This document shows, in pieces, positions 1-43,960 of a stretch of DNA of 43,960 nucleotides. The notes under the pieces were generated by a model. The model was not told the DNA's origin. It did no database searches and saw only the letters and a program-made list of their open reading frames with translations. The translations under genes and the position numbers were made by a program. The stretch lies in the IMG/VR virus record IMGVR_UViG_3300028794_000183, positions 1 to 43,960 of that record, one strand, 5' to 3'. How positions within the stretch are numbered: the stretch's first letter is position 1; each line of letters begins with the position of its first letter. The stretch comes from a virus.

Positions 1-795
1 CTACTTCCCGGAAGTCACTGGCGTGGGCGTCGTATCCTTGATATTGATAGGGTAGACATGCGCCAGGTAGAGGTAGAAGAAGCCCATCGATAGCGCCAGA
101 GTAACGATACCCAGAACGCGGGTCGTAATCTTGACACCATCCTTGCTCAATTCGAGCTTTTGCTCCGCTCTCGCGATATCCAGGAGATTGGCGAGCGCTG
201 GATCAGGCTCACTCTCCGACTTGCTGCGACGAACGGGTCTCTTGAGCAACGCATCCACGACACGTGAAAAGGTCGTGGAATCGTGGACGAACTGATACCA
301 GGTGAGCGCCACACCCGATGCGACCATGAAAACTACCATCCAAAAGATAACCTGGGTATAGACTGCTTGGCGCTCAAATACCGAGCGCGTGTGCTCAGTG
401 GTCCACGCCTCATATTTCGTACGGTTCGCCCAGCGCTCACGATCGCCAACCTGATAGATGTTGAACGTCTTGTTTTGCTCCTCCAAAGAGGCATAGTAGG
501 CCGTCATTTGCTTGGCGGCTGCAGCGCGAATTTCCTTTAACTCTTCGTCAGTGAACTGGACTTCTCGCGGCAAGAAAACCGGCACATATGTGCGCACCGT
601 CGTCGCGGCGTTTGTCGAAGCGGGCGCAATGGCGGGTGTGGCGCTGCTAGCCGGGGCCGCCGCAGCTGACGCTGCGGACGCAGGCGATTGAGCGACGACT
701 GCTTGAGCGCTTGTGGCGGCAGACCCGATGCGGGGAAGAGCGCCGGTGAACAGTAGCAGCCACAAGACGCCCTGACGGAACGTGTTCATATCCAT
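1..795 (-). CDS. Putative signal-peptide membrane protein of unknown function
   Basis: This is a 264-residue protein of no family I recognise. Residues 1-25 look like a signal peptide (basic start, hydrophobic VLWLLLFTGA core, cleavage near GSAATS). An Ala/Ser/Pro-rich linker follows. Two hydrophobic segments near residues 150-172 and 229-252 look like membrane helices, with a charged cytoplasmic loop between them. I chose the ATG at 795 because it lies 5 bp after the stop of the upstream binding-protein gene; an upstream ATG at 897 would overlap that gene by about 97 bp. The tight spacing suggests one operon, perhaps a sensor or accessory protein acting with the binding protein, but this is inference. 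The stop codon is the first three bases of the window, so the ORF is complete. Confidence 0.6.
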   Translation of the reverse strand: MDMNTFRQGVLWLLLFTGALPRIGSAATSAQAVVAQSPASAASAAAAPASSATPAIAPASTNAATTVRTYVPVFLPREVQFTDEELKEIRAAAAKQMTAYYASLEEQNKTFNIYQVGDRERWANRTKYEAWTTEHTRSVFERQAVYTQVIFWMVVFMVASGVALTWYQFVHDSTTFSRVVDALLKRPVRRSKSESEPDPALANLLDIARAEQKLELSKDGVKITTRVLGIVTLALSMGFFYLYLAHVYPINIKDTTPTPVTSGK

Positions 796-800
796 GGCAA

Positions 801-2021
801 CTACTTCGGCGTGCCGCAGCATCCGGGAGGAATCGCTGGCGCCTCTTCCGCCGTTGGTCGGCCCAAGCCAGCTGGGGCAGGACAAGGATCGGGGCATGGC
901 GTTCCCGGAGCGTCGGCCCTGCCGGGAGAGTTGCGCGAATAGGAATAGAGGCTCATTGTCGGCTGTCTCAGGTCACCAAACTGATTGAAGGCAATTCTCC
1001 CGGTTACGCCTGCATGTTCAATGTTCTGCAAGGCAGACAGATAATTCCTGGGATCCGACGACCTTGCTTGGACCATCGCTGCGATCAAGACATTGACCGC
1101 GTCGAAGGAGTAGGCATCAAGCGCGCTGGCTTGGGTCTGCGTTTTCTGCCTGTAGCGGTCCGCCCATGCCTTGCTCATCGGCATACGATTCAAATCGACC
1201 GTCGCATCGGTGCAGACAATGCTTTCAACCATGGGAAACGAAGGCGTCCTTTCGGAGCACAGTTCAGAACCTCCATAGACACGCAATGTTGAGGATGAGA
1301 ATCCGCCCCGGTTGCCAAGTTCCTGGAATAGAAGTCTTGCCTGCTTCTCGCTTCCGCTGAGAAATATGGCATCTGGCCTTCGGCCGCTATCAAGGCGCCC
1401 AACGATGCTGGAGACATTCGAGTCGTCGTCGGCAACACTCTCAATCTGAACAAGCTCCATGCCCTTGGACTTAGCAGTTCGCCCGAACGCTTCCGACATC
1501 GTCCTACTGTAATCACTACTGCCGGCGACAACGGCCACGCGCTTGGCACCGCTCCGGGAAGCGATCAGCGCCAATCCCTCACCGAGGGCACGATCATTCG
1601 GCAGCAAGCGAAATACATTTCCGAAGCCCTGATGGGTCAACTTGTGAGCAGTAGCTGTGGCACTTATCTGCGGTATCCCACACTTCTCGTAGATCCGAGA
1701 GGCTGCGAGAGAAGCGCCTGAGCCGATATGTCCGACGACGCCGGAGACTCTTTGCTCGCACAACTTTTGTGCGACGTAAGTCGCTTGCTGCGGGCTGCTC
1801 GCGTCATCCTCCGCGATTAACTCAAGTTTGACGCGGCGACCACCGATCTGGAGGCCGCGGGCGTTGATCTCCTCGACGGCCATGCGTGCGGCATTCGCAC
1901 TGCCGATGCCATAGGCGGCCAGGGGTCCAGTCGTCGAGCCCGCCCAGCCAAGCTTGACAACCTCCTGCGCGCCAGCGGACGCGCTTGCCCATACGACCAG
2001 CAGCCATACCCATCGTGCCAT
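801..2021 (-). CDS. ABC transporter substrate-binding protein, Leu/Ile/Val (LivK) type
   Basis: A 406-residue periplasmic ligand-binding protein of the type 1 fold used by branched-chain amino acid and amide transporters. Residues 1-18 form a signal peptide ending in ASAGAQE. The start of the mature protein (VVKLGWAGSTTGPLAAYG) and the later GVVGHIGSGAS and AVVAGSSDYS segments are characteristic of the family. No permease or ATPase gene is next to it; instead it is followed after 5 bp by a membrane protein, so it may be an orphan binding protein or part of a sensing pair. The last 30 residues are unusually rich in Pro and Cys. It lies between an island integrase and the window edge, so it is probably island cargo. 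Confidence 0.85.
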   Translation of the reverse strand: MARWVWLLVVWASASAGAQEVVKLGWAGSTTGPLAAYGIGSANAARMAVEEINARGLQIGGRRVKLELIAEDDASSPQQATYVAQKLCEQRVSGVVGHIGSGASLAASRIYEKCGIPQISATATAHKLTHQGFGNVFRLLPNDRALGEGLALIASRSGAKRVAVVAGSSDYSRTMSEAFGRTAKSKGMELVQIESVADDDSNVSSIVGRLDSGRRPDAIFLSGSEKQARLLFQELGNRGGFSSSTLRVYGGSELCSERTPSFPMVESIVCTDATVDLNRMPMSKAWADRYRQKTQTQASALDAYSFDAVNVLIAAMVQARSSDPRNYLSALQNIEHAGVTGRIAFNQFGDLRQPTMSLYSYSRNSPGRADAPGTPCPDPCPAPAGLGRPTAEEAPAIPPGCCGTPK

Positions 2022-2112
2022 CCCGCTCTCCTCGTTCGTTCTCGGGAAGTTTCACGGCGGCCGGGTCAAGGGTCAAGCGTGGGGCCCAAGCAAACGGTGA
2101 GGTCGTCCCCAG

Positions 2113-3432
2113 TCAAGGGGATGCCGATGCGACCGGCGCTGTTTTGTCGGACTCTCGCCGCCGGGCCAGGGCCTTCGTTGCTCTGGGCGCCTTGGCCTTG
2201 CGCACGTTGATTGACGCGGCATCAAGCGTGTTCTTGATGTGCGAGGCATAGTAGGTCTCGATCATCTCGACGCTGGTGCGGCAATTCTTGGCGATCTGGT
2301 AGATGTCGGCGCCTTCCATCAGCCGCATGCAGATGTAGGTATGCCGCAAGCTGTAGGTCGTGCGGACATTCCCTTCGCGGTCATGCTTCAACTTCAACTC
2401 TGCCAGGATTGCATTGAATAACTCGCGCTGAATCTTGCCAAAAACCAAATCGGTCGGCTGCAGGTTCTTGCGCTGACGAACACGTTGGTACGGGTGGACC
2501 GCCCCGGGCATGCTCTTGCAATGGCCGACGCCGCGTTTGCCGCGCACTTCGATTTCCAAGATGCGCTGCCCGGTGGCGTCATCCTTGACGATGGTGATGT
2601 CGCGGTCCTCAAGACGCGCGCATTCGTCGGGCCGAAGGCCGGTATTGCCCATGAACAGGACATAGTCGTGCATCTGCTCGCACGCCTCGCGCCAGCGCTC
2701 GTTCTTGGGATTCCTGGCGCGTTCGCGCGTTGCCTCGTAGAGCATCTTGTACTCGGCGGGTGAGAACCAGGCGCGGTGGCTGATCTTGCCGGAGGTCTTG
2801 TAGGCGACCGTCATGTCTGGCACCGCCGGAATCCACCCCTTGCGGTTGGCGGTCTTCAGGATCTGCCGAAGCGTCACCGTTTCGCCATGCAGCGTGTTGC
2901 GGGCCGGGCGCAGGGCTTCGCCCGTTTTCGGATGGACCCGCGACGTTTGACGGTGGACGCGGTACTCCTGGATCAAGCCTGACGTGATCTCGGTGACGCG
3001 GCGATCACTGCCGAAGAACGGCAGCAGGTGCAAACGGACATGATGGCCCTTCTGCATGACGTACCGTGCGTTGCGCTCGCCTTGGGTGATGATCCCGTAC
3101 TCGGCGAGGAAGGCCGCGCAGGCCTCGCCGAAGGTAGGACCAGTGGGCGTTCGCCGGCGCCGACCATCGGTCGGCGAGTCGGTTCCGACAGAGGGCTGGA
3201 CGGTTCCGTCCAGCCGGGAGTCCATCACGGCGCGTTTGCGCCTTTGCTCCTCCACGTAGCAGATCAGGTACCACTCGCGAGCGAATGCTGTCGCCAAAGC
3301 GAGGTTGTCTTCCTTGGTGCTGACGCGATGGTTGCGCCCCCCGAGGTAGGTCGAGCACTGCCAGTGCGAGCTATTCTTGCGCTTGTAGACATGGACCTTG
3401 CCGTCCAACAACGTGACCTTCTCTGCAGGCAT
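2113..3432 (-). CDS. Tyrosine recombinase (integrase) of a second, left-hand element
   Basis: A 439-residue tyrosine recombinase with an N-terminal arm/SAM-like part (about residues 100-200) and a C-terminal catalytic domain. Visible catalytic residues are R267 (TGLRPDE), K299 (RGKRG), R363 in YSLRHT and the nucleophile Y395 (ETYYASH). The first histidine of the HxxR box is Y360, and the later His/Trp position appears to be a Thr, as in the phage subfamily whose box reads TSVEMIExxY. It differs clearly from the integrase at the right end of the prophage. It reads away from a cut tRNA-Leu about 110 bp upstream, so it most likely belongs to a separate island extending left, not to the prophage. 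A reach of AT-rich DNA at 3475-3545 separates it from that tRNA fragment. Confidence 0.9.
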   Translation of the reverse strand: MPAEKVTLLDGKVHVYKRKNSSHWQCSTYLGGRNHRVSTKEDNLALATAFAREWYLICYVEEQRRKRAVMDSRLDGTVQPSVGTDSPTDGRRRRTPTGPTFGEACAAFLAEYGIITQGERNARYVMQKGHHVRLHLLPFFGSDRRVTEITSGLIQEYRVHRQTSRVHPKTGEALRPARNTLHGETVTLRQILKTANRKGWIPAVPDMTVAYKTSGKISHRAWFSPAEYKMLYEATRERARNPKNERWREACEQMHDYVLFMGNTGLRPDECARLEDRDITIVKDDATGQRILEIEVRGKRGVGHCKSMPGAVHPYQRVRQRKNLQPTDLVFGKIQRELFNAILAELKLKHDREGNVRTTYSLRHTYICMRLMEGADIYQIAKNCRTSVEMIETYYASHIKNTLDAASINVRKAKAPRATKALARRRESDKTAPVASASP

Positions 3433-3544
3433 CTTGCACCTCCCAAACTGTGCAAGGAATGTGTAAGTCCTTTTCGAGCTCTTGTCAACTCATAAGATGT
3501 TGATCCGATTGAGGTTTTTTCTTAACCTTTGTTTTTCAATCCGC

Positions 3545-3583
3545 TTTTAAGTCCGCTGCGTCTGCCTGTTTCGCCATCCGGGC
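3545..3583 (-). other. 5' half of tRNA-Leu(UAA), attachment junction of the left element
   Basis: Read on the minus strand, the segment begins with the acceptor strand GCCCGGA, continues through a leucine-type D-arm (GGCGAAACAGGCAGACGCA), the anticodon stem GCGGA and the loop CTTAAAA with anticodon UAA, and then stops matching. The expected 3' stem TCCGC, variable arm, T-arm and CCA are absent; AT-rich sequence leading to the integrase gene follows. I read this as the host tRNA 5' half separated from its 3' half by integration in the anticodon loop. An intact copy should be rebuilt at the other end of the island, outside the window. Confidence 0.75.
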
Positions 3584-3691
3584 GCGCCGGCATTATGGCC
3601 ATCGGAGCGCGGCGCCCCGCTCGTGCGGGCTGCGCCGCCGCGGTACAACCGGGGCCTGACAAGGCTGAAGCACCCGCGCCGTGCCGCAACG

Positions 3692-4300
3692 ATGGACATC
3701 GACCCCAAGGACTTGATCGACAGCGCCCGCCAGGCCAGCGAGCAACGCGAGGCACGCGCCGCGCGGCTGAACGCCGCTGTGGCCATCACCGTGGCCGTGC
3801 TGGCCACCTTCATGGGCATCTGCAAGGTCAAGGACGACAACATCGTCCAGGCCATGCAGCAGGCCCAGGCCGACAAGCTCGACCACTGGGCCTTCTACCA
3901 AGCCCGCAACCTGCGCCAGGAAGTGGCCGAGGCGACGGCGACGCAACTGGAACTGGCGCGCGTGGGCGCACCCGCCGCGGCAGCCGCCGGCTACGAAGCG
4001 GCCATCGACCGCTACCGTGCGCTGGCGCAGGACCAGGCGAAGAAGAAGGATGAACTGCGAGCTCAGGCCGAACACGACCAGACGGCCTACGACGCGCTGA
4101 ACTACCGCGACGACCAGTTCGACCTGTCCGACGCCGCCATCGCGATTGCCATTGCGATGCTGGCCGTCACCGCGCTGACGCGGCTGTGGGCGCTGTACTG
4201 GACGGCGCTGGTGCCGACGGTGTTCGGCATCGTCATGGGCGTGGCCGGGCTGACCGCGCTGCCGATCCATCCTGACGTGCTGGTGAAGCTGCTGACCTGA
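3692..4300 (+). CDS. DUF4337-like membrane protein
   Basis: A 202-residue protein resembling the DUF4337 family. Residues about 25-42 form one hydrophobic helix (VAITVAVLATFMGICKV), followed by the family-like segment LDHWAFYQARNLRQE, an Ala/Lys-rich helical stretch, and two further hydrophobic helices near 145-190. The function of the family is not known to me. The start is the ATG that opens MDIDPKDLID; the longer frame begins in low-complexity sequence. It lies between the tRNA-Leu and tRNA-Cys fragments and is transcribed opposite to both, so it is most likely an ordinary chromosomal gene trapped between two integrated elements. Confidence 0.75.
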   Translation: MDIDPKDLIDSARQASEQREARAARLNAAVAITVAVLATFMGICKVKDDNIVQAMQQAQADKLDHWAFYQARNLRQEVAEATATQLELARVGAPAAAAAGYEAAIDRYRALAQDQAKKKDELRAQAEHDQTAYDALNYRDDQFDLSDAAIAIAIAMLAVTALTRLWALYWTALVPTVFGIVMGVAGLTALPIHPDVLVKLLT

Positions 4301-4322
4301 GGCGGCCGCGGAAGAGACTTTT

Positions 4323-4367
4323 TGGAGGCGCGATCCGGAGTCGAACCGGACTAGACGGATTTGCAAT
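4323..4367 (-). other. 3' half of tRNA-Cys(GCA): predicted prophage attachment site (att core)
   Basis: Read on the minus strand this is the anticodon loop TTGCAAA (anticodon GCA), anticodon 3' stem, variable loop, a perfect T-arm (TCCGG TTCGACT CCGGA), acceptor 3' strand TCGCGCC, discriminator T and an encoded CCA. U73 is the known identity base of tRNA-Cys. On the 5' side the sequence cannot form the anticodon stem or D-arm, so only the 3' half is present. A lone 3' half facing the chromosome, with phage lysis genes on the other side, is what integration into a tRNA 3' end leaves. The intact tRNA-Cys is predicted immediately right of 43960. Confidence 0.8.
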
Positions 4368-4657
4368 GGCCCGCCGCGCTACCTGCACGGTCTCCCGTCA
4401 TAGGCGAGCACCTGGCGCAGGCGGCGCCTGGAACGCCGCAAACGCGCCGAAGTGGGCAACTTCTTCCCCACTCGATCAGCACCGGCCATCAGGGGCCTGA
4501 AATCGGCGCTGGCGGGCCTATCGACGCCGAGACGGTGGGGTAGAAGCCAGTCGCGGCCGTGGCTTGCCCTGCGGCTCTCGCGCCTTGCCCTTCGGCGGGT
4601 GGCACGGCTCTTCGCCCCCACTTGTAGCGCCGGCGCCGGGCGCGCAGCAGCAGCAGA
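4368..4657. other. Left prophage end, no convincing gene
   Basis: About 290 bp between the att core and the holin stop codon. Short frames exist on both strands but none has a credible start, ribosome site or protein-like composition. A minus-strand Cys/Pro-rich frame directly after the holin (positions about 4518-4665) could be a degenerate Rz1-like tail, but I cannot support it. Confidence 0.4.
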
Positions 4658-5041
4658 CTATGACGCGACGCCCTTGACCTTCTCGAACGTCCTGAGGCCA
4701 CCGAGGCCCAGCATGCCCATCAGCAGGGGCCACATCTCCGACAGGTCCGCCGGCGACAGCGCCATCGGGTGTCCCACGTACGCGCAGGCGAACTTGGCGG
4801 CCGGCAGGCCGATCCAGTTCCACGCGCACGCCATGCCGCATACCCAGCCGATGAAGGGACGCCAGCCGCTGGTGAACACGCTGGGGCTGGCCGCCTCGGC
4901 CTTGTTGATTTCGAGCTGGCCTTGCACCAGGCTGAGTGCAGCGGCGAGCTGCGCCTGCTCCTGTGCGCTCTTGTCGGGCCAGATGGTCTGCACGACGGTC
5001 TTGGCCAGGTCGATGCCGGCCGTAATGGGGTCCAACGCCAT
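4658..5041 (-). CDS. Phage holin, three-transmembrane (GTA_holin_3TM) type
   Basis: A 127-residue protein whose start (MALDPITAGIDLAKTVV), Lys/Gln-rich middle and SGWRPFIGWVCGMACAW segment are typical of the 3TM holin family found in phages and gene transfer agents. Hydrophobic stretches lie near residues 60-80 and 95-115. Its role would be to permeabilise the inner membrane at lysis and release the endolysin. I used the internal ATG at 5041; it gives the family length and follows the M15 peptidase by 17 bp, completing a lysis group of membrane protein, endolysin and holin. Confidence 0.8.
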   Translation of the reverse strand: MALDPITAGIDLAKTVVQTIWPDKSAQEQAQLAAALSLVQGQLEINKAEAASPSVFTSGWRPFIGWVCGMACAWNWIGLPAAKFACAYVGHPMALSPADLSEMWPLLMGMLGLGGLRTFEKVKGVAS

Positions 5042-5058
5042 GCTGCACCTCCTGCGGG

Positions 5059-5481
5059 TTACGGGTAGAACACTCGGTTGCCGCTGCCCGGCGGAACGAT
5101 CTGTACGTGCGACCAGCCCTTCGTCGACGCCGGATGCTCCAGCCACAGGCCCAGGTCCACCAGAACCTGCTGGCCGCCGTGCAGCAGCCACTCGTCGAGG
5201 GCGCCATCGGGATCGTAGAGGTCGATGGCCTGGCAGGTCATGTGCTTGGACCGCGGCGCGGCGCCGGCGGTTGCCGCGTTGACGGCAGCCGGGCGCCAGC
5301 CGCTGCTGACGATGCTGCGGGTTTTCGGGTTGGTCTCCAGCGTGATGCCGGCGGCCTTGGCCAGCACCAGCAGCTGGTTCGCCACGCCGACGGTGATGGC
5401 AGCGTTGCGCCGCAGGTCGGAGCCCAGCTGGTGCTCGAACTCTTGGTCGCGGCCCATGTAGAAATCGGCGAGTTCGATCAT
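5059..5481 (-). CDS. M15-family peptidase, likely endolysin
   Basis: A 140-residue protein matching the compact phage M15 (D-Ala-D-Ala carboxypeptidase-like) lysis enzymes. Likely zinc ligands and active-site residues are H80 and D87 in SKHMTCQAIDL and H125 in GWSHVQ; the SGWRPAAVN motif at 60-68 is also typical. It would cleave peptidoglycan cross-bridges or stem peptides. There is no signal peptide, so export would depend on the adjacent holin. The ATG at 5481 overlaps the stop of the upstream gene in an ATGA arrangement, which supports the start and indicates translational coupling. Confidence 0.82.
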   Translation of the reverse strand: MIELADFYMGRDQEFEHQLGSDLRRNAAITVGVANQLLVLAKAAGITLETNPKTRSIVSSGWRPAAVNAATAGAAPRSKHMTCQAIDLYDPDGALDEWLLHGGQQVLVDLGLWLEHPASTKGWSHVQIVPPGSGNRVFYP

Positions 5482-6023
5482 GGCTTGTCTCCGGTCTCGT
5501 CCATCGATGTGCGCCTGCTTGTGCTGCGCTGCAGTTCCGCCACCTCCTGGCGTAGCTCGATCAGGTTGCGCTGGCATTCCTGCTCCAGCGCGATGAGCTG
5601 CTTCATCTGCTCGTGAGCCAACCGCTGGTCCTCCTGTGCCCGCTCTTGGGCTACACGCAGGTCGGCGCGGTATTCGCCACTCTCGCGACGCAGGTCATTG
5701 AGCTGATCACGAAACTGCAGGTACAGATTGGCACCCTGCGCGTCCACACGCCTTTGCAGGCCGTGCATGGCGGACCCGGCTGCGATGAGAAAGCCGCCGA
5801 CCAGCAAGGCGATCAACAGCGCCTGCGACTCCAGCAGGTTCGGCGCCCATTGCGTGCGCGTTTCCCACATGCCGTAGAGGCCGACGATCCCGGCGCCAAA
5901 CAGCAGCCCGAGCAGCACGCGACCCAGCGTCAGGCGGCTGAGGAAGTCGGCCACTGCTGCCAGTTTGTCGGCCGGCGGCTGGGGCTGATCGGCCAGGCCA
6001 TCGGCAATGCGTCTGTTGGGCAT
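5478..6023 (-). CDS. Membrane-anchored coiled-coil lysis protein (Rz-like position)
   Basis: A 181-residue protein with two hydrophobic helices (about residues 35-52 and 65-85) followed by a long charged heptad-rich region (QRRVDAQGANLYLQF onward) that should form a coiled coil. It precedes the M15 peptidase with a 4 bp overlap. Position and architecture suggest a lysis accessory protein such as a spanin component, but I see no sequence motif proving this. The start ATG at 6023 opens MPNRRIADGL, 14 bp after the alpha/beta hydrolase stop. Confidence 0.6.
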   Translation of the reverse strand: MPNRRIADGLADQPQPPADKLAAVADFLSRLTLGRVLLGLLFGAGIVGLYGMWETRTQWAPNLLESQALLIALLVGGFLIAAGSAMHGLQRRVDAQGANLYLQFRDQLNDLRRESGEYRADLRVAQERAQEDQRLAHEQMKQLIALEQECQRNLIELRQEVAELQRSTSRRTSMDETGDKP

Positions 6024-6036
6024 GCGCCTCCCGCAA

Positions 6037-7083
6037 TCAGTGATTGGCCAGCGCCCACAGCAGCCAGCGTTTGAGCTGCAGCTGCCCATCGCAGCGCTGC
6101 TGCACGGTGTTGGAATGGTCGGCTGCGCTATACAGGCGCAGGATGTTCGCGCCGCCACTGCCGGACCACTCTTTGACAAAGCCGGTGGCCACGGCCGTGG
6201 TCACACCATCGCCCTCGGCGATGGTCTCGCCCGGCAGCGAATTGTCATCGTTGTAGGCGTTCACGCGCGCCTGCATCGACTGCAGGCCGCCGATGATCTG
6301 CGGCCGGTCTGGCCACGTCGACCAGGCCCGCGTGACGTTGCCCAGCAGCGTGTAGGTGGCATCAGCGAAATGCCCGCCGGCGATGCCCAAATTCGTGTCC
6401 TGTGCGCCGAAGCTGGCGTGCCTCGGCCTGGGCACCGCCGGCGTCACCGCCGAGTAGTCGATGAATGTGCTACCGCTGGTGCTGCAGTAGTTTGTATAGC
6501 CCGCGCTGGGCTGGTGGTAGCACCACATCCTGTCGACCAGGATGCCGCCGGCGGAATGGCCGGCCAGAATTCGCAGCTTGCCGGCGCCGAACTCATCGAC
6601 GACGTAGGGGGCCATATCACGACACATCTGCGGGTCGTCATAGCCGGAGTCGAATGGCCCGCCGGCCCAGAGTGGCACGCCAGGGTCATCGGGGTCGGTG
6701 GGGTCGCTGCGCGTATCCACGTCGCGGGGATTCCAGGGATTATTCCCGGCGCCCCACAGCGGATTGACGCCCATTGGCGCCATCGCCTGCACAGCGATCA
6801 CTGCGCACCCCAGCGACTCCAATAGCGGCCAGCGGATCACGCTCGGCGTAACCGGGAACCCGGTCAGGATCCCCAGTGTCGCCAGGTACTGAAATACGTT
6901 GCCACCGCCGCCATGCAGCAGCACGAAAATTGCCCGGATCGGACCACGCGGCCGGCAGACGATGAACCGGTGCGGGTGCAGCGCCTCGTCACCGTCCTGC
7001 TGGTCGACTGTGCCGTAACGCGAGTTGAATATCTGCTGGTTGAGCAGCAGGATACCCGGCGGTATGCGGGCGAGCAGCTTCAC
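6037..7083 (-). CDS. Alpha/beta hydrolase (esterase / PHB-depolymerase-like) in the tail-lysis region
   Basis: A 348-residue protein with the alpha/beta hydrolase signature: oxyanion-hole loop HGGGGN at 57-62, nucleophile elbow GHSAGG with S177, and a probable catalytic histidine H323 in SAADHSN. It is most like esterases of the polyhydroxybutyrate-depolymerase group; its substrate is unknown. There is no clear signal peptide. It overlaps the upstream tail-region gene by 4 bp (7080-7083) and belongs to the late operon, so it could be a virion-borne deacetylase or depolymerase acting on the capsule or O-antigen, or a lysogenic passenger. The former is inference. Confidence 0.75.
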   Translation of the reverse strand: MKLLARIPPGILLLNQQIFNSRYGTVDQQDGDEALHPHRFIVCRPRGPIRAIFVLLHGGGGNVFQYLATLGILTGFPVTPSVIRWPLLESLGCAVIAVQAMAPMGVNPLWGAGNNPWNPRDVDTRSDPTDPDDPGVPLWAGGPFDSGYDDPQMCRDMAPYVVDEFGAGKLRILAGHSAGGILVDRMWCYHQPSAGYTNYCSTSGSTFIDYSAVTPAVPRPRHASFGAQDTNLGIAGGHFADATYTLLGNVTRAWSTWPDRPQIIGGLQSMQARVNAYNDDNSLPGETIAEGDGVTTAVATGFVKEWSGSGGANILRLYSAADHSNTVQQRCDGQLQLKRWLLWALANH

Positions 7084-7637
7084 GGCAGTACCTGGGCCTG
7101 TAGACGCCCATATGCGGCCAGGCCGGTACCGCCGGTGAAACTGGCCTGCACGTTGAGGTACACGGTCGTGAAATCCTCGTCCTCCGACAGGTCGAGAAAA
7201 ATGTCCGGCACGACATAGCGCGGGCGGGTCACGAGCGCGCCGGATTCGCGGTGCTGCGAGAATTCCAGATCGGTGGCTGACACATAGTCCGCGGTCGTGC
7301 TGATGCCCTGCACTGACAGGCTCAGGATCGGGCCCGTGGTGGGCGTGAGACCCACGACGCCGAATAGCCGCACGCGCCGCTTTGGCAGCACCAGCGAGAC
7401 GATCGTCAACGCCGTACCGCTGGTCAGCGGCGCCGCATCGCCTTCATCGAGCGCAGATTCCAGCAGGTCGAATGGCTTGACGTTGTACTGCGCGGAACTC
7501 TCGGTCGACCCCGCAACCACTTCGATCGTGTCGCTGTCCTCTTGGTCCAGCACCGCGGCCTCGACTGCGGCCAGGCCGGTCTCAAGGTCGGCCAGGCGCG
7601 GCGTCAGCGCGGTGTTGAATGGCCTGGTGGTTGCCAT
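7080..7637 (-). CDS. Phage tail-region structural protein, unknown
   Basis: A 185-residue protein I do not recognise. It is rich in beta-forming residues with a short helical N-terminus (LADLETGLAAVEAAVL), and contains an acidic segment DLSEDEDF near its end. Composition and position between the tail chaperone gene and the hydrolase suggest a virion or receptor-binding accessory protein. Its stop overlaps the hydrolase start. A GAAAGG stretch upstream could serve as its ribosome site. Confidence 0.6.
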   Translation of the reverse strand: MATTRPFNTALTPRLADLETGLAAVEAAVLDQEDSDTIEVVAGSTESSAQYNVKPFDLLESALDEGDAAPLTSGTALTIVSLVLPKRRVRLFGVVGLTPTTGPILSLSVQGISTTADYVSATDLEFSQHRESGALVTRPRYVVPDIFLDLSEDEDFTTVYLNVQASFTGGTGLAAYGRLQAQVLP

Positions 7638-7650
7638 GGGAGGGGGCCTT

Positions 7651-8109
7651 TCAGGCTGCGTCGCCAGGCGCTACCGGCCAGGCGACGTTGGTTGGGAATC
7701 CGGCTTGGGCCGGCACGTTGCGCAACGCCTGCCGGTAGGCCGCCCACACCGCGCGCCGGGCGGGCGCCAGCGGCGCATCGAGCATCTGCGTCCAGTCCGA
7801 CGCGGCCAGGCGCCGGTCACGCAGGGCGCGCGCTTGCGCGGCCTGCCGGGCCATGTGGCCCGCCGGCGTGAGCTTGGGCAGCCAGCGGTGCGACGCTGCG
7901 TCCCAGACATGAGTCTCCAGCGCCGTATCGGCCGGCGCCGGCGGCACGTAGGCCACGACCTGGCCGGTGGCCACGTCCACACGCCACCGGGCCGCGTCGT
8001 GCGCGCCTTCGATCCAGCCGGCCGGCTGGCCACTCATGTCGGCGGTGGTGACGCAGCCGGACAACAGGCCGGTCGCCGGGCTGTACTGGCTGTAGCGCGG
8101 CTTGCTCAT
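7651..8109 (-). CDS. Phage tail assembly chaperone-like protein
   Basis: A 152-residue protein whose C-terminus (RRAVWAAYRQALRNVP, then GFPTNVAWPVAP) matches the Phage_tail_APC type of tail or tail-fibre assembly proteins. Such proteins help fold or attach distal tail proteins. The N-terminal half (YSQYSPATGLLSG, a Trp-containing beta region) may bind the tail tip. The ATG at 8109 overlaps the stop of the large tip protein by 4 bp, fixing the start. Confidence 0.7.
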   Translation of the reverse strand: MSKPRYSQYSPATGLLSGCVTTADMSGQPAGWIEGAHDAARWRVDVATGQVVAYVPPAPADTALETHVWDAASHRWLPKLTPAGHMARQAAQARALRDRRLAASDWTQMLDAPLAPARRAVWAAYRQALRNVPAQAGFPTNVAWPVAPGDAA

Positions 8110-11100
8110 CGTTTGAGCGCGGCGAAGCGCAGCAGAAAGCCGTTGGTGGTTTCGGTGGCGCTGGTGCCGGGGCCTGTGCCGTCGCCGAGGCTGATCCACC
8201 CGTAGTACGCCATCGTGACCGTGTGGCCGGCCGGCACGCTGAAGCTCTGCAGGCAGGTCTCCACGCCATCCGCAGCGAAGTCGGGGTCGGCAGGCGTGAC
8301 CAACGGCGCCTGGTTGGGCCCGTAGGCCGATACCCGCAGCAGCGTGGTCGAGGCCGTGACGTCATCAACCTGCACGTAGGCCGACAGGCGCACGTCCTGC
8401 GTCCAGTCGCTGGACAGCGCCAGGCTGCGATTGCCGTGGTACGACAGTTCCACCTCTACGTCGCCCGCGGTGTCGTTGACGTAGGTGAGCGCCGGCGCGT
8501 CCAGGAACGGGAACCGGAATTCGTCCAGATCGGTGTCGGTGACGACATCCGTGGCGGTGAGGTAGGTCGTCGCCTGATACTCGATGGACGTGTAGCCCTT
8601 GGCAGTGGCCGCCTCGTCGCCGATGTGCTCGGTGAGCACGGCGATGTCGATAGGCCCGTCGCTGACCCAGTACGCCGGCGTGGTGCCGATGACCTCGCCG
8701 CTTTCGGGATCCTCGATGTCGGCGTACCAGGTGGCCGGCGTGCCGTCGTCGGTGTACCAGTAGGCGGTGAATTCGGTGACGATGGTGCCAGCGATGGTGA
8801 ACTGGGCTATCGCCGCGTCCACGCTCCAGTTGCCCGATGTATCGACGTGCTTGGCCAGGATGGTGTAGGTGCCGTCCGGTGGCCAGGGCCACAGAAAATC
8901 ACGCACCTTGCCTTTGAAGATGGGCGCCGTATCGTCGGACCATGCGCCCTCTACGTGCAGCTCCGTGCTGCCGTAGTCCAGGTCGACCGGCGAATCCCAG
9001 GTGAATTGCACGCCGCCCGCGTAGAAACGCATGCGGTAGCCGAGCACGTTGCCGGGCGGCGCCAGCTTGCCGCCGATCTGGTACAGCACCGTTCCGCCCC
9101 ACGGCCCACGCACGTATGGCAGCGTCTGCACGGCGCGATGCCGGAACATGTAGTAGCGGCCAGCGAGCAGGCCGCCGATGAGCGCGGACGTGGCGGCACC
9201 CTGCTCGCGCCAGGCCGGCCAGTCGCCGGCAGGCGTGGCGGCCGCGGCCTCTGTGTACTGCACTTCGATCTCTCCGCCCTGGCGGATGTTGGCACCCACG
9301 GCGGCCGTCCAGCTGACGGCCGTCATGGTCTGCACCGTGCCATCAGCCAGCACGATGGCCACGCCGTCGGCCACGGCCAGGCCGGTGAGCTGCTCCACGT
9401 CCCACGGTCTGCGCAGGTTGCTGTCGGGCGCGGGATCGCGGCCGACCAGCTCGGGCAGCGGCTCGTAGATGGCGTCGGTGATCTCGGCCAGCTGCAGCTT
9501 GATGCCGCCGTTCGGGCTCCACCTGCGGCCGATCACCTCGGCCGTTTTGCCCAGCGCCTCATCCATGCCCTGGCGCGGCAGCAGCAGCGTGCCCACGTCG
9601 AACAGGCGCGCCTGGTAGGCGTAGAGGTTGCACATCGCCTCGATGCGCGTGCCGGCCTGCGCCTCGCGGATGGCGATGCTGGCCAGGTGCTGGGCCTGGG
9701 CGATGTGGTTGACGCCCTCGTACGTAACCTGCTCGGCGCGGACGCCGTGTGCGGCGATCAGCGTCTCGTCCGAGACGCCGGGGTATGGCAGCACCTGGTA
9801 GCGCTGCGCCGGGTCTACGCAGGAGCCGGTGATGCGGTTGATACGCTGGTCGCGGCTGAAAGCGTTGGCGCCGCGGAGCACGGGGTCATTGCCCGGCTTG
9901 CCATCCCTGCCGAGCTTTTGCGCAAGCCAGGCCGTCGTGAGCGTGAATGTCGACGCGGCTTTCACACCGGCGCGAAAGCGCCACAGGCCACCGTCCCAGC
10001 CGTCGCTGCCGGCCATGGCCGCCATGATGGCGTCCATGGCGGCGCGGCGCGTGTTGGGGTCTGCGTCGGCCGGGATGGTGATGCCGCAGGTGTAGCGCGG
10101 CAGCGTGACGGTCTCGGTGCTGTCATCGGCCTTGCGCAACGTGAATTCGGTGGAGACATCGCAGGCGTCTGCAGCGGCCATCACGTCCGCGCGCGGGATC
10201 TCTGCGGCCGGCAGCGCCCAGCCGCCGGACCAGCGGGCGTAGTGGTCGGCCTGCAGGGCGGCGTTTTCGCTCCATGTCCAGGTGTCTGGATAGTCGATGC
10301 GGTGCGAGCCGCTGCCGCCGGCGACGGTGGAGTCGAGCCGGGCGTCGTACAGTTTGGCGCCGCGGAACACGGCCGTCACCGTGGGCCGGCCTTGCGTGAA
10401 TACGTCGGTGTCGAAGAGCACATCGACAGCCGCCAGCGCGATGCCGGCAAAGCGGTCCGTGGCCGTCAACTTGCCCGGGTATTCAGCCGCCAGGTCGGCG
10501 CCGACGTTTTGGCTGATGGTGCCGAGGTAGGGCCGGATGCGCACCAGCGAGGTGGCCGCGGTGTATTGGTAGTTGACCCAGATGTCCGCGCCGGCCAGAC
10601 CGCCGGTGACGGTGGCCGTGGTGCCGACCACGCTGACCGAGGCGGCGCCCTGCTCCATGTATTCGCCATAGCCGGTGCTCCACACCGCCCAGGCGGCGCC
10701 GCCGATGGGCTCATGCGACAGGGCGACGGTGGCGGCACCGGCTTCGTCGAGCGTGCCGTGGTCGATGGCCGACTCTCCACGCGCTTTGACGTATGGGTGC
10801 TGGTACAGCTTGACCGCGATGGCGGACGCCGCCAGCGGCTTGAGCAGGCCGGGCGCGGCCAGCACCACCGTGCCCGGGGCGCCGATGCCGGCGGCCACCT
10901 GGTAGCGAGTGCTGTCGCCGTCGAACAGCACCGTGTCGCCGGTAGCGATGCTGCCGGCGCCAGTGATGAGCGGGATGGCCGTGGTGCCGACCGCGAAGCC
11001 TGCGGCCGTGGTGGTGTAGCCCGAGGCGGTGCCGACGCTGGTGGGCTGCACCCAACCGTCAACGTCGAGCGTGACCAGGTCGTCGTTGAGATACCACTGC

Positions 11101-11435
11101 TCGAAGCCGTCGATCTCATGGCCGGCGAAGCTGACCACCATGGTCAACTTCTCGGCGTTGGCGCCGCTGGTCCAGGGGGGGCGGCGCACGCCTTCCACGG
11201 CGCGCACGCGGCCCATCACCAGCGTGCGCGGCGCATCGGGCGTCAGGTCGACCATTTCCAGCCGGTCTTTGAGGCTGGCGTTGTAGGCCGAGATGGCCCG
11301 GCGCCGGTCGCGCTTGGCTATGCGGCTCTGGTGCGCGCTGGACGACACGGCGATGAAAACCTGCCAATCGCTGGTGATGTACGAGTAGATGAAAGACGCG
11401 ACTAGCGCGATGCCGCGACCGAGGCTGAGTCCCAT
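8106..11435 (-). CDS. Tail tip / host-specificity (gpJ-like) protein
   Basis: A 1109-residue protein, the largest of the tail module, in the position of the central tail fibre or host-specificity protein of siphophages. It carries a short hydrophobic N-terminal stretch, many beta-rich repeats, a region resembling the phage-tail_3 fold, and fibronectin-like segments in the C-terminal third (RYYMFRHRAVQTLPYVRGPW and later). It should form the tail tip and contact the host receptor. It starts 2 bp after the upstream tail gene and overlaps the tail chaperone by 4 bp. Confidence 0.85.
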   Translation of the reverse strand: MGLSLGRGIALVASFIYSYITSDWQVFIAVSSSAHQSRIAKRDRRRAISAYNASLKDRLEMVDLTPDAPRTLVMGRVRAVEGVRRPPWTSGANAEKLTMVVSFAGHEIDGFEQWYLNDDLVTLDVDGWVQPTSVGTASGYTTTAAGFAVGTTAIPLITGAGSIATGDTVLFDGDSTRYQVAAGIGAPGTVVLAAPGLLKPLAASAIAVKLYQHPYVKARGESAIDHGTLDEAGAATVALSHEPIGGAAWAVWSTGYGEYMEQGAASVSVVGTTATVTGGLAGADIWVNYQYTAATSLVRIRPYLGTISQNVGADLAAEYPGKLTATDRFAGIALAAVDVLFDTDVFTQGRPTVTAVFRGAKLYDARLDSTVAGGSGSHRIDYPDTWTWSENAALQADHYARWSGGWALPAAEIPRADVMAAADACDVSTEFTLRKADDSTETVTLPRYTCGITIPADADPNTRRAAMDAIMAAMAGSDGWDGGLWRFRAGVKAASTFTLTTAWLAQKLGRDGKPGNDPVLRGANAFSRDQRINRITGSCVDPAQRYQVLPYPGVSDETLIAAHGVRAEQVTYEGVNHIAQAQHLASIAIREAQAGTRIEAMCNLYAYQARLFDVGTLLLPRQGMDEALGKTAEVIGRRWSPNGGIKLQLAEITDAIYEPLPELVGRDPAPDSNLRRPWDVEQLTGLAVADGVAIVLADGTVQTMTAVSWTAAVGANIRQGGEIEVQYTEAAAATPAGDWPAWREQGAATSALIGGLLAGRYYMFRHRAVQTLPYVRGPWGGTVLYQIGGKLAPPGNVLGYRMRFYAGGVQFTWDSPVDLDYGSTELHVEGAWSDDTAPIFKGKVRDFLWPWPPDGTYTILAKHVDTSGNWSVDAAIAQFTIAGTIVTEFTAYWYTDDGTPATWYADIEDPESGEVIGTTPAYWVSDGPIDIAVLTEHIGDEAATAKGYTSIEYQATTYLTATDVVTDTDLDEFRFPFLDAPALTYVNDTAGDVEVELSYHGNRSLALSSDWTQDVRLSAYVQVDDVTASTTLLRVSAYGPNQAPLVTPADPDFAADGVETCLQSFSVPAGHTVTMAYYGWISLGDGTGPGTSATETTNGFLLRFAALKR

Positions 11436-11437
11436 CT

Positions 11438-12037
11438 CTAGGGCTGCTTGAAGTAGGCGGCGTTCGGCCAGACCACGGGCCCCGCATCGGTGGCGGGGTC
11501 AAATGCCATCGATGTATCGCCCAGATACAAGCGCCGCTGCTCGTCGTCGGTGTAGAGGCTGGGCTTGGGCCGCAGCGCGGCATTGCCGTGGTGGACGGCG
11601 GTGAACAGCACGCTGGCCTCAGGCCCGTCCTGCCAGCCGGGGATGTCCATCTCCCCGCTCCAGGCCAGCACGGCGTCGGCCACCTCGCCGGTGTCTGGGT
11701 CCACCCAGGCGTCGTACACGCGCACGGTGGCGCCGTCGACATCATCGAAGGCGAATGCGATCTCGGATTCGGTGACGCCGGGCAGCGCGAAGGTCTGGCC
11801 GTTGAGGCCGTTGACGGTGTCCTCGATTTCGCTGATGGCAATATCGACGGCGACCCAGTCGCTGCCGTCCCACGCCAGCTGCGTGCCGCATGCAGCCCAG
11901 CGCTGCGGCACGAATGGGCCGACTTCGAGGCCCGTCAACGGGTCCAGCTGGGCGATGTAGACGAGCTGGATCACCGGGATCCGTTCGCCCGCGATCGCGC
12001 GGGCCAGCAGCGCCAGCCCTTCAGCATTCATCGCCAT
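11438..12037 (-). CDS. Tail tip protein, DUF2163-like
   Basis: A 199-residue protein with the segment LYTDDEQRRLYLGDTSMAF, which resembles the conserved end of DUF2163-type and related siphophage tail tip proteins. It lies between the distal tail protein and the gpJ-like protein, as expected of a baseplate hub component. Its start follows the upstream stop by one base. Confidence 0.65.
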   Translation of the reverse strand: MAMNAEGLALLARAIAGERIPVIQLVYIAQLDPLTGLEVGPFVPQRWAACGTQLAWDGSDWVAVDIAISEIEDTVNGLNGQTFALPGVTESEIAFAFDDVDGATVRVYDAWVDPDTGEVADAVLAWSGEMDIPGWQDGPEASVLFTAVHHGNAALRPKPSLYTDDEQRRLYLGDTSMAFDPATDAGPVVWPNAAYFKQP

Positions 12038-12038
12038 T

Positions 12039-12653
12039 TCAGGCCACCTTTTGACGAAATGGCAGGCTGATGCCGAGCTGCACGGCGCTGGGGCTGAAAT
12101 CGAGCATCAGCCCATCGGTGTCCAGCTGCCACAGGCCGGTAGGGCCGCTCAGCACCACGGCCGCGCCGGCGGCTATGGGCCGCTGCGGCGGCAGGGTGAG
12201 CGGCACCGTCATGTGCCCGGCACCGTCAGCCACAGCGCCGGCATAGCCGACCTGGAGCAGGTTGCCGCCGATGCCGAAAATGTCACCCGCCAGCAGCGTG
12301 GCGCCCACGGCGCCGCCGGCCAGCACCAGGCTGCTGGCAGCACCCAGAACGTCGGCATTGACCGTGATGGCGCCGCTGAGCGTGCCCAGCAGCGCGCGGC
12401 GGTGCAGCGGGCCGAAGCGGAGGTAGTCACCGCTGCGGTCCAGCGCCATCAAGAATGCCGAGCGGCGGCCGGCAGCCGCATTGCCCTTTACAGGGCCGAG
12501 CTGCAGCGTGGCCAGCAAACGGTCAGACAAATTGCTGAGGCTCTGCCTATCCCCACTGAAATAGCCCACCGACGCTGCCTTGGACGTGCTGCTGCCGAAT
12601 GACATGCTGGCCGGCAAGAACGCCCTGTCCAGTGGGAGATCGACCGTGGCCAT
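12039..12653 (-). CDS. Minor/distal tail protein, unknown family
   Basis: A 204-residue beta-rich protein that starts on the last base of the tape measure stop codon. Its position directly after the tape measure is that of the distal tail protein in siphophages. I see no diagnostic motif beyond the overall hydrophobic beta pattern (GPTGLWQLDTDGLMLDF). Confidence 0.6.
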   Translation of the reverse strand: MATVDLPLDRAFLPASMSFGSSTSKAASVGYFSGDRQSLSNLSDRLLATLQLGPVKGNAAAGRRSAFLMALDRSGDYLRFGPLHRRALLGTLSGAITVNADVLGAASSLVLAGGAVGATLLAGDIFGIGGNLLQVGYAGAVADGAGHMTVPLTLPPQRPIAAGAAVVLSGPTGLWQLDTDGLMLDFSPSAVQLGISLPFRQKVA

Positions 12654-14821
12654 CAGCCGTACCGGGCCGTCATGCGCGCTTCCAGGCCGGCGACGGCGCC
12701 CTGGATCAACGCAACGTTGTTTTCGCTCACGTCGCCCTGGATCTGGATCGGCGCGTGGACCACGATTGATTTGCCGCCGGCGTCTGCGCTGCGCGCCTGG
12801 CTCGCTGTCAGCACGCGCTCGTCCTTGTGCAGCACTGCGCGATAGTTGTCGAACGGCACGCGGTCCAGGCCGGTGGCATGGAAACCGTCAATGACGGACC
12901 AGAGGCCGGGAGCATTGGTCAAGTCGAAACCGCCGCCACCGATGACACCGGACAGACCACCCAGCAGCGGGCGCACGACCTGCAGCCTGATCAGCTCGTT
13001 CAACGCGTAATCGACGAAGCTGTGCACGTCGCCCTTGCCTTTGCGCAGGCTGTTGGTGAGATCGTCTTCCAGCGTGCCGAGGCCGCGGCCAACGGCTTGC
13101 TGGGTGGCGATGCCGGCCTCTTGCGCCGTCTTGACGTAGTCCTCCAGCGCACGCTGGGCGCCGGCGACGGCGTCCAGGCGCACGTCAGCCTCTTTGCCGG
13201 CGAGCTGGCGGCGCAGCGCGATCTGGTCGCGCAGGGCCTTGGCGTTCAGCTGGCGCGCGTCGGTCTCGGCTTCGGTGCCTTCGATGTTCTGCAGGCCGAT
13301 GATGGTGAGCTCTTCCTGCGCGGCCTTGTCTTCGAGCCGCGCGATGCGCATCTGCTCGATGGCCTGGGCCGTCTTGCCGAACTCCTCGAGCTGCTCGCGC
13401 AACGCGTTGTTGCCGTCGACGCGGGCCGCCTTCTCCCGCTGCAGATCGGCCACAGCCTGGTCGGACAGCTTTGCGCTGTAGCCGCGCACCTGCAGCTCCA
13501 GGCGGCGCAGCTGGAGTTGGGCATCCAGCGCGGGCAGCGAATCGGCGATGGCCTGCAGGCTGCTGCGCTGCGACGCGGTGAACTTGGTCTCACCGTTGTT
13601 CAGCTCTTCGAGCAACTTGATGCGCTGGGTCTGCAGCTCGGTGAGCTTGTCAGCGCCGACGATCTCCAGCGATGCGGCTGTGGTGGCCATGCCGATGGAC
13701 GATGCGAGCTTCTCGTACTCCTTGGCCGCCTTCTCGGCGTCGGCTTTCGCCTTCGGGTCGATCTCAAAATTGCCGACGCTTGGCAGCGTACGGCTGCGCA
13801 GCCCACCGCCGCCTTCACTCGGCGGCCGATGCGTGCCGACCATGAACTTGTCATAGGCCTTGTTCGCCGCGTTGAAGTCCTTCGCCAGCACCCTGGCTTG
13901 CGCATCGATCCGGGCCAGGTTCTCCTGCGCTTCCTTGAACACTCGCGGGTCCATCCTGTCCGGGCCGGCGTTGACGATGCTCAATGGACCCATGCGCTCA
14001 ACACCCAGCGACAGGAGCCGCCATGCGGTGGTGATGCGATCGATCTTCGTCGGCGTCTCTTCCAGGCCAGCGATCTTCAGGACGCCGCCCTCCCGGAACT
14101 GTGCGAACAGCTTGTTCATGGCCGGCACCAGCTCCGACACAATCGAGCGGGCCGCATCGGTGCTGTTCTTCTGCAGCTGGAACAGTTCTTGGTTGAACTT
14201 CTCCGCCGCTTTCGCCTGCTCGGCGGTGACCGTTGCGTTCAGATGGCCCTTCTCGGCCAGATCCTTGAGGAACGGGCCCACTTCCTCGACGCTCTTGCCG
14301 AACAGAACCTGCACCAGGCGAGCCTTCCTGCCTTCATCGGTGTAGCCGGCCAGGGCCGTGGACACCTTGAGCAACGCCTCGGCCGGGTCGAGCGTCTTCA
14401 GCTCCGCGACGCTCAGCCCGATGGCCTTGAGCGCGGCCGCCTGCTGGCTGTCCGGGATGGCCGCCGTCAACGTCTTGTTGAGCTTGATTACCGAGGCGCC
14501 AACCGCCTCCATGTTGGTGCCGGTGCGCGCAGCGATGTCTTCCAGCGCCGACAGGTTTTCGACGCTGGCGCCGGTGGCGTCGCTCAGGTCGTTGAGGTGG
14601 TCGATGCCGTCGACCGTGGACTTGACGAATGCGGCGATGCCGGACACCGAGAACGCCGCGGCGAACGCCGAGCCGACGCCGACGGCCACGAGCTTGAGCC
14701 CGCCAAAAGCGGCCTCGATGCCCTGCGCCGTTTTCTCCGAGATGCGCCCAGCCTTGTCCATGCCGGCCTGCAGCTCGGCCAGCTTGGCGACCAGGTCGAT
14801 GGAGAGCGTTGCGAGTGCCAT
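12653..14821 (-). CDS. Tail tape measure protein
   Basis: A 722-residue protein with the typical tape measure make-up: MALATLSIDLVAKLAELQAG opening, an early hydrophobic segment (about 45-68, VAVGVGSAFAAAFSVSGIAAF), then long helical coiled-coil regions rich in Ala, Glu, Gln and Lys, and a Gly-rich C-terminal part. It sets tail length and is ejected during infection. It begins directly after the stop of the frameshifted chaperone. Its length is short for the family, predicting a tail of about 100 nm on the usual rule. Confidence 0.9.
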   Translation of the reverse strand: MALATLSIDLVAKLAELQAGMDKAGRISEKTAQGIEAAFGGLKLVAVGVGSAFAAAFSVSGIAAFVKSTVDGIDHLNDLSDATGASVENLSALEDIAARTGTNMEAVGASVIKLNKTLTAAIPDSQQAAALKAIGLSVAELKTLDPAEALLKVSTALAGYTDEGRKARLVQVLFGKSVEEVGPFLKDLAEKGHLNATVTAEQAKAAEKFNQELFQLQKNSTDAARSIVSELVPAMNKLFAQFREGGVLKIAGLEETPTKIDRITTAWRLLSLGVERMGPLSIVNAGPDRMDPRVFKEAQENLARIDAQARVLAKDFNAANKAYDKFMVGTHRPPSEGGGGLRSRTLPSVGNFEIDPKAKADAEKAAKEYEKLASSIGMATTAASLEIVGADKLTELQTQRIKLLEELNNGETKFTASQRSSLQAIADSLPALDAQLQLRRLELQVRGYSAKLSDQAVADLQREKAARVDGNNALREQLEEFGKTAQAIEQMRIARLEDKAAQEELTIIGLQNIEGTEAETDARQLNAKALRDQIALRRQLAGKEADVRLDAVAGAQRALEDYVKTAQEAGIATQQAVGRGLGTLEDDLTNSLRKGKGDVHSFVDYALNELIRLQVVRPLLGGLSGVIGGGGFDLTNAPGLWSVIDGFHATGLDRVPFDNYRAVLHKDERVLTASQARSADAGGKSIVVHAPIQIQGDVSENNVALIQGAVAGLEARMTARYG

Positions 14822-15408
14822 TCAGGCATCTCCCTTGTCGGTGCGGTGCAGCTTCATCTGCGCCAGGCGCGGCATGAGTTCTTCGATGTCCGTGACGCCG
14901 AGCCAGCCGCACACGAGCGGCAGGCCGGACCAGTCCACACCGCCCGAGTCGGTCTTGAGCAGGGCGTACACACGGATAGCCATGTCGTCTTCGGCGGTGG
15001 CTACTGGCGGCTCTTCGCCCTCGAACTCGACCCCGCGCGCCTGGTCGATGAGGGCTCCGAGTTTTTTGCCGTGTCCACGCGCTTCTGCAGGTAGGCGGCA
15101 GCGGTCTCGACCATGGCCTTAGCCACCACGGGCAGGTACCTCGCCCGGTCCCGCACCACGGCGGCCCACAGGTCCCGGTGGAACGGCAGCGGGTCGCTGC
15201 TGCCGACGGCGGCGCCGAGCAAGTCGGCCTCGGTGAACCCGGACCAGTCGCAGGCGTAGTCGATCACGTGCTCGATACGCACACCGCGCAGGAACTGCGG
15301 CAGGTCCACCTCATACGGGCGTCGGTACTTCAGGCGCTTGCCATCGGGCAGGTCCACCCAGGTTTCGCGTTGCGCGTCCAGGCGCGCGAGCAATGCGGTC
15401 ACGTCCAT
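14822..15408 (-). CDS. Tail assembly chaperone G-T fusion made by -1 ribosomal frameshift
   Basis: The zero frame (15001-15408) contains the canonical slippery heptamer A AAA AAC at 15061-15067 (minus strand), in phase with the reading frame. After a -1 shift the reading continues as LGALIDQARGVEFEGEE and on through VYALLKTDSGGVDWSGLPLV to a TGA at 14822-14824, which directly abuts the tape measure ATG. The extension is about 80 residues. This is the G/G-T arrangement of lambda-like and many siphophages, where the fusion protein coats the tape measure during tail assembly. Continuity of sensible coding sequence in the -1 frame right up to the next gene is the main evidence. Confidence 0.85.
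15001..15408 (-). CDS. Tail assembly chaperone G (zero-frame product)
   Basis: A 135-residue protein (MDVTALLARLDAQRETWVDL start) that ends in a Ser/Arg-rich tail after the slippery site. It is the more abundant unshifted product of the G/G-T pair. It follows the major tail protein gene by 5 bp, the usual position for this chaperone. The last 20 or so residues differ in composition from the rest, as expected when they overlap the coding sequence of the shifted frame. Confidence 0.8.
   Translation of the reverse strand: MDVTALLARLDAQRETWVDLPDGKRLKYRRPYEVDLPQFLRGVRIEHVIDYACDWSGFTEADLLGAAVGSSDPLPFHRDLWAAVVRDRARYLPVVAKAMVETAAAYLQKRVDTAKNSEPSSTRRAGSSSRAKSRQ
15061..15067 (-). promoter_or_regulatory. 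Programmed -1 frameshift slippery site (AAAAAAC)
   Basis: The heptamer A AAA AAC lies in the zero frame (GCA AAA AAC) of the tail chaperone gene. Slippage by one base on this motif allows both tRNAs to re-pair and opens the G-T extension. Confidence 0.85.
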
Positions 15409-15413
15409 GGGGA

Positions 15414-16070
15414 TCAGACGTTCGGCTTGACGCAGAAGCCGGGGACGTTGACCGCGAACGTGCCCGTGGCGCCGCCGCCGGCGCTGACGGATTCACCCGG
15501 CAGCGACGGCACGCCGTAGGCTACCCGCAGCACCCGCCCGGCCTTGCTGATCTTGATGAGCACCGGCAGACCGCGCATGGCCTTGGTGGCCACGAACTGC
15601 ATGGCGGCGCCGTCGACCTCTTGATTCTTGATGCCGACGTTCAGCGTCTGCGCGGCCAGGTTGCCGCTGATGTTGCGGTCCTTCGTTTCGTGCAGGCGGT
15701 TGTCTTCGATCTGGCCGGCCGCGCCGCCGCCGACTTCGTAGCTGGCAGCCTCCGACACGGTGCCCCAGGTGGCGGCAATGGTGTAGGAGTTGCCGGCCGC
15801 CACGTGGGTGCTGTAGTCGGTGCTGTCCAGGCCCGGCATCTCGAACGTGTCCGTCGCGACGTTGTTGACCATGAAGCCCTGCTCGTCCAGCTCCACCATG
15901 CCGCCGGCGGGCATGAGCCAGAAACCGACGCTGCCGTTCGACAGGCCGTGCGCGGCGTCAGTGACCTGCGGTGGATTGGCCTTGGTGATGAGGGTGGCGC
16001 CGGCGACGACTGCTGCGCTGAACGTGAGGGCGACTTCGACTTTGCAATTGCGCCCGGTGATGGTTCCCAT
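15414..16070 (-). CDS. Major tail (tube) protein
   Basis: A 218-residue protein upstream of the tail chaperones, where the tube protein gene always lies. It has a beta-sandwich-like pattern (GRNCKVEVALTFS, GLSNGSVGFWLMPAGGMVEL, YSTHVAAGNSYTIAATWGT) and ends in a Gly-rich loop plus VPGFCVKPNV. It should polymerise into the tail tube. The ATG at 16070 is preceded by AAAGGA at good spacing. A hairpin terminator-like element sits just upstream. Confidence 0.85.
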   Translation of the reverse strand: MGTITGRNCKVEVALTFSAAVVAGATLITKANPPQVTDAAHGLSNGSVGFWLMPAGGMVELDEQGFMVNNVATDTFEMPGLDSTDYSTHVAAGNSYTIAATWGTVSEAASYEVGGGAAGQIEDNRLHETKDRNISGNLAAQTLNVGIKNQEVDGAAMQFVATKAMRGLPVLIKISKAGRVLRVAYGVPSLPGESVSAGGGATGTFAVNVPGFCVKPNV

Positions 16071-16111
16071 ATCGGTCCTTTACAGAGGTTGCGGGCACAC
16101 GCGCCCGGGGT

Positions 16112-16149
16112 GGCGAGAAAACAGGAAGGGCCGCACGTGGCGGCCCTTC
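16112..16149 (-). terminator. Hairpin with T-rich tail upstream of the major tail protein
   Basis: Positions 16125-16149 form a perfect 10 bp stem (GAAGGGCCGC / GCGGCCCTTC) with a 5-base loop. On the minus strand it is followed by CTGTTTTCTC, the layout of an intrinsic terminator. It lies within the late operon, so it could lower or partition transcription between head-completion and tail genes, and be read through under late antitermination. Confidence 0.65.
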
Positions 16150-16171
16150 TGGGGTTGGGATGTGGTGGGCG

Positions 16172-16534
16172 TCACACCCACCACTCCACGTCGAGCACGA
16201 CACCGTCGAGCCCCAGCTCGGGGTCGAATGTGGTGGAGCGACTGAGCACGGTCACGTCGTTGGCCGGGTTCGCGGCCGCGATGGCGGCCACCACGGCGTC
16301 GGCCACCTGGCCGGCAAGCACGCCGTCTGGAGCCCAGCATTGGGTCGGCAGGCTGACCTGGTCGGACAGGACCGTGCCGTCAAGCGCTTTGTCTTCGTTG
16401 TGCGTGGCGCTGTAGACCACGAGCGAGCCGGTCATGCCGTTGGGCACGGCGTCTTGCGCGATGCGCGTGCTGACCAGTGCGGTCAGCGGCGCATAGGCCA
16501 GGAGCAGCGCGTGATAGTCCGTTTCGATGCTCAT
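16172..16534 (-). CDS. Tail completion / terminator protein, DUF3168-like
   Basis: A 120-residue protein with the order and features of DUF3168 tail-completion proteins (YHALLLAYAPLTALVSTRIAQ at the start, ending with a beta strand VVLDVEWWV). These cap the tail tube at the head-proximal end. It overlaps the upstream HK97 gp10-like gene by 4 bp. Confidence 0.75.
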   Translation of the reverse strand: MSIETDYHALLLAYAPLTALVSTRIAQDAVPNGMTGSLVVYSATHNEDKALDGTVLSDQVSLPTQCWAPDGVLAGQVADAVVAAIAAANPANDVTVLSRSTTFDPELGLDGVVLDVEWWV

Positions 16535-17085
16535 GGCGGCGGCGCTTTCGGGCGGTTGAGTTTCTGGATCTGCGGGCCAATGGTCTTGATGAAGGCCTGC
16601 AGCGCCGCGCCGAGCTGGGCGGCGCCGGCTTCGAGGAAGCGGACGCCCGGCAGGGCGCGGGCATTCGTCGCGGCGCGCCGGACCTTGAGGCCGAAGACGC
16701 CACCGCCACGCTTGACGCGACCGGCCGCTGGGCGCCAGCCCCAGTTGATCCAGCGCCAGTAGAACGGATCGTTCGGATTTTTGGCGCCGCGTGCGCCCTT
16801 CTTGGCCGGCCGCACGTTGACGAAGACGCCCACGTCACCGCCGCGGCGGGCCAGCCGGCTGGTGCGCACGCTGATGGCCCGGCGCAGCGTGCCGGGCTTG
16901 CGGTAGCCGCGGCGCACCATGGACGACGCCGACGACAGCACCGGCGTGGCCGCCCGCGCCGCACGCTGGACCACGCGGGCGCCGGCGGCCAGCGCGTTGC
17001 GCAGCGCGCGGTAGCGCAGCTTGGGCACGATGCCGGCCAGCGCGGCTTTCAGGTCCGGGATGCCGGTGATTTTGCTTTCGATCAT
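16531..17085 (-). CDS. HK97 gp10-like head-tail/tail completion protein
   Basis: A 184-residue, strongly basic protein that opens MIESKITGIPDLKAALAGIV, the typical start of the HK97_gp10_like family. The middle includes FYWRWINWGWRPAAGRV, resembling the family's conserved FY..(I/L)E.G segment. The ATG at 17085 overlaps the upstream stop in an ATGA arrangement, so the longer frame beginning at 17127 is unlikely. Confidence 0.75.
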   Translation of the reverse strand: MIESKITGIPDLKAALAGIVPKLRYRALRNALAAGARVVQRAARAATPVLSSASSMVRRGYRKPGTLRRAISVRTSRLARRGGDVGVFVNVRPAKKGARGAKNPNDPFYWRWINWGWRPAAGRVKRGGGVFGLKVRRAATNARALPGVRFLEAGAAQLGAALQAFIKTIGPQIQKLNRPKAPPP

Positions 17086-17450
17086 CGCCCGTCCCTGACG
17101 CCGGCCACGCACAGCAGCTGCAGCCATTCGTTCATGCCGTCAACGTTGATGGGCCGGCCGACCAGTTCGAAGGGCTGGCTGTTCCACAACACGCGCCAGC
17201 TGGGCAGTACGTCCGCGCGGTAGCGGATGAACCACTTGGCGTCCAGCGTGGCAATCTGCTGGCCGGCGGCGGCTATGTCGGCGGCTATGTCGCGCGCGGT
17301 GACGAAGCCGGGCTTGGCCCATACCGTGGGGTCGGTCGGCACGTTGCCCCAGGCGCCGTTGGCCTGGCCCAGGGCATCCTGTCCAGACGCCCGGACTTGC
17401 AGGGTGATGCGCTGGGTCAGCTCGCCGGGGTCGATCATCAGGCGGCCCAT
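17082..17450 (-). CDS. Phage head-tail adaptor (head closure) protein
   Basis: A 122-residue protein with PGELTQRITLQV near the start and FIRYRADVLPSWRVLW in the middle, both typical of the phage head-tail joining family (HK97 gp7/SPP1 gp16 type). It would close the connector and bind the tail. It starts 1 bp after the connector gene stop and overlaps the next gene by 4 bp. Confidence 0.8.
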   Translation of the reverse strand: MGRLMIDPGELTQRITLQVRASGQDALGQANGAWGNVPTDPTVWAKPGFVTARDIAADIAAAGQQIATLDAKWFIRYRADVLPSWRVLWNSQPFELVGRPINVDGMNEWLQLLCVAGVRDGR

Positions 17451-17451
17451 G

Positions 17452-18030
17452 TCAGTACAGCCGCGCCGGGTCCAGGATGCGCAGCAGGAACGGATAGGCG
17501 GCGGGCATGTCCGTCACCGTGAGCGTGGGATCGCGCAGCATCATGGTGACCACCGCGCGAACGAAAGTTTTGACGCACTCCGGTACCGCCGCAGCCGCCG
17601 CCGCGCCCAGCGTCACGTCGATGCGCACGCGGGGCCCGATGGCGATGTCACCCAGCAGGGGCCATGCCATCGTCAATGCCGGGGCGATGCTGAAGCCGGA
17701 GCCGACCGGCGCCCACGCATACGCGTTGGTGGCCAGAACTTGCCAGGCGCTGCCGTCCCAATAGGCGATGGCGAGCGATGACGGGCGGTAGTACGGAAAT
17801 GTCGTGGGCCGCGGCGTGCAGGCGGCTGGCGCGGGAAACGCATCGAGCTCGATGCGCCAGGTCTGCGCCATGAAGCGTTGCCGCGTCTCTTGCTCGGCCA
17901 GCTCGCGCGCGGCCTGGATGGCGGGCGTGATGATGCCGTCCCATTGGCTGCCGTCCACGCGCGCGGAGAGCTTGGCGTCGGCGAGCAAGACGGGCTCGGC
18001 GATGGGGGGGGTTAGGAGGTATTGGTTCAT
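17452..18030 (-). CDS. Head-tail connector protein (gp6-like)
   Basis: A 192-residue protein with a helical head-tail connector layout: LLTPPIAEPVLLADAKLSA at the start, a segment AARELAEQETRQRFMAQTW, then a C-terminal helix (CVKTFVRAVVTMML). It forms the ring below the portal. I chose the ATG at 18030 because it gives the family start. An in-frame ATG at 18069 overlaps the upstream spike stop by 8 bp (ATGTGTGA) and may be the coupled start in vivo; neither has a strong ribosome site. Confidence 0.75.
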   Translation of the reverse strand: MNQYLLTPPIAEPVLLADAKLSARVDGSQWDGIITPAIQAARELAEQETRQRFMAQTWRIELDAFPAPAACTPRPTTFPYYRPSSLAIAYWDGSAWQVLATNAYAWAPVGSGFSIAPALTMAWPLLGDIAIGPRVRIDVTLGAAAAAAVPECVKTFVRAVVTMMLRDPTLTVTDMPAAYPFLLRILDPARLY

Positions 18031-18061
18031 TGGCACGAGGCGGTTGATGAGGCTGGCGCGC

Positions 18062-20656
18062 TCACACATCCATCGTCCAATTGACCGTAGACGTATCGAG
18101 AGCCGAACTTGAGGAAATCGCGAATGACGCACCGACAGACTTGGCACTGACGAATAGCGCACCCAGCGTGCCGCCAGCCGTATTGAGGCTGAGTCTGATG
18201 CCAGCTGCCGCAGTGACAGCGGCGTTGTTGACGGTCACCGTCCCCGCGACGAGCACCGCAGTCCCGCTGATCTGCGTTTGCACGCGCGTGGCACCACCAG
18301 GCGCTTGTGAATAGAGGCCGATACCGGTGCCGTACGCGGCGTTGGTGTTGTAGTAGATGGCGCCGTTGTTGATGCCGCCCCACTTGCTGGCGTCGTGCTG
18401 CGCCCAGCCATCCGAGGCGCGCAGGCGCAGCGTGCCGCTCGTTGACGTGAATGTGATTCCTGGCGTCGAGCTGGCAGGGTCCGCTTTATTGCCACTCTGC
18501 CAGAGGTTGAACACCAGCGTGTCGCCAGCGGCGGTACCGATCTGCAGCCAGTTCGTTGCGTTGCCGAAATCGTTGCCAGAGGCCTGCAGGTCGATGGTGA
18601 CGCCAGATCCGTAGCAGAGGATCGGTACCGCAGCGCCCGGCGCTCGGAATCGGTTGTTGTTGACGCGCAGCTTGGCGCTGAAATTGACGCGCAGCGCGGA
18701 ATAGCCATCGAAATGGCTGTTGACAACGCTAATGTCGGGCGTACCAGCCAAGGCTGCGGCCAGGTGCGCAGTGCCAGCCAGCCGCACGTTGTCGAATTCG
18801 ACCTCTCCCACGGACGTGGTCGACCCGGCAATCACGACATGCGAGCCGCCAGCGCCTGTCGTGCTGGCCTCGTAGTCGCGCACCGTGACGCGGCCCAAAA
18901 CTGTCGTCGCGTCGGCCTGGATTAGGTAGCGCGCTGCCGCGATGTCCATCACCATGCGGCTCCTCGGCTCGACGATGAGCTTATTGACCGTCGCGCCAGT
19001 GCAGTGGATGTAGCCGGTGGCCAGGTCCACCGTCGCGCCAGGGTAAATGCCGGAGATGTCCAGCGTACCGATGGTGATACCGATGCTGTATTGCCCGATA
19101 CGCAGCCCCTGCGCTCGCGGCAGTCCGAAGAAATTGCGAAATCGCACCGTTCCGACCGCCGTCGCGGCTACTGAGCTGGCCGATGGAGGGCTCAGCACGG
19201 CCAGGCGGTTGCACTTACCAGTCGGCGCTCCGATATCGTCCACGATGGCATCGTCGAGGATGTTGTCCGATGTGGCGTACAGCGCGACGATATCCTCGCC
19301 GCAGCGGTATGGCTTGAGGTCGCGCACCGTCAACCCGATGCAGGGTCCCGTCATGGTCGTGCCAGGGATGTCGTACTGCGTGTACCCGGTGTTGTCCGGC
19401 GTGTACGCGAAAAAATCGTCAGCCGTCGCGCCACGCAACCGCTGCACCGTCGCATCGAGGCACATGCCGTGCAGGTGCACGCCGTCAGAGGCGTTCTCGA
19501 AATGCAGATTCGAGACCAGCAGCCCGTCGGTATTGACCCCGTAGAGCCCGTATTTCGGAGCATTGAGAATGCCCATATCGCGCACAGTGCTGCGGCCGAC
19601 GTTATTTAGCACGATCGCATGCGCGCGGTAGTCGTAATTGGCCTGGTTGTAGGCGCCGTTGTAGTCGAGATCACCACCCTCTATCACGATGCCCAGATTC
19701 GCACGCGACGCCGTCATCGTGCCGGTGGTTGAGCCGAGCGCGATTTTTTCTGGCACCCAGAACGAAAACATCGTTGCTGACAGTACTTCAGCCACCTCTT
19801 TGACGCCGAAATAACCGAGGCTGCGGTTCGCCGCATAGCTGGTGTTGTCGCCGCCGATGCGAACGCCGTTGAGGGCCGAGAGGCCGTGGGCGTTGGAGCC
19901 GCAGTCGGCGACGGCGAGCCGCGTGCCGGCCAGAGCCGGCAACGTCGTGGCAGCCGCGCTGAACGCGAACGTCGCGTCGCCCGTGCCTCCCGATTTCGTC
20001 AGGGTGCCCGAGGCTTGCGGTGCGCCGGCGGCCTGGCAGACCACCGTGCCCGCGCCGCCGCTGATCGACACCTGCAGGACGTAGTACGTGACGCCGTTGT
20101 TCGTGTAGGTGGCATCTTTGGTCGGCGATACCGTGACACCGCTGACCGAAAATGTGTACCGGCCGCTCGGGTAGTCAGTGATGCCGTTGGTCACTGTGAC
20201 AGCAGCCGATTGCCAGTGCTCATTGACATAGATCGGCGCGCTGACGCCAGCAGCCATAACCAAGCGTGAGCCAGGAATTTGCCGCACGCGGCTGCGGTTG
20301 TACAAAATCAGCGATTGGTTGACGCCAAATGCACCGCCGTTTGCCGTGCCCATCAAAATGTCACCGCCGAGCGCGAGGCGATCCAGGATGCGCGAGGTAT
20401 TGTTCGCGATGGCGCCGCTCGTGGCGCTGGCATCGAGCATCAGCGGCGCCACCGCTGCCACTTGTGCGGAGGTGAGCAACACCGGCGCGCCGGATGGACT
20501 CTCGATCTCCCACCCCTGATTCGCCAGCAACAGCGCCAGCGCCACCGTCGGGTCGACAGAGCGCAGCTCCCCCGGCCACCACCGCGAGCGCCGCCCTGCG
20601 CTCTGCGGCTCATAGAGCGGCACATCGCCCGTGAATCGAATCAACTGTTCAGCCAT
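18062..20656 (-). CDS. Spike-like protein: small head-protein-like N-terminus fused to a right-handed beta-helix
   Basis: An 864-residue protein. Residues 1-60 (LIRFTGDVPLYEPQSAG..., then VDPTVALALLLANQGWEI) resemble the small head protein that siphophages often encode at this map position. The rest is beta-rich: residues about 330-650 look like a right-handed parallel beta-helix of the pectate-lyase/tailspike type (VRDMGILNAPKYGLYGVNTD, VSNLHFENASDGVHL). The C-terminus (GIRLSLNTAGGTLGALF, SSSALDTSTVNW) is a common end of phage fibre and spike proteins. It lies among head genes rather than with the tail fibre genes. It may be a capsid-attached or neck spike that binds or degrades glycans; this is inference. 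Confidence 0.7.
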   Translation of the reverse strand: MAEQLIRFTGDVPLYEPQSAGRRSRWWPGELRSVDPTVALALLLANQGWEIESPSGAPVLLTSAQVAAVAPLMLDASATSGAIANNTSRILDRLALGGDILMGTANGGAFGVNQSLILYNRSRVRQIPGSRLVMAAGVSAPIYVNEHWQSAAVTVTNGITDYPSGRYTFSVSGVTVSPTKDATYTNNGVTYYVLQVSISGGAGTVVCQAAGAPQASGTLTKSGGTGDATFAFSAAATTLPALAGTRLAVADCGSNAHGLSALNGVRIGGDNTSYAANRSLGYFGVKEVAEVLSATMFSFWVPEKIALGSTTGTMTASRANLGIVIEGGDLDYNGAYNQANYDYRAHAIVLNNVGRSTVRDMGILNAPKYGLYGVNTDGLLVSNLHFENASDGVHLHGMCLDATVQRLRGATADDFFAYTPDNTGYTQYDIPGTTMTGPCIGLTVRDLKPYRCGEDIVALYATSDNILDDAIVDDIGAPTGKCNRLAVLSPPSASSVAATAVGTVRFRNFFGLPRAQGLRIGQYSIGITIGTLDISGIYPGATVDLATGYIHCTGATVNKLIVEPRSRMVMDIAAARYLIQADATTVLGRVTVRDYEASTTGAGGSHVVIAGSTTSVGEVEFDNVRLAGTAHLAAALAGTPDISVVNSHFDGYSALRVNFSAKLRVNNNRFRAPGAAVPILCYGSGVTIDLQASGNDFGNATNWLQIGTAAGDTLVFNLWQSGNKADPASSTPGITFTSTSGTLRLRASDGWAQHDASKWGGINNGAIYYNTNAAYGTGIGLYSQAPGGATRVQTQISGTAVLVAGTVTVNNAAVTAAAGIRLSLNTAGGTLGALFVSAKSVGASFAISSSSALDTSTVNWTMDV

Positions 20657-20693
20657 GGTGATCGGCCCTCGTCAAGAGGTCGTGCATGAGACA

Positions 20694-20721
20694 GGGCGCC
20701 AGGCCTTGCGGCGTGGCGCCC
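20694..20721 (-). other. Hairpin between spike and accessory head gene
   Basis: Perfect 8 bp inverted repeat GGGCGCCA / TGGCGCCC with a 12-base loop in the 105 bp gap between two head-module genes. No T-run follows on the minus strand, so it may be an mRNA-stability or attenuating hairpin and not a classical terminator. Confidence 0.4.
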
Positions 20722-20761
20722 TTCGGTTGCGGCTTCGTGGATTGGGGTGACCGGGGGGAGG

Positions 20762-21184
20762 TCAGACCGGCGGATTGATCGTCGGCCCCAGGCGCGGATG
20801 GCCCAGGATCGCCAGCGCACAGAGCGGGATGTTCCCGGTGTTGGCCGATGGCGTGATGGTCAGGCGCACGTAGCGCTTCGACCCCTTGTAGCCGATTTTC
20901 CGCGTTTCGTTGTCGTCGTCGAACTGGAACGCGGCCAGCAGTTCGGTGCCGATGAGGTTGGCGTCCGACACGGCCGCCGCGTCGGACAGCGCCGAGTTGT
21001 CGCCGTCCTCCACCAGCACCACGGTGGTGGCGTCGGCGTCCGACAGCGTGCCCGTCGCGATGGCGAATACCAGCGAGTCGAAGCCCTGGCGGTCGATGAT
21101 CTGCGACACCTGGGCGGTGTTGTCGGTCACAACCACCGGGCTGATGGCCCGCAGGATGTGGATGTTGTTCATCAGGTCTTTCAC
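20762..21184 (-). CDS. Accessory head protein, possible decoration protein
   Basis: A 140-residue protein directly downstream of the major capsid gene. It is beta-rich (SLVFAIATGTLSDADATTVVLVEDGDNSAL and GSKRYVRLTITPS lie apart along the chain), like many capsid accessory or decoration proteins, although I recognise no named family. The start is a GTG at 21184 preceded by AAAGGA at good spacing; the internal ATG at 21172 is a weaker alternative. Confidence 0.6.
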   Translation of the reverse strand: MKDLMNNIHILRAISPVVVTDNTAQVSQIIDRQGFDSLVFAIATGTLSDADATTVVLVEDGDNSALSDAAAVSDANLIGTELLAAFQFDDDNETRKIGYKGSKRYVRLTITPSANTGNIPLCALAILGHPRLGPTINPPV

Positions 21185-21215
21185 GGGGAATTCCTTTCAG
21201 GTGGCGTTGCGAGCA

Positions 21216-21245
21216 GCAGGCGCCTGGTTTTGTCCAGACGCCTGC
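21216..21245 (-). other. Hairpin downstream of the major capsid gene
   Basis: A 12 bp stem with one C-A mismatch (GCAGGCGCCTGG / CCAGACGCCTGC) and a 6-base loop lies 11 bp after the capsid stop codon. There is no T-run on the minus strand. It could stabilise the highly expressed capsid message. Confidence 0.4.
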
Positions 21246-21255
21246 ACAGAGGGCG

Positions 21256-22701
21256 TCAGGTCGAGCACTTGAGGGCCTTGACGGCCTCGAAGTTGGCGAT
21301 GCCGCCACCCACGCGCCGGCGGCCGATGAACTTGACGTACGGCACCGCGGTGAACGGGTCGCGCAGGATCGTGGTGCCCTTGCGGTCCACGACGTAGTAC
21401 GCGCGGTTGAAGTCGGCGAACAGGATCGGGAACGCGTTCGCACCCAGGTCGGGCATGAAATCGTCCGTGACCACCGGGTGGCCCAGCAGCTGGCCCACGG
21501 CCCCCTGCATCAGCGCCGAGGGCGCCCACAGGTATAGGCCCTGCCCGTCCTTGAACTTGCGGATGGTGCCCAGGGTGGCGTCGTTCATCGACCACGACGC
21601 ATTGGCTCGGTATTGCCGCTTCAGCGCGTGCTGCAGGTCGATCAGGGCGTCCGAAGGGTTGGCCGCGGCGAAGCTCGATGCGTGACCGCTGACCTTGAAG
21701 CCCACCTTGCCCCAGGCGTACGACGAGTTGTCGATCATGGTGTACGACAGGATGCCGCGCGCGCCGTTGTTGCCCGCGCCGTCGATGAAATCCTGCCCCT
21801 CCATCTCGGCGAATTCGATGCCAATCTCTTCGAAGAGGTCGCTTTCGACATCCTGCACGGCGTCTTCCAGCGCTTCGGAGGTGATGCGCTGGTCCGACAG
21901 GTAGGTGCCCGGCGTGAAGGTGATCTCGGCCCACTGCGGCGATGTGCCTTCGGTCGGCGCCGTGGCTTCGTTGCCGCGCGTGCCGCCCGACGTACCGCTG
22001 GTCTTGACCAGCTTCTTGTAGGTGGCGTTGCCGATGATGAGCACGCGGGCCACCTGCCGCATGGAGCTGTAGCGGCGCACGACGCGGTCGATGCCGGATT
22101 CCATGTCCTCGCCGACCAGGTAGCCGCCCTGCGGATCGGTGCCGACATTGATGGCCTTGCGCTCGGCGTCGGGCATGTCCTGGATGCCCCGGCGGATGTA
22201 CTGCCCGATGCCGGATTTGTACTGGCCGTAGCTCTCGGCGGACAGGTCCGCGAACGGGCGGCTTTTCTCCGCAGCGTGCGCCTTCAGCACGCGATTGAAA
22301 ATTTTCAACTCGGCTTGCGACTTCTGTCCGTCACCGCCGTCGCTGAGGTTCGGGCGGTTCAGCTTCGTCACCAGATCCTTGCTCTCGTTCGACAGCAGGG
22401 TGATGGTGTCATTGAGCTTCGCGAGCTTGGCCTCGTGGTCGGCCACGACATCGCCTTTTGCCAGCTTGTCGAGCCGATCGTCATTCGTCGTCTTGAATTC
22501 CTCCCAGGCTCGGCCGATTTTCTCGACCATGGTTTTCAGCTCAGGCAGCGTGACAGCGGCCGGCAATTCGGCCAGCAGCAGCATGCCGCCACCGATGTCC
22601 AGATGCTGCATCACATAGGCGGGATAGGCCAGCGCCAGGGTGGCAATGGCGAGAAACGCGAGGGCGAGCACGCCCACGCGCAGCACGGTGCGCGAATTCA
22701 T
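21256..22701 (-). CDS. Major capsid protein, HK97 fold, with N-terminal hydrophobic segment
   Basis: A 481-residue HK97-family capsid protein. Residues about 50-130 form the charged, helical delta (scaffold) domain; the mature shell domain begins after it, with the family segment NVGTDPQGGYLVGEDMESGI and the later EATAPTEGTSPQWAEITF and QRITSEALEDAVQDVESDL strands. Residues 5-30 (LRVGVLALAFLAIATLALAY) form a striking hydrophobic helix that is unusual in a capsid protein. The ATG at 22701 has a good AAAGGA ribosome site, so the hydrophobic segment is probably translated. The prohead protease upstream would remove it with the delta domain. Confidence 0.9.
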   Translation of the reverse strand: MNSRTVLRVGVLALAFLAIATLALAYPAYVMQHLDIGGGMLLLAELPAAVTLPELKTMVEKIGRAWEEFKTTNDDRLDKLAKGDVVADHEAKLAKLNDTITLLSNESKDLVTKLNRPNLSDGGDGQKSQAELKIFNRVLKAHAAEKSRPFADLSAESYGQYKSGIGQYIRRGIQDMPDAERKAINVGTDPQGGYLVGEDMESGIDRVVRRYSSMRQVARVLIIGNATYKKLVKTSGTSGGTRGNEATAPTEGTSPQWAEITFTPGTYLSDQRITSEALEDAVQDVESDLFEEIGIEFAEMEGQDFIDGAGNNGARGILSYTMIDNSSYAWGKVGFKVSGHASSFAAANPSDALIDLQHALKRQYRANASWSMNDATLGTIRKFKDGQGLYLWAPSALMQGAVGQLLGHPVVTDDFMPDLGANAFPILFADFNRAYYVVDRKGTTILRDPFTAVPYVKFIGRRRVGGGIANFEAVKALKCST

Positions 22702-22742
22702 GGGTAAGGTCCTTTCGGAGGGGGTGGGGGGTGGCTTTGGAA

Positions 22743-23453
22743 TCAGGCCCGCAGCGACGCGTAGAAACGGTCGAACGAGGCTTTCAGGGCTTGCGCTTCA
22801 TCGGGGTCCATCACCGGCTCGTCGGACTCGCTCCGACCACTGGCTGCGGCGGCCTTGATGCGCGCGATCAGACCCACTGCATGCGATTTGCTGAAGCCGC
22901 CTACCTCGCGCAGGAATGCCTCAGCATCGCTCATGGTCACGATCTCATCCAGTGACTTGACGCTCGTGATGCGCGCCTTGCCGTTGGCCGGAAACGTGAC
23001 CAGGCTGATCTCGATCAGATCAACTTTCTTCAAGGTGCGCCGCGGCTCTTCGGGCTTGCTGCGCATCGAAAATTCTTTGGGGATGTAGCCGATCGACAGG
23101 CCGTCAATCGCCGGACGCGGGGCCATCTTCATGAGCGCGCGGAGATCCTGTGCGCGCCGAATGGGCGCCAGCACGCCGTGGCTCTTGAGGCCGTGGCCGT
23201 CTTCGGCAAGCTCAGCCCACACGCCAACCGGCGTCAGGTCTTCGGCCGTGATACCCCAGCCGCCGTGCTGCGACAGCATCGAGGGCCAGATGCCGCTCTT
23301 TTGCGACGCGGCGAGCGTGTCGGCAAAGGCGCCGGGCAGGATCACGTCACCATAGGCGTCCACGTTGCCGAAAACGGCGCCGTAGCCCGAGAACTCCATG
23401 GAATCATCGCTCGCGAATTTGATCTCGCGAAATGGAATCAGCATGCGGTCCAT
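22743..23453 (-). CDS. Prohead protease, HK97 (U35) family
   Basis: A 236-residue protein with the recognisable protease layout: FSGYGAVFGNVDAYGDVILPGAF near the start (two overlapping motifs), H63 in SQHGG, S120 in DGLSIGY and E148 in LIEISLV, which match the His-Ser-Glu catalytic set described for HK97. It matures the prohead by cleaving the capsid delta domain. The ATG at 23453 follows the portal stop by 2 bp; the longer upstream frame is an artefact overlapping the portal gene. Confidence 0.88.
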   Translation of the reverse strand: MDRMLIPFREIKFASDDSMEFSGYGAVFGNVDAYGDVILPGAFADTLAASQKSGIWPSMLSQHGGWGITAEDLTPVGVWAELAEDGHGLKSHGVLAPIRRAQDLRALMKMAPRPAIDGLSIGYIPKEFSMRSKPEEPRRTLKKVDLIEISLVTFPANGKARITSVKSLDEIVTMSDAEAFLREVGGFSKSHAVGLIARIKAAAASGRSESDEPVMDPDEAQALKASFDRFYASLRA

Positions 23454-23455
23454 GG

Positions 23456-24688
23456 TCAGGCTCCTGTCGGCTCGGGGGCCGGCGTTTTCGGTGCATTGGT
23501 AATGACGGGCAGCTTGGCTGCAGCGCCGCCCATGGGGTTCATTTCTTCCAGGTGACGCACTTCGTCCTGCGTCATCCAGGCCGGCGCTCCACCGGCACCG
23601 AGCGCCTTGGCGAAGTAGCTCGCGCGGTCGTTCATCGAGCCGCGCAGGAGGCCCGCCGCGATAAATTTGAAATAGAGGCCGGACTTGCGCTCTTCCCGCG
23701 TCAGCAGGTTGAGATTGGCCGACTGCTCGATACGCGCATACCAGGGCGTCAGCGAGTAGACGACGTGCGCAATGAACATCTGCTCGGCGCTGGCGTAGGT
23801 GGCCGCTTTGTCGCTGTGCCCCACCATGATCGGCATCACGCGCGCGGCGCGGCACAGCTCTTCGATCTGCAGGCGCCGGGTCTCGATGTGCTGCGCATCA
23901 ACGCCGTTCATGGCTTGCGTTAGCCATTTCGCGTTTCGATCCAAAAGCAGCGGCTTGCCGCGGTTTTCTCCAACGTAATGTTTATTGATCCAATTCATCA
24001 AATCTTCGTGCTGATCTGGCTTCAGCGTGCCTTCCACCGAATAGATTCCGCTCGGGCTCACGCCGTTTGCATGCAGCAATGCGTGCTGCTCTTCGGTGGC
24101 CAGGGCCAGGCCAATTGCCTCGCGCGCCAGGTGGACAACGTCGAGCCCTTTCCAGCCATTCCACGATGGCCCGCGCAGGTGCCAGATCTCCGCGGCCGAG
24201 AAATCCTTCATGGACCCATCCGCCGCCATCACGCGATAGCTGAGCGTGCCATCCCCGGCACGCCGCACGGTGACGTTCTGCGGCTCGAACAGGATCAGCT
24301 CTTCGATCTGCCCCCTGACGACATTTTTGTATGCGAACGCCGCACCGCACAGCACCAGGTGCAGCATCATCTGCTCGGCGAATTCGTACCACGTTTGCCA
24401 TTCGTTCGGATTGCTGCGCACCAGTGCGTAGTGCGGGTGATCGACAGCCGGCAACCGGCTGTCAGCAGAATCCTGAAACAGCTTGAACGGCACCTGGGCC
24501 ACACCCTCAGCCAACACCCGCGCGCAGGCCAGCACGGTCGTCACCTCAAGAGCCGTCTTCCAATTGACGGCTTTGCCGCTCTTTGCCCGCGGTGGGGCAT
24601 ACGCATTGACACGTTCGTCCCACGACTCCAGCAGACGGTAGGTGGCGCTCTTGATCGCGCGGCCGATCGCGCCCATGCCAAAATTCAT
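23456..24688 (-). CDS. Portal protein, HK97 family
   Basis: A 410-residue portal protein with the expected features: VTTVLACARVLAEGVAQVPF in the first fifth, AFAYKNVVRGQIEELILFEP, the stem segment VSPSGIYSVEGTLKPDQ, and RVMPIMVGHSDKAATYASAEQ with the typical C-terminal helices. It forms the dodecameric DNA channel at the capsid vertex. The ATG at 24688 overlaps the terminase stop in an ATGA arrangement, so I prefer it to the ATG 18 bp upstream. Confidence 0.9.
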   Translation of the reverse strand: MNFGMGAIGRAIKSATYRLLESWDERVNAYAPPRAKSGKAVNWKTALEVTTVLACARVLAEGVAQVPFKLFQDSADSRLPAVDHPHYALVRSNPNEWQTWYEFAEQMMLHLVLCGAAFAYKNVVRGQIEELILFEPQNVTVRRAGDGTLSYRVMAADGSMKDFSAAEIWHLRGPSWNGWKGLDVVHLAREAIGLALATEEQHALLHANGVSPSGIYSVEGTLKPDQHEDLMNWINKHYVGENRGKPLLLDRNAKWLTQAMNGVDAQHIETRRLQIEELCRAARVMPIMVGHSDKAATYASAEQMFIAHVVYSLTPWYARIEQSANLNLLTREERKSGLYFKFIAAGLLRGSMNDRASYFAKALGAGGAPAWMTQDEVRHLEEMNPMGGAAAKLPVITNAPKTPAPEPTGA

Positions 24689-26400
24689 GTTGTGGACCGC
24701 TCCCAAAACGACCGCTCTTTCTTGGGCGTCGTGACCACACCCGCATAGGCCATGACAGATGCCACCACCAGGTCGATGCGCCCCGTGGCCTTCTCCTTGT
24801 CCAGTTTTCTGCTGCCGGCGGGGTCGGTGCTGATGACGGCGTTCGCGGTGCAGTGGGTCAGCACCGGGTGCCCGTTGTGGCGCACGGTCCTGTTCAGGAT
24901 CGCCGACTCGAATGCCTCGATTGCCGGGCTCATGCTCTTGTAGCCCTGTCCGAATTCCACCAGTTGCGGAAGCTCGGCCCCTTCGTCCGCGGCCAATTGC
25001 ATCAGGTCGGCCATGCGCCAGCGGTCATAGGCGATGCTCTGCACGTCGAACATTGCACAGATCTGCACCACGCGCATGAGCACATGGCGTTTGCTGATCG
25101 CGCGGCCCGGCGTGGTCTCCAGGTGGCCATCGCGCTGCCACGTACGGTAGTCGACGCGATCACGCTGACCACGTTCGTCGAGCTCGAATTCAGGCAGCCA
25201 GCAGAAGGGAACGATGCTCCACGGCTCGTCATCGCCGACCGGCTCGACGAGCAGTACGAATGCCGTCAAGTCGGTGGTGCTCGACAAGTCAAGTCCGGCA
25301 TAGGCGCGACGGCCGCGCAGCTCGTCAAATTTGTAGGCCTGTTCGCACGGGCCCCATACCTGCTCGCTGAGCCAGGGATTGATGGCTGCCGTCCATTGGC
25401 AGAAATTGAGCCGGCGGACGATGGCCTCTTTCGACGGCATGCCGCGCGCCTCGGTGACCTGCTCGCGCAGGTATTTGAGGCCAGGCAATCCGGCAAACTG
25501 CAGGCTCGGGTTCGCCTTGGCCCAGCACTGCTCATCGTTGAACGGCTCATCCCCTTCGTCCAGCGCACACACGAACCCGAAGAACGCGTCATCCACTTTC
25601 CGACCGGCGGACACGTCACAGGCGTAGTCGTGGTAGACGCCGCACGGCGTGGTCTTGCCGGCGCCGCTGTTGGTGATCATGAAAAGCAGGGGCTGCTTGC
25701 GGCTCTTGAAGCCGGCCCGCATCAGCTCGATCACCTGCGCGGTCTTGTGCTCGTGCACCTCATCGACCAGCGCCACGTGCGGCCGCGGTCCGCTCTGCCC
25801 TTCGTCGGCAGCGATCGGGCGGAACCAGCTGCCGGTCTGCCGATAGCCGAGGTTCCAGACGTTCTCACCCGCGCCGGCCGGCGTGAGCCTGGCCTGCAGT
25901 TCCGGGCTGTGCTGGTACATGGCCACGGCGTCGCGGAACAGGATCATCGCCTGGTCGCGCTTGGTCGCGGCCGCATAGACCTCGGCGCGCATTTCACCGT
26001 CGGCCGTCAAGCCCTTCATGCCGACGCCTGCGGCCATCGGGCTCTTGCCGCTGCCCTTGCCCGTCTCCACGTAGATCACGCGGAAGCGGCGCACCAGGCC
26101 ATGCTTGGCATCCTCGGTCAACCACCCGTAGATGCTGCCGATCACGAAGTCCTGCCAGCTCAGCAGGAGAAAGGGGTGGCCTTCGTAGTCGCCGCCATTC
26201 AGGCGGAGGACCTCCTCGAAGAATGCGATGCCTTCGCAACTCTCATCAACCGACCACATCAGGCCGCGAGTCGGGCCCTCGACCAGGTCGCGCAGGTGCC
26301 GCTTGCAAGCGTCACGCACGTATGGGCCGGCGATGATTTCACCGGACAGCACGCCGTTCGCGTAGGCCGTGACGCGATCGGTAGGCTGCGCAGCGGTCAT
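24685..26400 (-). CDS. terL: Terminase large subunit
   Basis: A 571-residue packaging ATPase and nuclease. Walker A is ETGKGSGKS at 112-120, Walker B with catalytic Glu is LVDEVHEH near 211-218, and the coupling motif is MITNSGAG at 241-248. The nuclease domain starts at YAGLDLSSTTDL with likely metal ligands D371 and D377. Together with the P27-type small subunit and the adjacent HNH endonuclease this indicates HK97-type packaging, probably from a cos site. It starts 5 bp after the small terminase gene. Confidence 0.93.
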   Translation of the reverse strand: MTAAQPTDRVTAYANGVLSGEIIAGPYVRDACKRHLRDLVEGPTRGLMWSVDESCEGIAFFEEVLRLNGGDYEGHPFLLLSWQDFVIGSIYGWLTEDAKHGLVRRFRVIYVETGKGSGKSPMAAGVGMKGLTADGEMRAEVYAAATKRDQAMILFRDAVAMYQHSPELQARLTPAGAGENVWNLGYRQTGSWFRPIAADEGQSGPRPHVALVDEVHEHKTAQVIELMRAGFKSRKQPLLFMITNSGAGKTTPCGVYHDYACDVSAGRKVDDAFFGFVCALDEGDEPFNDEQCWAKANPSLQFAGLPGLKYLREQVTEARGMPSKEAIVRRLNFCQWTAAINPWLSEQVWGPCEQAYKFDELRGRRAYAGLDLSSTTDLTAFVLLVEPVGDDEPWSIVPFCWLPEFELDERGQRDRVDYRTWQRDGHLETTPGRAISKRHVLMRVVQICAMFDVQSIAYDRWRMADLMQLAADEGAELPQLVEFGQGYKSMSPAIEAFESAILNRTVRHNGHPVLTHCTANAVISTDPAGSRKLDKEKATGRIDLVVASVMAYAGVVTTPKKERSFWERSTT

Positions 26401-26405
26401 GGTGG

Positions 26406-26891
26406 TCAGCTGCTGAAGAAGCGGCCGGTGCCGGTTGGCTTGGCGTCATCGCCCTTGCCGAACAGATCGCCCTGCGGGTCGACCATGATCCGGCTGCGCG
26501 AGACCGGGTCCATGCCGAACTTGGCCATCCAGGCTTCGGCGCGCTTGCCGCTCATCTGCTTGGCGATCAGCCACTGGCTCAGCATCTCGCTGCCGGTGCG
26601 CGAATTCTTGGCGACGAAGTCAAGGCCCAGCTCGGTGCGCGCATGGCGGTAGTCCGAGACGGCGTCACACATCATTTCCAGCGCGATCTTGTCCGCGACC
26701 GTCAGCACGCCAATCTTTCGCAGCATCGGCGCCAGCTCGATCCACACGACGGCGGATCGGTCGCTGAGACTCGCCGGCGGCGTCAGGTCGTCGAGCAAGT
26801 CCGGTTCCGGCTCCGCCGAATTGAGCGGCCGGTGTCCCGGGTTGCCACCCACCAGGTGCAATGCCGTCGGCTTGCGTGGCCTTCCCATCAC
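26406..26891 (-). CDS. terS: Terminase small subunit, P27 family
   Basis: A 161-residue protein that opens MMGRPRKPTALHLVGGNPGH, the classic start of P27-family small terminases. The middle helical segment (SAVVWIELAPMLRKIGVLTV) is also family-like. It recognises the packaging site and recruits the large subunit. It overlaps the HNH gene by 4 bp. Confidence 0.9.
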   Translation of the reverse strand: MMGRPRKPTALHLVGGNPGHRPLNSAEPEPDLLDDLTPPASLSDRSAVVWIELAPMLRKIGVLTVADKIALEMMCDAVSDYRHARTELGLDFVAKNSRTGSEMLSQWLIAKQMSGKRAEAWMAKFGMDPVSRSRIMVDPQGDLFGKGDDAKPTGTGRFFSS

Positions 26892-27307
26892 AAGCCCCCC
26901 CCCATCCCATTACGCGGCTTTGCGAGCGGAGAGATGGGACCGGTATTCAATGGGGGAGCCGTGGACTTTTGACCCCCCCCTACCTGGGCGGCGTCTCGGT
27001 GCCAGGGGTGCGCCAGGTCGAGCGGGCGGCCGTCGCGGCCAGCGCCGCGCATCAGGCCGCTGGCGTTGCGCTCCTGCGCCTGCTTGTGGCCGTCGTGGCA
27101 GTGCTTGCACAGCGACTGGAGATTGCCCGGGTCGCGGAATAGGTCGCGGTCGCCGCGGTGCGCCTTGATGTGATCGACCACGCCGGCAGCCACCATCTGC
27201 CCGAGCGCGAAGCACAGGCGGCACAACGGCTGCAGGCGAAGCTGCGCCTTGCGCAGGCCTCGCCATTCGGCGGTGTTGTAGAGGTGGTGGTACTCGGCTG
27301 ATGCCAC
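26888..27307 (-). CDS. HNH endonuclease adjacent to terminase
   Basis: A 139-residue HNH nuclease with YNTAEWRGLRKAQL at the start, the zinc Cys pair CRLC, and the core VDHIKAHRGD ... NLQSLCKHCHDGHK. Such HNH proteins next to P27-type terminases take part in specific DNA cleavage during cos packaging in HK97-like phages. The C-terminal third is low in structure and Gly/Pro rich. A G-rich run and several poly-C/poly-G tracts lie close by. Confidence 0.88.
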   Translation of the reverse strand: MASAEYHHLYNTAEWRGLRKAQLRLQPLCRLCFALGQMVAAGVVDHIKAHRGDRDLFRDPGNLQSLCKHCHDGHKQAQERNASGLMRGAGRDGRPLDLAHPWHRDAAQVGGGQKSTAPPLNTGPISPLAKPRNGMGGGL

Positions 27308-27424
27308 GGATGTGATCCCCAGAAGGACCGACGCCCGACAGCTCTGCAGCCATCGGGCGTCGTGTGCGCTGGGTCCGGCTCTCAGACACCAATACCCAGC
27401 GTGCCGGAAATGTAGCGAAAAGAG

Positions 27425-27880
27425 CTATGGAGTAGAACGGGGGGGGGTCTCGCCTGATGATGCAGACCCCGGGCGCGCCAGCGCCTGCAGCGTCTCCACG
27501 CGCGCCCTGGCCGCCTTCCTGCTCGCCTGGAGGTCCATGATGTAGTCACCGATCACGCGGTGCGCTTGAGCCACCCGAGCCTTGAGCGTTGATAGCGCGC
27601 ATCCAGCCGCGTCCGCTCGGGCCTGCAGGCCACCCGGGTGGACGTACCACACATACACGGCAAGCCGATCCGTTGACACCAGCGTATTGATCGCCGCGTC
27701 CGTGTCCGTCGCCTCCACATCGCTGATCGGCACAACCGCCTCAACGTACCCGCGCCGGCTCTCGCCCGCACTCAGCAGGTCGACGGCGGCATACCCCAAG
27801 CACCCATCACCGCCATGTGCCAGGCGCCACCGGGCCCAGTTCTGAAGTCGCAATTCAACCCATTCGATTTTCGCCATCAC
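27425..27880 (-). CDS. Antiterminator Q-like / sigma-like HTH protein
   Basis: A 151-residue protein with IEWVELRLQNWARWRL near the start and a C-terminal helix-turn-helix-like region (ALSTLKARVAQAHRVIGDYI), the layout of small Q-like antiterminators found between replication and late genes in proteobacterial prophages. It is placed immediately before the packaging genes, where a late-gene activator belongs. The ATG overlaps the DnaB stop by 4 bp. The assignment rests on position and general resemblance. Confidence 0.55.
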   Translation of the reverse strand: MMAKIEWVELRLQNWARWRLAHGGDGCLGYAAVDLLSAGESRRGYVEAVVPISDVEATDTDAAINTLVSTDRLAVYVWYVHPGGLQARADAAGCALSTLKARVAQAHRVIGDYIMDLQASRKAARARVETLQALARPGSASSGETPPRSTP

Positions 27881-29202
27881 CTCACCTTTGCCTGGCGCCG
27901 GGGCGCCAATCCCACCCAGTCGCCGAAGCGCTGGTAGGCACCGTCAAAAAACAGATTGATCGTGGCCGTGGGCCCGTTCTTTTGTTTGCACAGGTGCATT
28001 TCCGCCCAATGCTGGTTTTCATCGGTTGGCTTGCGCATGTACTCACGGTAGAGAAGTCCGATCGTGTCGGCCGCGCCCTCGATGTCGCCGCTGTCGCGCA
28101 AGTCCCCCATCTGTGGCGGCCCATTGCGTTCGTCGGCCTCGCGCTTGAGCTGGCTCAGCAGGACCACCCACACGTCTAGCTCTTTCGCCAGGCGCTTCAG
28201 CCCGTTGGCAATGCGGCCCAGGCCGATGCTTCGGTTCTCGCCGCCGTCGTCCATCAGCTGCAGGTAGTCGACGATCAGCACATCCAAACGTCCGGACCGC
28301 CGGCGGACCTGCTGGGCCTTGCGGCGCACATCGGCCAGCACCAGCCCGGTTTGATCGTCCAGCGCCAGGTGCAGGGGCATCAACGCGTCCAGGCCGTTGC
28401 TCACACCCTCCCACAGGCTCGCACTCGCCTTCATCGGATTGCGGATGTCCGCCAGGTTCACGCCGCCGGCCGCCGCCACCAGCCGCGCCGCGGCGCTCAG
28501 CAGACTGTCCTCCTGCGACAGCAGCAGCACCTGATAGTCGACGCCCAGCGACCGGCATAGCTGCAGCACGAACGCCGTTTTCCCCATGCTCGGCCGCGCG
28601 CCGACCACCCACAGCTCACCACGCCGGCCACCACCCGCGGTGACATGATCCAGGTCGACCAAGCCCATGGGCAATGTCCGGACCTCACCCGCCGCGCGGG
28701 CCTGCAAGTCGTCGATGAATGCCACCAACACCCGGTCCAGTTCCACCGGCTCGCGCGCGGCCGTGCCTGACTGCGCCAGGGACAGCAGCGCCGTCGTCGC
28801 ATCGCCCAGCACTTGGCTGAGCGGCGCGGACTGGTCGGTGCCACGCGCAGCGTCGTCCAGCAGCTGGCGCGCTATGCGCATGGCCTGGCGCCGCATGGAG
28901 CGCTCACGCACGATGTCGGCATAGGCCCGGGCCGCGCTCGCGCTCGGCACGCTCTGCGCCAGCGCGTTGAGATACGCCAGGTCGCCGCGCATGCGGTCGT
29001 ACACCGTCACCACGTCGGCCAGCTTGTTGGCCGTCAGCAGGCCGACGATGGTGCTGTAGATCGTCGAGTGCTCGGCCAGGTAGAAGTCCGTCGGCCGGAG
29101 CCGCGTGCCCACCTCATCGAATGCGGCGTTGTCCATCAGCAGCGCGCCCAGCACGCTCTGCTCCGCCTCCACGCTGTGCGGTGGCGTGACCGGCTCAGCC
29201 AT
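27877..29202 (-). CDS. dnaB: Replicative DNA helicase, DnaB family
   Basis: A 441-residue hexameric helicase. The N-terminal domain has PPHSVEAEQSVLGALLMDN, the DnaB signature; the RecA-like domain has Walker A GARPSMGKT at 201-209, Walker B LDVLIVDYLQLM, and the later QLKREADERNGPPQMGDLRD motif. It would drive phage DNA replication. The ATG at 29202 overlaps the upstream stop by 8 bp (ATGGCTGA), so the frame's earlier start is unlikely. No primase or initiator of a known type is adjacent. Confidence 0.92.
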   Translation of the reverse strand: MAEPVTPPHSVEAEQSVLGALLMDNAAFDEVGTRLRPTDFYLAEHSTIYSTIVGLLTANKLADVVTVYDRMRGDLAYLNALAQSVPSASAARAYADIVRERSMRRQAMRIARQLLDDAARGTDQSAPLSQVLGDATTALLSLAQSGTAAREPVELDRVLVAFIDDLQARAAGEVRTLPMGLVDLDHVTAGGGRRGELWVVGARPSMGKTAFVLQLCRSLGVDYQVLLLSQEDSLLSAAARLVAAAGGVNLADIRNPMKASASLWEGVSNGLDALMPLHLALDDQTGLVLADVRRKAQQVRRRSGRLDVLIVDYLQLMDDGGENRSIGLGRIANGLKRLAKELDVWVVLLSQLKREADERNGPPQMGDLRDSGDIEGAADTIGLLYREYMRKPTDENQHWAEMHLCKQKNGPTATINLFFDGAYQRFGDWVGLAPRRQAKVR

Positions 29203-29674
29203 GCCGCCGCGTCCGCCCCGCACGTTCGTCCGCCAGGGCCAGCACCCGCGCCCGGAAGGCCAATGAGCGCGCCACGTCTTCGGGCGTCGCTTCTGCAGCC
29301 ACCGTCAGCAGCACAGCCGGATCCACCAGCTCCGATGCCGCCTCATCCCGCAGTTGCGCACCACGCTCGGCGAAACGCTCGATGTTGGCCTCATCGCGCA
29401 GGATCCATTCCGGCGTCGTGAAAATGCCGCCCTGTTCCAGCACCCATGCATCGGCCGCAGCGCCCTCGAACGCCTGCATCAGCACGTCCTCGTCGAACAC
29501 GGTCAGCCACATCTCCAGTAGCTGCCGGCGCTTCGGCCCGAGGCCGCAGCGAGCCACCACCTTGTCGAACACGAGCACCGCGTGCTGATGCAGCCGCATG
29601 ACCGGCGAAATCGCCGCCGCGGTTTGCGGCGTGGGCCCCTTTATGAGCTTCAGCTGTCTGTACGTACCAACCAT
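29195..29674 (-). CDS. Unknown protein upstream of DnaB
   Basis: A 159-residue, mostly helical protein of unknown family. It starts with an ATG preceded by a strong AGGAGG ribosome site and is translationally coupled to dnaB. Position suggests a helicase loader or replication accessory protein, but I see no ATPase motif or HTH. It is rich in Ala, Glu and Leu. Confidence 0.65.
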   Translation of the reverse strand: MVGTYRQLKLIKGPTPQTAAAISPVMRLHQHAVLVFDKVVARCGLGPKRRQLLEMWLTVFDEDVLMQAFEGAAADAWVLEQGGIFTTPEWILRDEANIERFAERGAQLRDEAASELVDPAVLLTVAAEATPEDVARSLAFRARVLALADERAGRTRRHG

Positions 29675-30001
29675 ACCTGCCTCCTATGTCATTGGGCTGC
29701 CGGGGCCCCGGGTTCCGGGCGAAGGGAGGCCCCTACCCGCGCGAACGCAGGTTGGGCCTCTCCTGCAGCCGTACGCCCCTGGGACAACGCTGCATCGGCC
29801 CGCGCGGTGATGCCCACGCGAGCTGGGGTCGACTACCCTGTACATCCAGGTCTGGCCGCGCTCGACCCTGCGGCGCGCTGAGCGGTGTGGCCACGTCCTA
29901 CCGCCCAAAAAACACAGTCGCGCGCGGACCGAGACCCCCGCCCGGTGTTAGCAGGCGGTGCGACGCATGACGCGAGACTGATAGAGACTCAACCGTTGCC
30001 T
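29675..30001. other. Non-coding gap of 327 bp upstream of the dnaB operon
   Basis: Contains the strong ribosome site of the gene at 29195-29674 and GC-rich palindromic stretches near 29700-29725 (CCGGGGCCCCGG-like). No coding frame with credible composition is visible. It is a plausible place for a promoter or replication origin, but I see no iterons. Confidence 0.4.
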
Positions 30002-30322
30002 CTAGGTCATGGCGTTGCCCCCCTGCAGCGCCTGCGACAGCAGGTCGAGAGCGGACTGATACGGCGGCGCCGCCAAGGGGTGGCCGGCGGGCGCATAGGC
30101 CCGCAATCTGCGCGACACACCGGGTACGCGCACCAGCTCCAGCGGGACCAGCTCGCCCGCGGCCGCCATGTTCTTTACCGCATACTTGGCGGCCGCCCGG
30201 CCAATGCACTGCGGCACGAGCTGTGCCGCAATGTCGCGCCAGGTCACGCCGCGGTTCAAAGCGCTGACCTGATCCCAGGCCGCGCGGCGCGCCGCCTCCC
30301 GAATCTCACCAGGCGGCCTCAT
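30002..30322 (-). CDS. Small DNA-binding-like phage protein
   Basis: A 106-residue basic protein that opens MRPPGEIREAARRAAWDQV and includes VTWRDIAAQLVPQCIGRAAA, followed by AKYAVKNMAAAGELV, a pattern like a winged helix. It may regulate or assist replication. The ATG at 30322 overlaps the preceding stop by 4 bp. Confidence 0.6.
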   Translation of the reverse strand: MRPPGEIREAARRAAWDQVSALNRGVTWRDIAAQLVPQCIGRAAAKYAVKNMAAAGELVPLELVRVPGVSRRLRAYAPAGHPLAAPPYQSALDLLSQALQGGNAMT

Positions 30323-30651
30323 GGACCCCAGCTCCTGCGCCCGAGCGGACGCGCCATTTCGCGTTGCATGGCACGCCATACCTGCTCCAGGCCGCATCGC
30401 ATCCATGGCTGACCATTGCGCGACACGCACCACCGGCGCACGTCACGGGGATCGGCCTCGAAGTGCAGATCCCATACCACGCCGTACGCCTCCCACTGCC
30501 AAACGAATGGCTTGCGCAAATCGACGCGCGGGCCGATTTCTCTCGCCATGCGATTGGCCGATCGGGCCGCCTGGGCGGCGGCTTGCTGCCGCCGCTCCGA
30601 CGCTGCGTCACGGCGTGCGCGGCGGGCTATGAATGCTGCGGAACTATGCAT
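30319..30651 (-). CDS. Small basic phage protein, first gene after the cassette array
   Basis: A 110-residue protein with an Ala/Arg-rich helical N-terminus (RRARRDAASERRQQAAAQAA) and a Trp-rich second half (FVWQWEAYGVVWDLHFEADP). No family recognised. Its ATG lies inside the degenerate attC-like site that ends the cassette array, as for several cassette genes. Confidence 0.6.
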   Translation of the reverse strand: MHSSAAFIARRARRDAASERRQQAAAQAARSANRMAREIGPRVDLRKPFVWQWEAYGVVWDLHFEADPRDVRRWCVSRNGQPWMRCGLEQVWRAMQREMARPLGRRSWGP

Positions 30652-30686
30652 GATTCGTTAACGAGAGGTCGATAACACTGTTAGGT
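30638..30686 (+). repeat. Degenerate attC or attI-like left boundary of the array
   Basis: The R' end GTTAGGT at 30680-30686 and inner boxes ATTCGTTAACGA / TCGATAACACT are attC-like, but the R'' box (GCGGAAC) fits poorly. It marks the start of the first cassette. Confidence 0.55.
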
Positions 30687-30687
30687 T

Positions 30688-30855
30688 TCATCGGCTACGC
30701 CTCTTGCGGGCCAAAGCTGCAACAAGCCACGCCTTGCCACCGCGCGCCTCGTATTCCGCCCGCTGCGCCTTCGTCACGCGCTCGCGGATCATTTCCGTCT
30801 GCGCCGCATCTGGCGGCAGGGCCGGGCGGCCCCGCTTCTTTGCTGGCTCTGTCAC
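30688..30855 (-). CDS. Cassette Z gene 2: small DNA-binding-like (RHH-type) protein
   Basis: A 55-residue basic protein read from a GTG at 30855 that overlaps the upstream stop (GTGA). It starts with KKRGRPALPPDA and continues with ERVTKAQRAEYEARGGKAWL, a pattern like small ribbon-helix-helix antitoxin or repressor proteins. It ends next to the GTTAGGT cassette boundary. A similar opening (MGRPPLPDGEG) occurs in cassette H. Confidence 0.55.
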   Translation of the reverse strand: MTEPAKKRGRPALPPDAAQTEMIRERVTKAQRAEYEARGGKAWLVAALARKRRSR

Positions 30856-31052
30856 AGCGCCGATACAGCAGCATCGCGCGCCACATACAGGCACTTCATG
30901 TCTTCGAGCGTTACCTTGGCGTTCCGCAGCGCGTAGTTGCTTTCCGGCAAGTCGCTCTTGGCAGCCTGGTTGTAGAGGCTACCCAGCGCCGTCAGCAGCC
31001 GGTCGCGCTCTGCAACCAGCTTCGCGTACTCGGCGTTTGTGATCTGGACCAT
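30852..31052 (-). CDS. Cassette Z gene 1: small helical protein
   Basis: A 66-residue protein starting MVQITNAEYAKLVAERDRLL with a GAAGGAG ribosome site seven bases upstream. The sequence is a probable coiled coil. No known family. It is the first of two genes in cassette Z, which thus carries an overlapping gene pair, and it is preceded by the TGTGGCACA repeats and an AT-rich stretch that could hold a cassette-borne promoter. Confidence 0.6.
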   Translation of the reverse strand: MVQITNAEYAKLVAERDRLLTALGSLYNQAAKSDLPESNYALRNAKVTLEDMKCLYVARDAAVSAL

Positions 31053-31093
31053 TCTTCTGCTCCTTCTGCCGCACCGTGCCGCAGTGCATATAG

Positions 31094-31138
31094 TGTGGCA
31101 CAACAAACAGTTGAGGCGCAAGCTATATTTGTGGCACA
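31094..31138. promoter_or_regulatory. Two TGTGGCACA palindromic repeats upstream of cassette Z genes
   Basis: TGTGGCACA occurs at 31094-31102 and 31130-31138, 36 bp apart on the same strand, each a near-perfect 9 bp palindrome flanked by an AT-rich step. They lie between the start of the 66-residue gene and attC A. Possible operator pair, for example for the small DNA-binding protein encoded in the same cassette. Confidence 0.4.
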
Positions 31139-31141
31139 TGA

Positions 31142-31199
31142 ACCTAACTGATCGTTCAAGGCGACGGCCTACGGCCGCGCCTTAACTCTAACGTTGGGC
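31142..31199 (+). repeat. attC site A
   Basis: 58 bp: R'' ACCTAAC, L'' TGATCGTTCAAGGCGA, short palindromic spacer, L' CGCCTTAACTCTAAC, R' GTTGGGC. The extra base in L'' relative to L' gives the plus orientation. Its R'' matches the start of cassette Z (GTTAGGTT). Confidence 0.9.
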
Positions 31200-31402
31200 G
31201 GCTTGCTGTTCGCCAAGTGCTGTCGGTACGCCACCTCACATGGCGGGCACTGAACGAAACGCTTGTTGAACTCGGCGAACGGCGTTGCCAAGAGCCAACC
31301 TCTACCGTTGCAATCAGCACATGCCGACCATCGGTAGATCGGGTCGTCGGTGCCTGCGCGAATCGTCCGCGCTTCCTTCAGTTCTGGGATCTCGAAATAC
31401 AC
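31169..31402 (-). CDS. Cassette A: small zinc-ribbon-like protein
   Basis: A 77-residue protein read from a GTG with AAGGA eight bases upstream. It has two Cys pairs (CADCNGRGWLL and CPPCEVAY) that should bind one zinc ion. No enzyme motif. The last ten residues (PPNVRVKARP) are encoded by attC site A itself, so the cassette boundary has become part of the protein. Confidence 0.65.
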   Translation of the reverse strand: MYFEIPELKEARTIRAGTDDPIYRWSACADCNGRGWLLATPFAEFNKRFVQCPPCEVAYRQHLANSKPPNVRVKARP

Positions 31403-31436
31403 GGCGTTCGTCCTTCCGTAGCTTCGTCCACCAGCC

Positions 31437-31523
31437 GCCCAACAGGCCCATCGAGCAGAGCGCCAACGGCTGGCGCGCTTCGTTCAGTCTTTGCCCGGCG
31501 CCTGCTCATGGGCAGCGTTAGGC
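31437..31523 (+). repeat. attC site B
   Basis: 87 bp: R'' GCCCAAC, R' GTTAGGC, with paired arms AGGCCCATCGAGCAGAGCGC and GGCGCCTGCTCATGGGCAGC. R'' and flank match the start of cassette A over 10 bp (GTTGGGCGGC). Confidence 0.85.
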
Positions 31524-31898
31524 CTCTTGGTGGTACGCGAACTCAAGGCGCGTCACCACCGTGTCGGGTGTGCAGCCCTTGTGGGTTGCACAAAACATAG
31601 CCACAAAGGCGCTGGGCCAGCGGTAGTCCGGGTGCGCGCCGAAGCCCTCCAGCTCGCACTCGCGGAAACCGTAGTCCAGGTCATCCAGCATGGCGCGCAG
31701 CGGCTCGCGGCGCACGCTCACGATGGTCAGCGGGTCACGCAGCACGTCCAGCTTTTCGCCCGGCCGCAGGCCCATGCACTTGCGCACCGGACGCAATTGC
31801 TGGCCCGGCTTGGCGTGCAGCCAACCGAGGCGCCGTGTCACGGTCTTGGTGCCCTCCATGATCGGCGTCGTCGTTAGGGCAAAGCTCATGTTTCGCAT
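31518..31898 (-). CDS. Cassette B: ASCH-like domain protein
   Basis: A 126-residue protein with the ASCH/PUA-like pattern: SFALTTTPIMEGTKTVTRRLGW at the start (lysine/arginine-rich TKTVTRR core), a GEKLDVLRDPLTIVSV beta segment and FVAMFCATHKGC near the end. ASCH domains bind RNA or modified nucleotides; the same kind of protein is common in phages. The stop codon TAA lies inside the GTTAGGC end of attC B. Confidence 0.75.
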   Translation of the reverse strand: MRNMSFALTTTPIMEGTKTVTRRLGWLHAKPGQQLRPVRKCMGLRPGEKLDVLRDPLTIVSVRREPLRAMLDDLDYGFRECELEGFGAHPDYRWPSAFVAMFCATHKGCTPDTVVTRLEFAYHQEA

Positions 31899-31923
31899 AG
31901 GTTCTCTCGCTTCGGATGCAGAG

Positions 31924-31987
31924 GCATAACTACTCGCTCAAGCGGGACTGGCCCTGGCGGGCCAGCCCCTTAGCTCGCACGTTAGGG
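31924..31987 (+). repeat. attC site C
   Basis: 64 bp: R'' GCATAAC, R' GTTAGGG, arms TACTCGCTCAAGCGGGACTGG and CCAGCCCCTTAGCTCGCAC. Its R'' matches the start of cassette B at 10 of 11 positions. Confidence 0.85.
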
Positions 31988-31997
31988 CGCAATACCA

Positions 31998-32435
31998 TCA
32001 GGTACGGTCGCCCGCACCTGCTGGGTCACGTTGGTTCCACTCTCCGCGCAGTTTGTACGCGCGGTTCCTGCATTCCCGGCACATATCAGGTGCCGCCGTG
32101 CCAAGCCAGCGGAACACCTTTGTTCGGTGCTCGTAGTTGCCGCAGTCGCATCGCACAACCCATCTGGCGCTTTGGTTCTGGCTTCCTTGGTCTGCGGCAT
32201 AGCCAACAATCACCATGCGGTCGCGGCGCTTGCCAGGCAACTCCCGCAGTTCTGGCCGGCTGTTTGCTGCCACCCACGGAATCGGCGCTGTAGCCAGCAC
32301 CGCGTCCACGGGCGTCAGGTGCGGCGCCTCCTTCGGCATCGGGCGCCACAAGTGCTCAGGTTTCGCGGCGCGCACCACGCGGGCGGCCACACGGTCAATT
32401 GGCAGCGGGTTCTGCAGCAGTTTCTCTCGGTCCAT
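31998..32435 (-). CDS. Cassette C: unknown protein with Cys-rich zinc ribbon
   Basis: A 145-residue protein with a GAGGA ribosome site seven bases before its ATG. The C-terminal half has CDCGNYEHRTKVF ... MCRECRNRAY, four cysteines arranged as a zinc ribbon; the N-terminal half (IDRVAARVVRAAKPEHLW) is basic. Such proteins occur in phage early regions, function unknown; nucleic-acid binding is likely. Confidence 0.65.
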   Translation of the reverse strand: MDREKLLQNPLPIDRVAARVVRAAKPEHLWRPMPKEAPHLTPVDAVLATAPIPWVAANSRPELRELPGKRRDRMVIVGYAADQGSQNQSARWVVRCDCGNYEHRTKVFRWLGTAAPDMCRECRNRAYKLRGEWNQRDPAGAGDRT

Positions 32436-32454
32436 GCGGAGTCCTCGCGTTGCG

Positions 32455-32556
32455 CCCTAACCACTCGCTCAAGGCGAGGTCAAACGGCGGGTTGCACTGT
32501 CTTGTTCCTCGGGCTTCAGCGGCGCCGTTTGCCCCGCCTTAGCTCGAACGTTAGAA
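32455..32556 (+). repeat. attC site D
   Basis: 102 bp: R'' CCCTAAC (preceded by G), R' GTTAGAA, arms CACTCGCTCAAGGCGAGG and CCCGCCTTAGCTCGAAC, long spacer with CAAACGGCG / CGCCGTTTG pairing. Matches the start of cassette C over 12 bp (GTTAGGGCGCAA). Confidence 0.88.
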
Positions 32557-32942
32557 GGCATTGCGCGCTCGAAGTGAAACACCACTTGCGCACCTGTTTC
32601 TGCTACCAACCCGAAGCGCATCGCATGCCTATACGTTGGCTGGTTTCGCGCCAACACGCCGGGTGCGTTTGCCAACTTTTGCCGCCACGCCTCAAGAGGC
32701 CACGAGTGCTTGTCGATGTTGCAAGGCGGGCAAGCCGGCATCAGGTTCTCGATGCGGTCGTTCTCTGGCCTATCGAAACCACCTGTCGCCACAACGCCTT
32801 TGCCATGCACGTAGGCCAGGCTGCGCACAACTGCCTCGACGTGATCGGCATGCCAGCGCGCGCCGAGTTCGTTGCCACAGTAAGCGCATCGGCCGCCAAA
32901 CTTCATACGCAGCGTCTCGCGTTGTTGCTTCGTCAACTTCAT
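32469..32942 (-). CDS. Cassette D: HNH endonuclease
   Basis: A 157-residue HNH nuclease that starts MKLTKQQRETLRMKFGGRCA. Zinc pairs CAYC and CPPC flank the core ARWHADHVEAVV and RIENLMPACPPCNIDKHSW. It is a free-standing nuclease unrelated to the terminase-associated HNH at 26888-27307. The final 20 or so residues, after FHFERAMPSNVR, run into attC D. HNH genes inside cassettes could be homing or anti-competitor enzymes; this is inference. Confidence 0.8.
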   Translation of the reverse strand: MKLTKQQRETLRMKFGGRCAYCGNELGARWHADHVEAVVRSLAYVHGKGVVATGGFDRPENDRIENLMPACPPCNIDKHSWPLEAWRQKLANAPGVLARNQPTYRHAMRFGLVAETGAQVVFHFERAMPSNVRAKAGQTAPLKPEEQDSATRRLTSP

Positions 32943-32968
32943 CTGTTCGTGCCTTCGTTCGTCGTGCC

Positions 32969-33028
32969 TTCTAACCCGGGCTTCGAGCGGACTTGCCTTC
33001 GGCAAGCCGCTCAAGTCCCACGTTAGGC
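32969..33028 (+). repeat. attC site E
   Basis: 60 bp: R'' TTCTAAC, R' GTTAGGC, arms CGGGCTTCGAGCGGACTTGCC and GGCAAGCCGCTCAAGTCCCAC. Matches the start of cassette D over 11 bp (GTTAGAAGGCA). Confidence 0.9.
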
Positions 33029-33436
33029 GTCAAGTGCTTCCATCAGAATCTTCTGTCCGAGCGTCACCGTGAAAGGCAGCGCCTCAGTCATTGCAGCGCG
33101 CAGCCGTTCAATCTCGGCGGCCCCTGCGCGAAGCCGGACTACCGTCCGCCCCTCATCGTTGTCTGTGAGAGGGCTCTTTATGTTGCTCAGCGCTAGCGCA
33201 AACTGGTAGCGTCTATCGGCGTCTTCGCGCATCGCATCCACAAGTTGCGGTCCGGGGCCTTCCATGCCCACGTCAAGCGTGCCGTTGCCAATGTTGATTC
33301 CGGTCAGAAGCGGGTCGGTGATCGTTGCCACCAGCCGCGCGTTTTCTTCACGCAGTTGTCGCACCGCGCGCCACGGGTTCAGCAGCGAAAGCGCCGCCAG
33401 CTTCGCGCGCAGTAGCCAGTAGTTCAGTCTTTGCAT
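33023..33436 (-). CDS. Cassette E: unknown helical protein
   Basis: A 137-residue protein that opens MQRLNYWLLRAKLAALSLL, possibly a short membrane-proximal helix, followed by a coiled-coil-like stretch (AVRQLREENARLVATI) and a mixed C-terminal part with RVVRLRAGAAEIERLRAAMT-like heptads. No family recognised. Its TAA stop is inside the R' end of attC E. Confidence 0.65.
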   Translation of the reverse strand: MQRLNYWLLRAKLAALSLLNPWRAVRQLREENARLVATITDPLLTGINIGNGTLDVGMEGPGPQLVDAMREDADRRYQFALALSNIKSPLTDNDEGRTVVRLRAGAAEIERLRAAMTEALPFTVTLGQKILMEALDA

Positions 33437-33466
33437 GTCTGCTTTCTCTCGTTTCTCAACCCCGAC

Positions 33467-33518
33467 GCCTAACCCTTCCTTCAACCGGACCTTCGGCCGG
33501 TTAAGTCAAACGTTGGGC
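33467..33518 (+). repeat. attC site F
   Basis: 52 bp, the shortest and cleanest site: R'' GCCTAAC, L'' CCTTCCTTCAACCGGA, L' CCGGTTAAGTCAAAC, R' GTTGGGC. Matches the start of cassette E over 10 bp (GTTAGGCGTC). Confidence 0.93.
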
Positions 33519-34165
33519 CGCACTTTGCAGCGTCGTGCCAGCTCCACCAGCCATAAAGCCAGCTCGGGCGGCGTGTGTTCGCGTTCGGCCTTGCTGATCT
33601 CGGGCCTGTCGGTGTTGCGGCTGCCGTCGCGGCGCCGGCCGCTGGTGCCGCACACGGCCGGCGCATCGCCCAGCGTCAGCGGCATGTCGGGTATGTCTCG
33701 CGGCTCACACCCGACGATGTACAAGCGCGTGGCCTTGTTCGCGCGGTGTCCCCATGCGTGCTGAGTTATCGGCAGCGTCCACCCGCCGAACCCGTCGCGC
33801 TGGCTTGGCTCAGGTAGTCTCTGCGCCGGCCACAGCGTGCTGGCCCGCTGGGTGCTCAAGCACGCCGCCGAACTCGCGCACCATCGCCACGGCAGGCGCG
33901 CAAGGTTGCGTTCGTCGGCGCGCGGGCTTGCCATGTGCCGCAGCCTGCCCCAGGCCCTGCAAGGCGGGTGCGCCACCACCGGCCACGGGCCATCGTAGGT
34001 GCGGGCGTCGCGCTCCATGTCGTACACCTCCACGCCTGGGAGCGTCTTGTAGTGACTGTCGGCGCGCGCAAACAACACGGCCACATCCGCGCGGTGCGGC
34101 CCAACACGCAATTCAAGCGGAGGCCCAACGGCATCAGCTTTGGCGGCTTCTTCGTACATGGTCAC
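33506..34165 (-). CDS. Cassette F: phage-type protein of unknown function, internally frame-shifted
   Basis: A 219-codon frame. Conserved-looking parts are DVAVLFARADSHYKTLPGV, WPVVAHPPCRAWGRLRHM, FGGWTLPITQHAWGHRANKA and the C-terminal SKAEREHTPPELALWLVELA, a pattern I associate with uncharacterised phage early proteins. Between 33841 and 33895 the frame reads as low-quality Arg/Ala sequence, while the next frame reads AVAMVREFGGVLEHPAG, which fits the context. Two compensating one-base indels are the simplest reading. The first 21 residues lie inside attC G, and the GTG start overlaps the upstream stop (GTGA). The last residues RPNV come from attC F. Confidence 0.55.
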   Translation of the reverse strand: MTMYEEAAKADAVGPPLELRVGPHRADVAVLFARADSHYKTLPGVEVYDMERDARTYDGPWPVVAHPPCRAWGRLRHMASPRADERNLARLPWRWCASSAACLSTQRASTLWPAQRLPEPSQRDGFGGWTLPITQHAWGHRANKATRLYIVGCEPRDIPDMPLTLGDAPAVCGTSGRRRDGSRNTDRPEISKAEREHTPPELALWLVELARRCKVRPNV

Positions 34166-34198
34166 GCCGTTGGTTCCCGCTTAATTGCAACGTTCGGC
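34099..34198 (+). repeat. attC site G
   Basis: 100 bp: R'' GCCCAAC, R' GTTCGGC, arms ACGCAATTCAAGCGG and CCGCTTAATTGCAAC. Matches the start of cassette F over 12 bp (GTTGGGCCGCAC). The spacer contains the start of one gene and the stop of the other. Confidence 0.92.
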
Positions 34199-34656
34199 CC
34201 CAGCAATACCGCACGCGCGGCATCCCAGGCCTTCGGTTTGCGCCGTTGGTACTCTTCGGCCAGGGCTTGCGCTGCTTCGGCATCGGCCATGCCGTAGGTG
34301 GCCAAGTCCGCAGACTCAATACGGTCCTTCAAGTCCTTCAGCGCTACCAACTCGGCCAACGCCTCACGGACTCGGATTGAGTTGCGCACCCAGGCCATCG
34401 CGTGCGGCACGCACTGGTCGCCGTGGTGTTCGCACTCCGGGACGGTGCGCAGCAAGGCATCGCGCGTCGCCAGCAGTTTGTCCGTCACGTCCAGTTCTTC
34501 GCGCAACTGCTGCGCGCAACTGTGGCCGCCGTGCTGCCCGGTGCGCCAGCGGAAGCCGCACGTACAGCACTCGCTCGTCCCGGCCGGTGGCTGGGGCCGA
34601 ACTTGGCAGTCGAGGCGAGCCCCAACGGCCTGGGTGCTTTCGTGGGTGTCGGTCAT
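34162..34656 (-). CDS. Cassette G: unknown Cys-containing protein
   Basis: A 164-residue protein. The N-terminal part has a Cys cluster (ECCTCGFRWRTG) that may bind zinc with C/H residues later (ECEHHGDQC); the rest is helical with AEAAQALAEEYQRRKPKAW near the end. The start ATG opening MTDTHESTQAVGAR lies within attC H, and the C-terminus GPNVAIKREPTA is encoded in attC G. No known family. Confidence 0.6.
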   Translation of the reverse strand: MTDTHESTQAVGARLDCQVRPQPPAGTSECCTCGFRWRTGQHGGHSCAQQLREELDVTDKLLATRDALLRTVPECEHHGDQCVPHAMAWVRNSIRVREALAELVALKDLKDRIESADLATYGMADAEAAQALAEEYQRRKPKAWDAARAVLLGPNVAIKREPTA

Positions 34657-34698
34657 TTCGTCTCGGGCCGTTGGGCCCGCCTCACTTCTACGTTCGGC
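34596..34698 (+). repeat. attC site H
   Basis: 103 bp: R'' GCCGAAC, R' GTTCGGC, arms TTGGCAGTCGAGGCGAGCCC and GGGCCCGCCTCACTTCTAC, plus CAACGGCC / GGCCGTTG pairing in the spacer. Matches the start of cassette G over 13 bp, the longest in the array. Confidence 0.92.
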
Positions 34699-34699
34699 T

Positions 34700-35026
34700 T
34701 CACTGCTGATCCACCAGCGCATCCAGCCACACACTGAGGCTGACCCCGGCCGCCGTGGCCAGTTCCTGCGCGCGGGCCTTGCGGGCGTCAGTGGTGCGCC
34801 ACTCGACGCGGGCGGTTTTGCCCTCGCCATCGGGCAGAGGCGGCCGGCCCATCAGCGGCGCCGGCTCGCGCCCCGCCAGGCCATCACGGTAGCCCCGGCC
34901 CAGCTCGATGCGCGGGTCGCCGTTGAGGCCCGCTTTCGCCAGCGCGGCCAGCTCCTGCGGGTTGCCGAACGTGCGCGGCACTCCTGCGCCTGCTTTGTGT
35001 TGCAGATGCGCCAGGGGCACACCCAC
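34700..35026 (-). CDS. Cassette H, downstream frame: RHH-like C-terminal domain
   Basis: A 108-codon frame whose second half (MGRPPLPDGEGKTARVEWRT, then AQELATAAGVSLSVWLDALV) looks like a ribbon-helix-helix DNA-binding protein. The convincing part begins near NPQELAALAKAGLNGDPRIE. The start is uncertain: the true product may be a shorter protein from the ATG opening MGRPPLPDG, or the 3' part of one gene that begins at 35238 and has suffered a frameshift near 34960-34970. Confidence 0.5.
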   Translation of the reverse strand: MGVPLAHLQHKAGAGVPRTFGNPQELAALAKAGLNGDPRIELGRGYRDGLAGREPAPLMGRPPLPDGEGKTARVEWRTTDARKARAQELATAAGVSLSVWLDALVDQQ

Positions 35027-35238
35027 AGTCCGAGAGCCGTGTCCATCGCCTCCCGCTCTTCGGCTGTCTGCTGGTGAATGCGCGCATGCGCCGGGTTGTT
35101 GCCAAGGTCACAACCTGGCTCCCACTCGCCAGGGCATGCGCTCAAAGCGCGGTCATTGCACTTGCATCGCGCTTCGGACACAGCGCCTAACTGGTCGTTC
35201 GAGCCGAGTGCCCCCGGCGTGCGTTCTGTGGTCATCAT
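34852..35238 (-). CDS. Cassette H, upstream frame: Cys-containing N-terminal part, probably frame-shifted
   Basis: The frame starts at an ATGATG that overlaps the methyltransferase stop, with GGAGGA directly upstream, all inside attC I, so initiation here is well supported. The first 90 residues (CKCNDRALSACPGEWEPGCD, GLWVCPWRICNTKQAQECR) look genuine and Cys-rich. After about residue 92 the frame degrades into Arg/Ser/Trp-rich sequence while the neighbouring frame becomes protein-like. One indel would join the two into a single protein of about 180 residues. Confidence 0.5.
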   Translation of the reverse strand: MMTTERTPGALGSNDQLGAVSEARCKCNDRALSACPGEWEPGCDLGNNPAHARIHQQTAEEREAMDTALGLWVCPWRICNTKQAQECRARSATRRSWPRWRKRASTATRASSWAGATVMAWRGASRRR

Positions 35239-35280
35239 TCCTCCGTGGCCGGGGTCACCGGCTCAACTCCAACGTTGGGC
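35185..35280 (+). repeat. attC site I
   Basis: 96 bp: R'' GCCTAAC, L'' TGGTCGTTCGAGCCGAG, L' CCGGCTCAACTCCAAC, R' GTTGGGC. Its R'' does not match the start of cassette H (GTTCGGC) beyond the core, the only such case in the array. Confidence 0.9.
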
Positions 35281-35783
35281 TTCATGAACACCATCCAGTG
35301 CGTGCCAGCTTTCTTGCCGCTGGTGTTCCCGAACAGTGGCTGATGAGGCGTCAGTGCCAGGACTTCGGAAAGCTTCACCTGCGTCTCGTTCCACTTGAAG
35401 ACCAGCACGCCGTCGGCATGCAGCACGCGAAAGCACTCGGCGAAGCCCTGGCGCAAGTCGTCACGCCAGTCCTGGCCCAGCTTGCCGTACTTCGCGGCCA
35501 GCCAGGAACGCGGGCCGGCGCGCACCAGGTGCGGCGGGTCGAACGCCACCAGCCGAAACGAGTCCTCCGGGAATGGCAGCGCGCGGAAGTCCATCAGCAT
35601 GTCAGGGTGCACATTGAGCGTGCGCGTGCCCGAGGCGTTGCCGTGGCTGCGGTCGGTCACCGTGAGCGTCTCGCTGCGCTGGTCGCCGAACACCACGTCA
35701 GGGTGGCCACGGTCGAACCACATCATGCGGCTGCCGCTCGCTGGGTCAAGCACACGGGCGTCCGAGCGCTGAAGCCCAACCAT
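35235..35783 (-). CDS. Cassette I: SAM-dependent DNA methyltransferase-like protein
   Basis: A 182-residue protein with VLDPASGSRMMWFD at 11-24, resembling the SAM-binding loop, and FDPPHL at 81-86, a DPPY-type catalytic motif typical of amino-methylating DNA methyltransferases. The rest (GFAECFRVLHADGVLVFKWN) fits the Rossmann strands 5-7. It is shorter than restriction-system enzymes and has no nuclease partner, so it is a solitary phage-type methyltransferase, probably for anti-restriction or regulation. The ATG overlaps the R'' end of attC J, and the tail KPNVGVEPVTPATEE is encoded by attC I. Confidence 0.78.
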   Translation of the reverse strand: MVGLQRSDARVLDPASGSRMMWFDRGHPDVVFGDQRSETLTVTDRSHGNASGTRTLNVHPDMLMDFRALPFPEDSFRLVAFDPPHLVRAGPRSWLAAKYGKLGQDWRDDLRQGFAECFRVLHADGVLVFKWNETQVKLSEVLALTPHQPLFGNTSGKKAGTHWMVFMKPNVGVEPVTPATEE

Positions 35784-35837
35784 TCCATCGAGGCGAGATC
35801 CAACGGCCTCGCCCTGCTGCTCATGCATTGGCATTGC
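35774..35837 (+). repeat. Degenerate terminal attC site J
   Basis: R'' GCCCAAC and L'' CATTCCATCGAGGCGAG are intact and match the start of cassette I over 11 bp (GTTGGGCTTCA). The far half (GCCTCGCCCTGCTGCTCATG) pairs partly, but the R' GTTRRRY is replaced by CATTGGC, so the array ends here. Confidence 0.65.
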
Positions 35838-36074
35838 TCACAGCGGCCTCAGCACCCGGTAATTGCGCTCCGACAGAAAGAACCGCTCATTGCAATGCTG
35901 CGGCTCACCCGGCAATGGCACGTACGCGAACACGCTGTACTGATGCCCACCGCCCTGCTCGGCCGAAGCGCCGAGCCATTGGCAGACGCGGAACGTTGGC
36001 GTCATGTACCGCGCCTCACGCTGCAGCGGCGTTTGCGCCGCCAGCATCACGGCGTGCTGTTGCGCCTGGCTCAT
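35838..36074 (-). CDS. Small phage protein upstream of the array
   Basis: A 78-residue protein (MSQAQQHAVMLAAQTPLQRE start, then VPLPGEPQHCNERFFLSERN) not in any cassette. The ATG overlaps the stop of the regulator upstream by 4 bp. No family recognised. It is the last phage-backbone gene before the early transcript enters the cassettes. Confidence 0.6.
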   Translation of the reverse strand: MSQAQQHAVMLAAQTPLQREARYMTPTFRVCQWLGASAEQGGGHQYSVFAYVPLPGEPQHCNERFFLSERNYRVLRPL

Positions 36075-36433
36075 GCGGCGCTCCGCGCGACCTGGATTTC
36101 CTCCAACAGCGTGACGGCGCCTTGCTGCGCCAGGTACTGGATCAGCACCGTATTGCCCAGTACCGCGCAGGCCGCGCCGACATGCCGGGCGGGCAGCTCG
36201 CGCCTGTCGGCATGGATGCTGAAGTAGTCCGACACGTGGCTGGCGTAGCAGCCCGTCAGCTCGGCGAAAGTGCGCTGCGTGATGCGCGGGTTGCGCAGCT
36301 TCCAGGCCAGGCGGCAGGCGCGGCGCCAGCTCTTGAGGCCCATCACGGCCGCGGCCGGCAGCACCAGGCGCCGCGCGCGCACCTCCACCAGGCCCAGCGG
36401 CAGCGGCAGGGTATGGCGATCAATAAATTTCAT
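36071..36433 (-). CDS. Phage transcriptional regulator with HTH (Cro/CII-like position)
   Basis: A 120-residue basic protein. The segment ITQRTFAELTGCYASHVSDY (residues about 66-85) is a helix-turn-helix. It is the first gene of the leftward early operon, where lambdoid phages carry Cro or CII. The C-terminal helix (AVTLLEEIQVARSAA) may serve in oligomerisation. The ATG opening MKFIDRHTLPLPLG is chosen over the longer frame, which runs through the divergent promoter region. Confidence 0.65.
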   Translation of the reverse strand: MKFIDRHTLPLPLGLVEVRARRLVLPAAAVMGLKSWRRACRLAWKLRNPRITQRTFAELTGCYASHVSDYFSIHADRRELPARHVGAACAVLGNTVLIQYLAQQGAVTLLEEIQVARSAA

Positions 36434-36576
36434 CGGAACACCGCTTGAGTTACCGGTTGAACCCGGGCAAAGCTGAAGGCATGAAAACACCCCTGAAAAG
36501 AGCGCCCCGGGTCCGAAGAACCGAGGCGCCAAGGCCACCCTTCGGCAGCCGCGGAGACACCCGTGGGCGGGCCGTG

Positions 36577-36804
36577 ATGGCCGACGGCAACACGTTTCAT
36601 GACACCTACGCCGAGTTCGTGGCGCGGGTCAGCAGCAAGCAGGCCGAGCTGGCGGCGCAAGGCATGCCAACCGTGCGCGTCTACATTGACGTGGCGCGCT
36701 TCGTCGAATGGTGCCGGGCGGGCAACCGAGCAGTCGATGCCAACGCACGCGCTGAATACGCCGGCACCGTCGCCGCGCAACAGGATCGCGGCCGGACACC
36801 CTAG
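36577..36804 (+). CDS. Small unknown protein, divergent from the early operon
   Basis: A 75-residue protein opening MADGNTFHDTYAEFVARV with a helical, charged composition. An earlier ATG at 36481 would add a basic 32-residue tail that overlaps the regulator's promoter region, so it is less likely. No family recognised. Confidence 0.5.
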   Translation: MADGNTFHDTYAEFVARVSSKQAELAAQGMPTVRVYIDVARFVEWCRAGNRAVDANARAEYAGTVAAQQDRGRTP

Positions 36805-36820
36805 CAGCCGGATTGAGCGC

Positions 36821-37060
36821 TCACGCTGCATCGCGCACCCCATCGGGGGCGGTGGCCGGCATGGGTGGAGCGCCGTCAATGCCGACTAGCGCCGCCTCCA
36901 GCCGCACCAGTTTGAGCGCATCGTCAGCGCCAGCCGGCGACGCCCCGCCCTCCCATCGAGATAGGCGCGGCTGCGGAATGCCCGTCCGCTTCGATATCTC
37001 TGTTTGGCTAAGCCCGCACGCCCGAATTCGGCGTAGCAGATTGGTGGTGTCGCTGCTCAT
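36821..37060 (-). CDS. XRE-family helix-turn-helix repressor
   Basis: A 79-residue protein with the XRE helix-turn-helix in LLRRIRACGLSQTEISKRTG and IPQPRLSRWEGG. Length corresponds to a DNA-binding domain only, without a LexA-type peptidase, so it may be a small CI-like repressor or a Cro. It faces the rightward operon; the intergenic region has operator-like repeats. The ATG opening MSSDTTNLL is preferred because the longer frame starts inside those repeats. Confidence 0.8.
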   Translation of the reverse strand: MSSDTTNLLRRIRACGLSQTEISKRTGIPQPRLSRWEGGASPAGADDALKLVRLEAALVGIDGAPPMPATAPDGVRDAA

Positions 37061-37073
37061 GAGGCGCGAATCT

Positions 37074-37103
37074 ATGCGAAACCGCATCGATGTGCAAGCG
37101 CAC
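37074..37103. promoter_or_regulatory. Tandem operator-like inverted repeats between repressor and rightward operon
   Basis: Two inverted repeats lie close together: ATGCG-AAAC-CGCAT at 37074-37087 and GTGC-AAGC-GCAC at 37092-37103. They share the form TGC(G)AA-CGCA and sit 14 bp upstream of the repressor start. A third palindrome, ATAAT-GCGGT-ATTAT, lies near 37144-37158 together with a TATTAT that could be a rightward -10 box. Confidence 0.55.
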
Positions 37104-37182
37104 TAAGGTCTTGAGGCTTCATCCCGTGACTATGCAAAATTCAATAATGCGGTATTATGACCCAAAAATGACGGAGCGCACG

Positions 37183-37902
37183 ATGCTCACCACCCCGAAC
37201 AGCCGCACGGCCACACCGGCCGCGCACCAGCCGCCCACCACCCGTGAGGCCGCCCTCGCAGCCAGCCTGAGGCACTGCGCCTCCGGCATGACGCCCGCGC
37301 TCGAATTCGTGCCCGAGCACGGCTTGCTCTGCATCACCGGCGCCGCCCGGCTGTCGTCCGTCGACGGCGAGGATCTGAAACCCGGTCTCGACTGGGACGA
37401 CTTCGCGGTGCAGAGCCTCATCGACGCGACCATGCGGCTGCCGCGCGGCGGCACACACACGCTCGCTGGCGCCACGATGGCGTTCGAGACGAAATTCGTC
37501 GTGCGCGAATGCTGGCAGCCACCTATCGCGCGGCCCAAGATCACGCCGCCGCCAACGCCGCCTGCTGCCGAAGCCGCCGAAGGCCCGCCACCGGCCCACC
37601 GGCCCGCCCTGCGCCAACGCTGCGTGCGCGCGCTGCGCAAAAAGCTCGAACGCTGGGAACTGATCCACCTGCGCGAGCACGTGGAAGATCTGCGGCAGCA
37701 GCTCGAAGCCGTGACCGCCGAGCGCGACGCCGCGCGCCAAGAGGCGGACCGGGCCAACGACCACGCCGCGTGGTGGCATGACAACACCCTGCAGCTGACC
37801 GATGAGATCACCGGCGCTGGCGGCGCGGTAGGGCTCACGCAGCAAGGCGCGCTCATCCGCCTGCCGGCCGCCACCGCCGCCAGCGTAGGCACCGCGCCAT
37901 GA
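37183..37902 (+). CDS. First gene of the rightward operon, unknown, with coiled coil
   Basis: A 239-residue protein. The N-terminal half has beta-rich segments (LEFVPEHGLLCITGAARL, THTLAGATMAFETKFVV), the middle a Pro-rich linker, and the C-terminal part a charged coiled coil (LREHVEDLRQQLEAVTAERD). No family recognised. The ATG at 37183 has CGGAG six bases upstream; an ATG 15 bp earlier lacks one. It ends in an ATGA overlap with the next gene. Confidence 0.6.
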   Translation: MLTTPNSRTATPAAHQPPTTREAALAASLRHCASGMTPALEFVPEHGLLCITGAARLSSVDGEDLKPGLDWDDFAVQSLIDATMRLPRGGTHTLAGATMAFETKFVVRECWQPPIARPKITPPPTPPAAEAAEGPPPAHRPALRQRCVRALRKKLERWELIHLREHVEDLRQQLEAVTAERDAARQEADRANDHAAWWHDNTLQLTDEITGAGGAVGLTQQGALIRLPAATAASVGTAP

Positions 37903-38012
37903 GCGCCGCCGCGCACTACCTGGCCAGCGCTCTCGTCGGCCTGCTGCTGGCCCACGCGCTGTGCCGGCTGATCGACTGGGTGTTCGGCCGCAACCGGGAG
38001 CCGTGGAAATGA
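37899..38012 (+). CDS. Very small membrane protein
   Basis: A 37-residue frame, MSAAAHYLASALVGLLLAHA and on to NREPWK, with one hydrophobic helix and a basic C-terminus. It begins and ends in ATGA overlaps with its neighbours, which is the main support for translation. Function unknown. Confidence 0.6.
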   Translation: MSAAAHYLASALVGLLLAHALCRLIDWVFGRNREPWK

Positions 38013-38272
38013 CGCTGACACCAACGCCCCCGGCGACCCTGTCGCTGGACCACCCCGACTTCGAAGCCGCGCTGGCCGCGGCACTGCCGCCCCGCCGCCG
38101 CGCCGCCGAGGTGCGGCGCTTCCTCGTCACCGCCATCCGCCCGGACGGCAGTTTCGACACCCGCCAGGTCAGCGGCGGCAACAACATTGACCACGCCCTG
38201 GCGGCGCAGGAGGCGGCCGGCCTGGGTGGCGTGGTGCGCGTGCTGCCGCTGCAACCCGGAGACGCCGCATGA
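38009..38272 (+). CDS. Small unknown phage protein
   Basis: An 87-residue protein, overlapping both neighbours by 4 bp. It contains LSLDHPDFEAALAAALPPRR and FLVTAIRPDGSFDTRQVSGG, an acidic-then-beta arrangement. No family recognised. Confidence 0.6.
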   Translation: MTLTPTPPATLSLDHPDFEAALAAALPPRRRAAEVRRFLVTAIRPDGSFDTRQVSGGNNIDHALAAQEAAGLGGVVRVLPLQPGDAA

Positions 38273-38511
38273 GCACCCCCACCGTCCAGACGCCCGGACC
38301 GACCGGCCCCAGCGCGGCCGAAATCAACCTGCAGCGCTACTGGGCCACCATGCGCCAGATGCGCTCGGCCGGCTATGCCGAAGGCCACGCCGCCGGCGAA
38401 CGCAGGGGCTACCGCGCCGGCCTGGCCTGGGGCATGTGCATGGGCATCACCTTCCTGGCCACGGGCGCCGGCGCCGCCTATGCGCTGGCCAAGGCGGCGC
38501 AATGGCTGTGA
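38269..38511 (+). CDS. Small membrane protein
   Basis: An 80-residue protein: charged N-terminal helix (INLQRYWATMRQMRSAGYAE), Gly/Arg segment, then a membrane helix (GMCMGITFLATGAGAAYALA). Begins in an ATGA overlap. Function unknown. Confidence 0.62.
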   Translation: MSTPTVQTPGPTGPSAAEINLQRYWATMRQMRSAGYAEGHAAGERRGYRAGLAWGMCMGITFLATGAGAAYALAKAAQWL

Positions 38512-38759
38512 CACCACCCCCCAGCTGGGCCGGCGCTGACGGCGCGCTGCGCGCCTGCGAGCTGTGCGACCACCACGCCCGCGCCGCGAGCGGCCAGCTG
38601 CTGTGCACCTGCTGGCGCGTGACCTGCGGCCCGCCGGTGCTGTGCAGCAATGCCCGCGCCCGGCTCGGCGGCTGCGGCAGCGACGCCAAGCACCACAGCT
38701 GGGCCGTCATCGACCTGCCCGTGCTGACGCCACCGCCGGCCCACCAGCCGCACCCATGA
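38502..38759 (+). CDS. Small Cys-rich zinc-ribbon-like phage protein
   Basis: An 85-residue protein starting inside the end of the previous gene (10 bp overlap). Its cysteines (CELC, CTCWRVTCGPPVLC, CGSDAKHHSW) suggest zinc binding; this kind of protein recurs in Burkholderiales prophages, function unknown. Confidence 0.6.
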   Translation: MAVTPPPSWAGADGALRACELCDHHARAASGQLLCTCWRVTCGPPVLCSNARARLGGCGSDAKHHSWAVIDLPVLTPPPAHQPHP

Positions 38760-39037
38760 ACACTCCCGCGCAGCCCACGCCCGAGCAGCTCCAAGCCGCC
38801 TTTGCGCGGCTGCGCAAGGCGCACTGGCCGGCCACGCTGGACGCCTGCCTGCAGATGCCCCTGTTCGCCGCGCTGCTGCGCACGGCCGCCCTGCACGCGC
38901 CGCCACTGGCCACCCCCCGGCCGGCCACCCATGCCCACCGGCTGCCCTGGCGCCCGCCACGGGCCACGGCCGACCTGTTTGACGCCCGCGCCGCACGCGC
39001 CGGCGACCGCAACGCCCCCGACGACGACGACCAATGA
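38756..39037 (+). CDS. Small unknown phage protein
   Basis: A 93-residue protein with helix ELRKAHW-like content (QLQAAFARLRKAHWPATLDA), Pro/His-rich middle and an acidic tail (DDDDQ). Overlaps both neighbours by 4 bp. No family recognised. Confidence 0.55.
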   Translation: MNTPAQPTPEQLQAAFARLRKAHWPATLDACLQMPLFAALLRTAALHAPPLATPRPATHAHRLPWRPPRATADLFDARAARAGDRNAPDDDDQ

Positions 39038-39318
39038 CACACGCCCCGTTCCACCGCCACCCGCTGAGCCAGGCCGACGTGAGCCAGCTCGAGCGGCAGA
39101 TTGCCGAGCAAGCCGCCGTGGCCGACATCGAAGGCGAGTGCGCCCGCACCGGTGACGCTGACTGGCTCGACACCCGCGCCATGCTGGACGAACGCGAGCA
39201 CTCGCCCGAGGTCATCGACATGGCGCGCATCACGCTGCGCTACGCGGCCTGGCGCATGCTCATCGAGCACAGCGCGCACCGGCCCCACCTGGTGCGCATC
39301 GTGCGCCGGCCATCATGA
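39034..39318 (+). CDS. Small unknown phage protein
   Basis: A 94-residue helical protein (SQADVSQLERQIAEQAAVAD start, ITLRYAAWRMLIEHSAHRPH end). ATGA overlaps on both sides. No family recognised. Confidence 0.58.
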   Translation: MTHAPFHRHPLSQADVSQLERQIAEQAAVADIEGECARTGDADWLDTRAMLDEREHSPEVIDMARITLRYAAWRMLIEHSAHRPHLVRIVRRPS

Positions 39319-39596
39319 CGCCGCCGCGTTGCTACGTTGCCGAGGCCGGTGACCTGGTCATCCCGGTACCGGCCTTCCTGACCCGCACCGCCGCCGTGCC
39401 GAGCACGCTGCAGCGCCTGGTGCTGAACGACATGGAACGCCGCCGCGGCGGCCTGGCCGCCGGCCCGGCCGAGGCACCCCCGCACCTGCGCGCCGCCTAC
39501 ACCGCGGCGCTGGACCTGGCCATCCAGCTGCGCCGCGCCATTGCCGAGGCACAAGCCGCGGCCCACCCCGCCACCCCACCGGAGACACCCCTTTGA
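39315..39596 (+). CDS. Small unknown phage protein
   Basis: A 93-residue protein ending in a long helix (AAYTAALDLAIQLRRAIAEA). It overlaps the ParB-like gene by 4 bp (TTGA), so the two are translationally coupled. No family recognised. Confidence 0.58.
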   Translation: MTPPRCYVAEAGDLVIPVPAFLTRTAAVPSTLQRLVLNDMERRRGGLAAGPAEAPPHLRAAYTAALDLAIQLRRAIAEAQAAAHPATPPETPL

Positions 39597-41326
39597 GCAC
39601 CGACACTCTCGCGCCCGACGCGAACGAAACCATCGTCCAGCTGGTGCTGACCGACCTGCTGGACAGCCCGTCGCAGCCGCGCGATTCACTGCCCAACATT
39701 GCGGAGCTGGCGGCCAACATCCGCGCCGAACGGCGCATCCACCAGCCGCTGATCGTACGGCCGCTGCCTGACGGGACCAAGCAAATCGTGTTCGGCCACC
39801 GGCGCAAGTACGCCGGCATGGAGGCCGGCTTGGTGACGGGGCCCTGCGTGGTGCGCGACATGACAGACGCCGAGGTGCGCAGCGCGCAGATGACGGAAAA
39901 CATCCAGCGCGAGGCGATGAAGGCGCTGGAAGAAGCGCGGGGTTTCCGCGCGCAGATCGACAACGACGGCCTGTCCCCCGACGAACTGGCCGCCGCCATC
40001 GGCAAGAGCCGCAGCTGGGTGTATGAGCGGCTCAGCCTGCTGGACCTGGTGCCACTGGTGCGCCAGCAGCTGGAGGCGGGCAAGATCGACGCATCCGTGG
40101 CCGCACTGATCGCCCGGCACCGCACGCCGAAGTTCCAGGAAAAGGCGCTGGGCTACATCAAGGGCAAGGCCTGGGACCTGGAAGACGGCGGCAAGCGCAG
40201 CTATCGCCAGATACGCGAGCTGCTGAACGAGCGCTTCATGCTCACCCTGAGCGCGGCGATTTTCGACCCCGAAGACGAGATGCTGCTGCCGGCCGCCGGC
40301 CACTGCCTGCGCTGCCCCAAACTGAGCGCCAACGCGCCCAACTTCGCCGACGCGGCCGACCCGCGCGAAGAACGCGACAGCCCGGCCGCACGGCAAGAAG
40401 ACAGAACGCTCGAAGACGGGGACCAGCACACCTACTGGCAGCGGCAGCACAGCCGCCTGAAGCACGGCGGCGAGCGCGTGTGCACAGACCCCGACTGCTT
40501 TGCGGAGAAAAAGAAGGCCCACCTGCAGCGCGAAGCGGCCAAGCTGCGCGCCGACGGCACCACGGTGGTGGACGGCGGCAAGGCCCGCGCGGCGGTGGAC
40601 GCGCAGGGCCAGGTGAAAGGCGCCTACATCGCCGTGGCCGACGTGAAGGCCGAGCTGAAAGCCACGCTGGACAAGAAGGCCGCCAAGCCGGCCGTGGTGA
40701 TCATTCAAGACCCGCGCGGCGGCAAGCTCATCAAGGTCTACAGCCGCGCAGACCTGCAGACCGCCGGCGTCAAGGTCAAGGATGCGGCAGCCAGCCATCA
40801 GGCCAAGCAGGCGGCCGAACGCGCCAAGCGCGAGCAAGAGCGCGAAGCGCACATGACGCAGGCCCGGGCCGAATGCGCGCGCCGCGTGGACCTGCTCACG
40901 CGCGTGCGCGCCGCGGCGGCTGGCCGCCAGCGCAGCACCTTTGAGCTGCGCATGGCCGCCAGCCAGGCGCTGCACGCCGTGAGCTGGTGGAGCAGCGCAG
41001 TGCTGTGCGAACTGCACGGCGTGGCCGCCAAAGACCAGCTGGCCAAGCGGCTGGACACCATGCGCCCGGACCAGCTGGCGCTGCTTCTGCTTGACTGCCT
41101 GATCGTCGACAACTGCAACGAGCACGAGCTACAGAACAAACCCGGGCCGCTGCTGGCGCTGGCCGGGCACTACGGCATCAAGCCCGCGCCGAAGCCTGAG
41201 CCCGCGGCGCCGGCGAAGAAGGCCAAGCGCAAGCCGCTGCAGACCACGGACGCCGACGCGCCGGACGACGCAGGGCTGGCCGAGGCCGACGAAGCGCAAG
41301 CGGCTGAAGCGGAGCCGCAGGCATGA
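39593..41326 (+). CDS. ParB/RepB/Spo0J-family nuclease-like protein
   Basis: A 577-residue protein. The ParB N-terminal domain is clear: IHQPLIVRPLPDG, GHRRKYAG at 68-75 and the TENIQRE box at 101-107, followed by a helix-turn-helix (LSPDELAAAIGKSRSWVYER, 127-146). A long basic, coiled-coil extension with a Cys-containing segment (CLRCPKLSANA, CTDPDCFAEKK) follows. There is no ParA partner, so a role in partition is doubtful; phage ParB-like proteins often act in DNA binding or transcription. The start is a TTG that overlaps the upstream stop (TTGA); no in-frame ATG gives the family start. Confidence 0.85.
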   Translation: MSTDTLAPDANETIVQLVLTDLLDSPSQPRDSLPNIAELAANIRAERRIHQPLIVRPLPDGTKQIVFGHRRKYAGMEAGLVTGPCVVRDMTDAEVRSAQMTENIQREAMKALEEARGFRAQIDNDGLSPDELAAAIGKSRSWVYERLSLLDLVPLVRQQLEAGKIDASVAALIARHRTPKFQEKALGYIKGKAWDLEDGGKRSYRQIRELLNERFMLTLSAAIFDPEDEMLLPAAGHCLRCPKLSANAPNFADAADPREERDSPAARQEDRTLEDGDQHTYWQRQHSRLKHGGERVCTDPDCFAEKKKAHLQREAAKLRADGTTVVDGGKARAAVDAQGQVKGAYIAVADVKAELKATLDKKAAKPAVVIIQDPRGGKLIKVYSRADLQTAGVKVKDAAASHQAKQAAERAKREQEREAHMTQARAECARRVDLLTRVRAAAAGRQRSTFELRMAASQALHAVSWWSSAVLCELHGVAAKDQLAKRLDTMRPDQLALLLLDCLIVDNCNEHELQNKPGPLLALAGHYGIKPAPKPEPAAPAKKAKRKPLQTTDADAPDDAGLAEADEAQAAEAEPQA

Positions 41327-41670
41327 GCACGGCACCGAATGCACCGGTCATGACCGCCGCCAGCCGCGCCGTGCGCGACGTGCTGGCCGAGCGCGTGCGC
41401 CAGGTGGCCAAAGGCCACACCGCCGCGCATGACGACACTCACACCGGCGGCGAGCTGGCCGACGCGGCCGCCTGCATGGCGCTGCTGGCCAATGACTGGC
41501 ACGGCGAGGCCCGCTTCTTCTGGCCGTTCGTCGAAAGGCCGGCCGAGAAGTCCCCGCGCGACTGCCTGGTAGCGGCCACGGCCATGTTGCTGGCCGACAT
41601 CGAGCGGCGCGACCGCGCAGAGGCCAGCCGCGGGCCGGCGCCGGCGGCCAATGGGGCTGCCCATGGATGA
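41323..41670 (+). CDS. Phage protein resembling nucleotide-metabolism-like helical domain
   Basis: A 115-residue protein with VRDVLAERVRQVAKGHTAAH and DTHTGGELADAAACMALLAN, a pattern seen in many phage early proteins that carry a helical MazG-like fold. No catalytic motif can be proven here. ATGA overlap with the ParB-like gene. Confidence 0.55.
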   Translation: MSTAPNAPVMTAASRAVRDVLAERVRQVAKGHTAAHDDTHTGGELADAAACMALLANDWHGEARFFWPFVERPAEKSPRDCLVAATAMLLADIERRDRAEASRGPAPAANGAAHG

Positions 41671-42376
41671 GCTGCCGCAAGACCTGCCGGAAGAGCTGGC
41701 GAAGGTCGTCGCCCAGCTCGGCGACGCCGCTGCCTGGCTGCGCGCCGAGGGCCGGGACGAAGACCACGCCGCGAACATGGCGCGCGCGGCCGAACTGCTG
41801 GTCCAGACATTCAGACATGCGCTCAAGGCCGAACGCCGGGCCATCGAGTTCGGCCACAACGTCAGCAGCCTGTGCATCGCCATGCAGGCCGCCTGCATCG
41901 ACGGGCGGGCCCGCGAAGCCGCGAACGGCATGCGCTGGATCGAGAACACGCTGGACGGCCCCGGGCTGCTGCCCAACACGGAAGAGGCCCAGCTGCTGGG
42001 CGGCGCGCAAGCCTGGTTCGATGCCAAGACGGCCGAGAACGAACGCCACCGCGCGGCCTGTGAGACGCGGCTGCAGCACGCGCTGCACATCGAGCCGCAG
42101 GCACCCATCGGCCCCATGGCGCCGGTGCGCCACGCGTCGACGAATGCCGAGCTGCAACCGCCACCGGGAGCCCTACCCTCTGAATGCCAGCCGCTGCCGA
42201 TCACGCGCGTGGTGTATCGGCCGGTGGGGCTGCACGCCGTGGTGTCCTACTGGAAGCCGACGCCGCTGCAGGTGCGCCTGCTGCTGCAGGGCAAGCCGGT
42301 GTTCCTGTCCGTGTGGGGCACGACGCATCCGCCGGTGTCGGTGGGCGTGGACGGCGACGGGTGCCTTTCGTCATGA
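41663..42376 (+). CDS. Unknown phage protein
   Basis: A 237-residue protein: helical first half (LAKVVAQLGDAAAWLRAEGR, ELLVQTFRHALKAERRAIEF), beta-containing end (VVYRPVGLHAVVSYWKPTPL). The ATG at 41663 overlaps the upstream stop by 8 bp (ATGGATGA). No family recognised. Confidence 0.58.
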   Translation: MDELPQDLPEELAKVVAQLGDAAAWLRAEGRDEDHAANMARAAELLVQTFRHALKAERRAIEFGHNVSSLCIAMQAACIDGRAREAANGMRWIENTLDGPGLLPNTEEAQLLGGAQAWFDAKTAENERHRAACETRLQHALHIEPQAPIGPMAPVRHASTNAELQPPPGALPSECQPLPITRVVYRPVGLHAVVSYWKPTPLQVRLLLQGKPVFLSVWGTTHPPVSVGVDGDGCLSS

Positions 42377-42822
42377 GGGCGCTCAGCATTCGCCAGCCCT
42401 GGGCCTGGCTCATCATCCGCCCCGACCTGAACCCGGCCGAGCGGGCGGCCGCACTTGCGGCCGGCCTGCTGAAGCCGATTGAAAACCGAGACTGGCCCAC
42501 CGGCTACCGCGGGCCACTGCTGGTGCACGCCGGCAAGTCGATGCTGCACAAGGACCACGCGGCAGCGATCGCCGGGCTGCGGGACACATTCGGCGAACTG
42601 GCCCCGCCGGTGCCGCCCATGGATGCGCTGGACCGCGGCGGCATCGTCGGCCGCGTCGACCTGGTGGACTGCGTTCGCACGAGCGCGTCACCCTGGTTCA
42701 TCGGCGAATTCGGTTTCGTGCTGGCCAACGCGGCGCCGTTGCCATTCAGCCCGTGCGCGGGCAAGCTTGGTTTTTTCCATGTGCCGGAGTGGGCATTGCG
42801 CAGCCCGGCTGCCGGGCAATGA
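42373..42822 (+). CDS. ASCH domain protein
   Basis: A 149-residue protein opening with the ASCH signature SIRQPWAWLI, then KPIENRDWPTGYRGPLLVHA with the conserved Arg/Asp/His residues, and IVGRVDLVDC. It is a YTH/PUA-type fold thought to bind RNA or modified bases. ATGA overlaps on both sides. It is distinct from the ASCH-like protein in cassette B. Confidence 0.82.
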   Translation: MRALSIRQPWAWLIIRPDLNPAERAAALAAGLLKPIENRDWPTGYRGPLLVHAGKSMLHKDHAAAIAGLRDTFGELAPPVPPMDALDRGGIVGRVDLVDCVRTSASPWFIGEFGFVLANAAPLPFSPCAGKLGFFHVPEWALRSPAAGQ

Positions 42823-43223
42823 TGATCGCCGAGGCCCAACCACCGCACCTGCTGGCCGCCGCCCAGGTGGCGCCAATGCTGGGCCTCAGCAAGCGGGCGG
42901 TGTACGACCTGGCCGACTCCGGCCGTCTGATCTGCTACCGCCTGGGCGTCGGCCGTGGCGCGGTACGATTCGCGCCGGCCGACGTGGAGGCGTATCGGGA
43001 ATCATGTCGATCTACAGGGACAAGGCCAGCGGCCGATGGATGTTCGAGTTCGACAAACGCATTGCTGGCGCTCGCCCGCGCCGACGCAAGCTGCTCCCGG
43101 CCGGCTGGACCCGAGCACAAGCCGACGCATTCGACCGCCAGGAAAGCGCGGCCCTGTACGCGGTTGCGTCCGGCATCGCCAAACCTCGGCACTACATTGG
43201 TCAAGCTGTCCAGCGTTACCTGA
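42819..43223 (+). CDS. Excisionase / AlpA-type helix-turn-helix protein
   Basis: The first 62 residues form a MerR/AlpA-like HTH: LLAAAQVAPMLGLSKRAVYD, LADSGRLICYRLGVGRGAVR, then FAPADVEAYRESCRS, typical of excisionases of this group. The frame stays open to 43223 and would overlap the integrase by 220 bp; the extension is Ser/Arg/Pro-rich and looks like shadow coding, so the functional protein may be only the HTH part. It starts in an ATGA overlap with the ASCH gene. Confidence 0.7.
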   Translation: MMIAEAQPPHLLAAAQVAPMLGLSKRAVYDLADSGRLICYRLGVGRGAVRFAPADVEAYRESCRSTGTRPAADGCSSSTNALLALARADASCSRPAGPEHKPTHSTARKARPCTRLRPASPNLGTTLVKLSSVT

Positions 43224-43960
43224 CGGAACGCGTCCCCCAACTCAAGGCCGGCGCGAACGCGGCACGCGAGATCGAGGCCATGCGTGACTGGTGGGATGGC
43301 AGGCCGCTGGATGATCTGGCCACCGTCTGCGCGGAGTACTCCGCCGACCAGCAAGGCGCGCTGCAGCCGGCCACCATCAAAAACCGGATCGCCTACCTGC
43401 GAGCGGCCTGCCGCTGGGCCTGGAAGCGCCATTCCATGGGCGACTCAGACCCCGGGGCCAGGGTGGTATCGCCTGAGGTCAAAAACGCGCGCCAAACGAC
43501 CGTATCGCGTGCCGAAGTTTTAGCGCTGGCCAGGGCGTGCCGGCACCGCGGCGTGCGAGCACTGATTAGGGTGCTGTACTACTCCGGGATGCGCGTCGCC
43601 GAGGCGCAGCGCGCGCTGCGCGTGGACGGCCGCTTCGTGCTGTCCGACACCAAAAATGGGGAAGCGCGGGTGATCCCGATCCATCCGCGCGCCCTGGCTG
43701 CATCACGGGAGCCGATGCCCAAGCGCAGCGAGATTGACTACTACTGGCCGCTGGCCCGCGCAGTCTGCGGGCTGCAGCATGTGCGACTGCATGACCTCCG
43801 ACACACCGCCGCGACGGAGATGATCAACGCAGGCGAAGACCTGGCCACCGTCGGCAAGGTGCTGGGCCACAAAAGCCCGGCCAGCACCATGCGCTACAGC
43901 CACCACAGCACCCAAAAACAGGCGCTGGCCGTGGGGAAAATCGGGCGGAAGTCGGCCTAG
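43004..43960 (+). CDS. int: Tyrosine integrase of the prophage
   Basis: A 318-residue tyrosine recombinase with the full catalytic set: R197 (SGMRVAE), K217 (DTKNGE), H263 and R266 (LHDLRHT), H289 (LGHKS) and Y298 (TMRYSH). It catalyses integration and, with the adjacent HTH protein, excision. The ATG opening MSIYRDKASGRW is chosen. The stop codon is the last codon of the window, so the attachment site next to it, predicted to be an intact tRNA-Cys, is just outside. It is not closely similar to the integrase at 2113-3432. Confidence 0.93.
   Translation: MSIYRDKASGRWMFEFDKRIAGARPRRRKLLPAGWTRAQADAFDRQESAALYAVASGIAKPRHYIGQAVQRYLTERVPQLKAGANAAREIEAMRDWWDGRPLDDLATVCAEYSADQQGALQPATIKNRIAYLRAACRWAWKRHSMGDSDPGARVVSPEVKNARQTTVSRAEVLALARACRHRGVRALIRVLYYSGMRVAEAQRALRVDGRFVLSDTKNGEARVIPIHPRALAASREPMPKRSEIDYYWPLARAVCGLQHVRLHDLRHTAATEMINAGEDLATVGKVLGHKSPASTMRYSHHSTQKQALAVGKIGRKSA

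Follow-up and report, generated by a model that had tools for sequence, protein, structure and literature searches.

Arrays of attC sites, with or without an accompanying intI gene, have been described in phage genomes, among them 17 CALINs as well as captured host integrons, including captures of this kind in Vibrio phages, and IntI1 recombines the tested phage attC sites at G|TT (Qi 2023, PMC9892861, in the parts consulted). In the reverse integron of Treponema denticola (Coleman 2004, cited in PMC4909258), the integrase gene is turned beside the array. The phage class analyzed below shares with that integron the common direction of intI and cassette genes but, going by the description in PMC4909258, is distinct in that the geometry of intI and attC is the usual one and the genes are turned within the cassettes. 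The sedentary chromosomal integrons of Burkholderiales, such as that of Rubrivivax, have attC sites of the same motif as the locus studied here and, like the phage class, an intI gene divergent from the attC array. In classical cassettes, the gene and its attC usually run in the same direction, although this is not strictly a defining trait.

Our locus resembles the phage CALINs of Qi 2023 in combining an attC array with methyltransferase cassettes. However, the reversed-gene class, the phage attI class and the starts borne by attC are not among the features described in the consulted parts of PMC9892861, and in TJE1 (Qi 2023) the single attC matched by our model has its gene on the same strand, the classical polarity, unlike the present array. 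Phage integrons are already known (Qi 2023); the searched literature contained no account of the class with reversed polarity.

The window is a stretch of viral DNA of 43,960 nt. A covariance model (R1) trained on bacterial attC alone (16 sites) matched exactly nine attC sites, all of + polarity, at 31142-35280 (E 8.7e-15 to 1.2e-4); the best match beyond these had E = 0.37.

31142-31199, + strand: attC site 1, 58 bp (65.5 bits, E 8.7e-15)
31437-31523, + strand: attC site 2, 87 bp (45.0 bits, E 1.9e-9)
31924-31987, + strand: attC site 3, 64 bp (29.2 bits, E 2.5e-5)
32455-32556, + strand: attC site 4, 102 bp (26.6 bits, E 1.2e-4; inner stem score 10 in the strict detector)
32969-33028, + strand: attC site 5, 60 bp (55.0 bits, E 4.6e-12)
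33467-33518, + strand: attC site 6, 52 bp (57.7 bits, E 9.3e-13)
34099-34198, + strand: attC site 7, 100 bp (35.0 bits, E 7.7e-7)
34596-34698, + strand: attC site 8, 103 bp (33.4 bits, E 2.0e-6)
35185-35280, + strand: attC site 9, 96 bp (51.6 bits, E 3.6e-11)

With the filters off, a mode that coped less well with long attC loops, four of these sites retained E <1e-5, and a strict home-made detector found eight attC in the window compared with a mean of 0.1 per shuffled window. By the bacterial model, all nine possess R and L boxes, an extrahelical base and a hairpin; the exact RYYYAAC...GTTRRRY pattern at both ends is found in only four array sites, the others having a degenerate box. A CALIN calls for two or more neighbouring attC of a single polarity; here nine lie inside 4.2 kb. 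Across the phage attC class the stems covary (44 compensated cells vs 14.8 in shuffled and 4-10 in slid controls), and attC 1 is ~93% identical over 56 bp to an attC of another phage contig (L014; blastn). A sequence-only reading of this DNA had listed eleven attC-like sites and proposed a covariance-model search as the check: nine were recovered, whereas the outermost two, near 30640 and 35775, found no support. The model had no match at the left one (30638-30686), where a GTTAGGT half site alone is present, nor at the right one (35775-35837), which has R'' (35775) and L'' and lacks R'. Both ends of the array are degenerate. The Rfam scan gave zero family matches and the tRNA scan zero tRNAs.

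Because the two outer sites are unsupported, the array consists of eight complete cassettes and two terminal segments instead of ten cassettes. A cassette would begin at the TT of an R' box and finish at the G of the following one.

30688-31193, - strand: left terminal segment with two short ORFs (30688-30894, 30852-31052); no recognizable attC or attI marks its left limit
31194-31517, - strand: complete cassette; gene 31169-31402, 77 aa, its end (..PNVRVKARP) encoded by the neighbouring attC 1
31518-31981, - strand: complete cassette; gene 31518-31898, 126 aa, family match absent
31982-32550, - strand: complete cassette; gene 31998-32435, 145 aa, phrog_18493 (function unknown), E 5.9e-18
32551-33022, - strand: complete cassette; HNH endonuclease gene 32469-32942 (phrog_2118, E 3.7e-48; PF01844), its 3' end running into attC 4
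33023-33512, - strand: complete cassette; gene 33023-33484, 153 aa, with a TAA stop within the R' box of attC 5
33513-34192, - strand: complete cassette; gene 33506-34165, phrog_12600, E 1.3e-63
34193-34692, - strand: complete cassette; gene 34162-34656, 164 aa
34693-35274, - strand: complete cassette; overlapping ORFs 34700-35026 and 34852-35238
35275-35834, - strand: right terminal segment; DNA methyltransferase gene 35235-35834 (phrog_954, E 1.4e-68); right attC degenerate
27877-29223, - strand: DnaB-like replicative helicase (phrog_19, E 1.8e-82), in the same early operon, downstream of the array
36071-36538, - strand: early gene upstream of the array, family match absent

As to the flanking genes, the earlier assignment of a DnaB-like helicase stands, whereas the CII-like label given to 36071-36538 has no family match behind it. 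The cassette genes of the window recur as cassettes in other phages: homologues of gene 33506-34165 form reversed cassettes in contigs L061, L154, L168, L161 and others (tblastn, with attC beside the matches), and a 74% homologue of the methyltransferase is a cassette in contig L072. In the best phage records, homology to this methyltransferase covers approximately residues 25-185 and ends before the attC-encoded part.

All cassette genes of the window lie on the - strand, antisense to the polarity of attC. The coding strand was called from codon log-odds and, separately, from the GC frame because the longest-ORF test is uninformative in GC-rich DNA and was dropped. Six window cassettes were called antisense, none sense and one unclear, which departs from the common direction of classical cassettes. 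The comparison took in ~100 other viral contigs, ~90 of which contain reversed arrays; among viral contigs whose sites are similar, 235 antisense cassettes stand against 7 sense ones (six of these in one classical integron), with 55 unclear. With duplicates removed, the counts are 208 antisense vs 7 sense cassettes, or 89 vs 1 by contig, and contigs bearing intI have 40 antisense cassettes and no sense ones. The GC-frame criterion concurs with the antisense majority, and the genes beyond the distal array end are co-directional with the cassette genes (45 vs 0). Reversed polarity marks a widespread class of phage arrays and is not an oddity of the window.

These counts bear on the possibility that ordinary bacterial cassettes, part of a host chromosomal integron, were captured by a prophage by chance. 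Such an origin would agree with the attC motif, which is that of Rubrivivax and other Burkholderiales integrons, and with the captures in Vibrio phages mentioned above. However, polarity is the opposite in the bacterial integrons with the same motif that served as the control (135 sense vs 7 antisense cassettes), and no more than 8 of the 232 phage cassette proteins have a relative in the bacterial loci fetched; every such relative lies on one of two MAG contigs, and one of these contigs is a reversed array as well. Chance capture is therefore highly improbable.

Given that each gene is antisense to its own attC, this attC lies upstream of the gene, and the gene terminates within or close to the adjacent R' box. 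Long phage attC often supply a predicted ribosome site and start codon for the reversed gene: of 195 long sites, 96 have both signals on the bottom strand and 4 have them on the top strand, whereas long attC of Burkholderiales integrons rarely carry them in the reversed direction (14 of 222). In the window, the bottom strand of attC 9 contains GGAGGAATGATGACC (ribosome site and start), after which comes an N-terminal leader that shares the frame of ORF 34852-35238, and the variable loops of attC 7 and attC 8 each contain an ATG for the reversed gene of their own cassette; the script assigned three window starts to attC, two of them lacking a ribosome site by its scoring. A GAGGGG ribosome site in the R''-L'' spacer was dropped as a phage-specific feature because bacterial attC have the identical spacer.

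In phages of the class, homology ends inside attC at 82 of 117 breakpoints (28.5 expected), near-identical phages differ by entire cassettes, and cassette order is swapped in contigs L050 and L078. One identical downstream sequence is preceded by three different attC sites, which differ up to the common switch point save for the final bases. Comparison of related phages, also proposed in the sequence-only reading, shows gene differences that respect the GTTRRRY points, with GTT as the place of exchange. Exchange at G|TT of R' is observed here in other phages of the class, outside the lineage of the window phage, for which a DnaB search found no close relative (nearest 64%) and a DnaB search of bacterial genomes no relative.

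The repeats could also be read as conserved intergenic linkers, that is, ribosome sites with hairpins, with modular exchange proceeding by homologous recombination without an integron integrase. Although the translation signals in many sites, the mosaicism of phage genomes and the absence of intI from most array phages would suit this reading, linkers require neither an extrahelical base nor a G|TT switch point. The sites fit the bacterial attC model both in their sequence and in their structure, and this fit, the covarying stems, the dissimilar attC before one switch point, and the IntI and attI of some relatives make it very unlikely.

The array had been described as an integrase-less attC cluster in a phage early region, and this description is borne out: no intI was detected in the whole record (TIGR02249; best 28.9 bits vs a cut-off of 265), and the attI motif is absent from the window, which accordingly has neither of these components of a complete integron. 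A candidate attI remnant at 30660-30686, plausible by eye, ranked 16th among GTTRRRY sites when compared with ten phage attI sequences and was rejected. True IntI above the cut-off are encoded in phage contigs G018 and G036; of the 49 viral records searched besides the window (L165 left aside), 47, possibly fragments, have none above the cut-off; intI is present in many IMG/VR contigs. Besides IntI, G018 encodes portal, head and tail proteins and a separate phage integrase, and has tail genes in common with the window. A conserved attI motif is found at 26 of 64 testable intI loci, and where two contigs have intI ends that are 93-100% identical, they part exactly at AAG|TT. Phage IntI proteins form several viral-only groups rather than one clade (largest n = 28, support 0.91), a grouping that is suggestive only because the bacterial sample is limited. 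Among isolates, IntI were found in P1, Vibrio and Shewanella phages (known cases), two Acinetobacter records, one Salmonella record and Virus Rctr41k, all <60% identical to the phage IntI query; a BLAST search of isolate phages with a typical attC gave chance-level matches only. The antisense arrangement, the translation signals within attC and the relatives' own intI and attI had no place in the sequence-only account.

Taken together, these observations make it very probable that the window contains an integron cassette array that lacks an integrase and belongs to a phage-specific kind with reversed polarity, its cassettes being moved by an integron integrase at G|TT. Acting on the folded bottom strands of attC, the integrase would insert, remove and reorder cassettes; in some relatives, a phage-encoded integrase beside a conserved attI may perform the exchange. 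Since the window lacks an integrase, its array is either served in trans, with the enzyme presumably coming from the host or from a second phage resident there, or frozen. The latter case, a formerly active array that became a relic after loss of intI, is a sub-case of the preferred explanation and not fully exclusive with it. The lack of IntI in the record, the degenerate outer sites and the combination in G018 of intI with tail genes common to the window are consistent with a relic, whereas the good structure kept by all nine inner attC, the open frames of the cassette genes and the movement of same-family cassettes in other phages speak against it; we regard it as possible but the less likely state.

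Under the preferred explanation, the reversed orientation makes the whole array transcribable by the phage early operon, with which it would be co-transcribed. Transcription may expose the bottom strand, here the non-template one, and so aid attC folding, and in many long attC the variable loop would supply the ribosome-binding site, start codon and N-terminal leader. Through the array, phages may exchange small early genes, including some directed against host defences. The recognized cargo of the class includes DNA methyltransferases, restriction alleviation (Lar-like) and Mom-like proteins, with one weak match to Acb2/Tad1-hairpin among the cassette proteins. The takeover or anti-defence function originally suggested for the cassettes is partly supported by these genes, but most cassette genes have no recognized function, so that a counter-defence role rests on few members.

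More broadly, temperate phages probably own a self-contained integron, with IntI lineages and an attI of their own and a pool of cassettes apart from that of bacteria. The genes would be turned so as to be read by the early promoter from the far end, new cassettes would enter at the promoter-distal end, attC would also provide the ribosome site, the start codon and a protein tag, and arrays devoid of intI would use the pool in trans, the whole forming a market in which early and counter-defence genes are exchanged. In bacteria, integrons are known to act as gene banks; the phage branch seen here shares their recombination sites but has the opposite gene polarity, and in it genes, including those for methyltransferases and restriction-alleviation proteins, move cassette by cassette. 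This supplies a site-specific route to some of the mosaicism of phages. Candidate counter-defence genes could be mined from the sequence between phage attC sites, and the class provides a natural test of the links among cassette polarity, expression and recombination. It predicts that IntI acts in trans on phage arrays, that proteins start inside attC and that new cassettes appear at the operon's far end.

The window, an IMG/VR virus record of 43,960 bases, encodes a terminase, a portal protein and the DnaB helicase, with a phage-type integrase at the right end. It carries a real attC array and belongs to a large integron variant, specific to phages, in which the cassettes are reversed. The array features discussed here are:

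31142-35280, + strand, nine attC sites
33506-34165, - strand, cassette gene of the phrog_12600 family
35235-35834, - strand, cassette gene for a methyltransferase

A covariance model trained on 16 attC sites, all from bacterial genomes, matched the nine sites with E-values of 8.7e-15 to 1.2e-4, and the next match had E 0.37. The sequence-only reading had placed eleven attC-like sites, all in one orientation, in the interval that separates dnaB from the early regulator; nine of these are recovered, all on the + strand, and the two outermost are unsupported. A separate detector, with the boxes, the inner stem and the extrahelical base as criteria, found 8 sites in the window compared to 0.1 in shuffled windows. 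The array thus delimited consists of 8 complete cassettes and 2 terminal segments. A search of the window for an integron integrase found none, and the proposal of a prophage cassette array that lacks an integrase accordingly stands. At the left end, a gene for a periplasmic-type substrate-binding transport protein (801-2021), probably host DNA, is followed by a second phage-type integrase (2113-3432); given these two genes, positions 1-3432 look like host or other island DNA included in the record alongside the phage. A ParB-like protein (39593-41326) is encoded in the rightward early operon whose last gene is the right-end integrase.

The attC site is asymmetric, with the extrahelical base located in L''. 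The window's sites have the + strand as their top strand, yet the cassette genes are on the - strand, the reverse of the polarity in ordinary integron cassettes. This coding strand is confirmed by homologues of the methyltransferase and of the 33506-34165 gene: the phage homologues start around residues 22-28 and stop at about 185 and 211-217, omitting most of the attC-encoded protein ends.

Scans of IMG/VR for the attC motif yielded many viral contigs with arrays. Polarity was assessed in the DNA between attC sites using a codon log-odds model trained on long ORFs of viral loci irrespective of array direction. Among viral cassettes, 235 were antisense, 7 sense and 55 unclear (208 versus 7 after removal of duplicates; 89 versus 1 per contig), and a GC-frame test agrees with the antisense majority. 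Six of the 7 sense cassettes belong to L165 (IMGVR_UViG_2834908352_000001), a viral-collection record of a classical integron with a full IntI, which therefore serves as a built-in control. Bacterial loci with the identical motif came out sense (135 versus 7 antisense), so the model is not biased to one answer. The only bacterial locus with an antisense majority is L233, a short contig (5310 bp) of an Aquincola MAG with cassettes related to those of phages; it probably represents phage DNA that was co-binned with its host, and hints at a Burkholderiales host.

Qi et al., 2023 (PMC9892861) demonstrated that phages can carry CALINs and integrons and that IntI1 recombines phage attC; in phage TJE1 from that study, the sole site matched by the covariance model has classical polarity, unlike the window. 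The 'reverse integron' of Treponema, as described in PMC4909258, has its integrase gene pointing the same way as the cassette array; the term does not denote genes reversed within cassettes. No other papers on integrons in phages were found in the open-access library searched, and the novelty of the reversed class is claimed only against that library.

IntI scored above the curated cut-off in 3 of 50 viral attC-motif records, namely G018, G036 and L165. Portal, head, tape-measure and tail-fibre genes mark G018 as a phage; a separate phage integrase adjoins its intI, and it has tail genes in common with the window (67-70% DNA identity). A search with the IntI proteins of G018 and G036 matched 290 viral stretches. 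In the best 80 of these, the attC sites detected are almost without exception upstream of intI, the usual geometry (exceptions: L353, L375 and L379), and the cassette genes are antisense in 40 cases and sense in none. In L379, two attC sites of + polarity lie downstream of intI (10001-10954), a layout reminiscent of the Treponema arrangement. In a tree with a limited bacterial sample (51 IntI), phage IntI form several viral-only groups, the largest of which comprises 28 proteins at a support of 0.91. The xerD gene of the published phage record Virus Rctr41k (L450, 4680-5678) encodes an IntI relative (41%).

Upstream of intI, 26 of the 64 loci with enough sequence contain a conserved motif, GTTA..CGAC...GTGTCG..AATT...GTTRGGC, which we take as the putative phage attI. 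Three contig pairs with 100% identical intI ends (L316/L317, L327/L328 and L358/L362), and one further pair with 93% identity, lose their identity at AAG|TT within the motif; in L358/L362, it resumes at a GTT. By comparison of these contigs, this looks like recent cassette capture at attI. The window's own array would need an integrase from the host or a co-resident phage in order to move, or may now be frozen.

Across phage arrays, homology of at least 93% ends inside attC in 82 of 117 cases versus 28.5 expected, although part of this excess could reflect matches running through mutually similar attC sites. Individual comparisons give a clearer picture. L010, L015 and L070, almost identical over shared stretches, have three different attC sites before one downstream sequence, switching at GTTAGGC, and L050 and L078 have two cassettes in common (99.7-100%) but in opposite order. 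The predicted confinement of gene differences to GTT boundaries is thus borne out in L010/L015/L070 and L358/L362, other phages of the class rather than the window's lineage.

Across 15 attC sites, each 58 bases long (one row, L287, is bacterial), 93.7% of the expected pairs are present, and compensated cells number 44 versus 14.8 in shuffled alignments and 4-10 with the partner slid; judged by this covariation, the attC structure is under selection. Past the array's far end, 45 of 46 tests show the genes running in the direction of the cassette genes and none the opposite; the array can therefore be transcribed within an early operon. A ribosome site with ATG is present on the bottom strand of 96 of 195 long phage attC sites (top strand, 4 of 195) and of 14 of 222 long bacterial ones. 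Such a start often opens a predicted leader peptide that continues in frame into the gene; MTTEATPGALGSNDQLG is one example. The stop codon often falls within the R' box of the neighbouring attC; alternatively, the protein reads into that attC and terminates as PNV plus a tail. In the window, attC 9 (35185-35280) has a clear ribosome site and start, and attC 7 (34099-34198) and 8 (34596-34698) have the ATG without a good ribosome site. Since attI adjoins intI and transcription comes from the opposite end, capture of new cassettes would be expected at the promoter-distal end, opposite to the entry end in classical integrons.

The 33506-34165 gene recurs as a reversed cassette in other contigs (e.g., L061, L154, L168 and L161), as does the methyltransferase in L072. 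Tailed phages, microviruses and a Xanthomonas phage of 10.9 kb all carry members of the phrog_12600 family, to which this gene belongs; it has therefore spread across very different phages. The 232 antisense cassette proteins represent 159 families, of which 111 have a single member. Most of the 120 scanned cassette proteins had no recognised function; the remainder include several DNA methyltransferases, two Lar-like restriction alleviation proteins, a Mom-like modification protein, a deoxynucleotide phosphatase, a PAPS reductase, an HNH nuclease and a weak match to the Acb2/Tad1 hairpin. By these similarities, some cassettes are likely to have a counter-defence role.
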